Origin: Pempheris klunzingeri
Lineage: Eukaryota > Chordata > Actinopteri > Acropomatiformes > Pempheridae
Assembly (NCBI RefSeq): GCF_042242105.1
Contig: NC_092029.1
Location: forward strand, 9,975,885-10,039,884
DNA length: 64,000 bases
Reading direction: 5' to 3'
Shown: positions 1-64,000 of the stretch, in pieces
How the letters are laid out: each line of letters starts with the position of its first letter
How positions within the stretch are numbered: position 1 is the stretch's first letter
Translations under genes and position numbers: made by a program
Notes under the pieces: generated by a model
Databases searched by the model: none
What the model was told of the DNA's origin: nothing
Seen by the model: only the letters and a program-made list of their open reading frames with translations

Positions 1-2900
1 GGGTGGAGGCAGTGGGCCACAAACGCCATAACACTGTGTCCCACAGCTGTTATTCCACATGGAGACCTGTTGCCATGGTAATAGAGCCCAAGACCTCCAC
101 CACCACCCTCCTCCCACCCTCTAGCCTCAGGAGAAACATAAAGGCCTACTGTATATCACTCCCTTACATTTACAGGACTTTAGTCTCATTTGTGACAGTG
201 TTTCACCATTACAGACAGACAGATGAGCGATTTGTCAAAACACAAACGTCCTTTTTATTGTGTCACTGGGGTGTAATGCCTTTATATCTTATAATTTTAC
301 ATTTTTATGCTGCTAAGAACTTATTTTTTTGTTTGTTTAGGATATGCTTTTATAGAGCATGTAACACATATTTCACTGCTCCAGTAGTCTGGAGAAGCTG
401 ATGCTGTTACGATTAGAAAGTGAATTTTGATTCAATGATCATTGTCACATTTATGAGCTCTACGGATCAATAATCCATGAGTTATAAATTCGAATTGATG
501 TTTCTGACCTGGTTTGACCTTTACATTGAGAGTTTGAACATTTGACCCGAGCATGCACAAGCATTTTTTAATCATTTTAAATCAGGCTAGAATGGCTATA
601 GCACACAAAGAAGAAGAAGAGGGACGGTGAGGTGAGGTGCAGTGATACCACAGAATATTACGAGCTCTATCGTAAACTTTTGAGGAAGACACTCCGGGTG
701 AGTCAGGATGACAATATTCACTGTCACTGATCCCTTTCAGGCCTCTGACACTGTTACACAACCTCGCCTTAATCTCATGCTTGTGGTGGTAATTTTAACC
801 ACAGATTTGGGGTCAGATTAGAGCTTCACACAACTCTCCCTTGACCATTGTAGAAACAAACTGATGTCTGACTCTGGAACAGCGGATGTGATGATTTTGT
901 TCACTTTAATCCAATGTGTAAAACTGTGATGTTACAGGACGAGACTCTATGGCGTACAAGATTGTTAGTGTTTATTGATCTGTGAGTTCTGTATTCAGTC
1001 CATGCTGTCTATGTTTACTCCAGTTGTGTTTTCCAGTTGTAAAAGAGCAGGTTGAGCATTTAAACAAATACGCTTAAGAAAATGTAGGCAAGGATGTATT
1101 TACCACATTAGGGGGCTACATTTGTGTTCAAATTCAATATTTTATTTCTGAATTTGTTGATTAGACTCAGATATAGGCAAGATACTATGGGTGAATAACA
1201 TTTTAACCAATAGAGATAATCATGAAACTCCCCCAACTGATTAGTTACATTAAGACAATTATTTTTTGTATTACAAATTTCCTGAAGTTTTATGTCATTT
1301 TATGGTCCACAACAGAAATATGAACACTGGATAAAGGCCTTTAAAATAAAGATAAAAGTCTTTGCAAAGGATATTTTGGATATCTTTTTTAATCACACCA
1401 TAAATTAACACATTTTTGCCAGGTTTTTGAGAATAAAATGTTATATAGATCAAGGTATGAATGATATATGAACAAACCCATCCGTAAAACTCTTCAGAAT
1501 ATAAATTTAGAAATATAGACGGAAAGTTTGGTGTGTGTAAGTGCTGTTGAAGTAGAGATTTCGTATTTCAGTTTCTGGATCACAATTTTCCCTGTTATGA
1601 TACCATAAGTAAAACTTTCATTATCAAAGTCTTTACTCACTTTTTACAGTGAGATAAACAGTTAACGGCTCCCTCTCAAGGCAAACAACTCCTGAAGGTG
1701 ACCTCAGTCAGCCTTTTTTAAATCCTGGGTGTGATCTAGAGCTAAACAACAAACTTCTTCTGGGACTATTTAGCATAAATAAATATCACGTCCATGTCTT
1801 GGCCTTGGGCACACAACACTGGCCTCATATCAAGATGAAGGTTTTTTTCCCTCTGATAGGGTTGTTAAATGTTCCCAGAAAGCTTTTATAACATATAAGT
1901 AACTCAAGGACACTCAGTCGCAGCCGCCGCTTAAAACTGCAAAGTAACCACCCACGTCTGCCATTGGAAGGATTTTTGACTTTCACAGCACTTAATTGTA
2001 ATTAACTAATTGAATGAAAACACGCCAGGCTCCACACTATAACCCCCAAATAACAGCTAGTGCTCTACTGTTATTGCTGCTACTGTTACTGTCTTTTATC
2101 TGGTAGCTGTTGCTTTCTAGTTATGGCTTGGTTCAACATTTCAGTGACAGCAGTTTCTTTTGTGGTGGCTAAAATCTTCAAGTGCTTTTTGCTCCTGTTT
2201 TAGACTGCAATTGAGTTTGTTGGCAGCAGAAGAACTTGTAAAAAACGAGATAATTTAATGTGAATAGCCCATTTGGAGCCATGTTCACATGATGATGCTC
2301 ATCTACATCTTTGTTCCCATAATTTAAAGCAGCATCTCAGCTCTCTTCATTATATTGAGATGCTCACGATCGCTTGCGGTTCTGCTTTTTCTGCCAGAAC
2401 AGTAAGCAGCTTTTTACCCAGATCTGTTGAAATGTGACCTTGGACAGCAAAGGTTTGGCACATCACATGCATCAGTAAAAACATTATGACATTGGCTGCA
2501 GGTAACAGGACCATGTTATGCCATACTTTGTTTGAGTTGGGCACATCATAGTTTAGTTATGGGTGGAGCTTCAGTAATTACTAAATACCGCAAACATAAA
2601 CATGAATACCACATACATCATTACTGACAAAAGAATCAACATATATATTAGTAGGATTTAAAAAAAAATGTTTGATCCATTTCTCACGATGATGTATGTG
2701 GTATTTGTTTTCATACAAATTGATTGGAAATGATGAATTTCAAATGAATTCAAAAAATATTTTTATGATGATATATTGTATATAATATTATTGTTTACAC
2801 ATGAATAATCCTTCCATCTACTAATAACTAATTTAAGTGTCTGTGTATAAATAAATGATATTTTGCAAACATTTATGGTACTAGCCATATTTTCTTGTGT
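1..2900. other. Intergenic DNA upstream of pinx1
   Basis: AT-rich non-coding sequence. I see no exon with family similarity on either strand. The open frame at 3-401 has no recognisable domain and ordinary non-coding composition. No tRNA or clear dispersed repeat was recognised; only short simple runs such as a GAA tract near 609 are present. Confidence 0.5.
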
Positions 2901-3197
2901 CTTTCTTGACAGTTTTGGCCTCATTGGACCTGGTGGCCCAGCACATGTAGCATGTTTTCATGCTGTGGCTGTGGCGCTCTCTGTTGGCGAAAATCATCAC
3001 TTGCTGTGATACAAATAAAAGAACGATCATATTAAAAGTTAAAATAAAACACATTCATCTGTATGGAATATGCCACACAATAGATATATTTTTACCAGGA
3101 CATCTTTAACAACAAACAACGAGGGTTACACATATTTTATTCAGGCATTTTCTGGGAAGCCTACTCGACTTTCGTCAAGCTGTTTAAGGACCCCAGG

Positions 3198-6100
3198 ATG
3201 TCCATGCTTGCTGAGCGTACGTACATTACTTCTACGGTTTTATTTGCTTTTTCCTTGTTTCTTTTTGTGTATTAATAGGTATTTATGATATGTGTGATCG
3301 CAAACAACCGCCGCTACCAGCTATTGAGAAAGCTTCTTCCGAAAACATTCAATTTTCCGTATTTGTTAAACTATTCGGGTAGCTAACATTAGCATTAGCT
3401 ACAGCAGTCTGTGTAAACACGTGCTGTCTATTCTAACTGTAACTGCAGCAACTTGCCATCATTTTAGCTGAATGTGTTGTCCTCAATGGAGAATATTTTG
3501 TTGAATTTACATGCTGATTTAAATGAACTTGCTGTAAACGGTGACACATTGGTCTCTCGCCGAATAGTAGAGAGTTGGATAAAAAGAAACTGGCAGCTGT
3601 CTGTCACTCTGTTTACATGCACATGACACCTCATGTCCTGTTGTTTTATTGGATTACTGTTATGTAATGATGTCTCTGCTCTCTGTCCAGCCCGGAGGAA
3701 ACAGAAGTGGTCTGTTGACCCCAGGAACAGCACCTGGAGCAACGATGACTCCAAATTCGGCCAGAAGATGCTGGAGCGAATGGGCTGGTCCAAGGGCAAG
3801 GTGAGTGTGCTAAGGAAGGATCTCCACTGTGTCAGGCTGGGGCAGCAGAGGTGGTTTCTTTAGACACTGTCAGTGAATGGATGAGCTGTTGAATATCTGT
3901 CACATGTTATGTCCTCTCTTCTCCTGTTTAGGGCCTGGGCAAAACTGAGCAAGGCTCCACTGACCATATCAAAGTCAAAGTTAAAAATAACAACTATGGT
4001 CTTGGAACCAGTGCCAACTATGAGGTCAGTACATTTGACATTTAATACAGATTATTAGATTATATTAATTATATTATATATATTTTATATCATTATATAT
4101 TATATATATATATTATATATTATATATATTAGATTACATTTCTCACAGGATTATTAGTAGATAAGTACGTTTTAATGCTTGGGAACAGTGCATTTTTATG
4201 TGATGTGATCGGGTGTTTTTAAACTGCTTGGACAACAACCATTGCAGTCTCAATAATTAAAATTATTTGACTACAGATTTGAAAGACAGTCTTACTATAC
4301 AAATATTAAGACTGTCCCCTTTAATACATGATTTCAAAGAACTATAGTAATATTAAGTTAGCATGGCAGTCATTTTTCCAAGGACTGACACAATGGTTCA
4401 AGTTGATATTAATATTTATAGGTAACAACCTTATCTCATGCAAACATTTGCACTTCTACATGTATTATATCATTTTGGTGCTTTTTGGTTTTATCGAGAG
4501 GAATGTCTGATATTTAGCAGACCCTCATTGATATAAACAGGTTACTACGAGTAACACCAGTTACTATAACGCAGTTCAACAGCCCCACAAACTGCTTCCT
4601 CCAAAATGACCATAAAGTTAACTTACAGACAGACTGAAAGACAGTTTCAACAAAAACTGAACACAATAATCGTTTTGACAGTGGATATTAATCTTCCATA
4701 TAACATAATTTGACACTATGATATGATAATGTCAAATAGAAGTGTCACAGTTCTGTTGTGTTGAGATCTGCTGTGTTTGCAGGACAACTGGATCGCCCAC
4801 CAAGATGACTTCAATGAGCTTCTGGCTCAGCTGAACAACTGCCATGGTCAAAACAGCAGCACTGGTATGTACGAACAGCAAGTGTTACAGTGTGTAACGT
4901 GTATATGCTGCAGTGTCTCCAAACGGGTTGTGAATTATTTTGTGGTGGTTAACATCACTGGGTGTTAGTGTGAACAGTGTCACTTACACTTCACAAACCA
5001 ATGTCTCTTAATTAGGTGGGTAGTAACATAGATTACATTATTCACTAGAGTTGACACTTGCATTCAGTTGTAACTGTCCCAACACTGTGGCAATGTGTCT
5101 TACTATGCATGACCACCAAATTACTATGTAGCTTTTTCTGCTTGGTTGGTCCATCCGTTGGACAGTAGAGGGTGCTGCACTGCAACATTTAGCAGAGACA
5201 ACATCTGGATAGAGTCACTGTCTCACATTAAACGTCTTCATTATCGAAAACAAAGCACATACAGAATACTGTTCTGACCCAGATGGTAAAGATGTGCATT
5301 GATAATGAACATGTTGAATTTATAGCTACATGCGGTATTGTTTTTAATAATACTGTCTTATTGTCCGTAGAACCTCCACCGGGGGAGCCAAAAGGATTCA
5401 GTTTGGAAGAGAAGTCCAAGACCTCCAGAAAGAGGGTGCATTACATGAAGTTCACTAAAGGTGGGTTTATGTTTTGGCAGAGACCACGGGGATAAACATG
5501 GCTCAGGAAGATACTAATTGTGCACACAGTGTTTTCTTTTCTCAGTCTCACCTGGCTTAACTTTTGAAACTGCATCTGTATTATCATGTCAGCCAAACTG
5601 CTTCCAATGTTCACCACATAGCAGAAATTGTCCTCCATTTCCTTGCAAAATTGCATAGCAACCTCTGCATTTTTTACAGTCCACACAGACAGCCTCCTTT
5701 AACCATGGCTGATCCTTGTGCACTTGGCTCAGACCACAGATGCTGATCAGAGCTCTATCAGCCTGTGCTGGGTCAGTCGGCCCGGTCAGTGCTCGGGGAG
5801 GCTATTAATAACTCTTCCCTTTACTTTCATTACTCCTTTACACGTCAGGAAGTCAAGATTTGCTGGTCAAGGCCAGTACACCGATAGGCACGAGGAGGAA
5901 TTTAGTGTTCAGGACCAGTGGAGACCAAAACGAGTAACCAGTAACCTATATTTTATTGCTGAGTCGCTTTACTTGAGCATGGAGCATAGTTGAGTGATTA
6001 CAGGCACAATTTCTTAATAAGATTGTCAGGGTGTGTATTACTGTTGGTGTTTTGTGTGCGAGTTAGATGTGCTATTTTTAAAATGTGGCCAATGTGGATT

Positions 6101-9100
6101 CATACAGGGCTGTATTTTATTACAGTAAATCTGCAAGTTCTCTTGCAAGAAAGTCGTGCAAGCTCATGAAATATTAACATGTGTTAAAGTAATTCGTCTG
6201 TAATAGTTTTTGGTATTGGGTTCAGATGTACGTCAAGAGGTCAGCATACATGGGAAAACAAAATATCTCAACTTTTGCCTCACCTGGAAGAGCCTGTTAC
6301 ATTTTACGTCATTCAATAGCAACTTCCTGTTTCCTGTTTGGGGCATCTGGCATGTCCATTTACTAGCCCCCCAAAAACAACTCCTCCCAGGGGCTGCGTG
6401 ACCCATTAGATGACCCTGCCTGATAAAACGTGGCCTCGGTCTCTCCCTCAGACCCTCTCACCCTGTTTTTGTGATCTTAATTTGGCAGGAGCCAGAAAAA
6501 GATCTTGTCCCCAATGGATTAGATGCATCATTCAAGGGACACTTTAGGTGTGTGATGATGACTCCAGTTTTTCTTGTTTTCCTCTGGATGCTCTCCTTTC
6601 TAGCCTCACCCTCCATACATACGTTATTAGTCATAGAACTCCATATAAGAGCCAATTTTCCTACTCGTGCAGAGGCACCTTTGGCTCAGTTGGTGTATTG
6701 CGAGTCTGCATCGGTTTGCTGCTTTGATTGTGAATGCATCCGTGCCGTTTCCAGATATCACGTCACATTGTTTAAAGGTACCTCACGGCACAATTTACCA
6801 CATTTGCTTTGGGAATCTGGATTTGTGGCTAACTAATGTGTTTGGAGAATGCTGTTCTTGATTGCACCATAATGTTAACTTTGTGTCTTTCACTAAACTG
6901 TGAGCTTATTGAACTGATACACTTCTATTTGGACCCCTCTATCCTTACAGCTGTTCCCCCACCCCAAAGTGCCACAAACAATACCTTGCTCAAGAGTTTT
7001 GGCCAGTCACTTTGGCAGCCATGTTATGTTGTTCATCGCTGGACATTAGTGTTTACTGTGCACTCTGGCCTCTTTTATCGCCTTTTGAATTAGGATACAC
7101 ACACAACTAATAAAGTCTGATCCCGCAGGGCTTTAAGTTCTAATCCTTTTGAGGAGATTCCTTCTATTGTCACCGCCAGCTGTTTATCAGTGTCAGGGGA
7201 AGCTGAAGAGCAGGTAGCATATGACACTACTCCTGTCAAATGAAGACATTTGCCATCCTTTCAGTGTCTTTATTTTCTCTTACAGAAAGCAGAGAAGGAG
7301 ATCATTTAGGCGATGAGAATGTTTTCACTGGAAATTCAATCTTAAGCCAATTTGTGACTCTGGCTGCAGCAGAACTGTCAATTCAACTGTCTTTGGTTAC
7401 ACGACACCATTTTAACCCGTTTCTTCTCTTGGATGCCGCAACCGTTGTCATGCAACAGAAGAGATGCAGACACTCTTGACTCTTAATGTAATTAGAAACC
7501 TGTTGAGTTCTCCGCCTGCCTTAAGTGGTCTAACAGGCATCCGCTTCCAGTGCACTTTGACTGTCAAACTGTCAATTATGAGATGTTTAAACGTTGAAAT
7601 TATGTACGGTCCTCTCACAGTGGCAGGCAACAGCCACATCAAGTCTTATTCAAAAACATTTTTTTTTTTGTTTAATTCTTTTAGAATTATCTCCTATTGT
7701 CATTGCCATACTGCATCCAGCTTGTGGCCTGGTTTGGCGTGGCCAACCAAAGGGTTACCTGGCAACATGTAAGCGACCACGCCTGCTTGCATGCGACGGC
7801 GGCTTCCCTATCTGTGAAGCTGTTGCCAAGATAAGGCTTTGGTAATAGATTTAGCGCTGCTAAGCTTGTTACACGAGAGGTTGAAAAAGTCAGGTACTAC
7901 TCTAATAGTTCTGGATGTGCAGAGACTGTCTGTGATCAGGCAAAGGTCAACCATTGAATGTACCATGAAATACCTGATTTCATATCCAGTCAGATAAACA
8001 AATTGTAATACACTTTAAAATTATAGTATTTTCTTACTAAACTCACATGTTAGTTGTGTTTATTAATTTATTAATGATTGGTTAATTGCCCTTTATATTA
8101 AATCTGTGGCTGTGAATCATGGCTGCAAAAAATGTTGTGGCCACAGTAGCATCTGAGAACCTTCCAAACATCTCCCTCTCTGGCTCAGTGCAGGCCTCCT
8201 CTGCACTCTCCTGCTTTTTTTTTTTTTTATTGATATCCTGTTCAGGCTGGCTCCCTCACTGCCAGCACTGAGGATTGATGGCCTTTGTTTGTGGGGAAAG
8301 GCACCAAAATCTCCGCTGCTTAGGTCCCGGGCCCACAGCATAAACCAGTAACCCAGTTTTAATTGCTTCCTCCATCTATCACCTGTCACGGCAGCAAGGG
8401 TGGTTGATGCAGAATTTAACTACAGCCCTCCATCCTTTGCTCTGTCTGGCTGGCTTTATCGCAGTATTTGAGCTTTTAACAACAGATTTTTGCATTTGAG
8501 AAATTATGACTTACCACATGAACTACAACATATTGTCAAGTTAAAGAGCTGAGGGCCACTTGGATGGAAGATCTTCATTTGTTTCCCCCCCCCAAAAAAT
8601 ATCACAGCTGCCTCCAGTTTTGTGGTAAACACTCACTTTATTTTACATCTTTAGGTATTTGCGTGTTTCTCCGTAGAGTCTTAGTGATTTGTTGGTCTGG
8701 TTGGACTAGTTGTCTGCATTGACAGTTGTTTCCATTTCAACCGTGTCCTTGGAAACCAGCATGTAACACTTTCCACTCCACGTTGCTCATGCTTCATCCT
8801 GCTTAACGGCATTTGACCACCTTTTGAACGTTAAAGGGAAAATCAGGGTGAAGCTTCTTTTTATCAGAGCACTGTTATTTGCACTTTCACCTTAAAGCCT
8901 GAGGATTTTGACAGGTACTTCCTCATCCAAACAGCAGAAAGGTCAGATTGGGCATAATTTTACGTTTGACCTGAGTTCACTAGACGACAAACACCACAGG
9001 CCCCCCTCCTCATTTATTTAAGTTTTCAACGTACTTTCTTGGTTTTACTTCTTAGACCTGCATGTGCAGCGACTTTCAAAGCCAAGAGTAGGGGAGATAG

Positions 9101-12100
9101 AGGTTTAAAAGCAATAAATAACCAAATGTTATCAGAGCCCCGCTGAAGGAAGAGGATGCAGCTGTACGAACAGGACCCGGGCTTGAGACAGACGACTGTG
9201 TGCTTCAGGAGTCTTTGAGGCCCGGCTTGAAAATGGGAATCCGGAGGCGTGGCGTGGCAGACCTTGTCGGAGGTTTATTTTTCTTTGCCGTTTTATCCCA
9301 AGAAGCAAACCACGCACACCTCCCCTCTCTTTACTCCAGAGTCCACCTTTTACCCCCAAACATATACAGACACACAAACAGACTCATGCTTTCAACAACA
9401 ACTTATGTAAAATAGTTGCCCTTAAGATGTCGGCATTTTTGTTTGTATTTGGGAAAAATGAGAGCAATAGAGCCCAAAAAACAAGCAATTTTTAATTTTA
9501 AAGTGAGTTTTAATTTATGTGTGTTTTTCCCCTTTTTTTTAGGCAAGGATCTGTCCTCCCGTACCGAAAGTGACCTTAACTGTATCTTTGGGAAGAGAGG
9601 AAGATCTGCCAAAGACCAAGAGCAGGTAAGGGACATGAAGATTAGTTACGTTCTCTACAATTACACAAAAACAACCTAAACATAAAAAGTTCCGACACAG
9701 ATTCAAGTTCATAGTTGAAGGGCTCGACAGCACTGTGGTCTTTCACAGACTATCTGTAGTTATCTAACAAAAATATGGATCATGACTACAATATCTTTAA
9801 TGATTGATTATATGCACTAATTATTTAGAAAATATTCCTTCTTCAAGGTCTAAATTACTCTTTTTGCAGTGAAACAGTTGTTTTTTTTTAAACTGATTTC
9901 TCTCAGCCCACTTCAATGTCAACTGTGCACTGGGGGTGAAGGTAACATACCTCTGGCCAGGTGGCTCAAGCTTATCTGCCTCTGTCTTGTTAATTAAGGA
10001 TGACCACTGGTCCTGTTGCCTCCATCAGTCGCTGCGGTGTCATCTCATCCTTCTGCTTCTGCAGTGCCTAGCTCCTGAGCAGCCTGTGGCCCCAGATTAG
10101 CCATGTCACAGCATGCAGCTTTAACAACGCCAACAGGCCACTGATGGCGGCAAGAGCACCTAAATCCAGTTAAAGGATTTGCACTCTTACCCCCTACTCC
10201 TCTCTTCGCACATCGTCTCTTTTCTGCCTCTGTCTTGGAGCGCTCACATCAGGTGATTTATAATGCCATCGGGCATTATTAAAGGCAAACCAAAATTGGG
10301 GTGAGGTGCGCAGAAATCTGAAATGATGACGCTTGCAAAAAAAGTTCAGTTTTTGCTCTTGGCATTGGTGGTCGGTCACTTCAAACGTCACTTTGCCATT
10401 TGGCGTTATGCTGGCTCTCATGATTTTGAAATGTAGCTTGCAGGTTCAGACGGATGCAAGTTGCATTTCAGGCTCAGTAAATTCCTTTGGCTTACTTATC
10501 AAAAACAAAACTTACTTAATAGATGAACTTGGGTTTGGTCTCTTCCACAGTGCTTGAGTTATTATTGCTAGTGGCTGAAATTAAACATGAGCAACTTGCT
10601 ATGCACTGGGGCTGCAGCTCACAATTATTTTCGTTGATTGTTTTCTCAATGAATCTATTAGTTTTTGGTTTAAAAAATGTGAAAATGAAAAAATCAAAGC
10701 CCAAGATGAATTCTTTAATGTCTTGTTTTGTCCACAACCAAAGATATTCAGTTTACCGTCATAGAAGACTAAAGAAACAAGAAAATATTCACATTAAGGA
10801 AGCTGGAATCAGACAATTTTGACTTAGTTTTTCTTCAATCAACTTGAATAATTTTTTTTTTAATCGACCAAACCAATTATCAAAATAGTTGGTGATTAAT
10901 TTAATTGGCAACGGCTCTACCGTTCATCAAAGGTACAGTTGAATTTATTTAGAATTGCATCGCGTTGTCCATGAAATGATTATTATAAGACATGAGAGGC
11001 GACACAGAACGGTTAGTTATTTGATTATGAATTGATAGACCTTTTACTAAGCTGGTATTTTTGGTGTCTCAGGTTCTGCTGACCCCATACAGAGCCAGAA
11101 GGACAATGACAAATGTAGCTTTTGGACTCCCAGATACAGCAAAGCCTCTTGCTGGCTCCCTCCGTTTATCTCAAGCATTTAGCTTGAAGAAATTGGCATC
11201 TTAAAAACCCATAAATTGCACGAGAAAAACCTTCTCTATTCCCATGCAGGTACCGAGCCATAACATCACAATGGCTGCTGCTCCCTTGTTGATTAACATT
11301 GGAAATGCGAGCAATACACACCATCATTTTCTCCCTAATCGTTTGGTTATGGGTTGTTATTTTTCAGCCAGGAGGGACACCATTGACCATATCGAAAACA
11401 CTGAACACAATTACAATGGCTTCCCATGAGGCCTTGTGCTAAAGCCCAACAACATCTGAGGTTACTGGGAAGAGGTAAAGAGGGTGATGGACCAATCAAG
11501 CTGTAGGCATTGTGCAGGATCTCCAGTGATTGTATCCGTGACACTGCCAGTGACCCTCGGCGCACCTTGATCTGTGTTTACAGTACTGTTGAAGCACAAA
11601 ACACACTCTACAACGTACACGCATGCAATAATCTCAATGCCCCAAAGTGTTGTATTCCTAAGCAATGACTATATCAACATGACGAGCCTTGGTTTAGAGT
11701 TGCAGTTGATTAGCACGGGTTTCCACAGGCAGCCACCAGTCGCATTATCACATATCTGCATCCTGACAAGGTGATGCCAAGACAACTTGACCAAATCTGG
11801 ATCGGTTTCTCCAGAACTGCCCTCCTTCCCGCTCATGAATCTTCTTGCACTTCATCCACCACCCACTGCTGTCTCCCCAGCCTCCCCTCCACCAGTCCCC
11901 CTCTGCTGGGGTTTTCCTTCCTCCGCAGTGATGTGCTTCCTGCTCGCCTCTTATCGCTGCACACAACGCTCCCCGAAACGCAGACAGGCAGACACACACA
12001 TTCGCACATACACAGTCGGCTGTCCCACAAGCCTCTGTTCTTCAAAGGATGTGTTGAAAAGACCATGTGTGCACAAGGGACAAATTACTAACCTCTTAAT

Positions 12101-15100
12101 ATTAATTTGGTGCATACAGGCAGCCGTCAAGTCTCATCCATTACCATGTTTCACCTGATTTACTGTTTTCAAACTATATTTAGATGTAAACCTCCAATCC
12201 TCACAGTAGAGCTGTGTGGCAGGTTAAAATCTTAAAAAAAAAAAAAAAAAAGAATTAAGTTGACTTTGAATTGAAAATTTTAACATATGATGTATTTTAT
12301 AAAAATGTCTTTAAGTTGAAACTAAAACGAAGCAGGAGTGCTTTTGATGGTCTTCAAACAACCACCGATGCACTTTGAAGCATGAGGGGGGAAAAAAGAC
12401 AATAACTGTAGTACGGTAGCTGTGTGACATTAAAATGTCAGAATGCCAGGTCAGACTACTCAATGAAAGACAAGCATTTATTGAGAAAAGCTCTTATATC
12501 GTATTTGAAAAGTATCGTCACCATTAACTACGATGCTTGTTAATAAACACATAATTAAATGTACACCTGATAAACGTTATACAGGTAGAATTTATTGGAA
12601 GCTGTGTTGTGTCGCTATGTACAGGTGTACATAAAGTGAGTTATACTTGTTAAATGCAAACCATTATCATCAAGATTAATGAATGACCATCATTTCACCC
12701 ATAAGCTCATTCCACCTTACTGTGTAGCCACCTGAAAATGTATGCTTAAAACCATTATTTACTCTCCCTGACCAGTGTGGGTTATCCAGCTGTGGTGAAG
12801 CACCTGTCCATCTACATGGCTCCCTGTTATCCATCACCCATCCCACGCTTGCGAGCCCCCTCCATCTCCTGCCTCCTCTTGTGCCCCTCAACACAATTAC
12901 TCACAGCATGACAAACGACAGGCTCTCTCTGCCGAGATATCAAAAAGCCCCGGCCACTTCTAAATGAAGGCACTTTGGCAGCCCTGTGCTCCCCGTGCTT
13001 ATCGGCGGGCGAGCAGTGCCCCTGGCCGTCCTGCGTCCCCCTCTCCTTCCCCCTCCTTTTCCACCACCGTGCCCTCCTCAGGGGGTTTAGTTAGGGGAGC
13101 CACATGGAGGGCCAGCCCGGCTTGATTTATCTCCCTTGCCCCTCTGCCCGGCCACTCAGGCAGGCCGAAAGAGCCGACGAGGCTCCAACGGGCCTCAGCT
13201 CGAAAGCCCGGCATTAGCTGAAATAAACCATTCTGCCGCCCAGTGAAAAATGTCCTCTGATTGGCTAATTAATCAGTCAAAGGGGAGCGACGCGGCTTGT
13301 GACTTGAGGGACCCAAGCGGGCGACCGCAGAGGGCCTGCTGATAAATAGACTCCCCGCCGATTCATACATCAACAAAAGTTAGTCATTTTTTAAAGCCGC
13401 CAGCTCAGATGAAAGGTGGAAACAAGCCATAGTTTTATTTTTCCACCTATATTTCTTTCTGCATTTCTTTTTTTTGAGGCTTGTGTGTTTTAAAGACAAA
13501 AAAAAAACGTTTTTTTTCCTAATTTATATGATATTATGATTGTAAAATATCAATGAATGCCAGTGTCTAAGTACTGGCATTCATACTTTGTCATTGTTAT
13601 AAGTGTAAAAATTTGATTTCAATATTTCCTTTTTTTTTTCTTCAGTTTTTTAGATGTATGTCCTGTTAATTTAAGACTCTCTAGCCAAAATTACTATCAT
13701 TTTACTCTACCTTAATGCAATCACTGAATTGAATTTCCAGCTTACCGATTCAGCCTCTTGATCAGGACGGTAAAAAAAGTAATATTCAAGACTACAATGA
13801 ATCACGTTTTGGAGATATGACGAGTTGACTGTTAGAAACATCAATATTGTAACAATATTGACCCATTCATTAGTTCTGTACTCCTTAAAAATATCATGGA
13901 AGAAAAATGGATGCGTGTAATTTGGAACAAGGCTTATTTTGACGTCTGAGCCCTCCAGTCAGACAGTTGGTATGGTGCACCCCGCTCTCGGGTCAGCGTG
14001 ACCCCTGCGGCCTCTCCCACTCCCACTCCTGCTCAGGCACAAAGGGCCGAGGATCAAGCCTCATCGGGTGGCACCTGTTGCAAGTTTTCCTGCCCACGCG
14101 TCTTCCACATGAAGGATCGCACGTCAGCAGGGGCTCCCACGATACCATCATCTTCAGGAATATGGGACAGGGGCAGCGCGGGTTGGGGGCTCGAGCGTTT
14201 GGCAGATGCGTCGGCAAGGCGCCAGGGAGCCGATGGGCGGAGTCGAGCTGTGAAAGTTTGCTGACAGCGCAGAAGCAAAATGGCTTTTCGGAACAAGAAT
14301 TATCAACAACTCCATTATGTGTTTCCTTCGCAAGTTGCTACTGAGGCCTGTGCGCGGTAAAGTTGGTGTTGAATTTTTTAATTGTCAAAATTATCAAGAA
14401 ATGGATGATTATTGTGGATAAAGGCTTGAAAATTGTCCCATAACATATATCAGTTAAGACAAATCCCTTTATTTTGCCACAGGTTGAATTTTATTACTAC
14501 AGTGTAAATAATGAACAATTGTTAATAATTGATCATTGTTGCCTTGGAGAGTTTGCGGCTAAGACTGTATATATTCATGCAGTATATATGGCAGCTTTGG
14601 TTTATTTCGCTTGTATTCTTCACAGGGTTTATAGTGTGTCCTCAGAGTACATTAAGAGGATTATTTTTCACTGACTGAGTTCCACTTCGTTGTATAATTG
14701 GCGTTATAAATAGAAATACTACATCAAAGCAGAGAATTTCTTTTTGGCTCAGTTGTCCATCAACCTCTGCATTGATCTGTTGAAAGGGGAAGCTGGTGTA
14801 AACGTGCTTCGTCGCAGTGTGGTTGCCGCACTTTGAATAGGCCGGTGCACTCATGCAGGAGCATGAGTGCTGCGCTTATTGTGAAACCGAGTAGCTCTAA
14901 TTCATTCTCAGATAACATCTAATTGCCTCATGCAAAAGCTCTCCCTTTCTTGAGCATGGTTGTTGACAGGCCCTTTTGCTTCTACCGCCAAAAATACCAA
15001 GACCCGCCAAGTAACCCCCCTCCTACAAAGGCACACACACACCACACATTTACCACCTACCTCCCTGGCAGTTCAGTGGACTGCTCCCTCCTGGCCATGC

Positions 15101-18100
15101 CAGCTCGCTGACACTTACAGATTAGCGCAGGACAAAAAAGAAAAAGCGGGCGTCCGTCTCTTAGTTACGGGCCTAAACTAGAATACAAGGGGCCAGGGTA
15201 ATTACCGCCTGGTGAAGCTAACCGCCCAAAGATTTCCAGCCCTCTCGGCTGTTTACAGCCACCGACTACCATTTAATCACTGACTCTTTAATCTAATAAA
15301 TCACAGCTGGGGAAAATAATCACTGTATCTTCCCTCTCTGGGGTTGGGGTGGGGGCACCCCTATGCTCTTGAGGGGGGCATTGTCGGCAAGCGTTTGCAA
15401 TGTTGAACAAGCACAGGGCAGTCACGCTGCATACATAATGTTGTCTTCATTTGTTACTTATGATAAACGTTCTTGCACAGGGCACAAAGTGCAATTTTTC
15501 AAAAACCATTTTTTTGTGTTTTGTCTTAACTACACACAGAAAGTATGCCTTTAGCAAAAGTATTGCTTTGTGAAAGCTTCTATGTGTGGCATTTAATTTA
15601 CGTCACTTTACAGTTTCTACCTTTTGTTAGTCTGTGTAGATATTATTTCTGTGGAGGGCAAAGATAAATATTAGTATCACTTCAGAGGCAGTGACATTAC
15701 TTAAAAATATTGATGTCAACCAAAGGGTTTGCTTATTTACCAGGGAATAAGGTATCCACCTGTTTTTCTGTCCGCCCACATCAGGCTCATGAAGGATGGG
15801 CTGCTGGACTTGTGTGCTCATCAGGGAGAGACAGCTGGCTAATCAGGGCTTGATCCATAGACCTTGCGTATCGCCAAATTTATTATTGTGGCAGGACAAT
15901 GAGGGCACACTCATGCAATTACAGACCCAAACCAATATTGGCTGGAAATTATTGAAAAAAAAACAGCAAGTAATGCAAACAGGCAGTTTTTTAAGAAAAT
16001 AAATGGGCAACTGCAGCTTTCACAAATGCTAATTAACGTAAGCAAGAAGGTGACTTTATAACTTTTGACTAGCTGATTGTTAAGACATAACTCTTAAAAT
16101 ATGTCGGTTTTAATGACTTTTTTGTAAACTTCTCAACCCTACATTTTAGTCTTGCACAATACAACCACATTGCTTTCTCTGTTATTTTTAAACCCGGTTG
16201 TACATTCTGACCCCGTCACTGTTTGGTTTGGAGCTGTTGTGAAATGGCCAATTGAAAAATACAGTCAACAACACCAAACACCTAAATTTTTACCTGGTTG
16301 CGGTATTAGCCAGGTTGTAATATGAAATGTTTATGAATGAATTGTTTTATCTGTCACTTGATTAGTGCATAAAAACCTCCCACACAGTTACATTCCCCAG
16401 TTTACTGGGAAACTGGCCTTTTAATATATCAATACTTTATTCGACATTTTACAGGACCTCCGTGATCATGATGATGAGTGGATGGATGTGCAATTAGGAA
16501 TTGATTGATAACGTATTGAATTAATGCCACAACAATTCAACATTCTTAAATCTTTTTTAAGGTCGGTCAGTCAAAAATCTAAGACTGAGTTTCTGGATAC
16601 TCCTTATTCCTTATTTTCTAACACTTCAAAAACACAACAATGAATGATTGGATTTGATTTGACTCAGAGCAACAAAAAGAATTTGTGCTCACGTTTGACA
16701 TTTCATGTCGAGCCCATTGGTGCTCACATATTAGCCTTCAGTGTTGTAAATAAAAACATTAGGAATGTCCCGTGTCTGTCCGGATAAGGATCGATCCTGG
16801 CATTTAATGGATGGACCGTTTACAGTGTTACGACACATCGCACTCTGACTCTAGCCAGTTGTAAAAGAATTCTCCATTGTGCTCTGTTAAACATTGCTAA
16901 ATACATTACAATTGATTGAGTGGCATTGCGAACAAATTAACAGCAGCCGGTTTGAGTTAATTAAATCCACACTGACTGAGTGTCAACAAGTGGTGCAAAC
17001 AGAGTTATTATATTTTTAGGGACATTTTACAGGTTAATATCCTGGTCAGTCCACAACATATTCATACTGTCATGCATCTCTCTACGCATAATATGCAACT
17101 CTATCGGCTATCAGGAAAGCCTGAATTGTTGTTCTGATTTACTGTTACGGTAGACCTACTTTTGTGTACTCTTGTATTTAATTAGTTATACTGTGAAGCT
17201 GAATAAATTCCAAGAATTATTGAATTGGACTCAGTATTGGCCAAGCCTTTATTTAAAAGGTCTTGGATTGGGAGCAGAAATCTTATTACTTAGGTCATCC
17301 CGAAAAGTACTGAGAATGTTGTTTCTACTTCAGGGCTGCTCACACAGAAATAAGTAGACATAAAGTAGCATTGTTTGTTTCGTAAAGGTTTTAGATCAAG
17401 TCAGTTGTCAATTAATTGAGTAAAGTTTAAGAAATTTCTCTGCTGATCTTGTTGGGTGAAAAAAGTTTGACATGCACTCTAGTGAACCTTTTCCACCGTC
17501 TCTCTGCTGGCTTGATTGACTCTCCTCCTGAATATGCTGGCCTCGGTATCTTGGCACCCTGGCACGTTTTGCCGTTGGCTTTCCATCGGTTACATTAGCA
17601 CGGAGAGATAGAACTGGAGTGTCTTGAAGGAGGCGGCCTGTTGAATGTCTTCCCACCCTCTTCTTTTCTCTGGGACCCTCTGCGGGCCCTCCCTGTGTTC
17701 CTTGCTCAGCCCCAGCCCCCGCCAGGGGAGAGAGCGGAGCAGGAAGGGCCCGATAGCCAGCCAGACCGTTCCTCTGCCGAAGGAGTCTTATCTCAGAACT
17801 GCACACAGTGCACTGAGCGCATCCTTTTCCTGGGGTTCTGGGCCCGGGCGGCGGAGGAGGAGGTGGAGGAGGAGGAGAAGACATGGCTGGATATAGGTGT
17901 GTTCTCCAACCCTCCACTCCTCGGCCACACTGTGTTGTAGCCTGGGACTGTCTTTTCAATCATTCTCGTCTAGTTCCAGCAATTATGTAAACTGATTTTA
18001 TAAATTGGTTGTCTCCTGTCTCAAGGTGTATGTGTTAGTTTCATGCAAATCTCTTTTAAAATGCTGCAATTACAGGAAGTCAACATGGCTTTTCAAAATT

Positions 18101-21100
18101 TTGGTTTAGCATTTGAATAGTAAAACGTTACGTTACATTGCTTTTCTCTTTAAGTATCAGCAGTCCAGTAAATAGAAATCCCTTTGCCATTTATATCTTG
18201 TGCCATGAGAAAGTTTGAATTACCTTCACTATGCACTGAATTCTTAGTCTCTTGTTGCCATGGCTTCACCTAACCACTTCAATGAGTAAATCTAGTCCCT
18301 GTGGAAATGTAGAAATGGACTGCAAACCACTGCTGAAGAATAAACAACCTGAAGCTATCAATGACAACAACTCAAGTCTCTCTGCAGTTGCTGATAAAAA
18401 GTCTTAAGTAATTCTCTTCACTGCGAGCAGGCCACGTGCAGGAAGTGTTGTGACTGCCAGGAATGTAAGTATTACTACAGTAGTCTTCCTTAATGTTGCA
18501 TAACAAAAACTTTTTCAGATTCTTAAGAAATAAAATGTCACAGGTCTTGAAGAAAATGAAGGTCAGTGCGACAGAAAAGAATCTCAGATTTTTGGTTCAT
18601 TAAAACTGAACAGAAGCTTGCTAGAATATCGATACTGCAGTGCTTTTGATATTTGATATTATAAACTAGTAAAATGGCTTTTATTATATTTTCTTGACTA
18701 TTGCATCGTTAAAATATTTCATCTTGAAGCTCGTGTTGGGTTACGTATGCTCTGGTCTGAGGATATATTGTCCCTCGTCTGCTGTATACTATATGATGTG
18801 GCAGTCACACAGAGAATGGCGACTGATAATAACAGGCCAGAGAAAATAACACACACACATGGAAATGGGAAAACAAGATCTCAAACACTACAGCAGAGTT
18901 GTTTCTTGGTAACACGTTGCCCTCAACACCTGCCAACAAAAATCTCCAGGGCTGCCAGTAATGCTGCCTGGATCTGTAGAGTTATATACATACTGTACGT
19001 GTGTGTGTCCAGCTTGTGCTCAGCACAGCACTTTCCCTCCCGTCGGATCAGGGTCTAATGGAGATCCCCAGGCAGCGAGGAAGAACCACATACCAAGTTC
19101 CAGCCACCACCACCCCCCCAATGAAAGGAGATGTTTCTCTCTGTCACTCTCTCCTCTTTTTTTTTTTCGCTCATTCACCCTCTTCCTCTCTTGAGAGTAA
19201 TTTCACAGGCAGTTCTAAAGTGGCCCCCAGCCATCTTCCCAAATCCCAGTTACATGTTGTTTGGCGCTGTCAGCTCTAAGCCCCATCTCCACTCTCCCAA
19301 GCAGAGAGGATGCCATTGTGCAGTAACAGGGAGTATAGATTTTCTCTGGGAAGTTGGAAAGTTTTGTTTAATGGCACCTCACCTGAAGGGCCTTATCCCC
19401 CCTTGTTAGAAGTTGGGGTTCTTTCTAGTTGAGGTCTTAGGTGGCAGAAAAACTTTGTTGCCCATTTGAGCACCTGCCTTGTCATTTAGCCTCAATCATG
19501 TGCCTCATGACTGTGTGAGGCTTCTGAATCCATCCTTTTTTACATGTCGTGCAGTAACTCTTGCAATAATCAAATATGTTAGATTTTTGTCAGAACTTAA
19601 ATTTTCATTCATAAATTATAGCCCAAAAATAGAACATCTCAACTCGGGTTATATTTGCAGAGAAATCATTTTTTACCATCTCAATCAATATATTAGGCTG
19701 CAAAAACAATGGTTGATTCCCTCATGGAAAAATATTGACTATGAAAAGCCTTTTAGTGGGTTAAGACAAATAGCTTGAAGGGTTTTACTGAGGTCCCTGG
19801 TGGCTAGTTTAACAGAAATGAAACTTTTGGTATATATGGATGAATATATACAGCAGGGGTATTCGATTAATATTCAAAGAAGTCCATTTAGTGGAAATGT
19901 CTTCAAGCAAAGGTGCAGAACATCATAAGATCTAACTTGTGTTAGGTTTCAGGGCTATATACACATGCATATTGCCATTTTATTAGGTACTCCTATCTAA
20001 AAGTAATGCCATCAGATATAACAGCCCTGCAATAAGTCCTCCTCCGTGGAGGTTATGATTTTCAGTTTGTGTTGAGACTGTTGTAGAGAGGTGTAGATTC
20101 AGCTGTATGGTCGTCTTGGAAGATGTAGTTTATGGTGATGTTGAACTGTACTGTGTTAAACAGAGAGGTGTCTCTACTGTTTTATACTGGCAGGCTAAAC
20201 AACAGAGTTCAACAGCACCACAAACTACATCACCTCCAAAATGACTATACAGTTGAATCTACACTTCTCTAAAACAGTTTCGACACAACCTGAACTTCAC
20301 TGATAAATAAAGGTTCTTTTTTCGTTTTAAGTACAATAGGGGGCTGCATTTGAAAATACAACACAGGATTTATCATACTGGGCTCTTAGATCTTTTATTT
20401 TCTGTGCCCTCAGTGCGGATGTTAGTGGGTATGTCTCACAGTGGCACTTCACATTGCTGCTTCTAATGATAATGAGTGTCGGAACATATGAGACGTACTG
20501 ATTTTGAGCTGCCCGTGGGAGACTGAACATGCAAGAGTCTGTCCATTCTTGATTAAAAGCTCTGCTTTTGCCCTCCACTTTTCTGTTTTTAAAGTGCACC
20601 TTGTGAAATTACTTTTCTCTCACTCACTTATTTCTCTTTCTGGAATGCACTGATTTGATTGGCTGTGTAGATGATTTATAATGCATGCGTTTGGTCTTAG
20701 TTTCTTGGGCCGTTAAATCAGTGCCGTAAAGCCAAGAAAAGCTGCGCCAGCTAAAATGGAAATGCTTCATGAATATTTAGTAATTCCCACTAATTTATCA
20801 GTTATAGGATAGGACGGCGTTTGAGTTCAGCCCCTCACTGTGGTCTGCATTAGTTACCTCAGACATCACTCTGCATTTCCATCTATACAGGTCCCTTTAG
20901 ATCTGTTCCGATCTACATCCGCATTGTTTTACCAGCCCATCGGTTAGCTTGTCTATCTCAATCAGTGTTGGGTCAAAGTAGTGTAATCTTAATGTAAAAG
21001 CTTAAAGGTCAAACCGTGAGGTGACTCGGCGCAACACAGTGCTTTCAATTCATCTCTAATCTGTAGGGTTTGAAAAATGCCGTCCACTTCAGCATCTCTG

Positions 21101-22632
21101 AGGTAACACACAGAGCGGCAGTATTGTTTAGTGTGACTCTCAGGAGGAGCTTCTGCATTCTTCCCGACAAATCATTATGCATTGAGTAGGCCATTAGGAA
21201 AATGAAGACAAATGGGTCGCGGGGTGAGGTGACAAATTGTTCATGCTGTAGAGTTAAAAAATCCAGACCGTGTTGTACCTCAGTTGTAAAGTTGGCCCTG
21301 TGTAGTAATGAAGCCAAAAGGTTGGAGAGGTGACTTAGTGGCTGGAAAATTCACCATTTGTGTTAAAGGAGAATAGTTTACTTAACCAATTATAAGCATT
21401 TCCGAGTATTCTTAATGTGACACAAAAAGTTATATTTAATAACAAAACAGTGCTGAAGTGTCAGCGGGTGAACTGAAAAAAATCTCTCGTTGAATGTCAA
21501 CACTTTATTTATGAAATAAGGTCTGTTTATAAGCAAACGTACTATTGTTTCACACCAGAATGCTTTACAAGTGAGGAGCTGTTAGAGAGGGATGACAGCT
21601 AAGGAGCTGACTGTGCAAGGACACACAGCTGGATGTGTGGAGCCACATAGTGTTGGAGAAAGATGATGATAAATGTCAGATGTGAAGCGGTTGGGTCTGT
21701 GATGCTTATTTTAAGGGGATCCTTTAACACCTATTGTTACATCAACATCCTATTTTGGGGTCTTTTCACTCACCAAAATCTGTCTGGTTAATCTCTGCAC
21801 GATGATTGACGATCACTTAAGCTCCTTGGTCCACCATTGTGTGCTGTCTATTTCTGTGTAGATTCTCTAAATGCTGCATTAAATCCATACTCTGTGTTTT
21901 TTGTGTTTTTTCTTTTTTTCGGTCTAGGAGAGCAACAGCAGCGAATCTCAGGATGAGACGGAGGAGAATTTTACTCCTGCTCCCTCTGAACTGGACACAG
22001 AGTCCATCACCAAAACCGTGACAAGTACCATGACAATGCAGGAATATTTTGCACAGCGAATGGCTCAGCTGAAGAATGCTCGTGGACAGGCCCAGACTAC
22101 AGCACCCTCAGCGGACGTCGAGACATCAGGTCCGTCTGAGGAACCCAGTCCATTCCACAACAGCAACGATGACTCAGAAGAGCCCAAAAAGAAAAGGAAG
22201 AAGAAGAAGAGCAAAAAGTCAGTAGATGAGCTGGAAGTTGCAGAAGAGAACAGTACCGAGCCGATCGTATTAGAGGGTGATGAGGACCAACAGCAGGAGT
22301 GTCCCGGGAAGAAGAAGAAGAAGAAAAAGAGGAAAATGGCCGAAAACGGAGGGACTACAATCGAGAACTGTAGCTCCACCTGTGGCGTGGCGCAGCACTG
22401 TGAGGAGCTTCCTCCGTCCAAGAAGAAGAAGAAGCATAAAAAACACAACAAGGACACTGAGGTACCAAATGGTCTCGAGCCAACTGAGGATCAAACTGTA
22501 GAGTCTGAAGTTGTTCACAAAAAGAAGAAGAAACACAGAGAGGAGGTGGACGATGTAGTGAAGGAGGAGTGGGAGGTGGTAGAAAGGAAATCCAAAAAGG
22601 ACAAGAAAAAGAAAAAGAAACATCAAGAATAG
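3198..22632 (+). CDS. pinx1: PIN2/TERF1-interacting telomerase inhibitor 1 (G-patch protein), 7 coding exons
   Basis: Coding exons: 3198-3216, 3691-3800, 3932-4024, 4783-4864, 5371-5460, 9543-9625 and 21928-22632. All junctions are GT/AG and the phases join to a 393-residue protein (human 328). Exon 1 supplies MSMLAE and the spliced N-terminus reads MSMLAEPRRKQKWSVDPRN, almost identical to other vertebrate PINX1, which fixes the start. The G-patch domain spans about residues 25-70 (GQKMLERMGWSKGKGLG, then YGLG). Next come the conserved DNWIAHQDDF block, SLEEKSK..RVHYMKFTKGKDLSSR, CIFGKR, and QEYFAQRMAQLKN at the start of exon 7. Family knowledge: PINX1 is a nucleolar/telomeric protein that binds TERF1 and TERT, inhibits telomerase, and acts in rRNA processing through its G-patch. 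The C-terminus is lysine-rich and longer than in mammals. The last intron is 12.3 kb. Confidence 0.95.
4025..4782. repeat. pinx1 intron 3: AT-rich tract and dispersed repeat arm
   Basis: This intron contains an (AT)n-rich stretch at about 4060-4130. It also holds, at about 4571-4662, a sequence resembling the right arm of the fold-back repeat at 20192-20295 (shared: GTTCAACAG, CTCCAAAATGAC, ACAGTTTC, CTGAAC). I see no exon here. The sequence was compared by eye only. Confidence 0.5.
5461..9542. other. pinx1 intron 5, no exon recognised
   Basis: A 4.1-kb intron between the exon ending in THR-LYS-G (5460) and the exon starting GKDLSS (9543). Donor GTGGGT, acceptor TTTTTTTTAG. No coding similarity or RNA gene was recognised; short ORFs here have no domains. 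Confidence 0.6.
10609..10917. mobile_element. Dispersed non-autonomous teleost repeat
   Basis: About 310 bp beginning GGGCTGCAGCTCACAATTAT and ending near AGTTGGTGATTAATTTAATTG. It contains CCCAAGATGA, GTCTTGTTTTGTCCACAACC, AAGATATTCAGTTTACCGTC and AATATTCACATT, phrases I recognise from an abundant teleost repeat whose termini contain ATTAATCG/CGATTAAT motifs. No coding capacity. Its classification (hAT-like MITE or SINE) is uncertain. Confidence 0.6.
12890..13370. other. GC-rich non-coding island in pinx1 intron 6
   Basis: This segment is clearly richer in G+C and CpG than the flanking AT-rich intron. It has no ORF with family similarity. Near 13250-13280 it carries CTCTGATTGGCTAATTAATC, combining an inverted CCAAT box with a TAATTA homeodomain-type core in a partly palindromic setting. 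It could be a conserved enhancer or a CpG island; conservation cannot be seen from a single sequence. Confidence 0.35.
20060..20295. repeat. Fold-back (inverted) repeat in pinx1 intron 6
   Basis: The left arm (about 20060-20162) and right arm (about 20192-20295) are imperfect reverse complements over roughly 100 bp, separated by a short loop. Matching blocks include GTGTAGATTCAGCTGTATGG against the complement of the right arm's CTATACAGTTGAATCTACAC, and GATGTAGTTTATGGTG against CACCACAAACTACATC. A related single arm occurs in pinx1 intron 3. This looks like a fold-back MITE; as part of the pinx1 pre-mRNA it would form a long hairpin. Confidence 0.7.
21928..22632 (+). CDS. pinx1: pinx1 last coding exon (lysine-rich C-terminal tail)
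   Basis: The exon starts after a pyrimidine tract ending in TCTAG at 21927 and is open to TAG at 22630-22632 (234 residues). It opens with an acidic/Ser stretch (ESNSSESQDETEENF), then the conserved TMQEYFAQRMAQLKN segment that marks PINX1. The rest is low complexity: at least six KKKKK/KKRKKKK blocks separated by acidic spacers. In human PINX1 the telomerase-inhibitory domain lies in the C-terminal Lys-rich part. The Lys blocks are encoded by AAG/AAA runs and probably vary in length between species. They also create long spurious antisense Leu/Phe frames, which I discarded. Confidence 0.93.
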   Translation, partial: ESNSSESQDETEENFTPAPSELDTESITKTVTSTMTMQEYFAQRMAQLKNARGQAQTTAPSADVETSGPSEEPSPFHNSNDDSEEPKKKRKKKKSKKSVDELEVAEENSTEPIVLEGDEDQQQECPGKKKKKKKRKMAENGGTTIENCSSTCGVAQHCEELPPSKKKKKHKKHNKDTEVPNGLEPTEDQTVESEVVHKKKKKHREEVDDVVKEEWEVVERKSKKDKKKKKKHQE

Positions 22633-22980
22633 GGTGGAATTAACACAACCGGCCTCCAGTTCCTCCAGTCTTTTAGGCTTCAGAGGGACTAAACATGATC
22701 ACGGAGGCATGTATGGAGTAATTGCCTTAATGAGCAAATCAAATGTCTTGTGTACATACAATCTAATAACCTGTTTATAAAGAACACTTGGCTACAGTGG
22801 GGAGAAACTGGAGGTTAGACAGTTGATCACATTAAAAACCTTCAGGCTGCCCAGTGGAGCCACAAACTTGAACCGTTGACCATTGGGATACAGCAGAAGG
22901 TAAAACGCCTCGACTTTGAGAAGGAGTTTGACATTTACGTCTTTGTTCTCTTTTTCAGAGTGTCATGAGAAGGTCGATCC

Positions 22981-23185
22981 CACTCAGCCTTAGAAATGCT
23001 GGTAGGCTGATGTGCTTAGACCAGAGCCAGGTTAAGTTGTTCCCCCTGTTTCAGGTCTGTACGCTAAGCTAAGCTAACCAGCTGCTGGCCGTACCCTCAT
23101 ATTTAACACACAGACATGAGAGCGGCGTCAATCTACCCATCTGACTCTGGCCTAATGTCCCTAAAATGTTGAACTGTTCCTTTAA
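22981..23185. mobile_element. Dispersed teleost repeat in the pinx1 3' UTR
   Basis: Phrases such as CCAGAGCCAGG, GTTCCCCCTGTTTCAGGTCT, CGCTAAGCTAAGCTAACCAG, CAGACATGAGAG and AAAATGTTGAACTGTTCCTT are typical of an abundant teleost repeat. A related copy, with its core in the opposite orientation, lies at 35205-35395. The copy sits between the pinx1 stop codon and the likely polyadenylation signal, so it is probably transcribed in the 3' UTR. Confidence 0.6.
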
Positions 23186-23688
23186 TCTACAGTTGCTGTA
23201 TCCACAGTGTGTAAAATGTATTAATACAGACAGAACTTTTTTAAATTAGACTTTTCCATCAAGTGGCAAGTCTCTTCTATGTCTTCTTGAGTAAAAACGG
23301 TGCAGAAAACCCCAAATTGTTACCGCACAATTTTAAAATGGTTATTTTAAGTTTTGCAAACAATATATCCAAATGATTTCCCCCAAAATATCATCATTTG
23401 GGTCTCATCATCTTGGCTGCATCGGCATTACTATTTATTAAAGCAACTTTTCACAGTGGATTTATTCTTCACACTGTTCATTAAAGTGGCCCAAAGACAG
23501 TTTCTGTCAATTGTGTGAAAACAAAAGAAGCACACAGAAAATCGTTGTCTTTTTGATGTTAAATGACGTGACAGGTGCGAATGAATGCAATTTGATGATG
23601 AAATCTGGAAAACTTTTGTCTGATTCGTTCATGAGCTGTAAGAAAACGGACAAACTTTGGTGCTTTAACAGGATCATATCACTTTTTA

Positions 23689-23694
23689 AATAAA
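23689..23694 (+). promoter_or_regulatory. pinx1: Candidate pinx1 polyadenylation signal
   Basis: AATAAA, followed after about 20-40 bases by a T/G-rich stretch (TGTTGATTGGTTGTTATTTTTTT). It implies a 3' UTR of about 1.1 kb. Other AATAAA hexamers lie further downstream (near 24223), so this is only the first strong candidate. Confidence 0.5.
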
Positions 23695-23719
23695 TCCAAA
23701 TAGTCATGCATGCATGTTG

Positions 23720-26090
23720 ATTGGTTGTTATTTTTTTCATAGGTGGAGCAAAATGTAGGTGAATGTAGAAAAGTGTTGAGGAGAAATAGATTTATTGTAA
23801 CTGAGCACCGTATATCATCTGATCAGCTGTTGGTATAATCTGAAAATATACATAGATTTATACCTTCAGACGTGGCTTTCACAACAGTCACCATTTCCAC
23901 TTCCCAATGTGTTTCAGGAGGTTACGAAATCTTTTCTTTGACATGACAGAAACTTGTTCAGCATTGAGAGTGTAGTATGAGTCAAAGGAGGAAAGAGGAA
24001 ACTACAGCTGTGCAGTCTTGCGCGTCAAAACAGCACAGCATTCCTCTGCACTATTTTGGGTTTGGAAGTTTTGAAAAACACAACCTGGATTAGTTCATTC
24101 GTCATCCTACGATGGAAACACGGCCTGACTGTCCCTGTAAGCATCTCAGGTGTCTGTGTATTGTATTTCCTCCTATACTGAAGAGTCGTTCTTAGTTTCA
24201 GTTCAGTATCAGAAGAAAGAATAAATAAAAGTACAAATTAAGAAGAAAATATACAAGTATATTTAGAAGCTGAACCATTATTTATGCTAAATTAATTACA
24301 GGTTCAGGGGAAGCTGCATCATTTTATCAAATTTAAGTGTAATTTTAAGTGCAAACAGAATTTGGCTCTCCAACTGATGTGTTTATCATGTATGTTAAAA
24401 AAGCACTTTAACATTTCTCCTTTTGAAAATAATTTCAGTCACAGTATGAATATAATGTATAATTGCTCAACTGCCACCATTTACTTACACATTTACATAT
24501 AATGCTCACTTTTTTTTTGAAATATTAAATTCTACATTGGCGTGTACAGCTACAATAGGTTATGCATGACAGAGAGAAAAAACTAATAGAAGTGATGAAG
24601 GTTTATCCTCATAATGCTCAGCAGTGGACTTTGTTCATAAACTGATTTGGGTGTGAACTTGCTTTAAAAAGTTGCCATAGTGAAATGTCCTGTCATACAG
24701 CACAAACAGAGAGACAAACCCTCCTCAACTCTCCAGTAGCCACATGTCTTTTACGCTGAAAGGGTGAACAACAGCAGGCTGATAGAGCTCCCACCCACAC
24801 AGCGGTTAACACATGCAGCTATTACTCACTTCAGAAACCCCCAGCTCTGAGCTTTCACGTGCTTCACTCCAAATTGCAAATATAATGTAAAACTCTCACA
24901 TCGCCAGCCTGCTGTCTGACTGTACTGTACTGTACTCACTCCTGCGTCTCCTCCAGCTCACATTTGCTCTGTTTCGCTGACTTTCACTGACTTCACATCA
25001 GCGTGACCCACATCAGAACAGCAAGAGCAAGTGCGGCCCTATATATCACCAATGTGCCTGCTCTGCGCACATTCTGTGGCTTCAGGTGCCGTATCCTGTT
25101 CCTGTGGGGTGGGGGGGGTTTCACACACAAAGCCAGAGCTGACACTTCAGTCTGATGGGTGGGGAGGCACTCATAACAGCTAGACATCCATGTTGCCTGT
25201 GGATTAACTCTTCTGAGTTCTAAGTTCTGGAGTTAAAAAGCAGCATCTGTAGTCAGGTTACTCCCTCCTCTATAAATATAACAAACCAAGATACTGTCTG
25301 ACCTGTGATCAGTAGCTGTATTTGAGCAGCGTGTGTGTGTGTGTGAGCTACTTCATGGCTGCAGACCAAGAGTATCCTGTCAACAGGAACTCCTGGATTT
25401 GATATGCACCCGCCTCTGGCCACAGAAGGAAACTGATTTGTTTGCAGTGTGTGTTCAGTGGTTTTATCTCTCCTCTCACCCACAGATGTGTTAGGAAGTT
25501 CCAAAAATTGATCTGTTCCCAAACTGTTAGGAAATAGAACATTTCCCCCCTCTGAGGGAGTGTAATTTTAACAGAGACGTTTGCATTTAGCCGATTAACA
25601 GAAATGTATATGAGCAATGTGTTTAAAAAGCCAGTTAATTTGTGTGGAATGCATCTGCATCTTATAAGATGGGACAAAAAAATTGTGTTGTGACGGGCTG
25701 GCCGTGCTTTTGGAGTTCATTGGAAATCTGAAAATGCAACCAACCAGTGCAGCTTGCCGTGTAATGGCAGAACAGGTTGGATAAGTTTGTCAGGTGAGGA
25801 TTTCCTTGTTGAAAAAGAAAGTTGCCAAATCCATTTTCTTCATCACAGCAGCAGCCATATATTAGAAATATTCTTAAAATAAGAAAAAGGGGTTTCTCTC
25901 ATTGGTTGCATTTTTTCCACTTTAGTCCAATATGAATTTAATGAAATGTAGTCAGGAGAAATAATCCTGACTTTAAGGGGGTTATTTGAACAGAGATGAG
26001 AGCATTTGTCAGTGGAATGTGCTGTTTTGTTGTTAGGCTAGTTTAAGTAGTTAGTAGTGTTGAAATGCTGCTCTCTCCCTCTCTTTCCTT
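23720..26090. other. Intergenic region between pinx1 and sox7
   Basis: About 2.4 kb of non-coding DNA upstream of sox7. It has short TG repeats (about 25330-25345) and a G-run near 25109-25118. No exon or RNA gene was recognised. It probably contains sox7 proximal regulatory sequence, but I cannot assign specific sites. Confidence 0.5.
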
Positions 26091-26163
26091 TCACGGAGCT
26101 CAACTTGCAATCAAGGAGGAGCTGAGAGTCCTCCGGGGCTTCTCCTGGAACCTGCTCCTCAAA

Positions 26164-26169
26164 TATAAA
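26164..26169 (+). promoter_or_regulatory. sox7: Candidate TATA box of sox7
   Basis: TATAAA in the context AAATATAAAGCGC, 285 bp upstream of the sox7 start codon. This leaves a 5' UTR of about 250 nt if transcription starts 25-30 bp downstream. No transcript evidence is available. Confidence 0.45.
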
Positions 26170-26453
26170 GCGCTCCCCCCATCCACCAGGAAAGACTGAA
26201 TCATAACTCATAAGGAGGAGCCGCTGCCTGAGCGCATCTGTGGTTTCTCCCCAAACCTGTGGTGACATCTGACTGCAGCCTGTGGTAGCTCTGCTCATCT
26301 GCTCAGTGCGCGAAACTCCGCAGGATTTTTTTAAAACGCAGTTGCCGTAGTTCTCCCCAGCATTTTTAATTAGCCCGCAGCAAACTTCGCCACAACTTGC
26401 CAAAGACAGAGCGAGAAGCGCGTCTCGAGTTCTGGAGAGGAGAGAGCGCGCAG

Positions 26454-26729
26454 ATGGCAGCTCTCATCAGCGCGTACTCGTCCTGGCCGGAGTCCTTCGA
26501 GTGTCCTCCAGGTGACGGGGACGTGCCCGACGGACATGGCCCGCACAGGACCCCCGTGGACAAGGTGCCGGAGCCGCGGATCAGACGGCCCATGAACGCG
26601 TTCATGGTTTGGGCCAAAGACGAGCGCAAACGGCTGGCGGTTCAAAACCCAGACCTGCACAACGCCGAGCTCAGCAAAATGTTGGGTGAGATGACAAAAA
26701 GTTATTTAAAGCTCTATTTATGTCTAGAA

Positions 26730-26786
<57 letters not shown>

Positions 26787-28700
26787 GGTACTTTTTAACC
26801 GTCCACACACTTCCCATCAGGCCTCAGCTGTTTTACAGAAGTTTTTAAGTTGTTTCCAACATTCAAAGGATAAGTGAATAAAATTTTAATCTATAAAAAC
26901 TTCTAAAGCGTGTTAAAGTAAATACAACCAAACGTTTTTAAAGTAATAAAATGTAAAATTTAAAAAAGTAAATTAATCGCAGCCCTTAAAGTTTGAAGCG
27001 CATCCCCCCAAAAAATCCCCTCAATTCAAAGGTAAATATCAGCGAACCGCACAATTCGTTCGAAGACAGACAGGAAGGGTAGAAATGTATGGTTTCGCGT
27101 TGGATTTAGATAACGTGGATTAGTGTTTATGTTAACCTCAAAATCTGGCACTGTCACAAATCGGAAATCATTTTAAAGCCAATTCGAAAACAGTAATTCA
27201 TGTAAAAAAAAAAAAAAAAGCTTTCATAAATAAAGGTGAAATTGGCTCGTGTTTATCTAAATTCATTACTTGAAGAACAGAACAGAAGAACTTCAGAGGG
27301 AGCTGCGGTGAAAGCTTTAATATTAGTCAGATGCTTTTTCTTTAATTAAAAAATAATAATTCACACACCTTAGAAGTAAAGGATGACTCCATGTCTTTTT
27401 ATGGCGCTGTTTAACGTTTGTTTAATTTTGGAAAGTATGTTGAAATCCCACCATTATTTATTTGAGTTTAATATCTTAATAACCAAATGAAGTTGTATGA
27501 GTCTACAACTTTAAAAATGGTCGAGAACATATTTATGGATATTTTACAAGATGTAGGAATTTTTAGTGTGAGAAAATATATTCATTATAATTGTGTGGTT
27601 GTAACAGACTTAAAACATGGAATAAAAAAGGTGCAGACGTAAACTATAAACTGATGTTGAACCTTATTCTGGATTTTTATTTAGAATTAAATAAACTTGT
27701 GTCTCATCTTCCTGCAGGTAAATCATGGAAGGCCCTGACTCCCCCTCAGAAGAGGCCCTATGTGGAGGAAGCAGAGAGGCTTCGGGTGCAGCACATGCAG
27801 GACTACCCCAACTACAAGTATCGCCCTCGCCGGAAGAAACAGCTGAAACGCATCTGCAAGCGGGTGGACCCCGGCTTCCTCCTGAGCGGCCTGGCCCCTG
27901 ATCAGAACGCCCTGCCCGACCAGCGAGCCCTCTGCCACCCCCTCGACAAAGACGAGGGCAGCCCTAATGGCATCAGCGGCAGGTTTTCCAGCCCCAGCCC
28001 TGCTCTGCCCAGCGTCAGAAGCTTCAGAGACCCATCCGGCTCCAGCAGCAGCTTCGACACCTACCCCTACGGTCTGCCCACTCCTCCTGAGATGTCTCCC
28101 CTAGATGCCATGGACCACGAGCATGTACCCCCCTCTTATTATTCAACATCTGGTAGCTCCTCCGTCTCCTGCTCCTCCTCAGCCTCTTGTCCAGATGAGC
28201 ACCACCAGAATCAGACACACATGGGCAGCCCGCCCCCTTACCACACTGACTACACTCAGATCCACTGTGGTGGCACACACATAGGTCACATCCCTCACAT
28301 GTCCCAAACCGGCGGCGGTGGACTGATCCCAAGTCCTCCACTGGCTTACTACAGTACCTCATCTTTCCCTCAGATTCACCACGGGCTCCACCAGGGCCAC
28401 CTGGGTCAGCTGTCCCCTCCACCGGAGACACAGGGTCACCTGGAGACTCTGGACCAGCTGAGCCAGGCTGAGCTTCTGGGTGAGGTGGACCGCAACGAGT
28501 TTGACCAGTACCTTAACTCCACAGGGACCGGGTTCCATCACGAGCAGGGCAGTAGCATGACTGTTACAGGACACATCCAGGTGGCGTCTGCCGCCGCCAC
28601 CTCCGCCTCTGCGTGTCCCAGTAGCACCACGGAAACCAGCCTCATTTCCGTGCTTGCGGACGCAACGGCGGCCTACTACAACAACTATGGCATCTCGTAA
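26454..28700 (+). CDS. sox7: SOXF-group HMG-box transcription factor SOX7, 2 coding exons
   Basis: Coding exons 26454-26685 and 27718-28700 join within a Gly codon (G|GT; donor GTGAGA, acceptor CTGCAG) to give 404 residues (human 388). The start is the first ATG of the N-terminus [18 protein letters not shown], in good context (CAGATGG). The HMG box is at about residues 42-120: [20 protein letters not shown], then KSWKAL, ending [12 protein letters not shown]. The intron falls inside the box, as in other SOXF genes. Further SOX7 marks are the [11 protein letters not shown] segment, [13 protein letters not shown], the beta-catenin-binding motif [10 protein letters not shown] (about residues 335-344) and the C-terminus [18 protein letters not shown]. 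Family knowledge: a nuclear activator in endothelial, haematopoietic and endodermal development that also dampens Wnt/beta-catenin signalling. No defects are visible. Confidence 0.97.
26730..26786. repeat. (TTA)n microsatellite in the sox7 intron
   Basis: About 19 uninterrupted TTA/ATT triplets, 45 bp inside the only sox7 intron. Likely to vary in length between individuals. Confidence 0.95.
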
Positions 28701-29437
28701 GCTTGGTTAGAGCACCCATTAAACTTGTGACTGATTAGACACTATAGGGTTTCAATGGGTGAAGACAATTGGGATGATGTTGCACTTTGGTGCTAGTGAG
28801 GGGAAGATTTCTGAGCTCTCATCTGTAATTTCAAATCTTGTATTTGCATCTATAAGCAAGATCATCCCACCATGATTAAAACCTGAACTGATTACTGAGC
28901 AATATGATTGTCTGGAGCCGAGGAAAGAACAAAGGGCAATTGGAGGAATATGAAGAAAGGGAGATGGACAACTCAGGGATGCAGAAACAAAATACTATAG
29001 TATGCCATCTCCAGTTGTCATGAAATTTCTAAACCAGAAGAACAATCGTAAAGACTTGTTGTCCACTTGTAAATGTCACCAGTTACTGTTGCCACTGCAG
29101 CATGTACAGATGCTCTTTAGAAGCTAAATTAAAGTCCTTTGATGTTTCGCATAAATGCTAACTGTAATGCTATTATCAACGCTTTTCATTCGAATGTTTG
29201 TATTATATGTTCTTGCTCTCATTAGTTTGGGAGTCTTACCTCAGTAGTTGTAATTGAATGAGGTTTTAGTTGGACATTTCTTATGCAATTTAACAAACCG
29301 TTGTATAATGAAGAAAAAAGGCGTTTATACTTCTTCTCAAGTACTTAATAATATATAATCATAACCTCTACGATGAAAAATAATAATGGTATCTATAACT
29401 GTATGCTGATTTAGGTTTGTGAAAGACAATTATTTAA

Positions 29438-29443
29438 AATAAA
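29438..29443 (+). promoter_or_regulatory. sox7: Candidate sox7 polyadenylation signal
   Basis: AATAAA in ATTTAAAATAAAGTCAC, 738 nt after the sox7 stop codon, preceded by an AT-rich 3' UTR. Another AATAAA lies near 29642. Confidence 0.45.
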
Positions 29444-29459
29444 GTCACATTTTTATATA

Positions 29460-32400
29460 AAATGCAGTTGCTACTTGGATAATGTGCCCACAAACAACAA
29501 ACCACAACAAAAGAATGACTTTTTATTTTATTATTATTACATAGAAAAACAGGAGATGTTGGTAATAACTGACACACTTAAATGGTATTATGTTCTACTG
29601 CATAGTATACATAGTACCTGATTAATCCAATCAGACTGCTGAATAAAACCATTAAAAGAATATAGGACTCCTGCCTTTCTTACACTACGAGCTTTCAAAC
29701 ATGAATGGGGATAAATGGCGTGTGCTCATTGTCCATCTTTGGATTTAGTGTCACATAGTTTTTTCTTTTACTTTGGGCTCTGTCTAGTTGTTATAACGCA
29801 AGTGGCCCATTCTGACACCCACTCCCTTGCTTGCTTTTTCCGCCCTCCATCACATCACCCTTCTCCATCCGTCTCCTCTCGCTTTCATTTCATCCCGGTT
29901 CAGAGGATTAGTGTAAAACAGGCACAGCCGTCGCCACCCGCCTCCATCTCAACCGTCCTTTGTTTTCCTGGAGTCTTATTCTGGGTGCCATTCTTAGGCA
30001 CTCTGGACCCCCTTACCACCCCCACCCCCTCACCCCATGTTCTATCTTGCTGATGCAGACCTTTCGTAATCTGTGCAAAATAAATAAAAAAATAAATCCC
30101 AGGGCCTCGTTGACTGTTTTACACCCTCCTCATTTTTCTCCCCCCCCCTTCACTCCTCCCCTCACACCCTCTCTGTTCTCTTCAATTTTTCTTTTTCGAT
30201 AAAAGGAATTCAGGGGGCTTTTGACAAATCCTGGAGTCTGGCTGGTCTTCCTGCATTTTTTGGGAACGGTTGAGTCGTGCTTCTTGTAAAGAGGATGTGG
30301 CGGAGGAGCGGTGTTTCCTGACTGATAAGGGAAAAGCCTCTCTCCGTCAGGATGTTTGGGCCTGGCTGGGCCCTGCATTAAAGAGCCAGAGAGAGGGAAG
30401 GGAACCCGCTGTTCAGCAAGCGGGAGGAAACACTGCCGTGCTGATTAGCATCTGACCTACCCGTCTTTACTTACCCACCATTTTTCAGGAGAGGCTTTAT
30501 CGGCCAGGCCTGTCATACCTTGACCACAGACACACCACAAACATCCACATGGTGCACATATGTACCCAAAAATGACCTTTCTCTGTACCCATATTTAACC
30601 ATGATTGTGTGCTTCTGACACACCTTCCTGTGAATGTGATTAAACTGACCAGAATGACAACATTCATCAAATTCCAGTATTTGCAGCTGGCCGATGTTGT
30701 GCTCATTTCTTCGGGGTTAGATCATTACCCTTTGTCCCTGCAGGGGTTCAAAACTCTGCGGAGGGTCCATTTGTGTGCGACCATATTTCGGATGTTGTAG
30801 CCGGACGGGTGGTGCCCCAGGCATACAGGGTGAGAAAGTAGTCTTTGGTGCGGTGTCAGCCCCAGAGTTGTCGGGGTCAGCTCTGGGTGCTGCTGCAGAC
30901 TCCCTTGGCAAAGAAGCCCTGTAATGTCTCAGCAATCATATCCACCACCTCAGGGTAGGACATCGTAACATGGGCAAGGACAAAGACTAAAGCATCAACA
31001 AAGCATCATCACTATTGCCAGACTATTACCAGAGGACTGTACTTGAGCATAAATTGCACAATAAAGCAGTGTCTTCATCAGTAAGATCATATTATTCCCA
31101 TTTCAAATCCAAACAACTCAGAAAACCATTATGGCCTCTATTGAGAATGAGCAGTTCAAATGCAGTTAATGTCACATAAAAAGTAGATCTCATGAGTGTG
31201 AACTTCTCACGAGCTAAGAAAAAACGTGTTGTTTTCAGCTTTGTGAGGATGAATTTTTTCAGATGATCCATTATTTAACTGACAAAGTAGAAGAATTGTA
31301 TCAAACCATGAAGCAAAACCTATCGGGCCTCTGCAGCGATAAAAAAAACAATATTGCATATCTAACCCTTACATTTATAGTAGTTTCCAATGAAAAACTA
31401 CTAAGCTCTGGCCAGTTCACATCTCCTGTGGATAATAAAACATATCTTTGATTAGCGCACTAGAATCCCCTCAGTGAAATACCCAGAGGAGCTCTACAGG
31501 AGTATGTACTGAGAATTGTGGATCCTGTGACTGTGAAGTTTTCGGGAAGTGAGGGCAAAACACTCGACTTGTCAGTTTCAATCCTTTCCTCCCTAGAAGT
31601 TGACTCATCGCCATTGTAACCCTTAGAGTTAATCAGAGAGTTGTGCTGAAAACCTGAGACAGCATTGACTGCTGTTTAAGGTGCAATAAATCAACAAAAC
31701 AGGAAATAAAAAATAATGTGTCAACAAAAATTGGCATGAAATTGTTGTGAGGTGCATAAACTTTGGAATTTATACACACAGGTGCCAGCAGGAATTGTCT
31801 GTAAAACCTTGTCTTCTGTGAGAAGGGAGTGCATAATCTCTTTGATTTGACTAATTGATCCTTCACACATTTGTAGGATCACAAAATTTACAATATTTGT
31901 GAATATAAGGATATAGGCTGAACAAACAAAGAGCCTCCTCTTGTTATTTCTCTCTGATTGCTGACTGGCTGAGGTCCAGTCTCAGGTCAAGCCCGTGGAA
32001 TGAGTCTGTCAGGTAGTCTGTTATGTTTCCTATTTCCTCCTCTGCCGTCATGTCACTTCCCTGGGCAAACAAACAACTGGGCAGTTTAACTCTACAGCAA
32101 CTGTCAAGGTAACAACGTAAGTGTGGACACGGTGCACAGCTTGCACAGCTGTGTAAAGTATTATCCATCTGCTGGGACCGAGGTGAGCAGTGATCACTTT
32201 AAATATCATGTCCTCAGGAGGCACGGAGGAGGCTGACTGTCTGGTTGGTCCAGTGTCCATTGTGTAGCCAGAGATGGAGCGTCCAATCGCGTCACATCTG
32301 GAGATTGACCATTTGTGCCATATGACGTTCTTCGCGTATTAACTGTAGGTCAAGGGGAAGTGGCTGATTTGAACTACATGACTGAGGCGTATCAATGTCT

Positions 32401-34195
32401 GAGACTGAGATGCCCTTTAAACCTACATTCTATAGAAACGCTATGTTATGGTGAGTTTGAATTTTGTATTGCTGCTGCATGAACAAAGCAGCTGCATAAA
32501 TTAGAAGCCATTATTTGCAATTGGAGAAGGCAAAGTTAAGAGATTCTGGGGCAATAATCATGTATTTCCTGTAAAGCCTTGCAAATAGAAAACAACAAAG
32601 CCATTATAACATCCTCATCACAGCAAACGCAATGAACTTTACACCAAATTAAACAACTCTGTGTGACGGATAAAGACACACTTACATCAGTAAATACTAA
32701 ATGTTGTCGGAGTGCATTTCCAGTTGGAGTGTGTTACAGCAGCATAATAACCTGTTTACAATTTGTACTTGGCCCTAAATCTGGCCAAAGGAGGAAAAGA
32801 AGGAAAAAACACACACATCTCACAGCAAGGGATTACGGGTGCAGCTATTCTTCATCTCATTGTGGCTCAACAACAGGCAGAGTGTGGGGTGGCAGGCAGG
32901 CGTGTACGTCGCCGGACGAAGAATGGACCAGACTCGTCGAGGGACAGGTGCCATGTGGCAGAGGATGTGCGGGGACACAGATGGGGACCCCTGGAAAACT
33001 TGGGGGACTGTACGAGCAGCCAAGGGCCTCCCACCCGTACCTGTGCTGTGAATGCTGCAGCTGAACAGGATCCGGCACCTGTTCTAAGCAGATACAGGCG
33101 ACCAGCAAAAGCACAGAGGGAGGCCAGCACATGGCTGCCAACCCAGGGAAGGAGAAGGCTTGATTTCCATTTACCCATAAGCGCGGCCTGATTACCAAAT
33201 CGGCACAGGCTTTACTGCAGAATGTACAAAAAGGATTGAGAAATGTGCTGTCTTCCAAAACTATGTGCATTTCAGTAAACTCCCTACTTTAATAAGAGTT
33301 GTGTATTAGAATGTTTTACTCAAACTAGAAACAACATTGAAAAGTCCAAACTTCTAAAATACTGGCACAGATGTAATATTTTTAAAACCAGTGATGCAAA
33401 ATTGCAGTGCATGTCCTATTTTTACGCCCTGGCCCGCATTGGCCTCTCTCTCTTTCTAATAGCATTCCTTGCATTGGTCTGTGTATGCTGCAGCGCTATC
33501 TGGCTTGTTTTTGACTGCTGCAGATTCTCCCTGGGGTGGTGTAACTCTTCACCTCAATGTGGAGGAGGATGTTCCTATTGTGCTTCCTAATTGCAATGTG
33601 GTTGTTCCATTTAAGAGATAGAACATCCTTATCTGTTCTCTCTGTGATGTTGTATTGTGGGAATAGCTAGAAGAGGTATTACATATTTTGATTCATGTTG
33701 TAATTGATTGTAATTGACAATTATAATGTTTTCATTTTCTGACATGTATATTTAATCGAGGCATGCAGTTAAACTGTAAATTATATGGCTAATTCATGCA
33801 TTGGAGCTTAGAATTCATTTTCTTTTAAGATGCTGCTGTTTTCTCCTTATAAATTCACAGCTGTGAGAAACATCAACTAATACCAAGTCAAAACAGTAAA
33901 AGGGTGAGGGCAACACATCTTTGATCTCACTTTTCCATTTTAGTGGGCCCACATGCTGCCATCGTGGCTTGGGCCTCATCATCCTGCACCAACAGAGTTT
34001 ACTCAGGGTGCATCCTGAAATGCAGACGCACTAATGATTTAGATGAGTGATGTTATAAGTCCAGCAGTATGAGAGAGACCCTTTTAACAACTACTGTGGA
34101 GGATAGACAAAGCAAACCAACAGGGCTGCCCAATGACAGCTTGTGAGAAACACTGAGAACCATAAAGTTTGAAATATTTCGACAAATATCATTCA
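29460..34195. other. Intergenic DNA downstream of sox7
   Basis: No conserved gene was recognised. Pyrimidine-rich stretches occur at about 29800-30190. A GC-richer stretch with overlapping short ORFs on both strands occurs at about 32770-33210; none of these ORFs has a recognisable domain. The mammalian neighbour C8orf74, found between SOX7 and RP1L1 in human, was looked for by eye and not seen. Confidence 0.45.
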
Positions 34196-34198
34196 TAA

Positions 34199-34310
34199 AA
34201 TTAAAGCTGCAAGCAGCGCTGGAGGGCCCTCGCACCTCCGTGCACGTTGTGGCGTGCGGCGGCTCCGTCCTGTTACTGGACGCCGACCATTCCACGCGAT
34301 AAAACAGGGA
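34199..34310 (+). mobile_element. Fragment of a teleost dispersed repeat (AGCTGCAAGCAGC type)
   Basis: It begins AAAGCTGCAAGCAGCGCTGG and continues AGGGCCCTCGCACCTCCGTG, phrases I recognise as one end of a common teleost repeat. The opposite end of what looks like the same family lies at about 39060-39257, so the 34.2-39.3 kb block may be one interrupted copy or two fragments. Confidence 0.5.
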
Positions 34311-35204
34311 TTTTACCGAACAGAACATCAGTGCTTCTCTTCTACAGCTGACTCAATCAGTGAGTTTGTTTATGTCATTGTGTTACTTTGATGCTTTTAA
34401 TGGTTAGTTTGGATCCAAAGAAATATTTATGTAGCACACAACAACACAAACATATTAACCGAATGAGGCAGCAGCAGAGCAGCAGCTTCCTGTGTTCTGT
34501 GTGGTAAAATCCCTGTTTCAGTGAATGTAGTCTGGTGTGTGTGCAGAGAGCGATATAACGGCTGTTTGTGGTTAAACCAAAAGGATCCTCCAGGTCTCTC
34601 TCTGTAGGGATCCTTTCCATGATGCTGTCACACACTTAGAATAACACTCTGAGCCTGTCAGTGGATCAAACAAGCACTTTTAGTGGACCTACTGTGATCA
34701 GGTGCAGTTGGCAGTCGACTGAGGCAAACTGGACCAATTTTTTTTTTTTTTTAAAGTTCCACTTTAATGTCTGACTGAGCTGCAGTGAAACGAGGAAAGC
34801 TTCAGTGTGACTGCAGGATTAGTTGGTTCTGTCATGAGGAAACCAACTGGAGGTTCCTGCAGGGAGACTCTGACCCATGTGACGACGTGACACCTCATCG
34901 CTTCACACCGTCGCATACTAAGAGCAGAAGATGGGCCGCATGTGTCGTACATCCTGATCACACACCTGAACGCAACACAAGCTGATATGTAACGCTGCAG
35001 TAGGAAATATTACATTATAATTCTGGTTGAAATAACCCATTTTGTCACTACAATATTTATTTGAAGGTTTCCTTAAAAAACAAATGTGTCTGAGTGCTGT
35101 TCCCTTTGTGTTTAGATTTTTTTGGCCTGTAAATGCACCAGTGATAATATCTAATTATATGAAAACACACTTTGTCCGTGACTCCTCAATTTAAAAGAAG
35201 AGCT

Positions 35205-35395
35205 GGAGCTGGAGGCAGGACGTGGTTAGCCTAGCTTAGCATAAAGAGTGGAAGCAGGGGGAAACAGCCATCCTGGATCTGTCCAGAGTTCAAAAACACA
35301 CCTGTGAACACCTCTAAAACTCTTAGACGAAAACACGTTGTGTCTGGGTTGAGCTAAATAGCACATTTCTGAAAATGTTGAACTGTTTCTTCATG
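35205..35395. mobile_element. Dispersed teleost repeat, second copy
   Basis: It contains GTTAGCCTAGCTTAGCATAA, GGAAGCAGGGGGAAACAGCC and GATCTGTCCAGAG, largely the reverse complement of the copy at 22981-23185. It also ends with AAAATGTTGAACTGTTTCTT, the same terminal phrase as that copy, in the same direction. The mixed orientation suggests the element has inverted termini. Confidence 0.55.
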
Positions 35396-35638
35396 GTACA
35401 ATTAGACAATTAAATTAAAATTACGTGTTATTTTATTATATGATACATATTATAATATTATAATATTATTTTTATGTGCAACATTAAATCAAATCAGATC
35501 AGCTGATACTCAGTAAACAGTCCTTGATTGTATCCCAGTATGATATGAACAGTAAGACACCAGTCTGAAGAGTTCTGAACGATGCTCTACAGAGGAACAC
35601 CTACACAGGAAATCAATATTTAATTTCTAATTTAAGTT

Positions 35639-35644
35639 TTTATT
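35639..35644 (-). promoter_or_regulatory. Candidate polyadenylation signal of the minus-strand repeat gene
   Basis: AATAAA on the minus strand, about 160 nt past the end of the second reading frame (35802). Confidence 0.35.
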
Positions 35645-35801
35645 TCAAATAATTTCATATTTTTTGTTTGTTTGTTTTTTGTATGTTGGATAAATCGGAG
35701 CACCCGGAGTTTAAACACAGAGGAACAGATCAGATCCTGACAGACGGATCGCTCCCGTCTGCCAGGACATGAAACTGAACCTCCGTGCTGAGTGTCTTGT
35801 T

Positions 35802-37592
35802 TCACGCCTCCTTATTTTTCTGCTTCTTGTTCTTGTACTGGCGGTGGTGTTTCGGTGTTAGAGCTTTCTTGAGGCGCCTCCACAAAGACGGCTGGCCAGT
35901 GACTTGGGCCTCCCCCAGTGGGGCGACCTTATCAGTGACTTGGCCCTCCCCCAGTGGGGCGACCTCGTCAGTGACTTGGCCCTCCCCCCATGGGGCGACC
36001 TCATCAGGGACCTGGGCCTCTTTAAGTGGGAAAACCTCCTTTTTGACTTGGGCCTCCTCCTTTGGGGCGACCTCTTCGGTGACTTGGGCCTCCTCCTTTG
36101 GGGCGACCTCTTCGGTGACTTGGGTCTCCTCCAGTGGGGCGACCTCTTCGGTGACTTGGGCCTCCTCCAGTGGGGCGACCTCCTCTGTGACTTGGGCCTC
36201 CTCCTTTGGGGTGACCTCTTCGGTGACTTGGGCCTCCTCCAGTGGGGCGACCTCCTTGGTAACTTGGGCCTCCTCCTTTGGGGCGACCTCTTCGGTGACT
36301 TGGGCCTCCTCCAGTGGAGCAACCTGGGACTCCTCCGGAGGGGCAACCTCCTCTGCGACAGAAGTGTTCTGTGGTGCATGGAGGTCAGTTGTGATCAAGT
36401 TGTTTACCTTTGAAATGGGTTTTTTTCCAATCTGCTCACACACCTGGAGCATCATTGGGTTTTTGTAGGTATCAACTTGTTTCTGCAGTTCCTGCGTCTT
36501 TAGTTTGAAGACCAACAGTTTAAGAGAGTCTCTTTCGCCTTTCAGCCCTTCTACCAGGCTCAGGACTTTGGTGACTCTCTCATGAAACTCAAGCCTGACT
36601 TCCTCCAGTTCGTTTTGCAGGAGGTCAGCTCTCTGCCTTTCAGCCTGGACTTGATCTGTGAGATCTTTGATCAGGTCGTCTTTGTTGTTGTTCGACCCGT
36701 CCAGGGGCTCGGCTGCGAGGGCTGTGGAGGAGAGACTCTTGATTTCCTGTTTGAGCCTCACCACCTCCTTGTCTAGATCGAACCTCAAGCTCTGCTGCTC
36801 CTTCAGTTTCCACTCTGCTTCTCCACGCAGGTACTAAGAAGTTTGCTGCTCCCTACGTCTCAAACCTCTTTCATAGTGAAGGTCGGCTAGGGCTTTCTGC
36901 AGAAGCCGGTGCAGAGGTGGATCCCTCCCCCAGTAGTATGGAGTTGACTGGGCATCCCACTGGTTTTGAGGTTGCTGGGCATCCCAGTGGTTTTGAGATG
37001 ACTGGCCACCCTGGTGGTATTGAGATGGCTGGCCACCCTGGTGGTATTGAGATGACTGGCCACCCCGGTGGTTTTGAGGTGGCTGGCCACCCCGGTGGTT
37101 TTGAGATGACTGGCCACCCTGGTGGTTTTGAGATGACCGGGAATCCCAGTAGTATTGAGATGACTGGCCACCCTGGTGGTTTCGAGATGACTGGGAATCC
37201 CAGTAGTATTGAGATGACTGGCCACCCCGGTGATTTCGAGATGACCGTGAATCCCAGTAGTACTGAGATGACTGGCCACCCCGGTGGTTTTGAGGTCGGT
37301 TGCCACCCCGGTGGTTTTGAGGTGGCTGGCCGTCCCCGTTGATTTGAGGCGGCTGGCCATCCCCGTTGTTTTGAGGTGGCTCCTCCCTCTGGGTGTTTTC
37401 ATGAGGCTCTCTTGCATCCATCGGAGCAGGAGAGACCTCATTAGACTCCCAATCCATATTTTCGACAGCGCTGCTGCCATCAACAGGTAGTGTAGCTAAT
37501 AACTCCTGATTTTCCTCCTCCAACTCCATGATCTCTCCCCAGGTGAGACCCGCAGGCAGCATTGCCTCGACTGGACTGCTGTTGGCTTTCAT
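35802..37592 (-). CDS. Unrecognised two-part tandem-repeat gene with one in-frame TAG
   Basis: I do not recognise this gene. From the ATG at 37592 the frame runs 252 codons to TAG (36836-36834), then continues in the same frame without another stop for 343 codons to 35802. Part 1 begins MKANSSPVEAMLPAGLTWGE, then holds a Gln/Gly/His/Tyr-rich array of about 9-residue units (QYHQGGQPS type) and ends ALADLHYERGLRRREQQTS. Part 2 starts with a probable coiled coil (KEVVRLKQEIKSL, QAERQRADLLQNELEEVRLE), then at least ten 12-residue acidic repeats (VTEEVAPKEEAQ type) and a basic tail KNKKQKNK. A minus-strand TATA box and an AATAAA flank it. No good splice sites remove the TAG. It is either a recently broken gene, a read-through gene, or has an error at the TAG. 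The first ATG in part 2 is about 165 codons in, so part 2 is unlikely to be translated alone. Confidence 0.5.
36020..36340 (-). repeat. 36-bp coding minisatellite (VTEEVAPxEEAQ)
   Basis: Tandem 36-bp units in the second half of the minus-strand repeat gene, alternating between a Lys-Glu and a Leu-Glu form (APKEEAQ/APLEEAQ). Diverged units flank it on both sides. It also yields spurious open frames on the plus strand. Confidence 0.85.
36940..37370 (-). repeat. 27-bp-type coding minisatellite (GGQSSQ/NHRGG)
   Basis: Tandem units of about 27 bp, some expanded, encode (Q)NHRGGQPPQ, QYHQGGQSS and YYWDSRSSR variants in the first half of the minus-strand repeat gene. On the plus strand it appears as GAGATGACTGGCCACCCTGG repeats. 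Confidence 0.85.
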
Positions 37593-37737
37593 TGATCTTC
37601 TTAATGGAACCAATCGCAGTTGTAACGGGTTTTCAATGGTTGTTGAAGTGTTCTTCGAACGGTGGTGTGTCTCGGATGTGTGGTGAACGTGTATCTCTCT
37701 CTGTCTATCTCCCTCGGCTCAGTTTGGGTTCCGTCTC

Positions 37738-37745
37738 TATTTATA
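37738..37745 (-). promoter_or_regulatory. Candidate TATA box of the minus-strand repeat gene
   Basis: TATAAATA on the minus strand (context ATCGATATAAATAGAG), about 146 bp upstream of the ATG at 37592. The spacing fits a single-exon gene with a 5' UTR of about 120 nt. Confidence 0.45.
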
Positions 37746-37920
37746 TCGATTCAACATTCTGGAAGCCTCTGAGGTCATCAGTGACACCCTCAGCCAACAT
37801 TCTGGTTACTTACAAACTTGTTTTTGTTTGAAAAATAGTTTTTCCAGTATTGTTCATCACATAGAAATATCTCAAGACAAGATATCTCAAGATATCTTGT
37901 GTATATCTGTTTATATTGTT

Positions 37921-37987
37921 GCTGCTGTAACAAGAAAATTTCCCCCTATGGGGGATAAAATAAAGAAGTCTAAGTCTAAGTCTAAGT
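37921..37987 (+). mobile_element. LINE-like 3' tail with (TCTAAG)n end
   Basis: GCTGCTGTAACAAGAAAATT, then TTTCCCCCTATGGGGGATAA, AATAAAG and three TCTAAG units. This matches the short 3' tails I know from teleost non-LTR retrotransposons. Only the tail is present; no reverse transcriptase is seen nearby. Confidence 0.5.
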
Positions 37988-38034
37988 ATATGTCAATGGT
38001 TGCAGGAGTCCTTTAGGAGTTTCTGAGAGCTCTG

Positions 38035-39257
38035 GAAGTGGCTCTGCTATGACTTTTCATATCCGAAACTTTAAAAATGTCCGATTTATTTATTTCCTCA
38101 TAGAAATGAATGTGAAACATTTTCAACATTCCCATTTCTTCACCCGACTTCTAGCCCTCACAGCTCCTTCATGCTTTTAGCTAGAAACTCCACTGAAGCT
38201 TTAAAACGTTCATCATCTCTCCCTCTTTCAGCACATACCTCTACCTCCTTTGTGCCATTCACCACTTCATCACAGTCGTCTTTTAAAACATTTTAAAACT
38301 TTTTCTCATTTTACATGAGTGTGTATGTGGCCGCGCTAGAGTGGATGACGTCATCGCTAGAGTGTGGAGGAGCGGAAAAATCACATGAAACTTTTGTCTT
38401 TAACTCGCTGGTTTGGCCGAACCGTTTCACCCACAGTCACAGTTTATCACTCAAAATGTAGCTTAAGTCTTTGGACACGCAGTCATGTGACTCACAACAC
38501 ACAGAAACGCACGCAGCGCGTCCCACGAGCCTCGGGGCGATGGGAGCACCGACCGAACGCCTCATTGACTGCCATGTTGAAATGACAGAGGAGGGAGAGA
38601 GAAACACTACTCTTGCGCTCATTTCACCAGATAGAGACCTTAGATTACATCTACGTGTTCAGGAGACTCTCTTATGTCCACTGGTCTGCACTTTATGGCT
38701 GTGACATGGACTGTTTTCAGTAAAACCTGTATTTTCAAGGCAATGCAAAAAAAAAAAAAAAAATCAGGGCATTATGGAATTTTTCACCACGACTGAATTT
38801 TCTGCAAACTTTCATGAGTTTTCGTGCATGTTTAGGCCCCCAAAATGCAATTCATTGGGGAAAAGGAGGAGGAGAAGAAGAAGAATAATAAGAAGAAGAA
38901 TTCCTTGCATTTCAACTATGTTTTCGCCCCCCTGGTTGCTTGCATTTCATATATTTTTGTCATCAAACGGTATAAATTTGGTGAAGATAGGACCTTGTAC
39001 AGTGGAGTTACAGCACTTTTAATGCTCATGGCGAAGGAAAATGTATTATCGAAATCGCCTGGTCGTCACGGCAACAGCTTTTGACGGAGACTCACGGTAT
39101 TCGCTCCAGACCAACATCAACGTCTTGAGGCTTCCCTGACAAAATTTCAAGTGGATCTGATCAACTGGCTGGTCTTGAGCCATCATAATGTAAAACATAG
39201 CATTTCCTGTCACTACCAGGTGGCGCTGTGACTGTGAATGAATATTGACATCTCAGT
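38035..39257 (+). mobile_element. Fragment of a teleost dispersed repeat
   Basis: Contains phrases typical of the family whose other end is at 34199: CTAGCCCTCACAGCTCC (38151), a GAAGAAGAATAATAAGAAG tract (38873-38900), GGTCGTCACGGCAACAGCTT (39061) and CTACCAGGTGGCGCTGTGAC (39215). It also includes a 17-base poly(A) at about 38747-38763 and a TGACGTCA palindrome at 38346. It has no intact reading frame. The right edge abuts the Tc1 remnant directly. Confidence 0.5.
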
Positions 39258-40156
<899 letters not shown>

Positions 40157-40296
40157 CAATACGATACAATAAGATGTGATGTGGATGGGTAAAGGAGGTC
40201 TTTTAGTTTTTGACAGTGTCAGTGACGGTATTATGACTGACTATGTTATTATCACAGTTTGGCGATTCTGCTCTCTCATGTTCATCATCTCTCTCC

Positions 40297-40749
40297 TCAT
40301 CTCTCTCCCTCTTTCTGGATAATCCAGGGATATGGGTCACCAATATCATCGTCATCATCTTCATCCTCCTCATTTCTTCTTTGCCTTTTTCTGGATACCC
40401 CAGAAAGTGCCTCTCCTTCTGCGGCTAAATCATCGTCATCACTGTCCTCATTTTCATACGAAATGCTGCTGAGATCAATATCATCGTAGCAGCTGTCACT
40501 GTCACCGTCTGCGAATTCATCCCACGAGCTGAAACCCATACTACTGTTCTCCTTCTCCTTATACTCCTCTTGAGCGAGGCTGCTGCCAATATCCAACAGT
40601 GGGTCTTCTTCAAAATGTTGGTTCATTCCCACCTCAACCCTGACATGTTGAATGACTTCCTGAACATGATGAAGGTGAATGTTATTACCATCGCCAGCAC
40701 TTCTTCTCCTCTTTGACAATATTATCAATATTAATTTAGAAATATTCAT
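40297..40749 (-). CDS. Hypothetical acidic ORF, 150 codons
   Basis: This ORF starts with ATG. It reads MNISKLILIILSKRRRSAGD, a short hydrophobic stretch followed by a basic run, then a very acidic second half (NEDSDDDD, NEEDEDDDDD) with a bipartite basic motif SRKRQRR, ending DPYPWIIQKEGER. I do not recognise it. The acidic part is encoded by a GAT/GAG-rich tract, which can produce open frames by chance. It could be an exon of an unknown gene, the N-terminus of a decayed transposase next to the Tc1 remnant, or no gene at all. Confidence 0.25.
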   Translation of the reverse strand: MNISKLILIILSKRRRSAGDGNNIHLHHVQEVIQHVRVEVGMNQHFEEDPLLDIGSSLAQEEYKEKENSSMGFSSWDEFADGDSDSCYDDIDLSSISYENEDSDDDDLAAEGEALSGVSRKRQRRNEEDEDDDDDIGDPYPWIIQKEGER

Positions 40750-40759
40750 CAGAAGGCAA

Positions 40760-42620
40760 ATGCTGCACGCACAACGCCATCCTCACAGCATCTTTATTTG
40801 CTTCACCCCGGGGCCTGAACTGTTAAGAGCAGAGTCATGTAAATGACTAATCACTGATACAAGTTCTTATACACAGGAACAACAAATCTCATTTACCATT
40901 GCTTATTCAGGGATAGTACGTCAGTCATGACACACGGCATTTCCGCTGCCTTGATGTTCGCTGTTTACACTGAGAATTTCTGGGTAAGAACGCTTCTCAC
41001 TGACCTTGGCAATGGGTCACTCTGGCATCATTTCCATGCTCACTCCCATCCCTCCGACCTTACGTTATGGCTGTAATATTCGGGATGTTGTTGATGTCTG
41101 AGCTTGGAGGAATCCCTTCCTGCTGGATGCTCAGCCCCATTTCCTTAAAGACTCAACATCAAAAATGAAGCACAGGGAAATGACTCACACAGATGTCCCC
41201 AGAGTTCAGACACTTCAACTAAAGTACCATGTTGACAGGTTCAAAACAGGATATGAGCTGGATAGGTCTATGTTTATTACAGATGGCGGTATACTTAAGA
41301 GCAGTGATAGCTGAATGCTTTGATAAGCAAATTGAGTTGCTACAGTCACGTATCCACTGTGACCTGGCTACACAAACACTGAAGTCACTCACTATCAACA
41401 CTAAAAGTCTCAACCTATGATGTGAGTAGTACTCATTTTCAAACACAGAAACTGCCATATTAAAGACTATGACACTGATAAATAGGATGATAATAAACAG
41501 GCAATAGTATTTCCACATTTATGCAACTATGAACTGAATCTCCGCCCCAAAAATAGCTACACATCAATGCATCATATGTAGACAAATAAAGTTAAATCGT
41601 GCTATTTTCTGGAATCACAACTCTGTAAAGCACAAACTGTGCTCAGACGTGACCCTTTAGTTTATTAAATTCTGCTTCAGCTAAATATTACACAGTTAGC
41701 ACTTTCATAGGGCAGTTTTCCCAAGGTGTTTGGAACTAAGAATCTATAAAAGCTCATTAATTACAATAGCCCATGACCTTATAGGCTAACCAATGCCATT
41801 TATAAACTGACCAATTTCTGCTTAGTAGAGGGATAATAATTCTACAGGCAAGAGCGCCTCTCAAACATATAAATTAAACATTAGCATAAGACATGAAAGG
41901 TGCACTATTATTAAATGATCCCACCATGATAAAAAAAAAAACCTGTTTAATCATAACTTATTTTAATTCAATCATTTTCTCAATTGGCTCCAGCTGTGTG
42001 CAGTACAGGTGCTATCAATGCAATTAATTAACAAGCACAAGATAGAGAGTTGCAGATTGATAGACTTTTGTACCAACAAATGGCTTAAAATACTTTTTGG
42101 AAACAGGAAGCTAGTTTGGTGACAACCTTCATAAGTTCATGGATGGTAAGTGTGCGGAATAACACTTGAAAACTGCTTACTTGGCTGTGGGCTTGATAAA
42201 GAAGTTGGAGGAGCCCTCCACTGACTTCATGCAGCTTTGTAGGAGTTAGCATCTAGTGGCCGTGAGAGAAACTGCAGCCTGAGCATTTTACCCGTCATGT
42301 GTCAACATGAATCCATGCTAGAGATGGGAACACGTCTTTCTAACTTCGGTCCACAGCTTTTGCTCGCCCTGTGTTGTGTTTAAGAGCTGACTGTTTCCTT
42401 TCGTCACGCGGGAATCCCGGTACTTCAGGCTAACGCTAGCTAGACGTTAGCTTCCTTTAGCTACAGTCGTGCTTGGTTATCTTATTAGCCAGCTAAGCTA
42501 ACTAAGCTAAAGTATTAGTCATAACCTTTTTAAAAAAAAGTCCTTCTGTGTCAATGGTTGAACATTGATTTACCATTGGTCCTATACACATTACTTGTAT
42601 CATTACGACGTCAACGGGTG
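40760..42620. other. Intergenic DNA, nothing recognised
   Basis: AT-rich sequence with a poly(A) run near 41931. No exon, dispersed repeat or RNA gene was recognised before the tRNA at 42627. Confidence 0.5.
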
Positions 42621-42626
42621 TCAGAT

Positions 42627-42709
42627 GTCAGGATGGCCGAGCGGTCTAAGGCGCTGCGTTCAGGTCGCAGTCTCCCCTGGAGGCGTGGGTTCGAATCCCA
42701 CTTCTGACA
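42627..42709 (+). tRNA. tRNA-Leu (anticodon CAG)
   Basis: 83 nt, without intron. The acceptor stem GTCAGGA pairs with TTCTGAC at 42702-42708 (one G-U). The anticodon stem CTGCG/CGCAG encloses the loop TTCAGGT with CAG at 42661-42663. A long variable arm (class II, as expected for Leu) and the T arm/B box GGTTCGAATCC at 42688-42698 are present. The discriminator is A at 42709. A run of six T follows at 42716-42721 as a Pol III terminator. It looks fully functional and is the only tRNA seen in the window. Confidence 0.97.
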
Positions 42710-42715
42710 GAAAAC

Positions 42716-42721
42716 TTTTTT
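42716..42721 (+). terminator. Pol III terminator of tRNA-Leu
   Basis: TTTTTT seven bases after the tRNA 3' end. Confidence 0.8.
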
Positions 42722-45104
42722 CTGCACCTTTGAGATGAAATGACCGCTCTGCTAAAATTGTTCTTGACAACTCTCACGTATGTTGTTCTTGTTACTAAAA
42801 GAACATTTAACCATTGCAATTGTCTTTAAATAATGTACCAGTGTGTGAGCACAGTACCTCCACCGGTTCATTATTTCAGTGCAAAGGTGCAGTTGTGTTA
42901 AAAGAGGACATGGTGGTGTTCATTTAAACAGCTGATTTTCAGACTAATGTGGCATATATGGTCAGACGCATTGATGACTATTATTCACATAATGCAAGAT
43001 AATTATGGTTAAAATTTGTTCCAGTGTCTTATTAGGTACATTAAGAAAGACGTGGGTATTAAGCTGCCAGTGCCATACAGAAAATTATATTTTTAGTTTA
43101 TGCTTTTTTTCCAAACTGAAATTCAGAACAACCAGGAACTTGTAGTGTCTGGGATGAGGCAGACTGTTAGTAGTAATGATTACATTTCCTGCCATGGAGA
43201 GTTAAGGCCACTGATTAGTTTGATTATGCAGTAGAAGAAGCAGTTTCAGTCTCACTAATAGGATTATCAACAGGCTCGTGTCTTAAGTTGGCAGGTCGTA
43301 AAAATAGTGACTTTTGTTCTTAAAATAAAAATGCAGATGGCCATTCATTTCTTACAACTTGCACACAAATGCGCAAAATCCCCAAGTAACAGACACACAC
43401 ACATGCGCACTGACACGCATTGTTGCATTTGCTAATTTACTTTAGAGTCTGAATTTATGGTGGTGAATTTAAATCCATGGAGTAATACTGTGTGTTAACC
43501 TCTGATGTGGCATCAACTTAATTACATATATGAAAGTAAAATAGTGAAACATATGCAAATCTGTTACCTCTCTTTCTACAGTTTGCAAGGAAATAAATCA
43601 AACAAAATTGCAAATGGACGAATATAACAGGACATTTAAATTAGCATTCTCTAGAGGTTTTCTAAGTACAGCAGGATTTGTCCAGAGCATGGGTTACTGC
43701 AGGATTGTGTAAATGTGCTTTGTGTGTAAATGTGTGGTCAAGGCTCCTGCTCTTGGTTATATTTATACTCTCTGTGATCCTCACTGTGACCTCAGTGTAA
43801 CAGGTAAAGGTTAAAGAGTGAACAGAGGTACCTAAAACCTGACTGGACAGTGGCATTATCAGCACACTGGCACACGGTCTTCATCGAACATGTTCAACTC
43901 TAGTGACAAAGACATGAATTAATCTCAGTTTTTTCATTTTTATTCAAGGTGTTTCCTGTTCTTCCACAGGTTGCATTGAACTTCGAAAACGCAGAACATT
44001 TGTATCAGAAAAAAACATCACATCACCATTTGAAATCCTACAATCTTGTATAGTACTTGTATGCCATAGTTTTAATGATTGTTTAATATCTCATCATGAT
44101 TAACCGCTATTACTTTTGATGTACAAGTTTGACTTTTTTACAGGCCTGCAGCCTAAATTAAAGCATCTTATATAACAATGTTAGTATTTGTGACCATCAG
44201 TGTACCCTAAGTGAGTGTATTTATCACATCTTATAATCAGCCTTCAATTTGGGCTTAATCCTCCAAGTCTTACCCTTTAACTGGGGCCATTTATCAAGAC
44301 TTCAACTTCCTGGGTGCAAAGCTTCAGGAGGACAGTGACTAACATAGCAGGAGTCCTGCTGCACAGCAGGTTGCACACTAATTAGCCCTGATATTTTAAC
44401 TGCAGCCAAGCAGGAAGGGGGTGATGCTAAGCCTGAGCACCAGTGCACGTGTGCAACCTTGACAGATGATGAGCTTCAGGGCGCCCTGCTGTGACTGTGG
44501 GTGCTTTCATTATGCCACCGCGCTTCCCACACTGTTGTGGTGTATTTAAGGGATTGGGAGCTCCTCCATGCTGGCGAGGGAGGTGCAAGGAAGCATTGCA
44601 TAAAGAAAAGCACCATGTGATCCAAGCTGCATCCACATGGTGGAGGCTAGACATCTGACAGCAGGCTGCTAATCATATTTAATTCAATTTAATGCAGACT
44701 ACAAGTTGGGGGGGGGGGGATTATTTGAGGCTGAGTGGTGTGATTGATCACAGATGAGTAAAAGCCTTTATATGGGAAAAATATTAGTCCCAGCAATCAG
44801 ACATTTAATTAAAAGATAAATCCTCTTTTCATGACTCATGCCAATTGTAACCTCTTTCATTTGACTGGAAGTGAGGGGAGGCACCTTCCTCACACAGGAA
44901 AGCCCACAGTCAGAGGACAAAACTACATTCTCAGCATTTCTTTTGAGTCACTCACTCACTGGCATGACTCAGCGGTGGGGTCTTTCTGCTGTTTTCTCCC
45001 CTGAGTCAGGACGCAATAAATCTGCCCACCTCGAGTCAACTCCACCCCACCACGACCCATAAAGCTCCTTAAGACATAAGACAGATGATAGCGTGACACC
45101 ACTG

Positions 45105-45132
45105 TGTGAGTGTGTGTGTGTGTGTGTGTGCG
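45105..45132. repeat. (TG)n microsatellite
   Basis: A GTGTGAGTGTGTGTGTGTGT-type run upstream of rp1l1. Confidence 0.9.
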
Positions 45133-45946
45133 TTGGCTGTGTGGGAGTGGGTGCTCCTGTGATGAAGCACTTCTTGAAACTCCTGGCATCACAGGGAGGG
45201 ATCGGCATGCCGTCTGTGAGCCTCTGATAAGGGTAACCCCTCATGTATTCTGTGGCAGTTCTTTTGTCCTTGAAAAGAGCGAGCTGACCCCTAGTGATAT
45301 TTAGACAAGGAAAGCACAATCTCTAAAATAGCTTCACACTGCACCTTTCACATGTAACAAGTGCAGGACACACATGTATGATTAGATGTTTTTGGCCTTG
45401 TGAGCATTTCACATGCTCTGTCACAGCTGTTAGCCAACCAACCAGCCAGCCAGCTGGGATGAAGGAGGCTAACTAGCTTCTCTTATTAGTATCACAGTGT
45501 GCCCTGGAAAATAAATAGGTAAAGGGTGCCATCTTAGCCCATTTATCTTGATATGAACTTGAGACATCTCTTTGTCTTCTGTTGGACATATGTTATATGG
45601 TATGTAAATTTGTATCTGCTTTATTTTCATGGTGCAAGATATAAAATGAGATATTTATCCTGATGCATTTTAAACTGTAGACACACCGTGTCAGAGATAC
45701 ACAGTATACTTCCGCATGGCTACAATGGAGTGGAAGCAGTATCAATTTAGTTCTGTCAACTCAGTGACTGACAGTTTTGACAATAAGTGGCAAACTCCCC
45801 TCATTCAGATCACAACATGTCCTCTGATAGTTATGGATTTAACTCGCTTTTTCTTGACTTGACACTGTTACTGTCAAAATACAATGGTTATAATGCAGGT
45901 GAGTTTTGTAGATGAGTCCAGTGAAGTCCAGTGAAGTTTCTTTTGT

Positions 45947-46062
45947 CCTCATTCATTCATCCATACTGCATATCCTTAAGGATCGCTGGTTAGCTGACAT
46001 TTGGCGAGAGGCGGGGTACACCCTGGACGGGTCGCCAGTGAGTCACAGGGCTGACACATAAT
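45947..46062 (+). mobile_element. Short dispersed teleost repeat
   Basis: ATTCATTCATCCATACTGCA, then GCTGACATTTGGCGAGAGGC, GGGGTACACCCTGGACGGGT, CGCCAGTGAGTCACAGGGCT and GACACATA. This is a very common short repeat of fish genomes. Confidence 0.65.
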
Positions 46063-49033
46063 GACAACCATTTATGCTATAGCAAGACCAGTTAGTATGT
46101 AATAAGAAATGTTAGTATTTTGCATGTTTTGATATCTCGCTCAGGTGTATCACTAAAGCAAGAGACAAAACAGCAAAAACTACAGCCATATAACACTGAC
46201 TGAAGGGACAAAGGGTGGCAAATTAAGGAAGGAACATTATGCCTAGTCATTGAACACTGAGCCTTCAACTGCTTTCGTGTTTAACTCCCTTTATGCAATG
46301 GTGAAGTCCAAGTCATGTGTCCAAAGCCTCAGCAGATTTCAGTGCAGTCTCAGAGTGATTAGCAAGGCTTTTCATTCTATCCTTAGCTTCCCATGTATCT
46401 GATTAGCAGGTAGGCCTGCTTCTGGAGGGAGGCTTTTGAACTGGTTTCTCGTTTCTCTGCTTGCAATAGCTCTGCTGTTTCTTTGGGAGTTTACATCTTA
46501 CATGCTGTGGTTTGGAACTACTTTTCCATTCAAGTCTTTTATGATTGTGGAACATGTGAGTATAAATGCCTAGTTCATAGATATATTGTGGCTGGACTGC
46601 TTTAGCTTTTGTACATTAAATGGTATTTGCATAGCAATAGAAACATGCACTTATAGCTGAAAACAGTAACACAAGAAACAGCACTGTCAAAAGATACATT
46701 TAAGTTAAAATTTAAATCATGTTGGGCAGTAGTTTGTGTAGTAGTTTGATTCAGAAAGGAAGAAAGGATGCAATAATCCATGGTAAACTGGATGAACTCA
46801 GGCTGGTCTGTATGCAGGATGTGATTTTTATTTTCCTTGTTTGAGCCCTTTTAGGAGCCTCAGTTGGCAAACATGACACCTTAGGGATAAGTAGCATTAT
46901 TCTAGGGATCCAAGGCCACACATGTTTCCTGATCATGGTGAATAAAGAAAAATACTTTTTGTATTTGTTGTCCACGGTTAAAACAGGGACTTATTTTGCT
47001 TAGCAGAGGCTAGTTTGCAGGATAATTGTCTCTGCCATGTTGAAGAGACATTTCATACATTGAAATAACTACATTCTGCAACTAGAGTAGACAATAGCTG
47101 GAGAGTAGTTTTCCTTACATACAACTGCCCTGTATACCCTCTCTGCACTTTTAATATCACATCCTCCTGTGGCACTTGTAATGTTGGCATCCTGCAAAAA
47201 AATCACTAAAATCATATTATTACATGGAAATTAGTTATAATTTCTATCGGTGGCCCTGCATTTTTATAATTTATATTTAGTCCTATGCTTTGGCTTGATC
47301 CTGAGATCATGAAAAACATGACGGACAATGTCAGCATCCAGTATGACCATACAGGGCTATTTTACTGTATGACACAGATGATATATAGATATTATAACAT
47401 CATTGACAGAATAATGTATTAAAAACTTCACTATATATATACGTTTTTTCTGTGCTCCATAATCCTGGATTATATATACTTGATGTATAACTATTTCTAC
47501 TCAGGTTATATTCTAAACAGTGCTTTTGTATGCTATAAATAAAGACACCCTGGATATAATGAAGGTTCAACCTGAAGACTTAAAGGTTGACAACATGGCA
47601 TAAGAGTGTTTACAGTTGTCAGTTTTCTCAGCCAAAATATTCAGCTGGAGTAAACACATGCTGCTTTACAAGTGCATTTACAACATTGTTAATACAAGAA
47701 CAAGGACAACCGCCAAACCTGTTCTGTATGTGTGTCAGTCAAGCTTAGCCTATTTCTTAGCCCCCCCAATTTGACTCATTTTTATTTGCATTTCATAGTG
47801 GGCTTGCATCCCTTTCCATCAGTAAACAATGAATTGTCTTTACCTCCTAGTATTGTCACAGTAAGAAGTCATTGTGCTTATTGCTGATATTGCTGCTTTT
47901 TATGGGTAATCCTTGCGTTATTGGTTGCAGGAAAAGCTGGATAAGAATGTCTTTTCTTCAGTGACAGTGACAATTGCTGAGGTAATGTCCACTTTCACTG
48001 CTAGCACAGACTTAAGCTCATTATTTAAAGTCAGTTGGAGGCTTTATTTGTGGTTGTATCCTCATTATCCCTATCTCCATTTACTCTTTGATCTTCTCAG
48101 CAGTCTGCACATACAATATATAACAACCATGTCATGTGTATGCCACTAAAAAATGTAGTAGATAATTGCATTGGTGAGGGATTTCAACAGCTGCTAAAGT
48201 GTGAACAAATCTATTCTCAGTTTGGATACATTTGTCTGTTTTCTGTCGAACAGTATAATAACATAATATACAGTAAACAAGTCTATAGTGACTATGAAAA
48301 AGTGTATGAGAGCATTCAAGTCTCTGAACTAACACCAAGAAAATAATTGTCTACAAGATTAATGTTTACAAAGATTCTCAGTCATCCAGGTGAGTTTAAG
48401 ATATCAAGAAGTACTAAATCTTGAACTGAGATTCTTAGATCAGTGACGAAACAACTTCAGGAATAAAACAGCAAATCCAGTTGTCTTTGACTTTGTACTT
48501 CTGGACACAAGATAAACGGTATTATACTGATTAAAGCACTAAAGGTGTCTCTATGGAAGGATTTTCTTTTTCAGACGGGCCTAATGTCAGCCCTCATCAA
48601 ACATGTTTAGATACTACTTTAGACTTAAGTACTTTAGAAAAGACATTGAGGAGCTACACTCCAGGAAAAGCTAAAGTAGACATGTACATCCAAGTAAATT
48701 CGCTGTCTGCACACAGATTATCCTTGGATAAAAAGTTGCATGTGAAGGAAACAGCTACTGTATTTCTATCATGTTTTTGTTTGCCTTGAACATTTAATCA
48801 CCTTAAGTCGCATTCTAGCTTGTTCTTCAACCTGTACTGGTTTTTTTTTCACCTCTTATTTTTATTTCTCCTTCAGCCTGGGATGAGTGGGAGCCATGCA
48901 GATGTGTGGTGCAACACCTTCCCCTTGGCAGCATAAAAGAATCAAGAAACCCCCCTTGCCTGTGTTGACCTGCCCTCCTCTTCTGCTCACCTGAGACCAT
49001 CCTTCATCCAGAGCAGAGAGACTACCATCCAAA

Positions 49034-49528
49034 ATGTCCTCCCACAAACGCAACTTCCATTGCTTCAATGCTGTAGGCGGTGAAGGCTCCCATAAGGCTT
49101 TTGTCCACACTAGCCGGTTTCCCAGGATCCCCCAGCATGGCATAGTGGCCCATCATGAACCTCTGGAGGAATGCTACCTTTGCTCTGAGTATAGACATGC
49201 CCAGACCCTGGACGCATTAGAGACACAGGTCACACCTTTGTGTCACATTCATACACCATATCAGCATCATCATTCGCACCAGTATGCTCTCAGGCCACCG
49301 ACCAGGCCTGAGGAGCACCCTGTGGCACATTCAAGCCAAGGCCGCCACATTCATCAGCATCACAGGTACAATAAGAGGGTGGTGCTGGTGAAGAACAGCA
49401 ATCCGTCACTCAGGAAGACCATCGTCCTACACCGCAGGAGTCTACGCAGTTTTGGGCTTTTCTTAGAGGAAGTTTCTGAGTTCATGCAGTACCACATCAG
49501 GAAGCTGTACACTCTGGAGGGCCGCAAG
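49034..49528 (+). CDS. rp1l1: rp1l1 first coding exon (DCX2 start; DCX1 apparently lost)
   Basis: 165 codons from ATG (context CCAAAATGT, in-frame TGA 42 nt upstream) to the donor AAG|GTGAGG. An acceptor with a long pyrimidine tract ends at 48876, leaving 157 nt of 5' UTR in this exon. Residues about 115-165 match the second doublecortin domain of RP1/RP1L1: VVLVKNSNPSLRKTIVLHRR, FLEEVSEFMQ, IRKLYTLEGRK. Before this, only EECYLCSEYR recalls the very end of the first doublecortin domain; its KxxFxxxGDPQF beginning is not visible here. A His-rich linker (HTPYQHHHSHQY) lies between. Family knowledge: RP1 and RP1L1 bind axonemal microtubules of photoreceptor outer segments through DCX domains and organise disc stacking. 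This exon is followed by a 3.3-kb intron. Confidence 0.85.
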
Positions 49529-50140
49529 GTGAGGTCATAAACACCTGGAACTAGCTGATTATTTAAAGATATGTTTAGTTTTTTCTTGGTATTCTCTAAC
49601 CTACATAGAGTTTGGGGGCAGAGGAGTTGTTTGAGATTTTATTCTGATGTGTCTTCAAGAAACTGCTGTTTCCAAGAGGACGTTTCTGTACTCAACCTTC
49701 CCTTATGTTTAAATGAATTGAAAAAGATGGCCTAATTGGATATTAACAGAAGTACTATGATTTGCATTTCTCTACTTTAATTTGGCTTTCAAAAAGTGTT
49801 GGTTTAAAGTGTAGTCACACAGTGCCGTGTAAGAGATTGAAAACAAGAGTGAAAGAGAGGCCTCTAGTGACAGGACTGATTCCCTGCTAAATCAAGTGGA
49901 GAGCTTTGTTAACTATCAGCCCCACTGCAAATGACACATGGCAGAGAACCTTTTAATATAGAATTGTAGCTTACTGAGCACAAACAAATGATAATGTGGA
50001 ATGCTGAATATCAAAAACTTTTAAGTCAGTAGAAAACAGCAGAGTGAAAGGATCACAATACCAATAGTAAGTAAGGTGCAATTCTGAGAGATACAGGAAG
50101 TCTTTTTTACCAGCTGCTATAAGGTTTTATAATGGAAAAA

Positions 50141-50161
50141 TCTATCTATCTATCTATCTAT
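50141..50161. repeat. (TCTA)n microsatellite
   Basis: Five TCTA units in rp1l1 intron 1. Confidence 0.9.
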
Positions 50162-50671
50162 TATTACTTATCTTCCTCTGTAAATTACACATTAAAAATT
50201 ATTTTAGCTGCATCTTTTGTCATGGAAATAAATAAGGACATTGGATAGTTAAAGCCCTCTGAAAGATGCCCCTGTTTTTTTTACAATAAGAGGATGATTT
50301 ATTCTCACTTTGAAATCCTTTCCCATCTATAAGCAACTATTCCATGCTGTGCCAAAGCATTTCTGAAAATGGAAAATCTACCTTGTGCTCTAAAATTGCA
50401 CTGAAATACACAGAAACATCCATTATCCGATTTAGGTGGCATCCAAATCCACATAATATGCTGCTTCATTTGGTTTGACTGCTCTGTTTCTTTTGCCAGA
50501 ATAGTAATTTAATCTAGGAGGAAACACTGCTAACGACTCTAGCGTGTGCATTTAAACAACAAATATGTTCAAACAACATCAGTCTCATTTAGTTTGCTCT
50601 TAGTAGTTTGTTATTATCTAAAGTCTAGATTTTTGTGTGTTCATGACGAAATGAAAAAGGGATATTCCCTA

Positions 50672-50673
<2 letters not shown>

Positions 50674-50712
<39 letters not shown>
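50674..50712. repeat. (CA)n microsatellite
   Basis: An uninterrupted run of about 19 CA units in the intron between the first two rp1l1 coding exons. Confidence 0.95.
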
Positions 50713-50713
<1 letters not shown>

Positions 50714-52803
50714 TTAGATTGTGGTTATCTCTCCAAACTCCATTAATCTTGGTCAAATCAGAGCTATTTTTGAGAGAGGAAAAACAGGTCAATGTTGAAA
50801 CTCCACTCTCTCTACTTTGATACCAGAGGTGTCTCAGAAATGTGCCTTCCACAGTGGCAATTAATTATCTTCACCTGGGCTTTGTGTGACCACGAATGAA
50901 GCCATTCATCTGCCTTTGCCAACAGTGGATTTAAAATGTAAAACTGCACTTTCATCAAAACTGACTGCTCATGAGCAAAATAACTCTCAATATTTTCTTC
51001 TACATGTTTTCTCTTGAGTTTCACAGCAGTCAGTAGTTAACAGAAGCAGCAGTGCTCAATATTAAGAGACATGAAAATGTAAAGGGACACTTGCATAAAT
51101 GAAATAAATCGAAAACGCAGCATTTTATACAATCTATTTGCTCTACAGACTACCTCACTGCATAAAGAATAAAAATATGCAAGTTAAACATATATATATC
51201 AACATATTGTTTTATTGAAGACAGTATTATCTGTGTGTCCTTATTTTGAGGTGTAGAAGGAGTAGCATTATTTTTTAACTATTTATCTCCAAACAGCATC
51301 TTTTTAACTTCTTCTTAGGCGGTCTTAGACAACCCAGTGCAAAAGTGGAACTCAATAGAATCAAAATACAGTAGCTACTTTTATTAGGGGCTACATTACA
51401 TACATTAGGCATGTATGGAGATAAAGGTCAGTACACACTCACCCTGTAGATTAGCATTGAGGCTAATCACCTATAAGACAGAAGGCTGTAATAATGACAT
51501 CGATGATAATTGGCCTGCATCATGTTCACCATCCACTTTTGTTAAAAACCTTTCAACTCTACCAGACATAAAAAGAAACTTAATGTGTCTCTGGCATTAT
51601 AGGTTATGGGAGTAGGAGATGCCCTAAAGTAAAATAAACTAATGAAGCTGTGTTATTGAATTACAGCGCTCAGACCACTTCATATGATTGTCTATACCAT
51701 TTAATGTACTACCTTCACACACTAGGCAAGCTTGAAATACTGCTGAGCAATACCAAGGCTCTTACAAGTAAAAATGAGAGCTCACCACTGCAAGAATGCA
51801 CTGTCATCTCATGACGTTTCCCTGAGATCATCCTGGATTAGGATCTTTATCTTCTCTTGACTCACTGCTTGATGCACAGCCTTCACTTGCAGGGATTTAG
51901 AGTATTCAGCTGCACAAAAGAAGGGACACATAGATCCAATTAAAATATTCTCATCATCTCATATTAAATATTACCCTATGAATGGTTTCTTTTTGCTATA
52001 GTCCTGTATGTTTAGTAACAGAAAACTACTAAAAACATGACTACAAAATAATATCAGACTAGCAAAAATTTAAAAACTTGGTTACTGGACACCATATTAA
52101 ATACATAAAACCTGTACTTGATGCTATTTGAGTAATAAAAGGTTCTCCACCTTAGTGGGTATAATATAGCACCAACACTGCAGTGTTTAAACACAGTTTC
52201 AATATGCACTCAGCTGTAGGGTTACAAATACCCACCCAGTGGCACATCCTGTATCATATAGGAGACACGAGGCAACAGTACATATGTGTGACTGAAGAAT
52301 AGAAAAGAAGCCTTTTTAAGGACACATTTCTGAAATTCTTCTTACAGGTTGTCTGGTGAGTGTGAAAGAAGAACAGATCTCCAGTATAATTAGGAACATT
52401 ACACGCTGTAAGGTCATAAAACTGCACTAGATACACCTCGTGGTACGTTCTTAAGTGGTCTACATTCAGTTTGCTCACACGCACAGGGCCTAGAAAGGTT
52501 GACAAGGACTAATGGCAGAAAGAAAAAAGGATTTATTTTGTCTTTTTAAAAAGTGGTCTAGTAGTGTCTCTGTAAGACAGAGAATGCATCTCATGCTTAA
52601 AACATGATGAGAGATTGGGTATGTTTTAAATTCCAGTTTTCCAGTAAGTGTCAGCCAGAAATCTTGTTCCTCGTCTACTTCAAATTACGGCATGTCCATG
52701 GCATTTAATCCAAACTTTTTTTTAACATGCTTGTCACCTTTATTTTGGTACATTCAGTAAACAGACTCGCTCTTAACCGATACTTTCTTTACTCCTGTTT
52801 CAG

Positions 52804-52969
52804 ATTGACAGTGTTCCGAGTCTTATGCAGTGCCCCAGTGTCCTTGTCTGTGTGGGACGTGAGCCCTCTCATCCCTCCATTGTGGAAAATTTTCGGAAAA
52901 CATCTGAAGACAAACTTCCGAAGCTGAGTGTGAAGTCACGCTCCAGTGGCTGCAATGAAAGTCACGAGG
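52804..52969 (+). CDS. rp1l1: rp1l1 second coding exon (end of DCX2)
   Basis: The exon begins after TTTCTTTACTCCTGTTTCAG and ends GAG-G before GTATGA. It encodes IDSVPSLMQCPSVLVCVGRE, matching the last strand of the DCX2 domain (DSLQALIQSPSVLVCVGRE in relatives), then PSHPSIVENFRKTSEDKLPK and KSRSSGCNESHE. Phase: 55 codons plus one base, which joins to the GA that opens the next exon to form Gly. Confidence 0.9.
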
Positions 52970-53164
52970 GTATGACAAACAGTTTGTTGTCACAGACTTA
53001 ATTTCAGAACTATGTTTTTGAAAATTAATTATTATTTCCACTAATTTTTTTTTTAGAAAATGATCTGCAATATACAGCATAGTATAAATGTATGGTACAT
53101 AATGTGTAATAGAGATTAATGTCATATTTTTTGTTTTTTGTTTTTTTATTGATGGTAAATGAAG

Positions 53165-56100
53165 GACTGCCACCAAAGAAAAGGGTCGATCCAAAACTGG
53201 AATCTGACAACAGATCTACTAGACACTTGTCATCCGACAAGTCATTACCAGATGGAACTGACTCTCCAGATAATGTAGATTCCTGCTCACACACTGATGG
53301 TGAGAGGAGAGAAGATGATATAGAGAAACGGGTCCGTGTTAATAAAGATGGCAGTTTGTCTATGGAAATGAAAGTGCGCTTCCGACTACAAAATGATGAA
53401 ACACTACATTGGTCGACACAAGTAAGAAAGACAACAGGCAGGTCCTGTGGCAACCTCCAAGGACTTGATAACCCTTATTTTGCACAGATAAGTGATCAAA
53501 GCTTTTCAGAATCTGAAAACATCTCTGCTGGTGATCAAGATGAGGCGTACATTACCAAGCACCATCAGAGACATAGAGAGGAGCCTCACTGTCCTCACTG
53601 CTGCAGTCACTGCCAGGATTATGACATTAGGAGAAATATCCCAGGGACACATGGAGCAAGTCGCTGCATTCAAACTTCCAGCTCAAGTGCATCCTCACAC
53701 ACAATGGTCTGTAGAAAGACAGTGGTTGAAAGGCAAACTATGTCTAGGTCAAGCGAAGATCATACAGAAAAAGTGGTGGAGAGAGAAACTTGTGTGAAGC
53801 AGAGAGTTGAGGCAGCTGAAACTATAGAGTACTGCACTATCAGGAGTGACACTTGCTCACCTAAGTGCGAGTTGCAATCCTCCACACTGGACAACTGTAA
53901 GGTGTGTGTTGACAGTTCCCCAAATGATCAGGTTGATGTAAAAACTGCTCAAACATCAGAGCAAGAAGAACAAACAGGATTGGCTTCTGCTGAAATATTA
54001 ACAGACCATGAGGGCAATCAAGATGATGAGGATGATGACAACCCGCCAAATGCTTCAGGAGCTTCTTCTCAGGAGAGTAATCCTGAAAGGAAAGAGCCGA
54101 CTGGAAGTGCTGTGCCACATTTATCCCTGAGCCATACAGATAGAGCCTCCAGCGCTTCAGATCACTCAAGCAAGTCAAGAAAATCCAAAAAATCATACAC
54201 TTGCAATTGCAGAGTGTCTAATGATACAAAAGGACAAATCAAGGCCCAAGGTGAAGAAGAAGGTGAAATTCAAAGAGATCGATCAAGTGCCATGTCTGTC
54301 AAATCAAATGCCTCTGGCAGATCAAATAAGTGTGAAGAAACAGAGTTAGAAGTTGTACCGGAAAGATCCAAAAGTGCCATGTCAGTTCATTCAAATGCCT
54401 CCAGAAAATCCAGATCTGATGTTTTAGATGTTACAGCTGAAGAAATACAAGCACATGATGACAAAGAAACACAAGAAAGACCATTAAGTAACATGTCTGT
54501 TAAATCAGTGAAGTCAGAATTGCAACGTAAATCAGAGAATGCAAATGAAGAACGAGTATTAAGTTCCATGTCATCAAAATCCAAGGCCTCTATTAAATCA
54601 AAGGGATCACGAGTGTCTTCTCTCCCAGATGAAGAGCAGGCTGAGGAGGAGACTGAACAAAGGACAACCAGTGCCATGTCAGCTGCATCAAACATCTCTG
54701 CAGAATCTAAATTAGGAACATCTGAATCATCTGCAGAGGAGAGCATTCAAATACCAGATGAAGAAAATGAGAATGAAACTGGACAAAGAGCACAAAGTGC
54801 AATGTCAGTGAAGTCAAATGTTTCTGTAAAATCTAAAACATCTAGCACTTCTGAAGCTCCATCCAAAGATAATACAGAGGTAAAATCTGAGGGCAGTGCA
54901 CATTCTACTGTGTCATTAAAGTCACAAAATGCTGATGAATATTTTGAGGAAGAAGGGGAAGCTGAAGGGTCTCATGATAAAGAGAGAGTGCCAAGTGCCA
55001 TGTCATCCAAGTCAAATACCTCTGCTAGATCTACACATTCAAAAGCATCTAAGCTTCAAGATGAAGAAAATGCCAAGGATGATAGTCAAGGAAGAGCCTC
55101 TAGTGCCATGTCAGCAAAATCAGCAAAGTCAAGTAAAGGAGTGTCGTCAAACAAAGATGATAATGAGGAGGGCACAGTGGAAACTGTGGAGAGAGCTCCC
55201 AGTACCGTGTCTGTAAAATCCATAAAGTCAAATGCATCTGCAAGGTCTAGAAAATCAGAGAAATATAATGAGTACAATCAATCAGATCTTTCAGCCCAGG
55301 AAAAACAGACTGAAAATAAAGAAAGTGAAAGAACACTGAGTGCAATGTCAGCCACATCTATCAAGTCAGATGTATCTGCAACATCTAGAAAGTCAGAACG
55401 CTGTGAAAAAATGAATAAAGAAAATGCTGAAGATGTAGATAGACCAATCGAGAGAGCGACAAGTGCTTTGTCAGCTAAGTCTAATGCATCGTCAAGATCT
55501 ACAGAATCCAAGAGATCTGAACTTCATGCAAGAGAAACTGTTGATGGAAATGCTGAAGAGGACGGTGGAGGGAGACCACAAAGCACACTGTCAGTCAAAT
55601 CAGCAAAGTCAGTGAAGTCAAATATTTCTGGAAAATCTAGCAAATCTAAATCATCTGATGTTCTGAAAAAAGAAACTGGCAATCTTGAGGCTGTAAATGA
55701 TGGGGAGCAAACTGAGAAAAGAGCCGAAAGCTGCTATGATGAGATTGAGGAAACATCAAGCTTCTCCTGTGTTTCAGCTGAAGAAAATCCTGTCAATCAT
55801 GATGAGGCTGAGAGAGAACCTAGTGTCAAGTCAAAATCATCTGCAATATCCAGTAGGTCAAAAGCCTATAAATTGATGTCTGAAAACGATGATGATGATG
55901 ATGATGATGATGAAGAAATTGCAGAACGAGCAACGAGCGCAATGTCAGCAAAATCTGCAAATTCAAATGCCTCTGCAGTTTCTACAAAATCAAAAGCTTC
56001 TCAAGTCCTTCCTAAACATGATAATGACATCTGCAATGAAGGAGACACTAAACAGGAAACCAGCAAAAGATCACCAAGTGCACTGTCAGTGAAATCAGCA

Positions 56101-59100
56101 CAGTCAGGTGTGTCAACAAAATCAACACAATCAAATATTTCTGCTAAATCTAGTAAGTCAAAGCACGGTACTGTTTCAGCTGAAGAAAATACTGAACTTA
56201 GAGAAAGAGCTCCAAGCAATATGTCAACTGCCTCTGCTAAATCTGCAAAGTCAAATGCTTCAGCAGTATCTAAGAAATCAAGAGGTTCTGCAATTCCATC
56301 TGAAAACTGTGGAGATGCGTCTGAAGAAGTACTTATTGAAGGGGAGACGGAAGATAGATCAGTGAGCTCAATGTCAATACAGTCAGTTCAGTCAAATATT
56401 TCTACAAGATCAAATAAGTCAAAATGTTCTGCTCATGTTCCAGCTGAAGGAGGCTGTGAGAGCCCTGATGAAGAAAATGACAGAGAGCAGACTGAAGAAA
56501 GAGCAGAAAGCAGCTTGTCAGCCCAATCAGTCCAGTCACATGTGTCTGAAATATCTATTAAGTCTGCAGAGAGAGCACCTAGTGCTTTGTCAGTCAGATC
56601 TGCAAAGTCAACTATTTCTGTCAAATCTACTAGCACTTGCATTCCTGATGAAGGAGATGGTGAGGAGGAAACTCAAGAGAGAGCACTCAGTGCCATGTCA
56701 GCCAAAACTGCAAAGTCCACTATTTCTGCAAAATCTACTAAGTCAAAAGCTGTAGATGGTCCAGTTGAAGAAAATATATCTGATCAGGAGGAACATGGAG
56801 AGAGAGCGCCAAGCAATCTATCAGTAAAATCAAGAAAATCAGCTAAATCAAATGTTTCTACAATATCTAAAAGATCGAAAGTCTCTGAAGTTTGCTTGGA
56901 AGACAGTATTGACAATCTTGAGGAAAAAGTTGTTGAAGGGGAGAGTGAAGTGAGAGCAGTGAGTTCAATGTCTGCCAAGTCAGTTCAGTCAAATATTTCT
57001 ATAAGATCAAATAGGTCAAAATGTTCTGCTCGTGTTCCAGCTGAAGAAAGCTTTGAGAGCCCTGATGAAGAAAATGACAGAGAGCAGACTGAAGAAAGAG
57101 CGGAAAGCCGCTTGTCAGCCGAATCAGTCCAGTCACATGTGTCTGAAATATCAATTAAGTCTGCAGAGAGAGCACAGAGTGCCATGTCAGCCAAAACTGC
57201 AAAGTCCACTATTTCTGCAAAATCTTCTAAGTCAAAAACACTGAATGGTCCAGCTGAAGAAAATATGTCTGATCAAGAGGAACATGGAGAGAGAGCTCCA
57301 AGCAATCTATCAGTAAAATCAAGAAAATCAGCTAAATCAAATGTTTCTACAATATCTAAAAGATCGAAAGTCTCTGAAGTTTGCTTGGAAGACAGTATTG
57401 ACAATCCTGAGGAAAAAGTTGTTGAAGGAGAGAGTGAAGTGAGAGCAGTGAGTTCAATGTCTGCCAAGTCAGTTCGGTCAAATATTTCTATAAGATCAAA
57501 TAGGTCAAAATGTTCTGCTCGTGTTCCAGCTGAAGAAAGCTTTGAGAGCCCTGATGAAGAAAATGACAGAGAGCAGACTGAAGAAAGAGCGGAAAGCCGC
57601 TTGTCAGCCACATCAGTCCAGTCACATGTGTCTGAAATATCTATTAAGTCAGCAGAGAGAGCACCTAGTGCTTTGTCAGCTAAATCAGTAAAGTCACAGG
57701 TTTCTGCAAAATCAAACGCTTCTAAAGTACTTTCTGGCAAAACCACTGACATTCCTGATGAAGGAGATGGTGAAGAGGAAACTCAAGAGAGAGCACTCAG
57801 TGCCATGTCAGCCAAAACTGCAAAGTCCACTATTTCTGCCAAATCTACTAAGTCAAAAGCTGTAGATGGTCCAGCTGAAGAAAATATATCTGATCAGGAG
57901 GAACATGGAGAGAGAGCTCCAAGCAATCTATCAGTAAAATCAAGAAAATCAGCTAAATCAAATGTTTCTACAATATCTAAAAGATCGAAAGTCTCTGAAG
58001 TTTGCTTGGAAGACAGTATTGACAGTCCTGAGGAAAGAGTTGTTGAAGGAGAGAGTGAAGTGAGAGCAGTGAGTTCAATGTCTGCCAAGTCAGTTCGGTC
58101 AAATATTTCTATAAGATCAAATAGGTCAAAATGTTCTGCTCGTGTTCCAGCTGAAGAAAGCTTTGAGAGCCCTGATGAAGAAAATGACAGAGAGCAAACT
58201 GAAGAAAGAGCGGAAAGCCGCTTGTCAGCCGAATCAGTCCAGTCACATGTGTCTGAAATATCAATTAAGTCTGCAGAGAGAGCACAGAGTGCCATGTCAG
58301 CCAAAACTGCAAAGTCCACTATTTCTGCAAAATCTTCTAAGTCAAAAACACTGAATGGTCCAGCTGAAGAAAATATGTCTGATCAAGAGGAACATGGAGA
58401 GAGAGCTCCAAGCAATCTATCAGTAAAATCAAGAAAATCAGCTAAATCAAATGTTTCTACAATATCTAAAAGATCGAAAGTCTCTGAAGTTTGCTTGGAA
58501 GACAGTATTGACAATCCTGAGGAAAAAGTTGTTGAAGGAGAGAGTGAAGTGAGAGCAGTGAGTTCAATGTCTGCCAAGTCAGTTCGGTCAAATATTTCTA
58601 TAAGATCAAATAGGTCAAAATGTTCTGCTCGTGTTCCAGCTGAAGAAAGCTTTGAGAGCCCTGATGAAGAAAATGACAGAGAGCAAACTGCAGAAAGAGC
58701 GGAAAGCCGCTTGTCAGCCACATCAGTCCAGTCACATGTGTCTGAAATATCTATTAAGTCAGCAGAGAGAGCACCTAGTGCTTTGTCAGCTAAATCAGTA
58801 AAGTCACAGGTTTCTGCAAAATCAAATGCTTCTAAAGTACTTTCTGGCAAAACTACTGACATTCCTGATGAAGGAGATGGTGAAGAGGAAACTCAAGAGA
58901 GAGCACTCAGTGCCATGTCAGCCAAAACTGCAAAGTCCACTATTTCTGCCAAATCTACTAAGTCAAAAGCTGTAGATGGTCCAGCTGAAGAAAATATATC
59001 TGATCAAGAGGAACATGGAGAGAGAGCCCCAAGCAATCTATCAGTAAAATCAAGAAAATCAGCTAAATCAAATGTTTCTACAATATCTAAAAGATCGAAA

Positions 59101-62100
59101 GTCTCTGAAGTTTGCTTGGAAGACAGTATTGACAATCCTGAGGAAAGAGTTGTTGAAGGAGAGAGTGAAGTGAGAGCAGCGAGTTCAATGTCTGCCAAGT
59201 CAGTTCGGTCAAATATTTCTATAAGATCAAATAGGTCAAAATGTTCTGCTCGTGTTCCAGCTGAAGAAAGCTTTGAGAGCCCTGATGAAGAAAATGACAG
59301 AGAGCAGACTGAAGAAAGAGCGGAAAGCCGCTTGTCAGCTGAATCAGTCCAGTCACATGTGTCTGAAATATCAATTAAGTCTGCAGAGAGAGCACAGAGT
59401 GCCATGTCAGCCAAAACTGCAAAGTCCACTATTTCTGCAAAATCTTCTAAGTCAAAAACACTGAATGGTCCAGCTGAAGAAAATATGTCTGATCAAGAGG
59501 AACATGGAGAGAGAGCTCCAAGCAATCTATCAGTAAAATCAAGAAAATCAGCTAAATCAAATGTTTCTACAATATCTAAAAGATCGAAAGTCTCTGAAGT
59601 TTGCTTGGAAGACAGTATTGACAATCCTGAGGAAAGAGTTGTTGAAGGAGAGAGTGAAGTGAGAGCAGTGAGTTCAATGTCTGCCAAGTCAGTTCAGTCA
59701 AATATTTCTATAAGATCAAATAGGTCAAAATGTTCTGCTCGTGTTCCAGCTGAAGAAAGCTTTGAGAGCCCTGATGAAGAAAATGACAGAGAGCAGACTG
59801 AAGAAAGAGCGGAAAGCCGCTTGTCAGCCGAATCAGTCCAGTCACATGTGTCTGAAATATCTATTAAGTCAGCAGAGAGAGCACCTAGTGCTTTGTCAGC
59901 TAAATCAGTAAAGTCACAGGTTTCTGCAAAATCAAATGCTTCTAAAGTACTTTCTGGCAAAACCACTGACATTCCTGATGAAGGAGATGGTGAAGAGGAA
60001 ACTCAAGAGAGAGCACTCAGTGCCATGTCAGCCAAAACTGCAAAGTCCACTATTTCTGCAAAATCTACTAAGTCAAAAATACTGAATGGTCCAGCTGAAG
60101 AAAATATGTCTGATCAGGAGGAACATGGAGAGAGAGCTCCAAGCAATATGTCAGCCAGATCAGCAAAGTCAAATATTTCAGCAGTGTCTAAGAAATCAAA
60201 AGCTTCTGACATGCCCTCTGAACACAGTACAGAAATTGCTGATGCAGAGAACGAATGGAGAGTGAGCTCAGTGTCAGCTCAGTCAGTCAAGTCAAATATT
60301 TCTGCCAGATCAAAAAAGTCTAAATGTTCTGATGGTCCAGCTGAAGAAAGCTTTGACAGCCCCAGTGAAGAAAATGATATAGAACAAACTGAAGAAAGAG
60401 CAACAAGCTGCATGTCAGTCAAATCAGCTCAATCTCATGTTTCTGAAAGATCTATTAAATCACAAGCCCCCTGTGTTACTACTGATGATGTGGCTGAACA
60501 CAAAGAAACTACAAACAGGGCCCCTAGCGCCTTGTCGGCAAAATCAGCAATGTCCCATGCGTCAGATAATTCTGTTAAATCAAATACTGAGCTTTCTTCT
60601 GGCAAAACGACTGACATTTGTGATGAAGAGAGTGGTGAAGAAGAAACTCAAGAGAGAGCACTGAGTGTAATGTCAGCCAAATCCACACAGTCAGGCATGT
60701 CAGTAAGATCAAGCAAGTCAAAAGTCTCAGATGTTCCAGTTGAAGACTATGTTGCAGCACATGACAAAACTGTAGAGAGAGCAGCCAGTGCTATGTCAGA
60801 CAGATGTGCAATGTCAGATGCTTCAGCATTATCTCAAAGATCAAAAGATGCATTTTCAGGGGAAGGAAGTGCTCAAGAGGAAAACAAAGAGAGAGCGCCG
60901 AGTTGCATGTCTGATAAATCAGTCAAATCAAATGTTACTGTAGAATCTGTGACTGCCAAAGGAATTACAGCAAATGCTGAAGAAACTGTAGAGCAAGAAC
61001 CAAGTGTAATGTCAAATGCTTCAAGGATCACTGCTTCTCAGGCTTCTGGTGGCAATCCTGGTGAGGAAAATATCAAAGCAGACACTGAGGAGAGATCACC
61101 TAGCAAAATGTCAGCCAAATCAAATATTTCGGTTTCATCAAGGAGCACAACAGCATGTGAATTTCCTTCGGAAGAAAACACTGCAAATGATGCAGAAACT
61201 GTTCAAAGACCACCAAGCACCCTGTCAGGTAAATCAGCCAGATCTGCCAAATCAACACAGTCAAATATTTCTGCAAAGTCTACGAAGTCAAAAGTCTCCA
61301 ATAGTCCTGGGGAAAAAAATCATGAGGACACTATTGAGCGAGCACCAAGCAGTACTTCCATCAAATCAACAAAATCAAGAATGTCAAATGTCTCAGCAGT
61401 GTCAAAGAAATCCAAAGCTTCTGAGGTTCCTGCTGAGGATGGAGCTAACAATGAAAAAAACACTGAAGAAGACGCTGAGGCGAGAGCAATGAGCTCAATG
61501 TCTGTCAAATCAATGAAGTCAAATGTAACATCAATATCTACAAAGTCAAAAGCTTCTCATGGTCCTCAGAATGTAAACAGTGAAGAAGATGGTGGGAATG
61601 AAGTTGAAAAGAGAGGGCAAAGTGCCATGTCAAATACATCATTAAAGTCTACAGGAACTTTGAGTCTTTCAAAATCCTCTGACATTTCAGCTGAGGAAAA
61701 TGAGGCCGATCGTGAGGAAACTGTAGAGAGAACACCAAGTGCCATATCAGATCTATCTTTGAGATCAAGGAAATCAAAAGTTTCTGAGCAGACAACTGAA
61801 ACACACGGAGAGGAAGATCAAACAGAGAGGACTTCAAGTGTTTTGTCAGTGAAGTCGAGCGTCTCTGCAAGAAGCATGAAGTCCAACGTATCTGGACTTA
61901 ACCCTACTAAGAGGACTGGATGTGATGAAGAGACTGATGCAAAAGCAAGTAGTGCAATGTCAACTAAATCAGGAAAATCAAATAATTCAATGAAATCAAA
62001 GAAATTAACATCTCCTGAAATTCCTTGTCCAGACATTCCTAATGAAGAAAATGCTGAAGATAAATCTGTGAGACCCCCAAGTACCATGTCTGCAAAGTCT

Positions 62101-64000
62101 GCGAAATCAAAGAAATCAAAAATTTCTGATTGTCCTGCTGATGGAAATACTCATGAAAAAGAGGGGAGAACACATAGTCCTGTGTCAACAAAATCCAATC
62201 GATCTGAAATGTTTATGTCTGAAGTCCCAGATGTAACAATTGAGGAAAGTGAAGACCGAGCACCTACAGAATCACCAAAGTCTACAGTTTCAGTACATTC
62301 AAAAAAGTCAACAATGTCTGAGGTAAAAGAAAAGAAAAGTGAGGGGCGACCAAAAAGTTCTTTATCAGTCAAGTCAAATTTGTCTAAGAGATCTCAGAAA
62401 TCCAAAGTAACTGGTATTTCAACAGCTGTTGATGTTACCACTGAGGAGAAGACCAGTGTTTCTCCAATAAATACAGGGGTTGTGAATCCTGAAGACAAAA
62501 GTAAACCCACGTCTGATTTGCATGAAGAGAAACATGAACATACAGTTGACAAGAGCAGTTGTCACTCTAAGACAAGGAAGTCAAGTAAGCAAGACACAAG
62601 GAATACAACTGCAAAGGTCCTTCCCAAACCAAAGTCGGCTGCAAATCCTGCTGTGTCAGAAACCTGTCAAACTGCACAGCCACAAGAAGGAAATAAACAT
62701 CATGTGATTTGTCACACAGGTTCCAGTGAAAGTGATTTGTCACAAACTCTGTCCAGTTCAGATATTGTCAAAGACATCTGCGAGACTCCGGCCACTGGAG
62801 AGCCCAATGTGTCTAAGAAGATAACAAATGGTCCATTAGAAGCTGCAGACATAGGCAGTGTCACTGATAACAAAAGTGAGAAAAGCAGCAAATGCAGACA
62901 CAAGAGCACAAATGCTGATGACTTTGAGCTGGTCCCATCTAACCTGCCAAATGCATCCTCTACTGAGGTTGTGCATGAGTGGCTGAAAACAATAATAACA
63001 GACCGTGATATGTATGACATGGAGGAATTTAAAGACAACTGTGATGAACAAAAAACTGGTCACACAACAGAGGAATCTAATAGAATGGAGGATAATGAAA
63101 ACAATGAGGACGCTGCAGCTGAGGATACAGAAAACACAAATGAAGGAGTTGCAATGAACAGTGTTCCTAATAAGGACTGCCAAACTAGCACAGAGACACT
63201 AAAAGCAGATGATACCTGTACTCAGAGAGATGATGTTTCAAAAGTATTTAACTCCTCTATACAGGTAATGAAAGTACTTTTAAATCCAAAGCTTGACAGA
63301 TGCAACAGTTTACCAGAAATTTCTCCAGTGTATGGACGTAAATTAAGTACTTCAGCCAGAGGTCTTCTTGATTGCCTTGTGAAGCTGCAGTTAATAGACC
63401 ATTATCCTAAAAATGCAAATGAAAAGGATCAAAGATACCAAGAGCTAATGAATATTCTTCAGTCTCTTTGGCTTTGCGATCCTCCAGAAAATGAACTAGT
63501 ATTTAAGAAGGATGATCACCATTCTGTGGATGATGAATTCAATCATGCCTCATCCTCTGGTGTTGATGTCAACAGTGGCTCCACAGGCTCGGGGAAGAGT
63601 AGTGACGGAGCAAATGGTGACGCAGCTCAACCGCATAACAGCACGGATATGTTAAAGAAAGCACAAGAAGACGATGAAGGTGAAGCAGAGGCAGATTGTC
63701 AATGGACATGTGAGAGACAAGAAGAAGGAATGTATGAGGAAAAACAAAAGGAAGATGATCAAGCAACAGATGACACTATTAGAAGCAATGAGAATCTGCT
63801 AGAATTACCTGAAACACCACCCTCCTCAAACAAGTGTTCAGGAAATGACAGCAATGACCAAAAACTTCCAGAGAAAGTTGACACAGAATGTCAAGAGGAC
63901 ACCAGCTCTGAGAGTCCTTCCCTTGTTCAAAGAGCAAAATTAGACAAAAGGATTTCTCAGGATCCTGATCCTGTTTGGGTCTTAACCTTATTAACCAGAA
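53165..64000 (+). CDS. rp1l1: rp1l1 giant exon, open to the window edge (partial)
   Basis: The exon follows an acceptor AATGAAG behind a T-rich tract. The frame has codons starting at positions 1 modulo 3 and stays open to 64000 (about 3,610 codons), giving at least 3,830 residues in total against about 2,400 in human RP1L1. In order: RVRVNKDGSLSMEMKVRFRL (about residues 276-295), the family block just after DCX2; a Cys/His cluster CPHCCSHC (about 362); acidic and Ser-rich linker; a huge Ser/Lys modular repeat (about 595-3300); VVHEWLKTI (about 3489); the family block QVMKVLLNPKLDRCNSLPEI followed by SPVYGRKLS (about 3590-3618); SSGVDVNSGSTGSG; and DPDPVWVLTLLTR at the right edge. The C-terminus lies outside the window. 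Linkage to sox7 and pinx1 favours rp1l1 over rp1. Confidence 0.92.
54286..62400 (+). repeat. rp1l1: Ser/Lys modular repeat region of rp1l1 (about 65-70 modules)
   Basis: Each module reads roughly ERAxSxMSxKSxKSNxSxxSxKSKxS followed by an acidic spacer with EEN/EEE, 25-50 residues in all. I counted 21 modules before 56780, 27 within the 1,110-bp higher-order array and about 19 after it. In many modules Ser occurs at every third residue, so the DNA has a 9-nt rhythm. All units keep the reading frame. A run of eight GAT codons (poly-Asp) lies at 55888-55911. Confidence 0.9.
56784..60113 (+). repeat. rp1l1: Three tandem 1,110-bp higher-order repeats (489 + 621 bp) in rp1l1
   Basis: Unit starts fall at about 56784, 57273, 57894, 58383, 59004 and 59493, with spacings alternating 489 and 621 bp. 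The array ends near 60114, where the next module diverges. The 489-bp form has four Ser modules and the 621-bp form five. Copies differ at only a few bases per 100 (for example GACAATCTTG, GACAATCCTG and GACAGTCCTG at equivalent places). Both lengths are multiples of three, so copy-number change would keep the frame. Confidence 0.92.

Follow-up and report, generated by a model that had tools for sequence, protein, structure and literature searches.

In Drosophila Smoothened and Ci, an R-x-x-S motif followed by CK1 sites makes up PKA/CK1 clusters, of which each protein has few, and in neurofilament-H, the many Lys-Ser repeats of a disordered tail turn it into a charged brush when phosphorylated. 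The modules described here resemble both, but neurofilament-H belongs to a different family and has proline-directed KSP sites whose spacing is not three, whereas the Rp1l1 protein considered here differs from Smoothened and Ci, to which we claim no homology, in having dozens of clusters together with acidic spacers. Phosphorylation of Smoothened is also described as antagonizing Arg clusters and altering the conformation of the tail (PMC3114773). The FASP region of PER2, a target of CK1 delta/epsilon, is described as having serines at a spacing of three that acquire phosphate one after another once a slow priming step has taken place (PMC7012598); it forms a single cluster, however, belongs to a clock protein, and is primed by CK1 itself, unlike the approximately 70 mostly basic, Arg-headed modules reported here, which are putative phosphorylation targets in a ciliary protein. 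The 16-residue repeat of human RP1L1 is likewise a repeat expansion in the same gene but is described as rich in Glu, Gln, and Gly (PMC12206149).

The locus lies in a window (the whole stretch of DNA that was analyzed) of 64,000 nucleotides from the fish Pempheris klunzingeri (NC_092029.1, positions 9,975,885 to 10,039,884).

Results

A DCX half-domain, a Sox neighbor, a paralogue, and an RP1-type segment all agree with the name rp1l1 that the preliminary description gave to the window gene, and together they support this predicted identity. Its 5' coding exon (48995 to 49540, plus strand), an ATG-bearing frame, matches Pfam DCX at residues 144 to 181 (E value of 2.5e-8), a stretch that covers the beginning of DCX domain 2. 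A tblastn search with DCX1-DCX2 of rp1 recovers this DCX2 part alone from the window, DCX1 being absent apart from a possible remnant, and the same query yields both DCX1 pieces and DCX2 from the paralogue on C24; DCX domain 1 of the window gene seems to have been reduced to a remnant.

The last coding exon, predicted as an open frame on the plus strand, occupies 53113 to 63999 and runs on past the end of the window into the adjoining DNA (locus L009), where it is closed, after 5032 codons in all, by a stop at 68209 in window coordinates. Early in this exon and after the DCX domain, an RP1-family conserved segment (53311 to 53475, plus strand; frame residues 67 to 121) matches rp1 on C21 (45% over 55 amino acids; E value of 2e-13) and, at greater length, the C24 paralogue (47% identity over 138 amino acids; E value of 7e-30). 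A conserved C-terminal domain starts at 63961 to 63999 (plus strand), continues in L009, and shares 66% identity with the C24 paralogue across roughly 100 amino acids (E value of 1e-32); among the best candidates scored, it matches only C18 and C24. Judged by pairwise matches rather than a tree, the window gene and its C24 counterpart are closer to each other than either is to the rp1 genes. Elsewhere in the window, Pfam places an HMG box and a Sox 17/18 central domain at 26370 to 28700. A PINX1-SOX7 setting would mark RP1L1, and a SOX17 setting RP1. From their sequence features, we tentatively take the neighboring genes to be SOX7 and PINX1, the PINX1-like frame at 21928 being without a Pfam match. 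A weak Sox-like match (E value of 0.1) lies about 17 kb from rp1 on C21. Searches of the last exon against Pfam and of the SxxS module region against NCBIfam returned no matches.

The preliminary description reported a Ser-x-x-Ser periodicity that extends over thousands of residues. In the translation of 54286 to 62400 (2704 amino acids, 591 of them Ser), Ser pairs at lag 3 number 408, against 128.8 expected from 2000 shuffles of the translated interval (z score of 31.1), which bears out the excess at this spacing. Lags 6 and 9 are likewise enriched (z scores of 24.3 and 18.3), lags 1, 2, 4, 5, 7, and 8 are depleted (z scores of -8.4 to -10.9), and exact runs of at least four at spacing three hold 443 of the 591 Ser. 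The series is back at chance level by lag 21, the Ser phase restarting in each module, such that the periodicity is real but, rather than being continuous, is confined to 69 modules. One of these (57301 to 57375, plus strand) has nine Ser at exact three-residue spacing in its translation, SNLSVKSRKSAKSNVSTISKRSKVS, just as first quoted. The excess persists when a young tandem array (see below) is excluded (234 lag-3 Ser pairs versus 75.7; z score of 23.5), and it does so when shuffling of the remainder is confined to blocks of 15 to 60 residues (z scores of 23.7 to 24.5).

Recounting the runs yields 69 nonoverlapping modules between 54148 and 62421 (plus strand), the first at 54148 and, thus, upstream of the start at 54286 given originally. 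Each consists of 4 to 10 Ser/Thr at spacing three (488 Ser/Thr in total), and 44 modules are nonredundant. The consensus module starts as E-R-A-x-S-x-[M/L]-S, extends as S-x-[K/x]-S over its 4 to 10 Ser/Thr, and is followed by an acidic spacer. Most modules are separated by such spacers, and the modules themselves are mostly basic, both in line with the preliminary description: 59 of the 69 modules are positive and 59 of the 61 spacers are negative, with mean charges of +4.1 and -5.7, respectively. Lys or Arg, said to be frequent just before Ser, fills that position at 111 of the 297 Ser/Thr of the nonredundant modules but not at the others. A sharper feature is an Arg three positions ahead of the first Ser, present in 36/44 nonredundant modules and in 61/69 overall, compared to 4/127 control Ser outside runs; this Arg head (R-x-x) is missing from 8/44 nonredundant modules. 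The first Ser is encoded by AGY in 40/44 and the second by TCN in 43/44 nonredundant modules, and this shared codon signature points to a single ancestor.

The paralogue on C24, in the same genome, has SxxS modules that share the codon phase of the window gene, with AGY for the first Ser and TCN for the one after it, and 13 of 17 carry the Arg head; the two rp1 genes have little or no lag-3 Ser excess (z scores of 1.9 and 0.3). Queries with pieces of the window gene and of the paralogue disclosed no third module-bearing gene in the genome, with only C18 and C24 appearing among the best candidates scored. A weak match of the window piece on C19 was rejected (E value of 0.58, six stops). Among viral contigs, 12 pattern matches to the modules were retrieved, and none was confirmed as a relative.

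A young tandem array with 94% matches lies inside the module region at 56676 to 59933 (plus strand); it is built of 489-bp units organized into super-repeats of 1110 bp, a step read from the row starts of the repeat listing. The 25-residue unit quoted above recurs in six identical copies, at 56812, 57301, 57922, 58411, 59032, and 59521, and the copies of the array are therefore not independent. Minus-strand open reading frames of 162 to 169 amino acids opposite the array are putative shadows of the repeat.

The array and the shared codon signature are what would be expected if an old module had simply been copied many times and its Ser spacing had no function, as with the polymorphic 16-residue repeat of human RP1L1. 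Against such passive expansion, dN/dS at in-phase Ser codons is 0.04, 0.03, and 0.00, versus 0.72, 0.47, and 0.65 at other codons, in three old-copy comparisons that are drawn from three units, share sequences, and have run positions set from one copy per pair; dS in the same comparisons is 0.41 to 0.56 for the in-phase Ser codons and 0.32 to 0.63 for the others. Moreover, the diverged paralogue retains the pattern, and adjacent 9-mers in a module have a similarity of 0.47, compared to 0.50 across different columns of different modules, which gives no sign of recent 9-bp slippage. Passive expansion is already disfavored, and we allow it the slimmest of chances.

The comparisons of conservation, made between paralogues and internal copies of one genome, show, as a new finding, that the Ser lattice has been under purifying selection while the intervening residues changed. 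Some run Ser have been altered: with run columns defined by majority, two of the three comparisons contain 2 amino acid changes, and the three comparisons with 61348 contain 1, 2, and 3. Selection on Ser means that Ser matters; it does not establish its phosphorylation.

Alternatively, the every-third Ser could build an ordered fiber (a 3-10 or polyproline-like helix, a beta-solenoid, or a polar zipper) that involves no phosphorylation. The regular period and the scarcity of Thr, with 14 T beside 445 S across runs of at least five, would suit such a structural lattice, but an AlphaFold model of a two-module stretch has a pLDDT of 58 and a pTM of 0.13, and DSSP returned nothing; the input was nine aligned copies, few and partly near-identical, making this weak negative evidence, and the empty DSSP output may partly be an artifact. 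In addition, a PDB sequence search gave no match, and M/L/I/V lack a lag-3 phase (z score of 0.3), although Ala/Val (z score of 4.8) and Lys/Arg (z score of 3.6) have one. The helix or solenoid originally suggested by the three-residue pattern fares poorly in this low-confidence model, a weak test whose outcome fits disorder and lends weak support to a disordered module array. We judge an ordered lattice to be quite improbable.

Discussion

We consider it a serious possibility, if somewhat short of probable, that the region is a probably disordered array of about 70 Arg-primed pSxxS phosphorylation clusters in a microtubule-linked photoreceptor Rp1l1. The three-residue spacing fits the CK1 pSxxS consensus, as described for PER2, in which CK1 phosphorylates pSxxS sites in sequence once primed (PMC7012598). 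The preference for Ser over Thr in the runs also favors this reading. CK1 requires a priming phosphate at pSxxS, a point that the preliminary description passed over, and we propose the conserved R-x-x-S head as a natural priming site, one that would suit a separate priming kinase.

The phosphorylation, kinase order, and electrostatic or mechanical role that we infer would be as follows. An Arg-directed kinase would phosphorylate the first Ser (R-x-x-S); CK1 would then take each phosphoserine as its primer and modify the next Ser at the three-residue spacing, zipping N- to C-terminally until it halts at the spacer, where the spacing breaks. Each module would thereby shift from about +4 to strongly negative, converting a block polyampholyte that self-associates or holds acidic microtubules or membranes into an extended, repulsive polyanion, and such a charge switch in Rp1l1, a protein attached to the axoneme of the outer segment, could tune axoneme-disc spacing or contact. 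An acid at +3 of the final acceptor occurs in just 3/44 nonredundant modules, which makes a CK2-type zip starting at the C-terminal end improbable. Several points count against the zipper: CK1 is anion directed and may be hindered by Lys/Arg between Ser, some run Ser have changed, 8/44 nonredundant modules lack the Arg head, and with most of DCX1 lost, the window protein may hold microtubules less well than its C24 paralogue.

Phosphorylation might also proceed without a zipper, with basophilic kinases (PKC, PKA, CaMK, or SRPK-like) hitting each Ser independently through recognition of the Arg head and of intervening Lys/Arg. The R-x-x-S heads and the [K/R]-S acceptors counted above would fit these enzymes, as would S-x-[K/R] at 114/297 acceptors of the nonredundant modules, which also suits PKC-type kinases and speaks against the zipper; however, S-x-[K/R] is absent at 183/297, and the constant feature is the three-residue spacing, which basophilic kinases are not, to our knowledge, known to read. 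Independent phosphorylation of this kind seems unlikely. The heads could also be primed by the ciliary MAK/CILK1/CDKL5 kinase group, making Rp1l1 a direct substrate: Mak is described along the photoreceptor axoneme, with its zebrafish substrates stated to be unknown (PMC11273301), and CDKL5 is described as using RPxS (PMC6293278). Among the 36 R-headed nonredundant modules, however, R-P-x-S occurs in 5, on which count strict RPxS heads were rejected, and R-P-x-S-[AGPS] in 1, against R-A-x-S in 18, and we regard priming by this group as very unlikely.

Returning to the Arg-primed clusters, the phosphorylation of RP1L1 is reported to differ in mouse rods that lack AMPK alpha2, in passages without site positions (PMC11143937), and CK1alpha is reported to build up in primary cilia upon Shh stimulation (PMC3114773). 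A limited literature search found no record of phosphorylation for Rp1l1 of any fish. That the dozens of Arg-primed CK1 ladders constitute a regulated phospho-zipper, perhaps under the control of light, clock, or ciliary kinases and serving as a tunable electrostatic spacer that separates axoneme from disc membrane, is conceivable but doubtful. If true, each Rp1l1 molecule could take up several hundred phosphates (488 acceptors in 69 modules), and we would know of no larger array of SxxS ladders.

We know of no function assigned to the long middle part of RP1L1. With positions in this part under strict purifying selection at the spacing of a known kinase, what the region does can now be put to the test. 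RP1L1 mutations are described as causing human photoreceptor disease, and zebrafish "rp1l1b" was set aside in the same source as missing defining features and being almost twice the size (PMC7600334). The window gene resembles "rp1l1b" as described there, and selection on the Ser positions suggests that genes like it are working genes. Ser kept in place, with neighbors free to change, points to a multisite phosphorylation device.

Serine periodicity and module structure

The preliminary description of rp1l1 proposed a strict Ser-x-x-Ser periodicity over thousands of residues of its last exon, an open frame of 5032 codons that runs from about 53113 through the window end and terminates in the adjoining DNA, with its stop codon at window position 68209. 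The periodicity itself is confirmed: Ser pairs at a lag of three residues number 408, against 128.8 in shuffled sequences (n = 2000), pairs at lags 6 and 9 are high as well, and the remaining short lags are depleted. Because the frame contains a young tandem array (56676-59933; units of 489 and 1110 bp, copies nearly identical) with six identical copies of the nine-serine unit originally quoted (57301-57375), the test was rerun without this array, and the lag-3 excess was again clear (234 versus 75.7 pairs; z = 23.5); shuffling confined to blocks of 15 to 60 residues gave z values of 23.7 to 24.5. The pattern is, however, modular and restricted to modules, and the excess is absent from the 1936 residues downstream of them (z = -0.5). 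The copy number of the array in the assembly is perhaps unreliable, and the array may be length-polymorphic.

Counted as non-overlapping runs of at least four Ser/Thr at spacing three, the modules number 69, and 44 are left as a non-redundant set once those at least 70% alike are removed. A typical module reads E-R-A-x-S-x-[ML]-S-[AV]-K-S-x-K-S, and its first Ser is preceded at -3 by Arg in 61 of 69 modules (36 of the 44 non-redundant ones), compared with 4 of 127 other Ser. Mean net charge is +4.1 for modules and -5.7 for the spacers between them, with 59/69 modules positive and 59/61 spacers negative. Successive heads lie 24 to 50 residues apart, and in one case 80, so that there is no fixed long period. 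The suggestion that a three-residue pattern might favor a helix or solenoid went unsupported: a low-confidence model of a two-module stretch (pLDDT 58, pTM 0.13), for which DSSP returned nothing, is weakly consistent with disorder.

Gene identity and paralogues

The window occupies C18:9975885-10039884 of the 646-Mb genome. Upstream of the long frame, an exon at 48995-49540 carries part of a DCX domain; DCX1 is gone save for a possible remnant, and the first part of DCX2 is kept. A frame at 21928, without a Pfam match, appears PINX1-like, and a Sox gene at 26370-28700 appears SOX7-like by its sequence features; going by the human gene order, these are presumably the neighbors expected of RP1L1. 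Beyond the window (adjoining locus L009:1-4208), the exon ends in 1142 strongly acidic residues (37% Asp/Glu), reminiscent of the Glu-rich repeats in human RP1L1. Elsewhere, minus-strand frames at 35802-37718 contain two distinct protein repeats, one of a 12-residue EEAQVTEEVAPK type (DNA period 36 bp) and the other of a QSSQNHxGG type (9 or 18 residues; DNA period 27/54 bp), with a weak Golgin_A5 match under its cut-off, and a transposase fragment lies at 39291-39848, also on the minus strand (Pfam HTH_Tnp_Tc3_2, E = 2.4e-15).

A second rp1l1 gene of the same genome, on C24, keeps both DCX1 and DCX2, unlike the window copy. The C-terminal domains of the two genes are 66% identical over about 100 amino acids, with no other match in the genome search, and we infer that they are ohnologues of the teleost duplication. 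A SOX7-like query had no match listed on C24, and this neighbor may have been lost beside the paralogue (C24:9212001-9260000). Two further genes, on C15 and C21, each with both DCX domains in one exon, are taken as rp1; a Sox-like match near the C21 copy is weak (E = 0.1). The lag-3 test gives z = 11.0 for the C24 paralogue, 1.9 for C15, and 0.3 for C21, and runs of at least four Ser number 0 in C15 and 1 in C21; the periodicity is thus a feature of rp1l1, not of rp1, within this genome.

Zebrafish rp1l1 encodes a protein of 2394 amino acids with doublecortin and RP1 domains, and the main text of that report lacks the word "serine" and uses "repeat" three times, never of the protein (PMC7600334). 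The same report sets aside an "rp1l1b" as missing defining features and almost twice the size (PMC7600334), a description that the window gene, with its reduced DCX1 and 5032-codon last exon, appears to match. Among the papers listed in searches of open-access literature, no title or abstract opening described an SxxS array in RP1L1.

Descent of the modules and selection on serine codons

Of the 44 non-redundant modules in the window gene, 40 use AGY for the first Ser and 43 use TCN for the second. The corresponding counts for all C24 modules are 14/17 and 16/17; 13 of these 17 are headed by Arg, all 13 with AGY first and TCN second, while four Ser in columns 6 to 18 are AGY. From this common codon phase, we read the modules of both genes as descended from a single ancestral module.

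Three old copies of the unit (starts 56215, 57301, and 60142) were compared by reading the protein alignment back to codons. Across the three comparisons, which share sequences and are not independent, in-phase Ser codons have Sd/Nd of 9/1, 11/1, and 10/0 (dN/dS 0.04, 0.03, and 0.00), and the other codons, at comparable dS, have dN/dS of 0.72, 0.47, and 0.65. Exact tests of synonymous versus amino-acid-changing codons give p values of 6e-5, 9e-7, and 2e-4; here the run columns were set by majority vote among eight copies, of which six are young, and they contain 2, 0, and 2 changes, respectively. Five pairs with shorter alignments give p values from 2e-4 to 9e-3, the weakest being 60142 with 61348 (3 changes in 18 run Ser). 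Unlike the dN/dS figures, none of these exact tests corrects for the larger share of synonymous changes open to TCN codons, and their comparisons likewise share sequences.

A putative phosphorylation ladder

The preliminary interpretation is partly supported. For its proposed processive, CK1-type phosphorylation, the spacing of three and the use of Ser over Thr in the runs (445 to 14) fit CK1, and selection on the Ser codons strengthens this reading. CK1 is described as acting sequentially on pSxxS in PER2 after a slow priming step (PMC7012598); in rp1l1, the Arg head would offer a priming site to an Arg-directed kinase. MAK or CDKL5 is possible as this primer but not favored, since the strict R-P-x-S reported for CDKL5 (PMC6293278) occurs in only 5/36 heads. 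A CK2-type start from the C-terminal end is unlikely, as 3/44 modules have an acidic residue three positions after their last acceptor. In mouse rods, RP1L1 is differentially phosphorylated, with no site positions in the available part of the source (PMC11143937). A CK1-type phospho-ladder, its phosphorylation putative, is the best reading of the modules. Drosophila Smo offers the closest working parallel: its phosphorylation is described as antagonizing Arg clusters and altering the conformation of the tail (PMC3114773).
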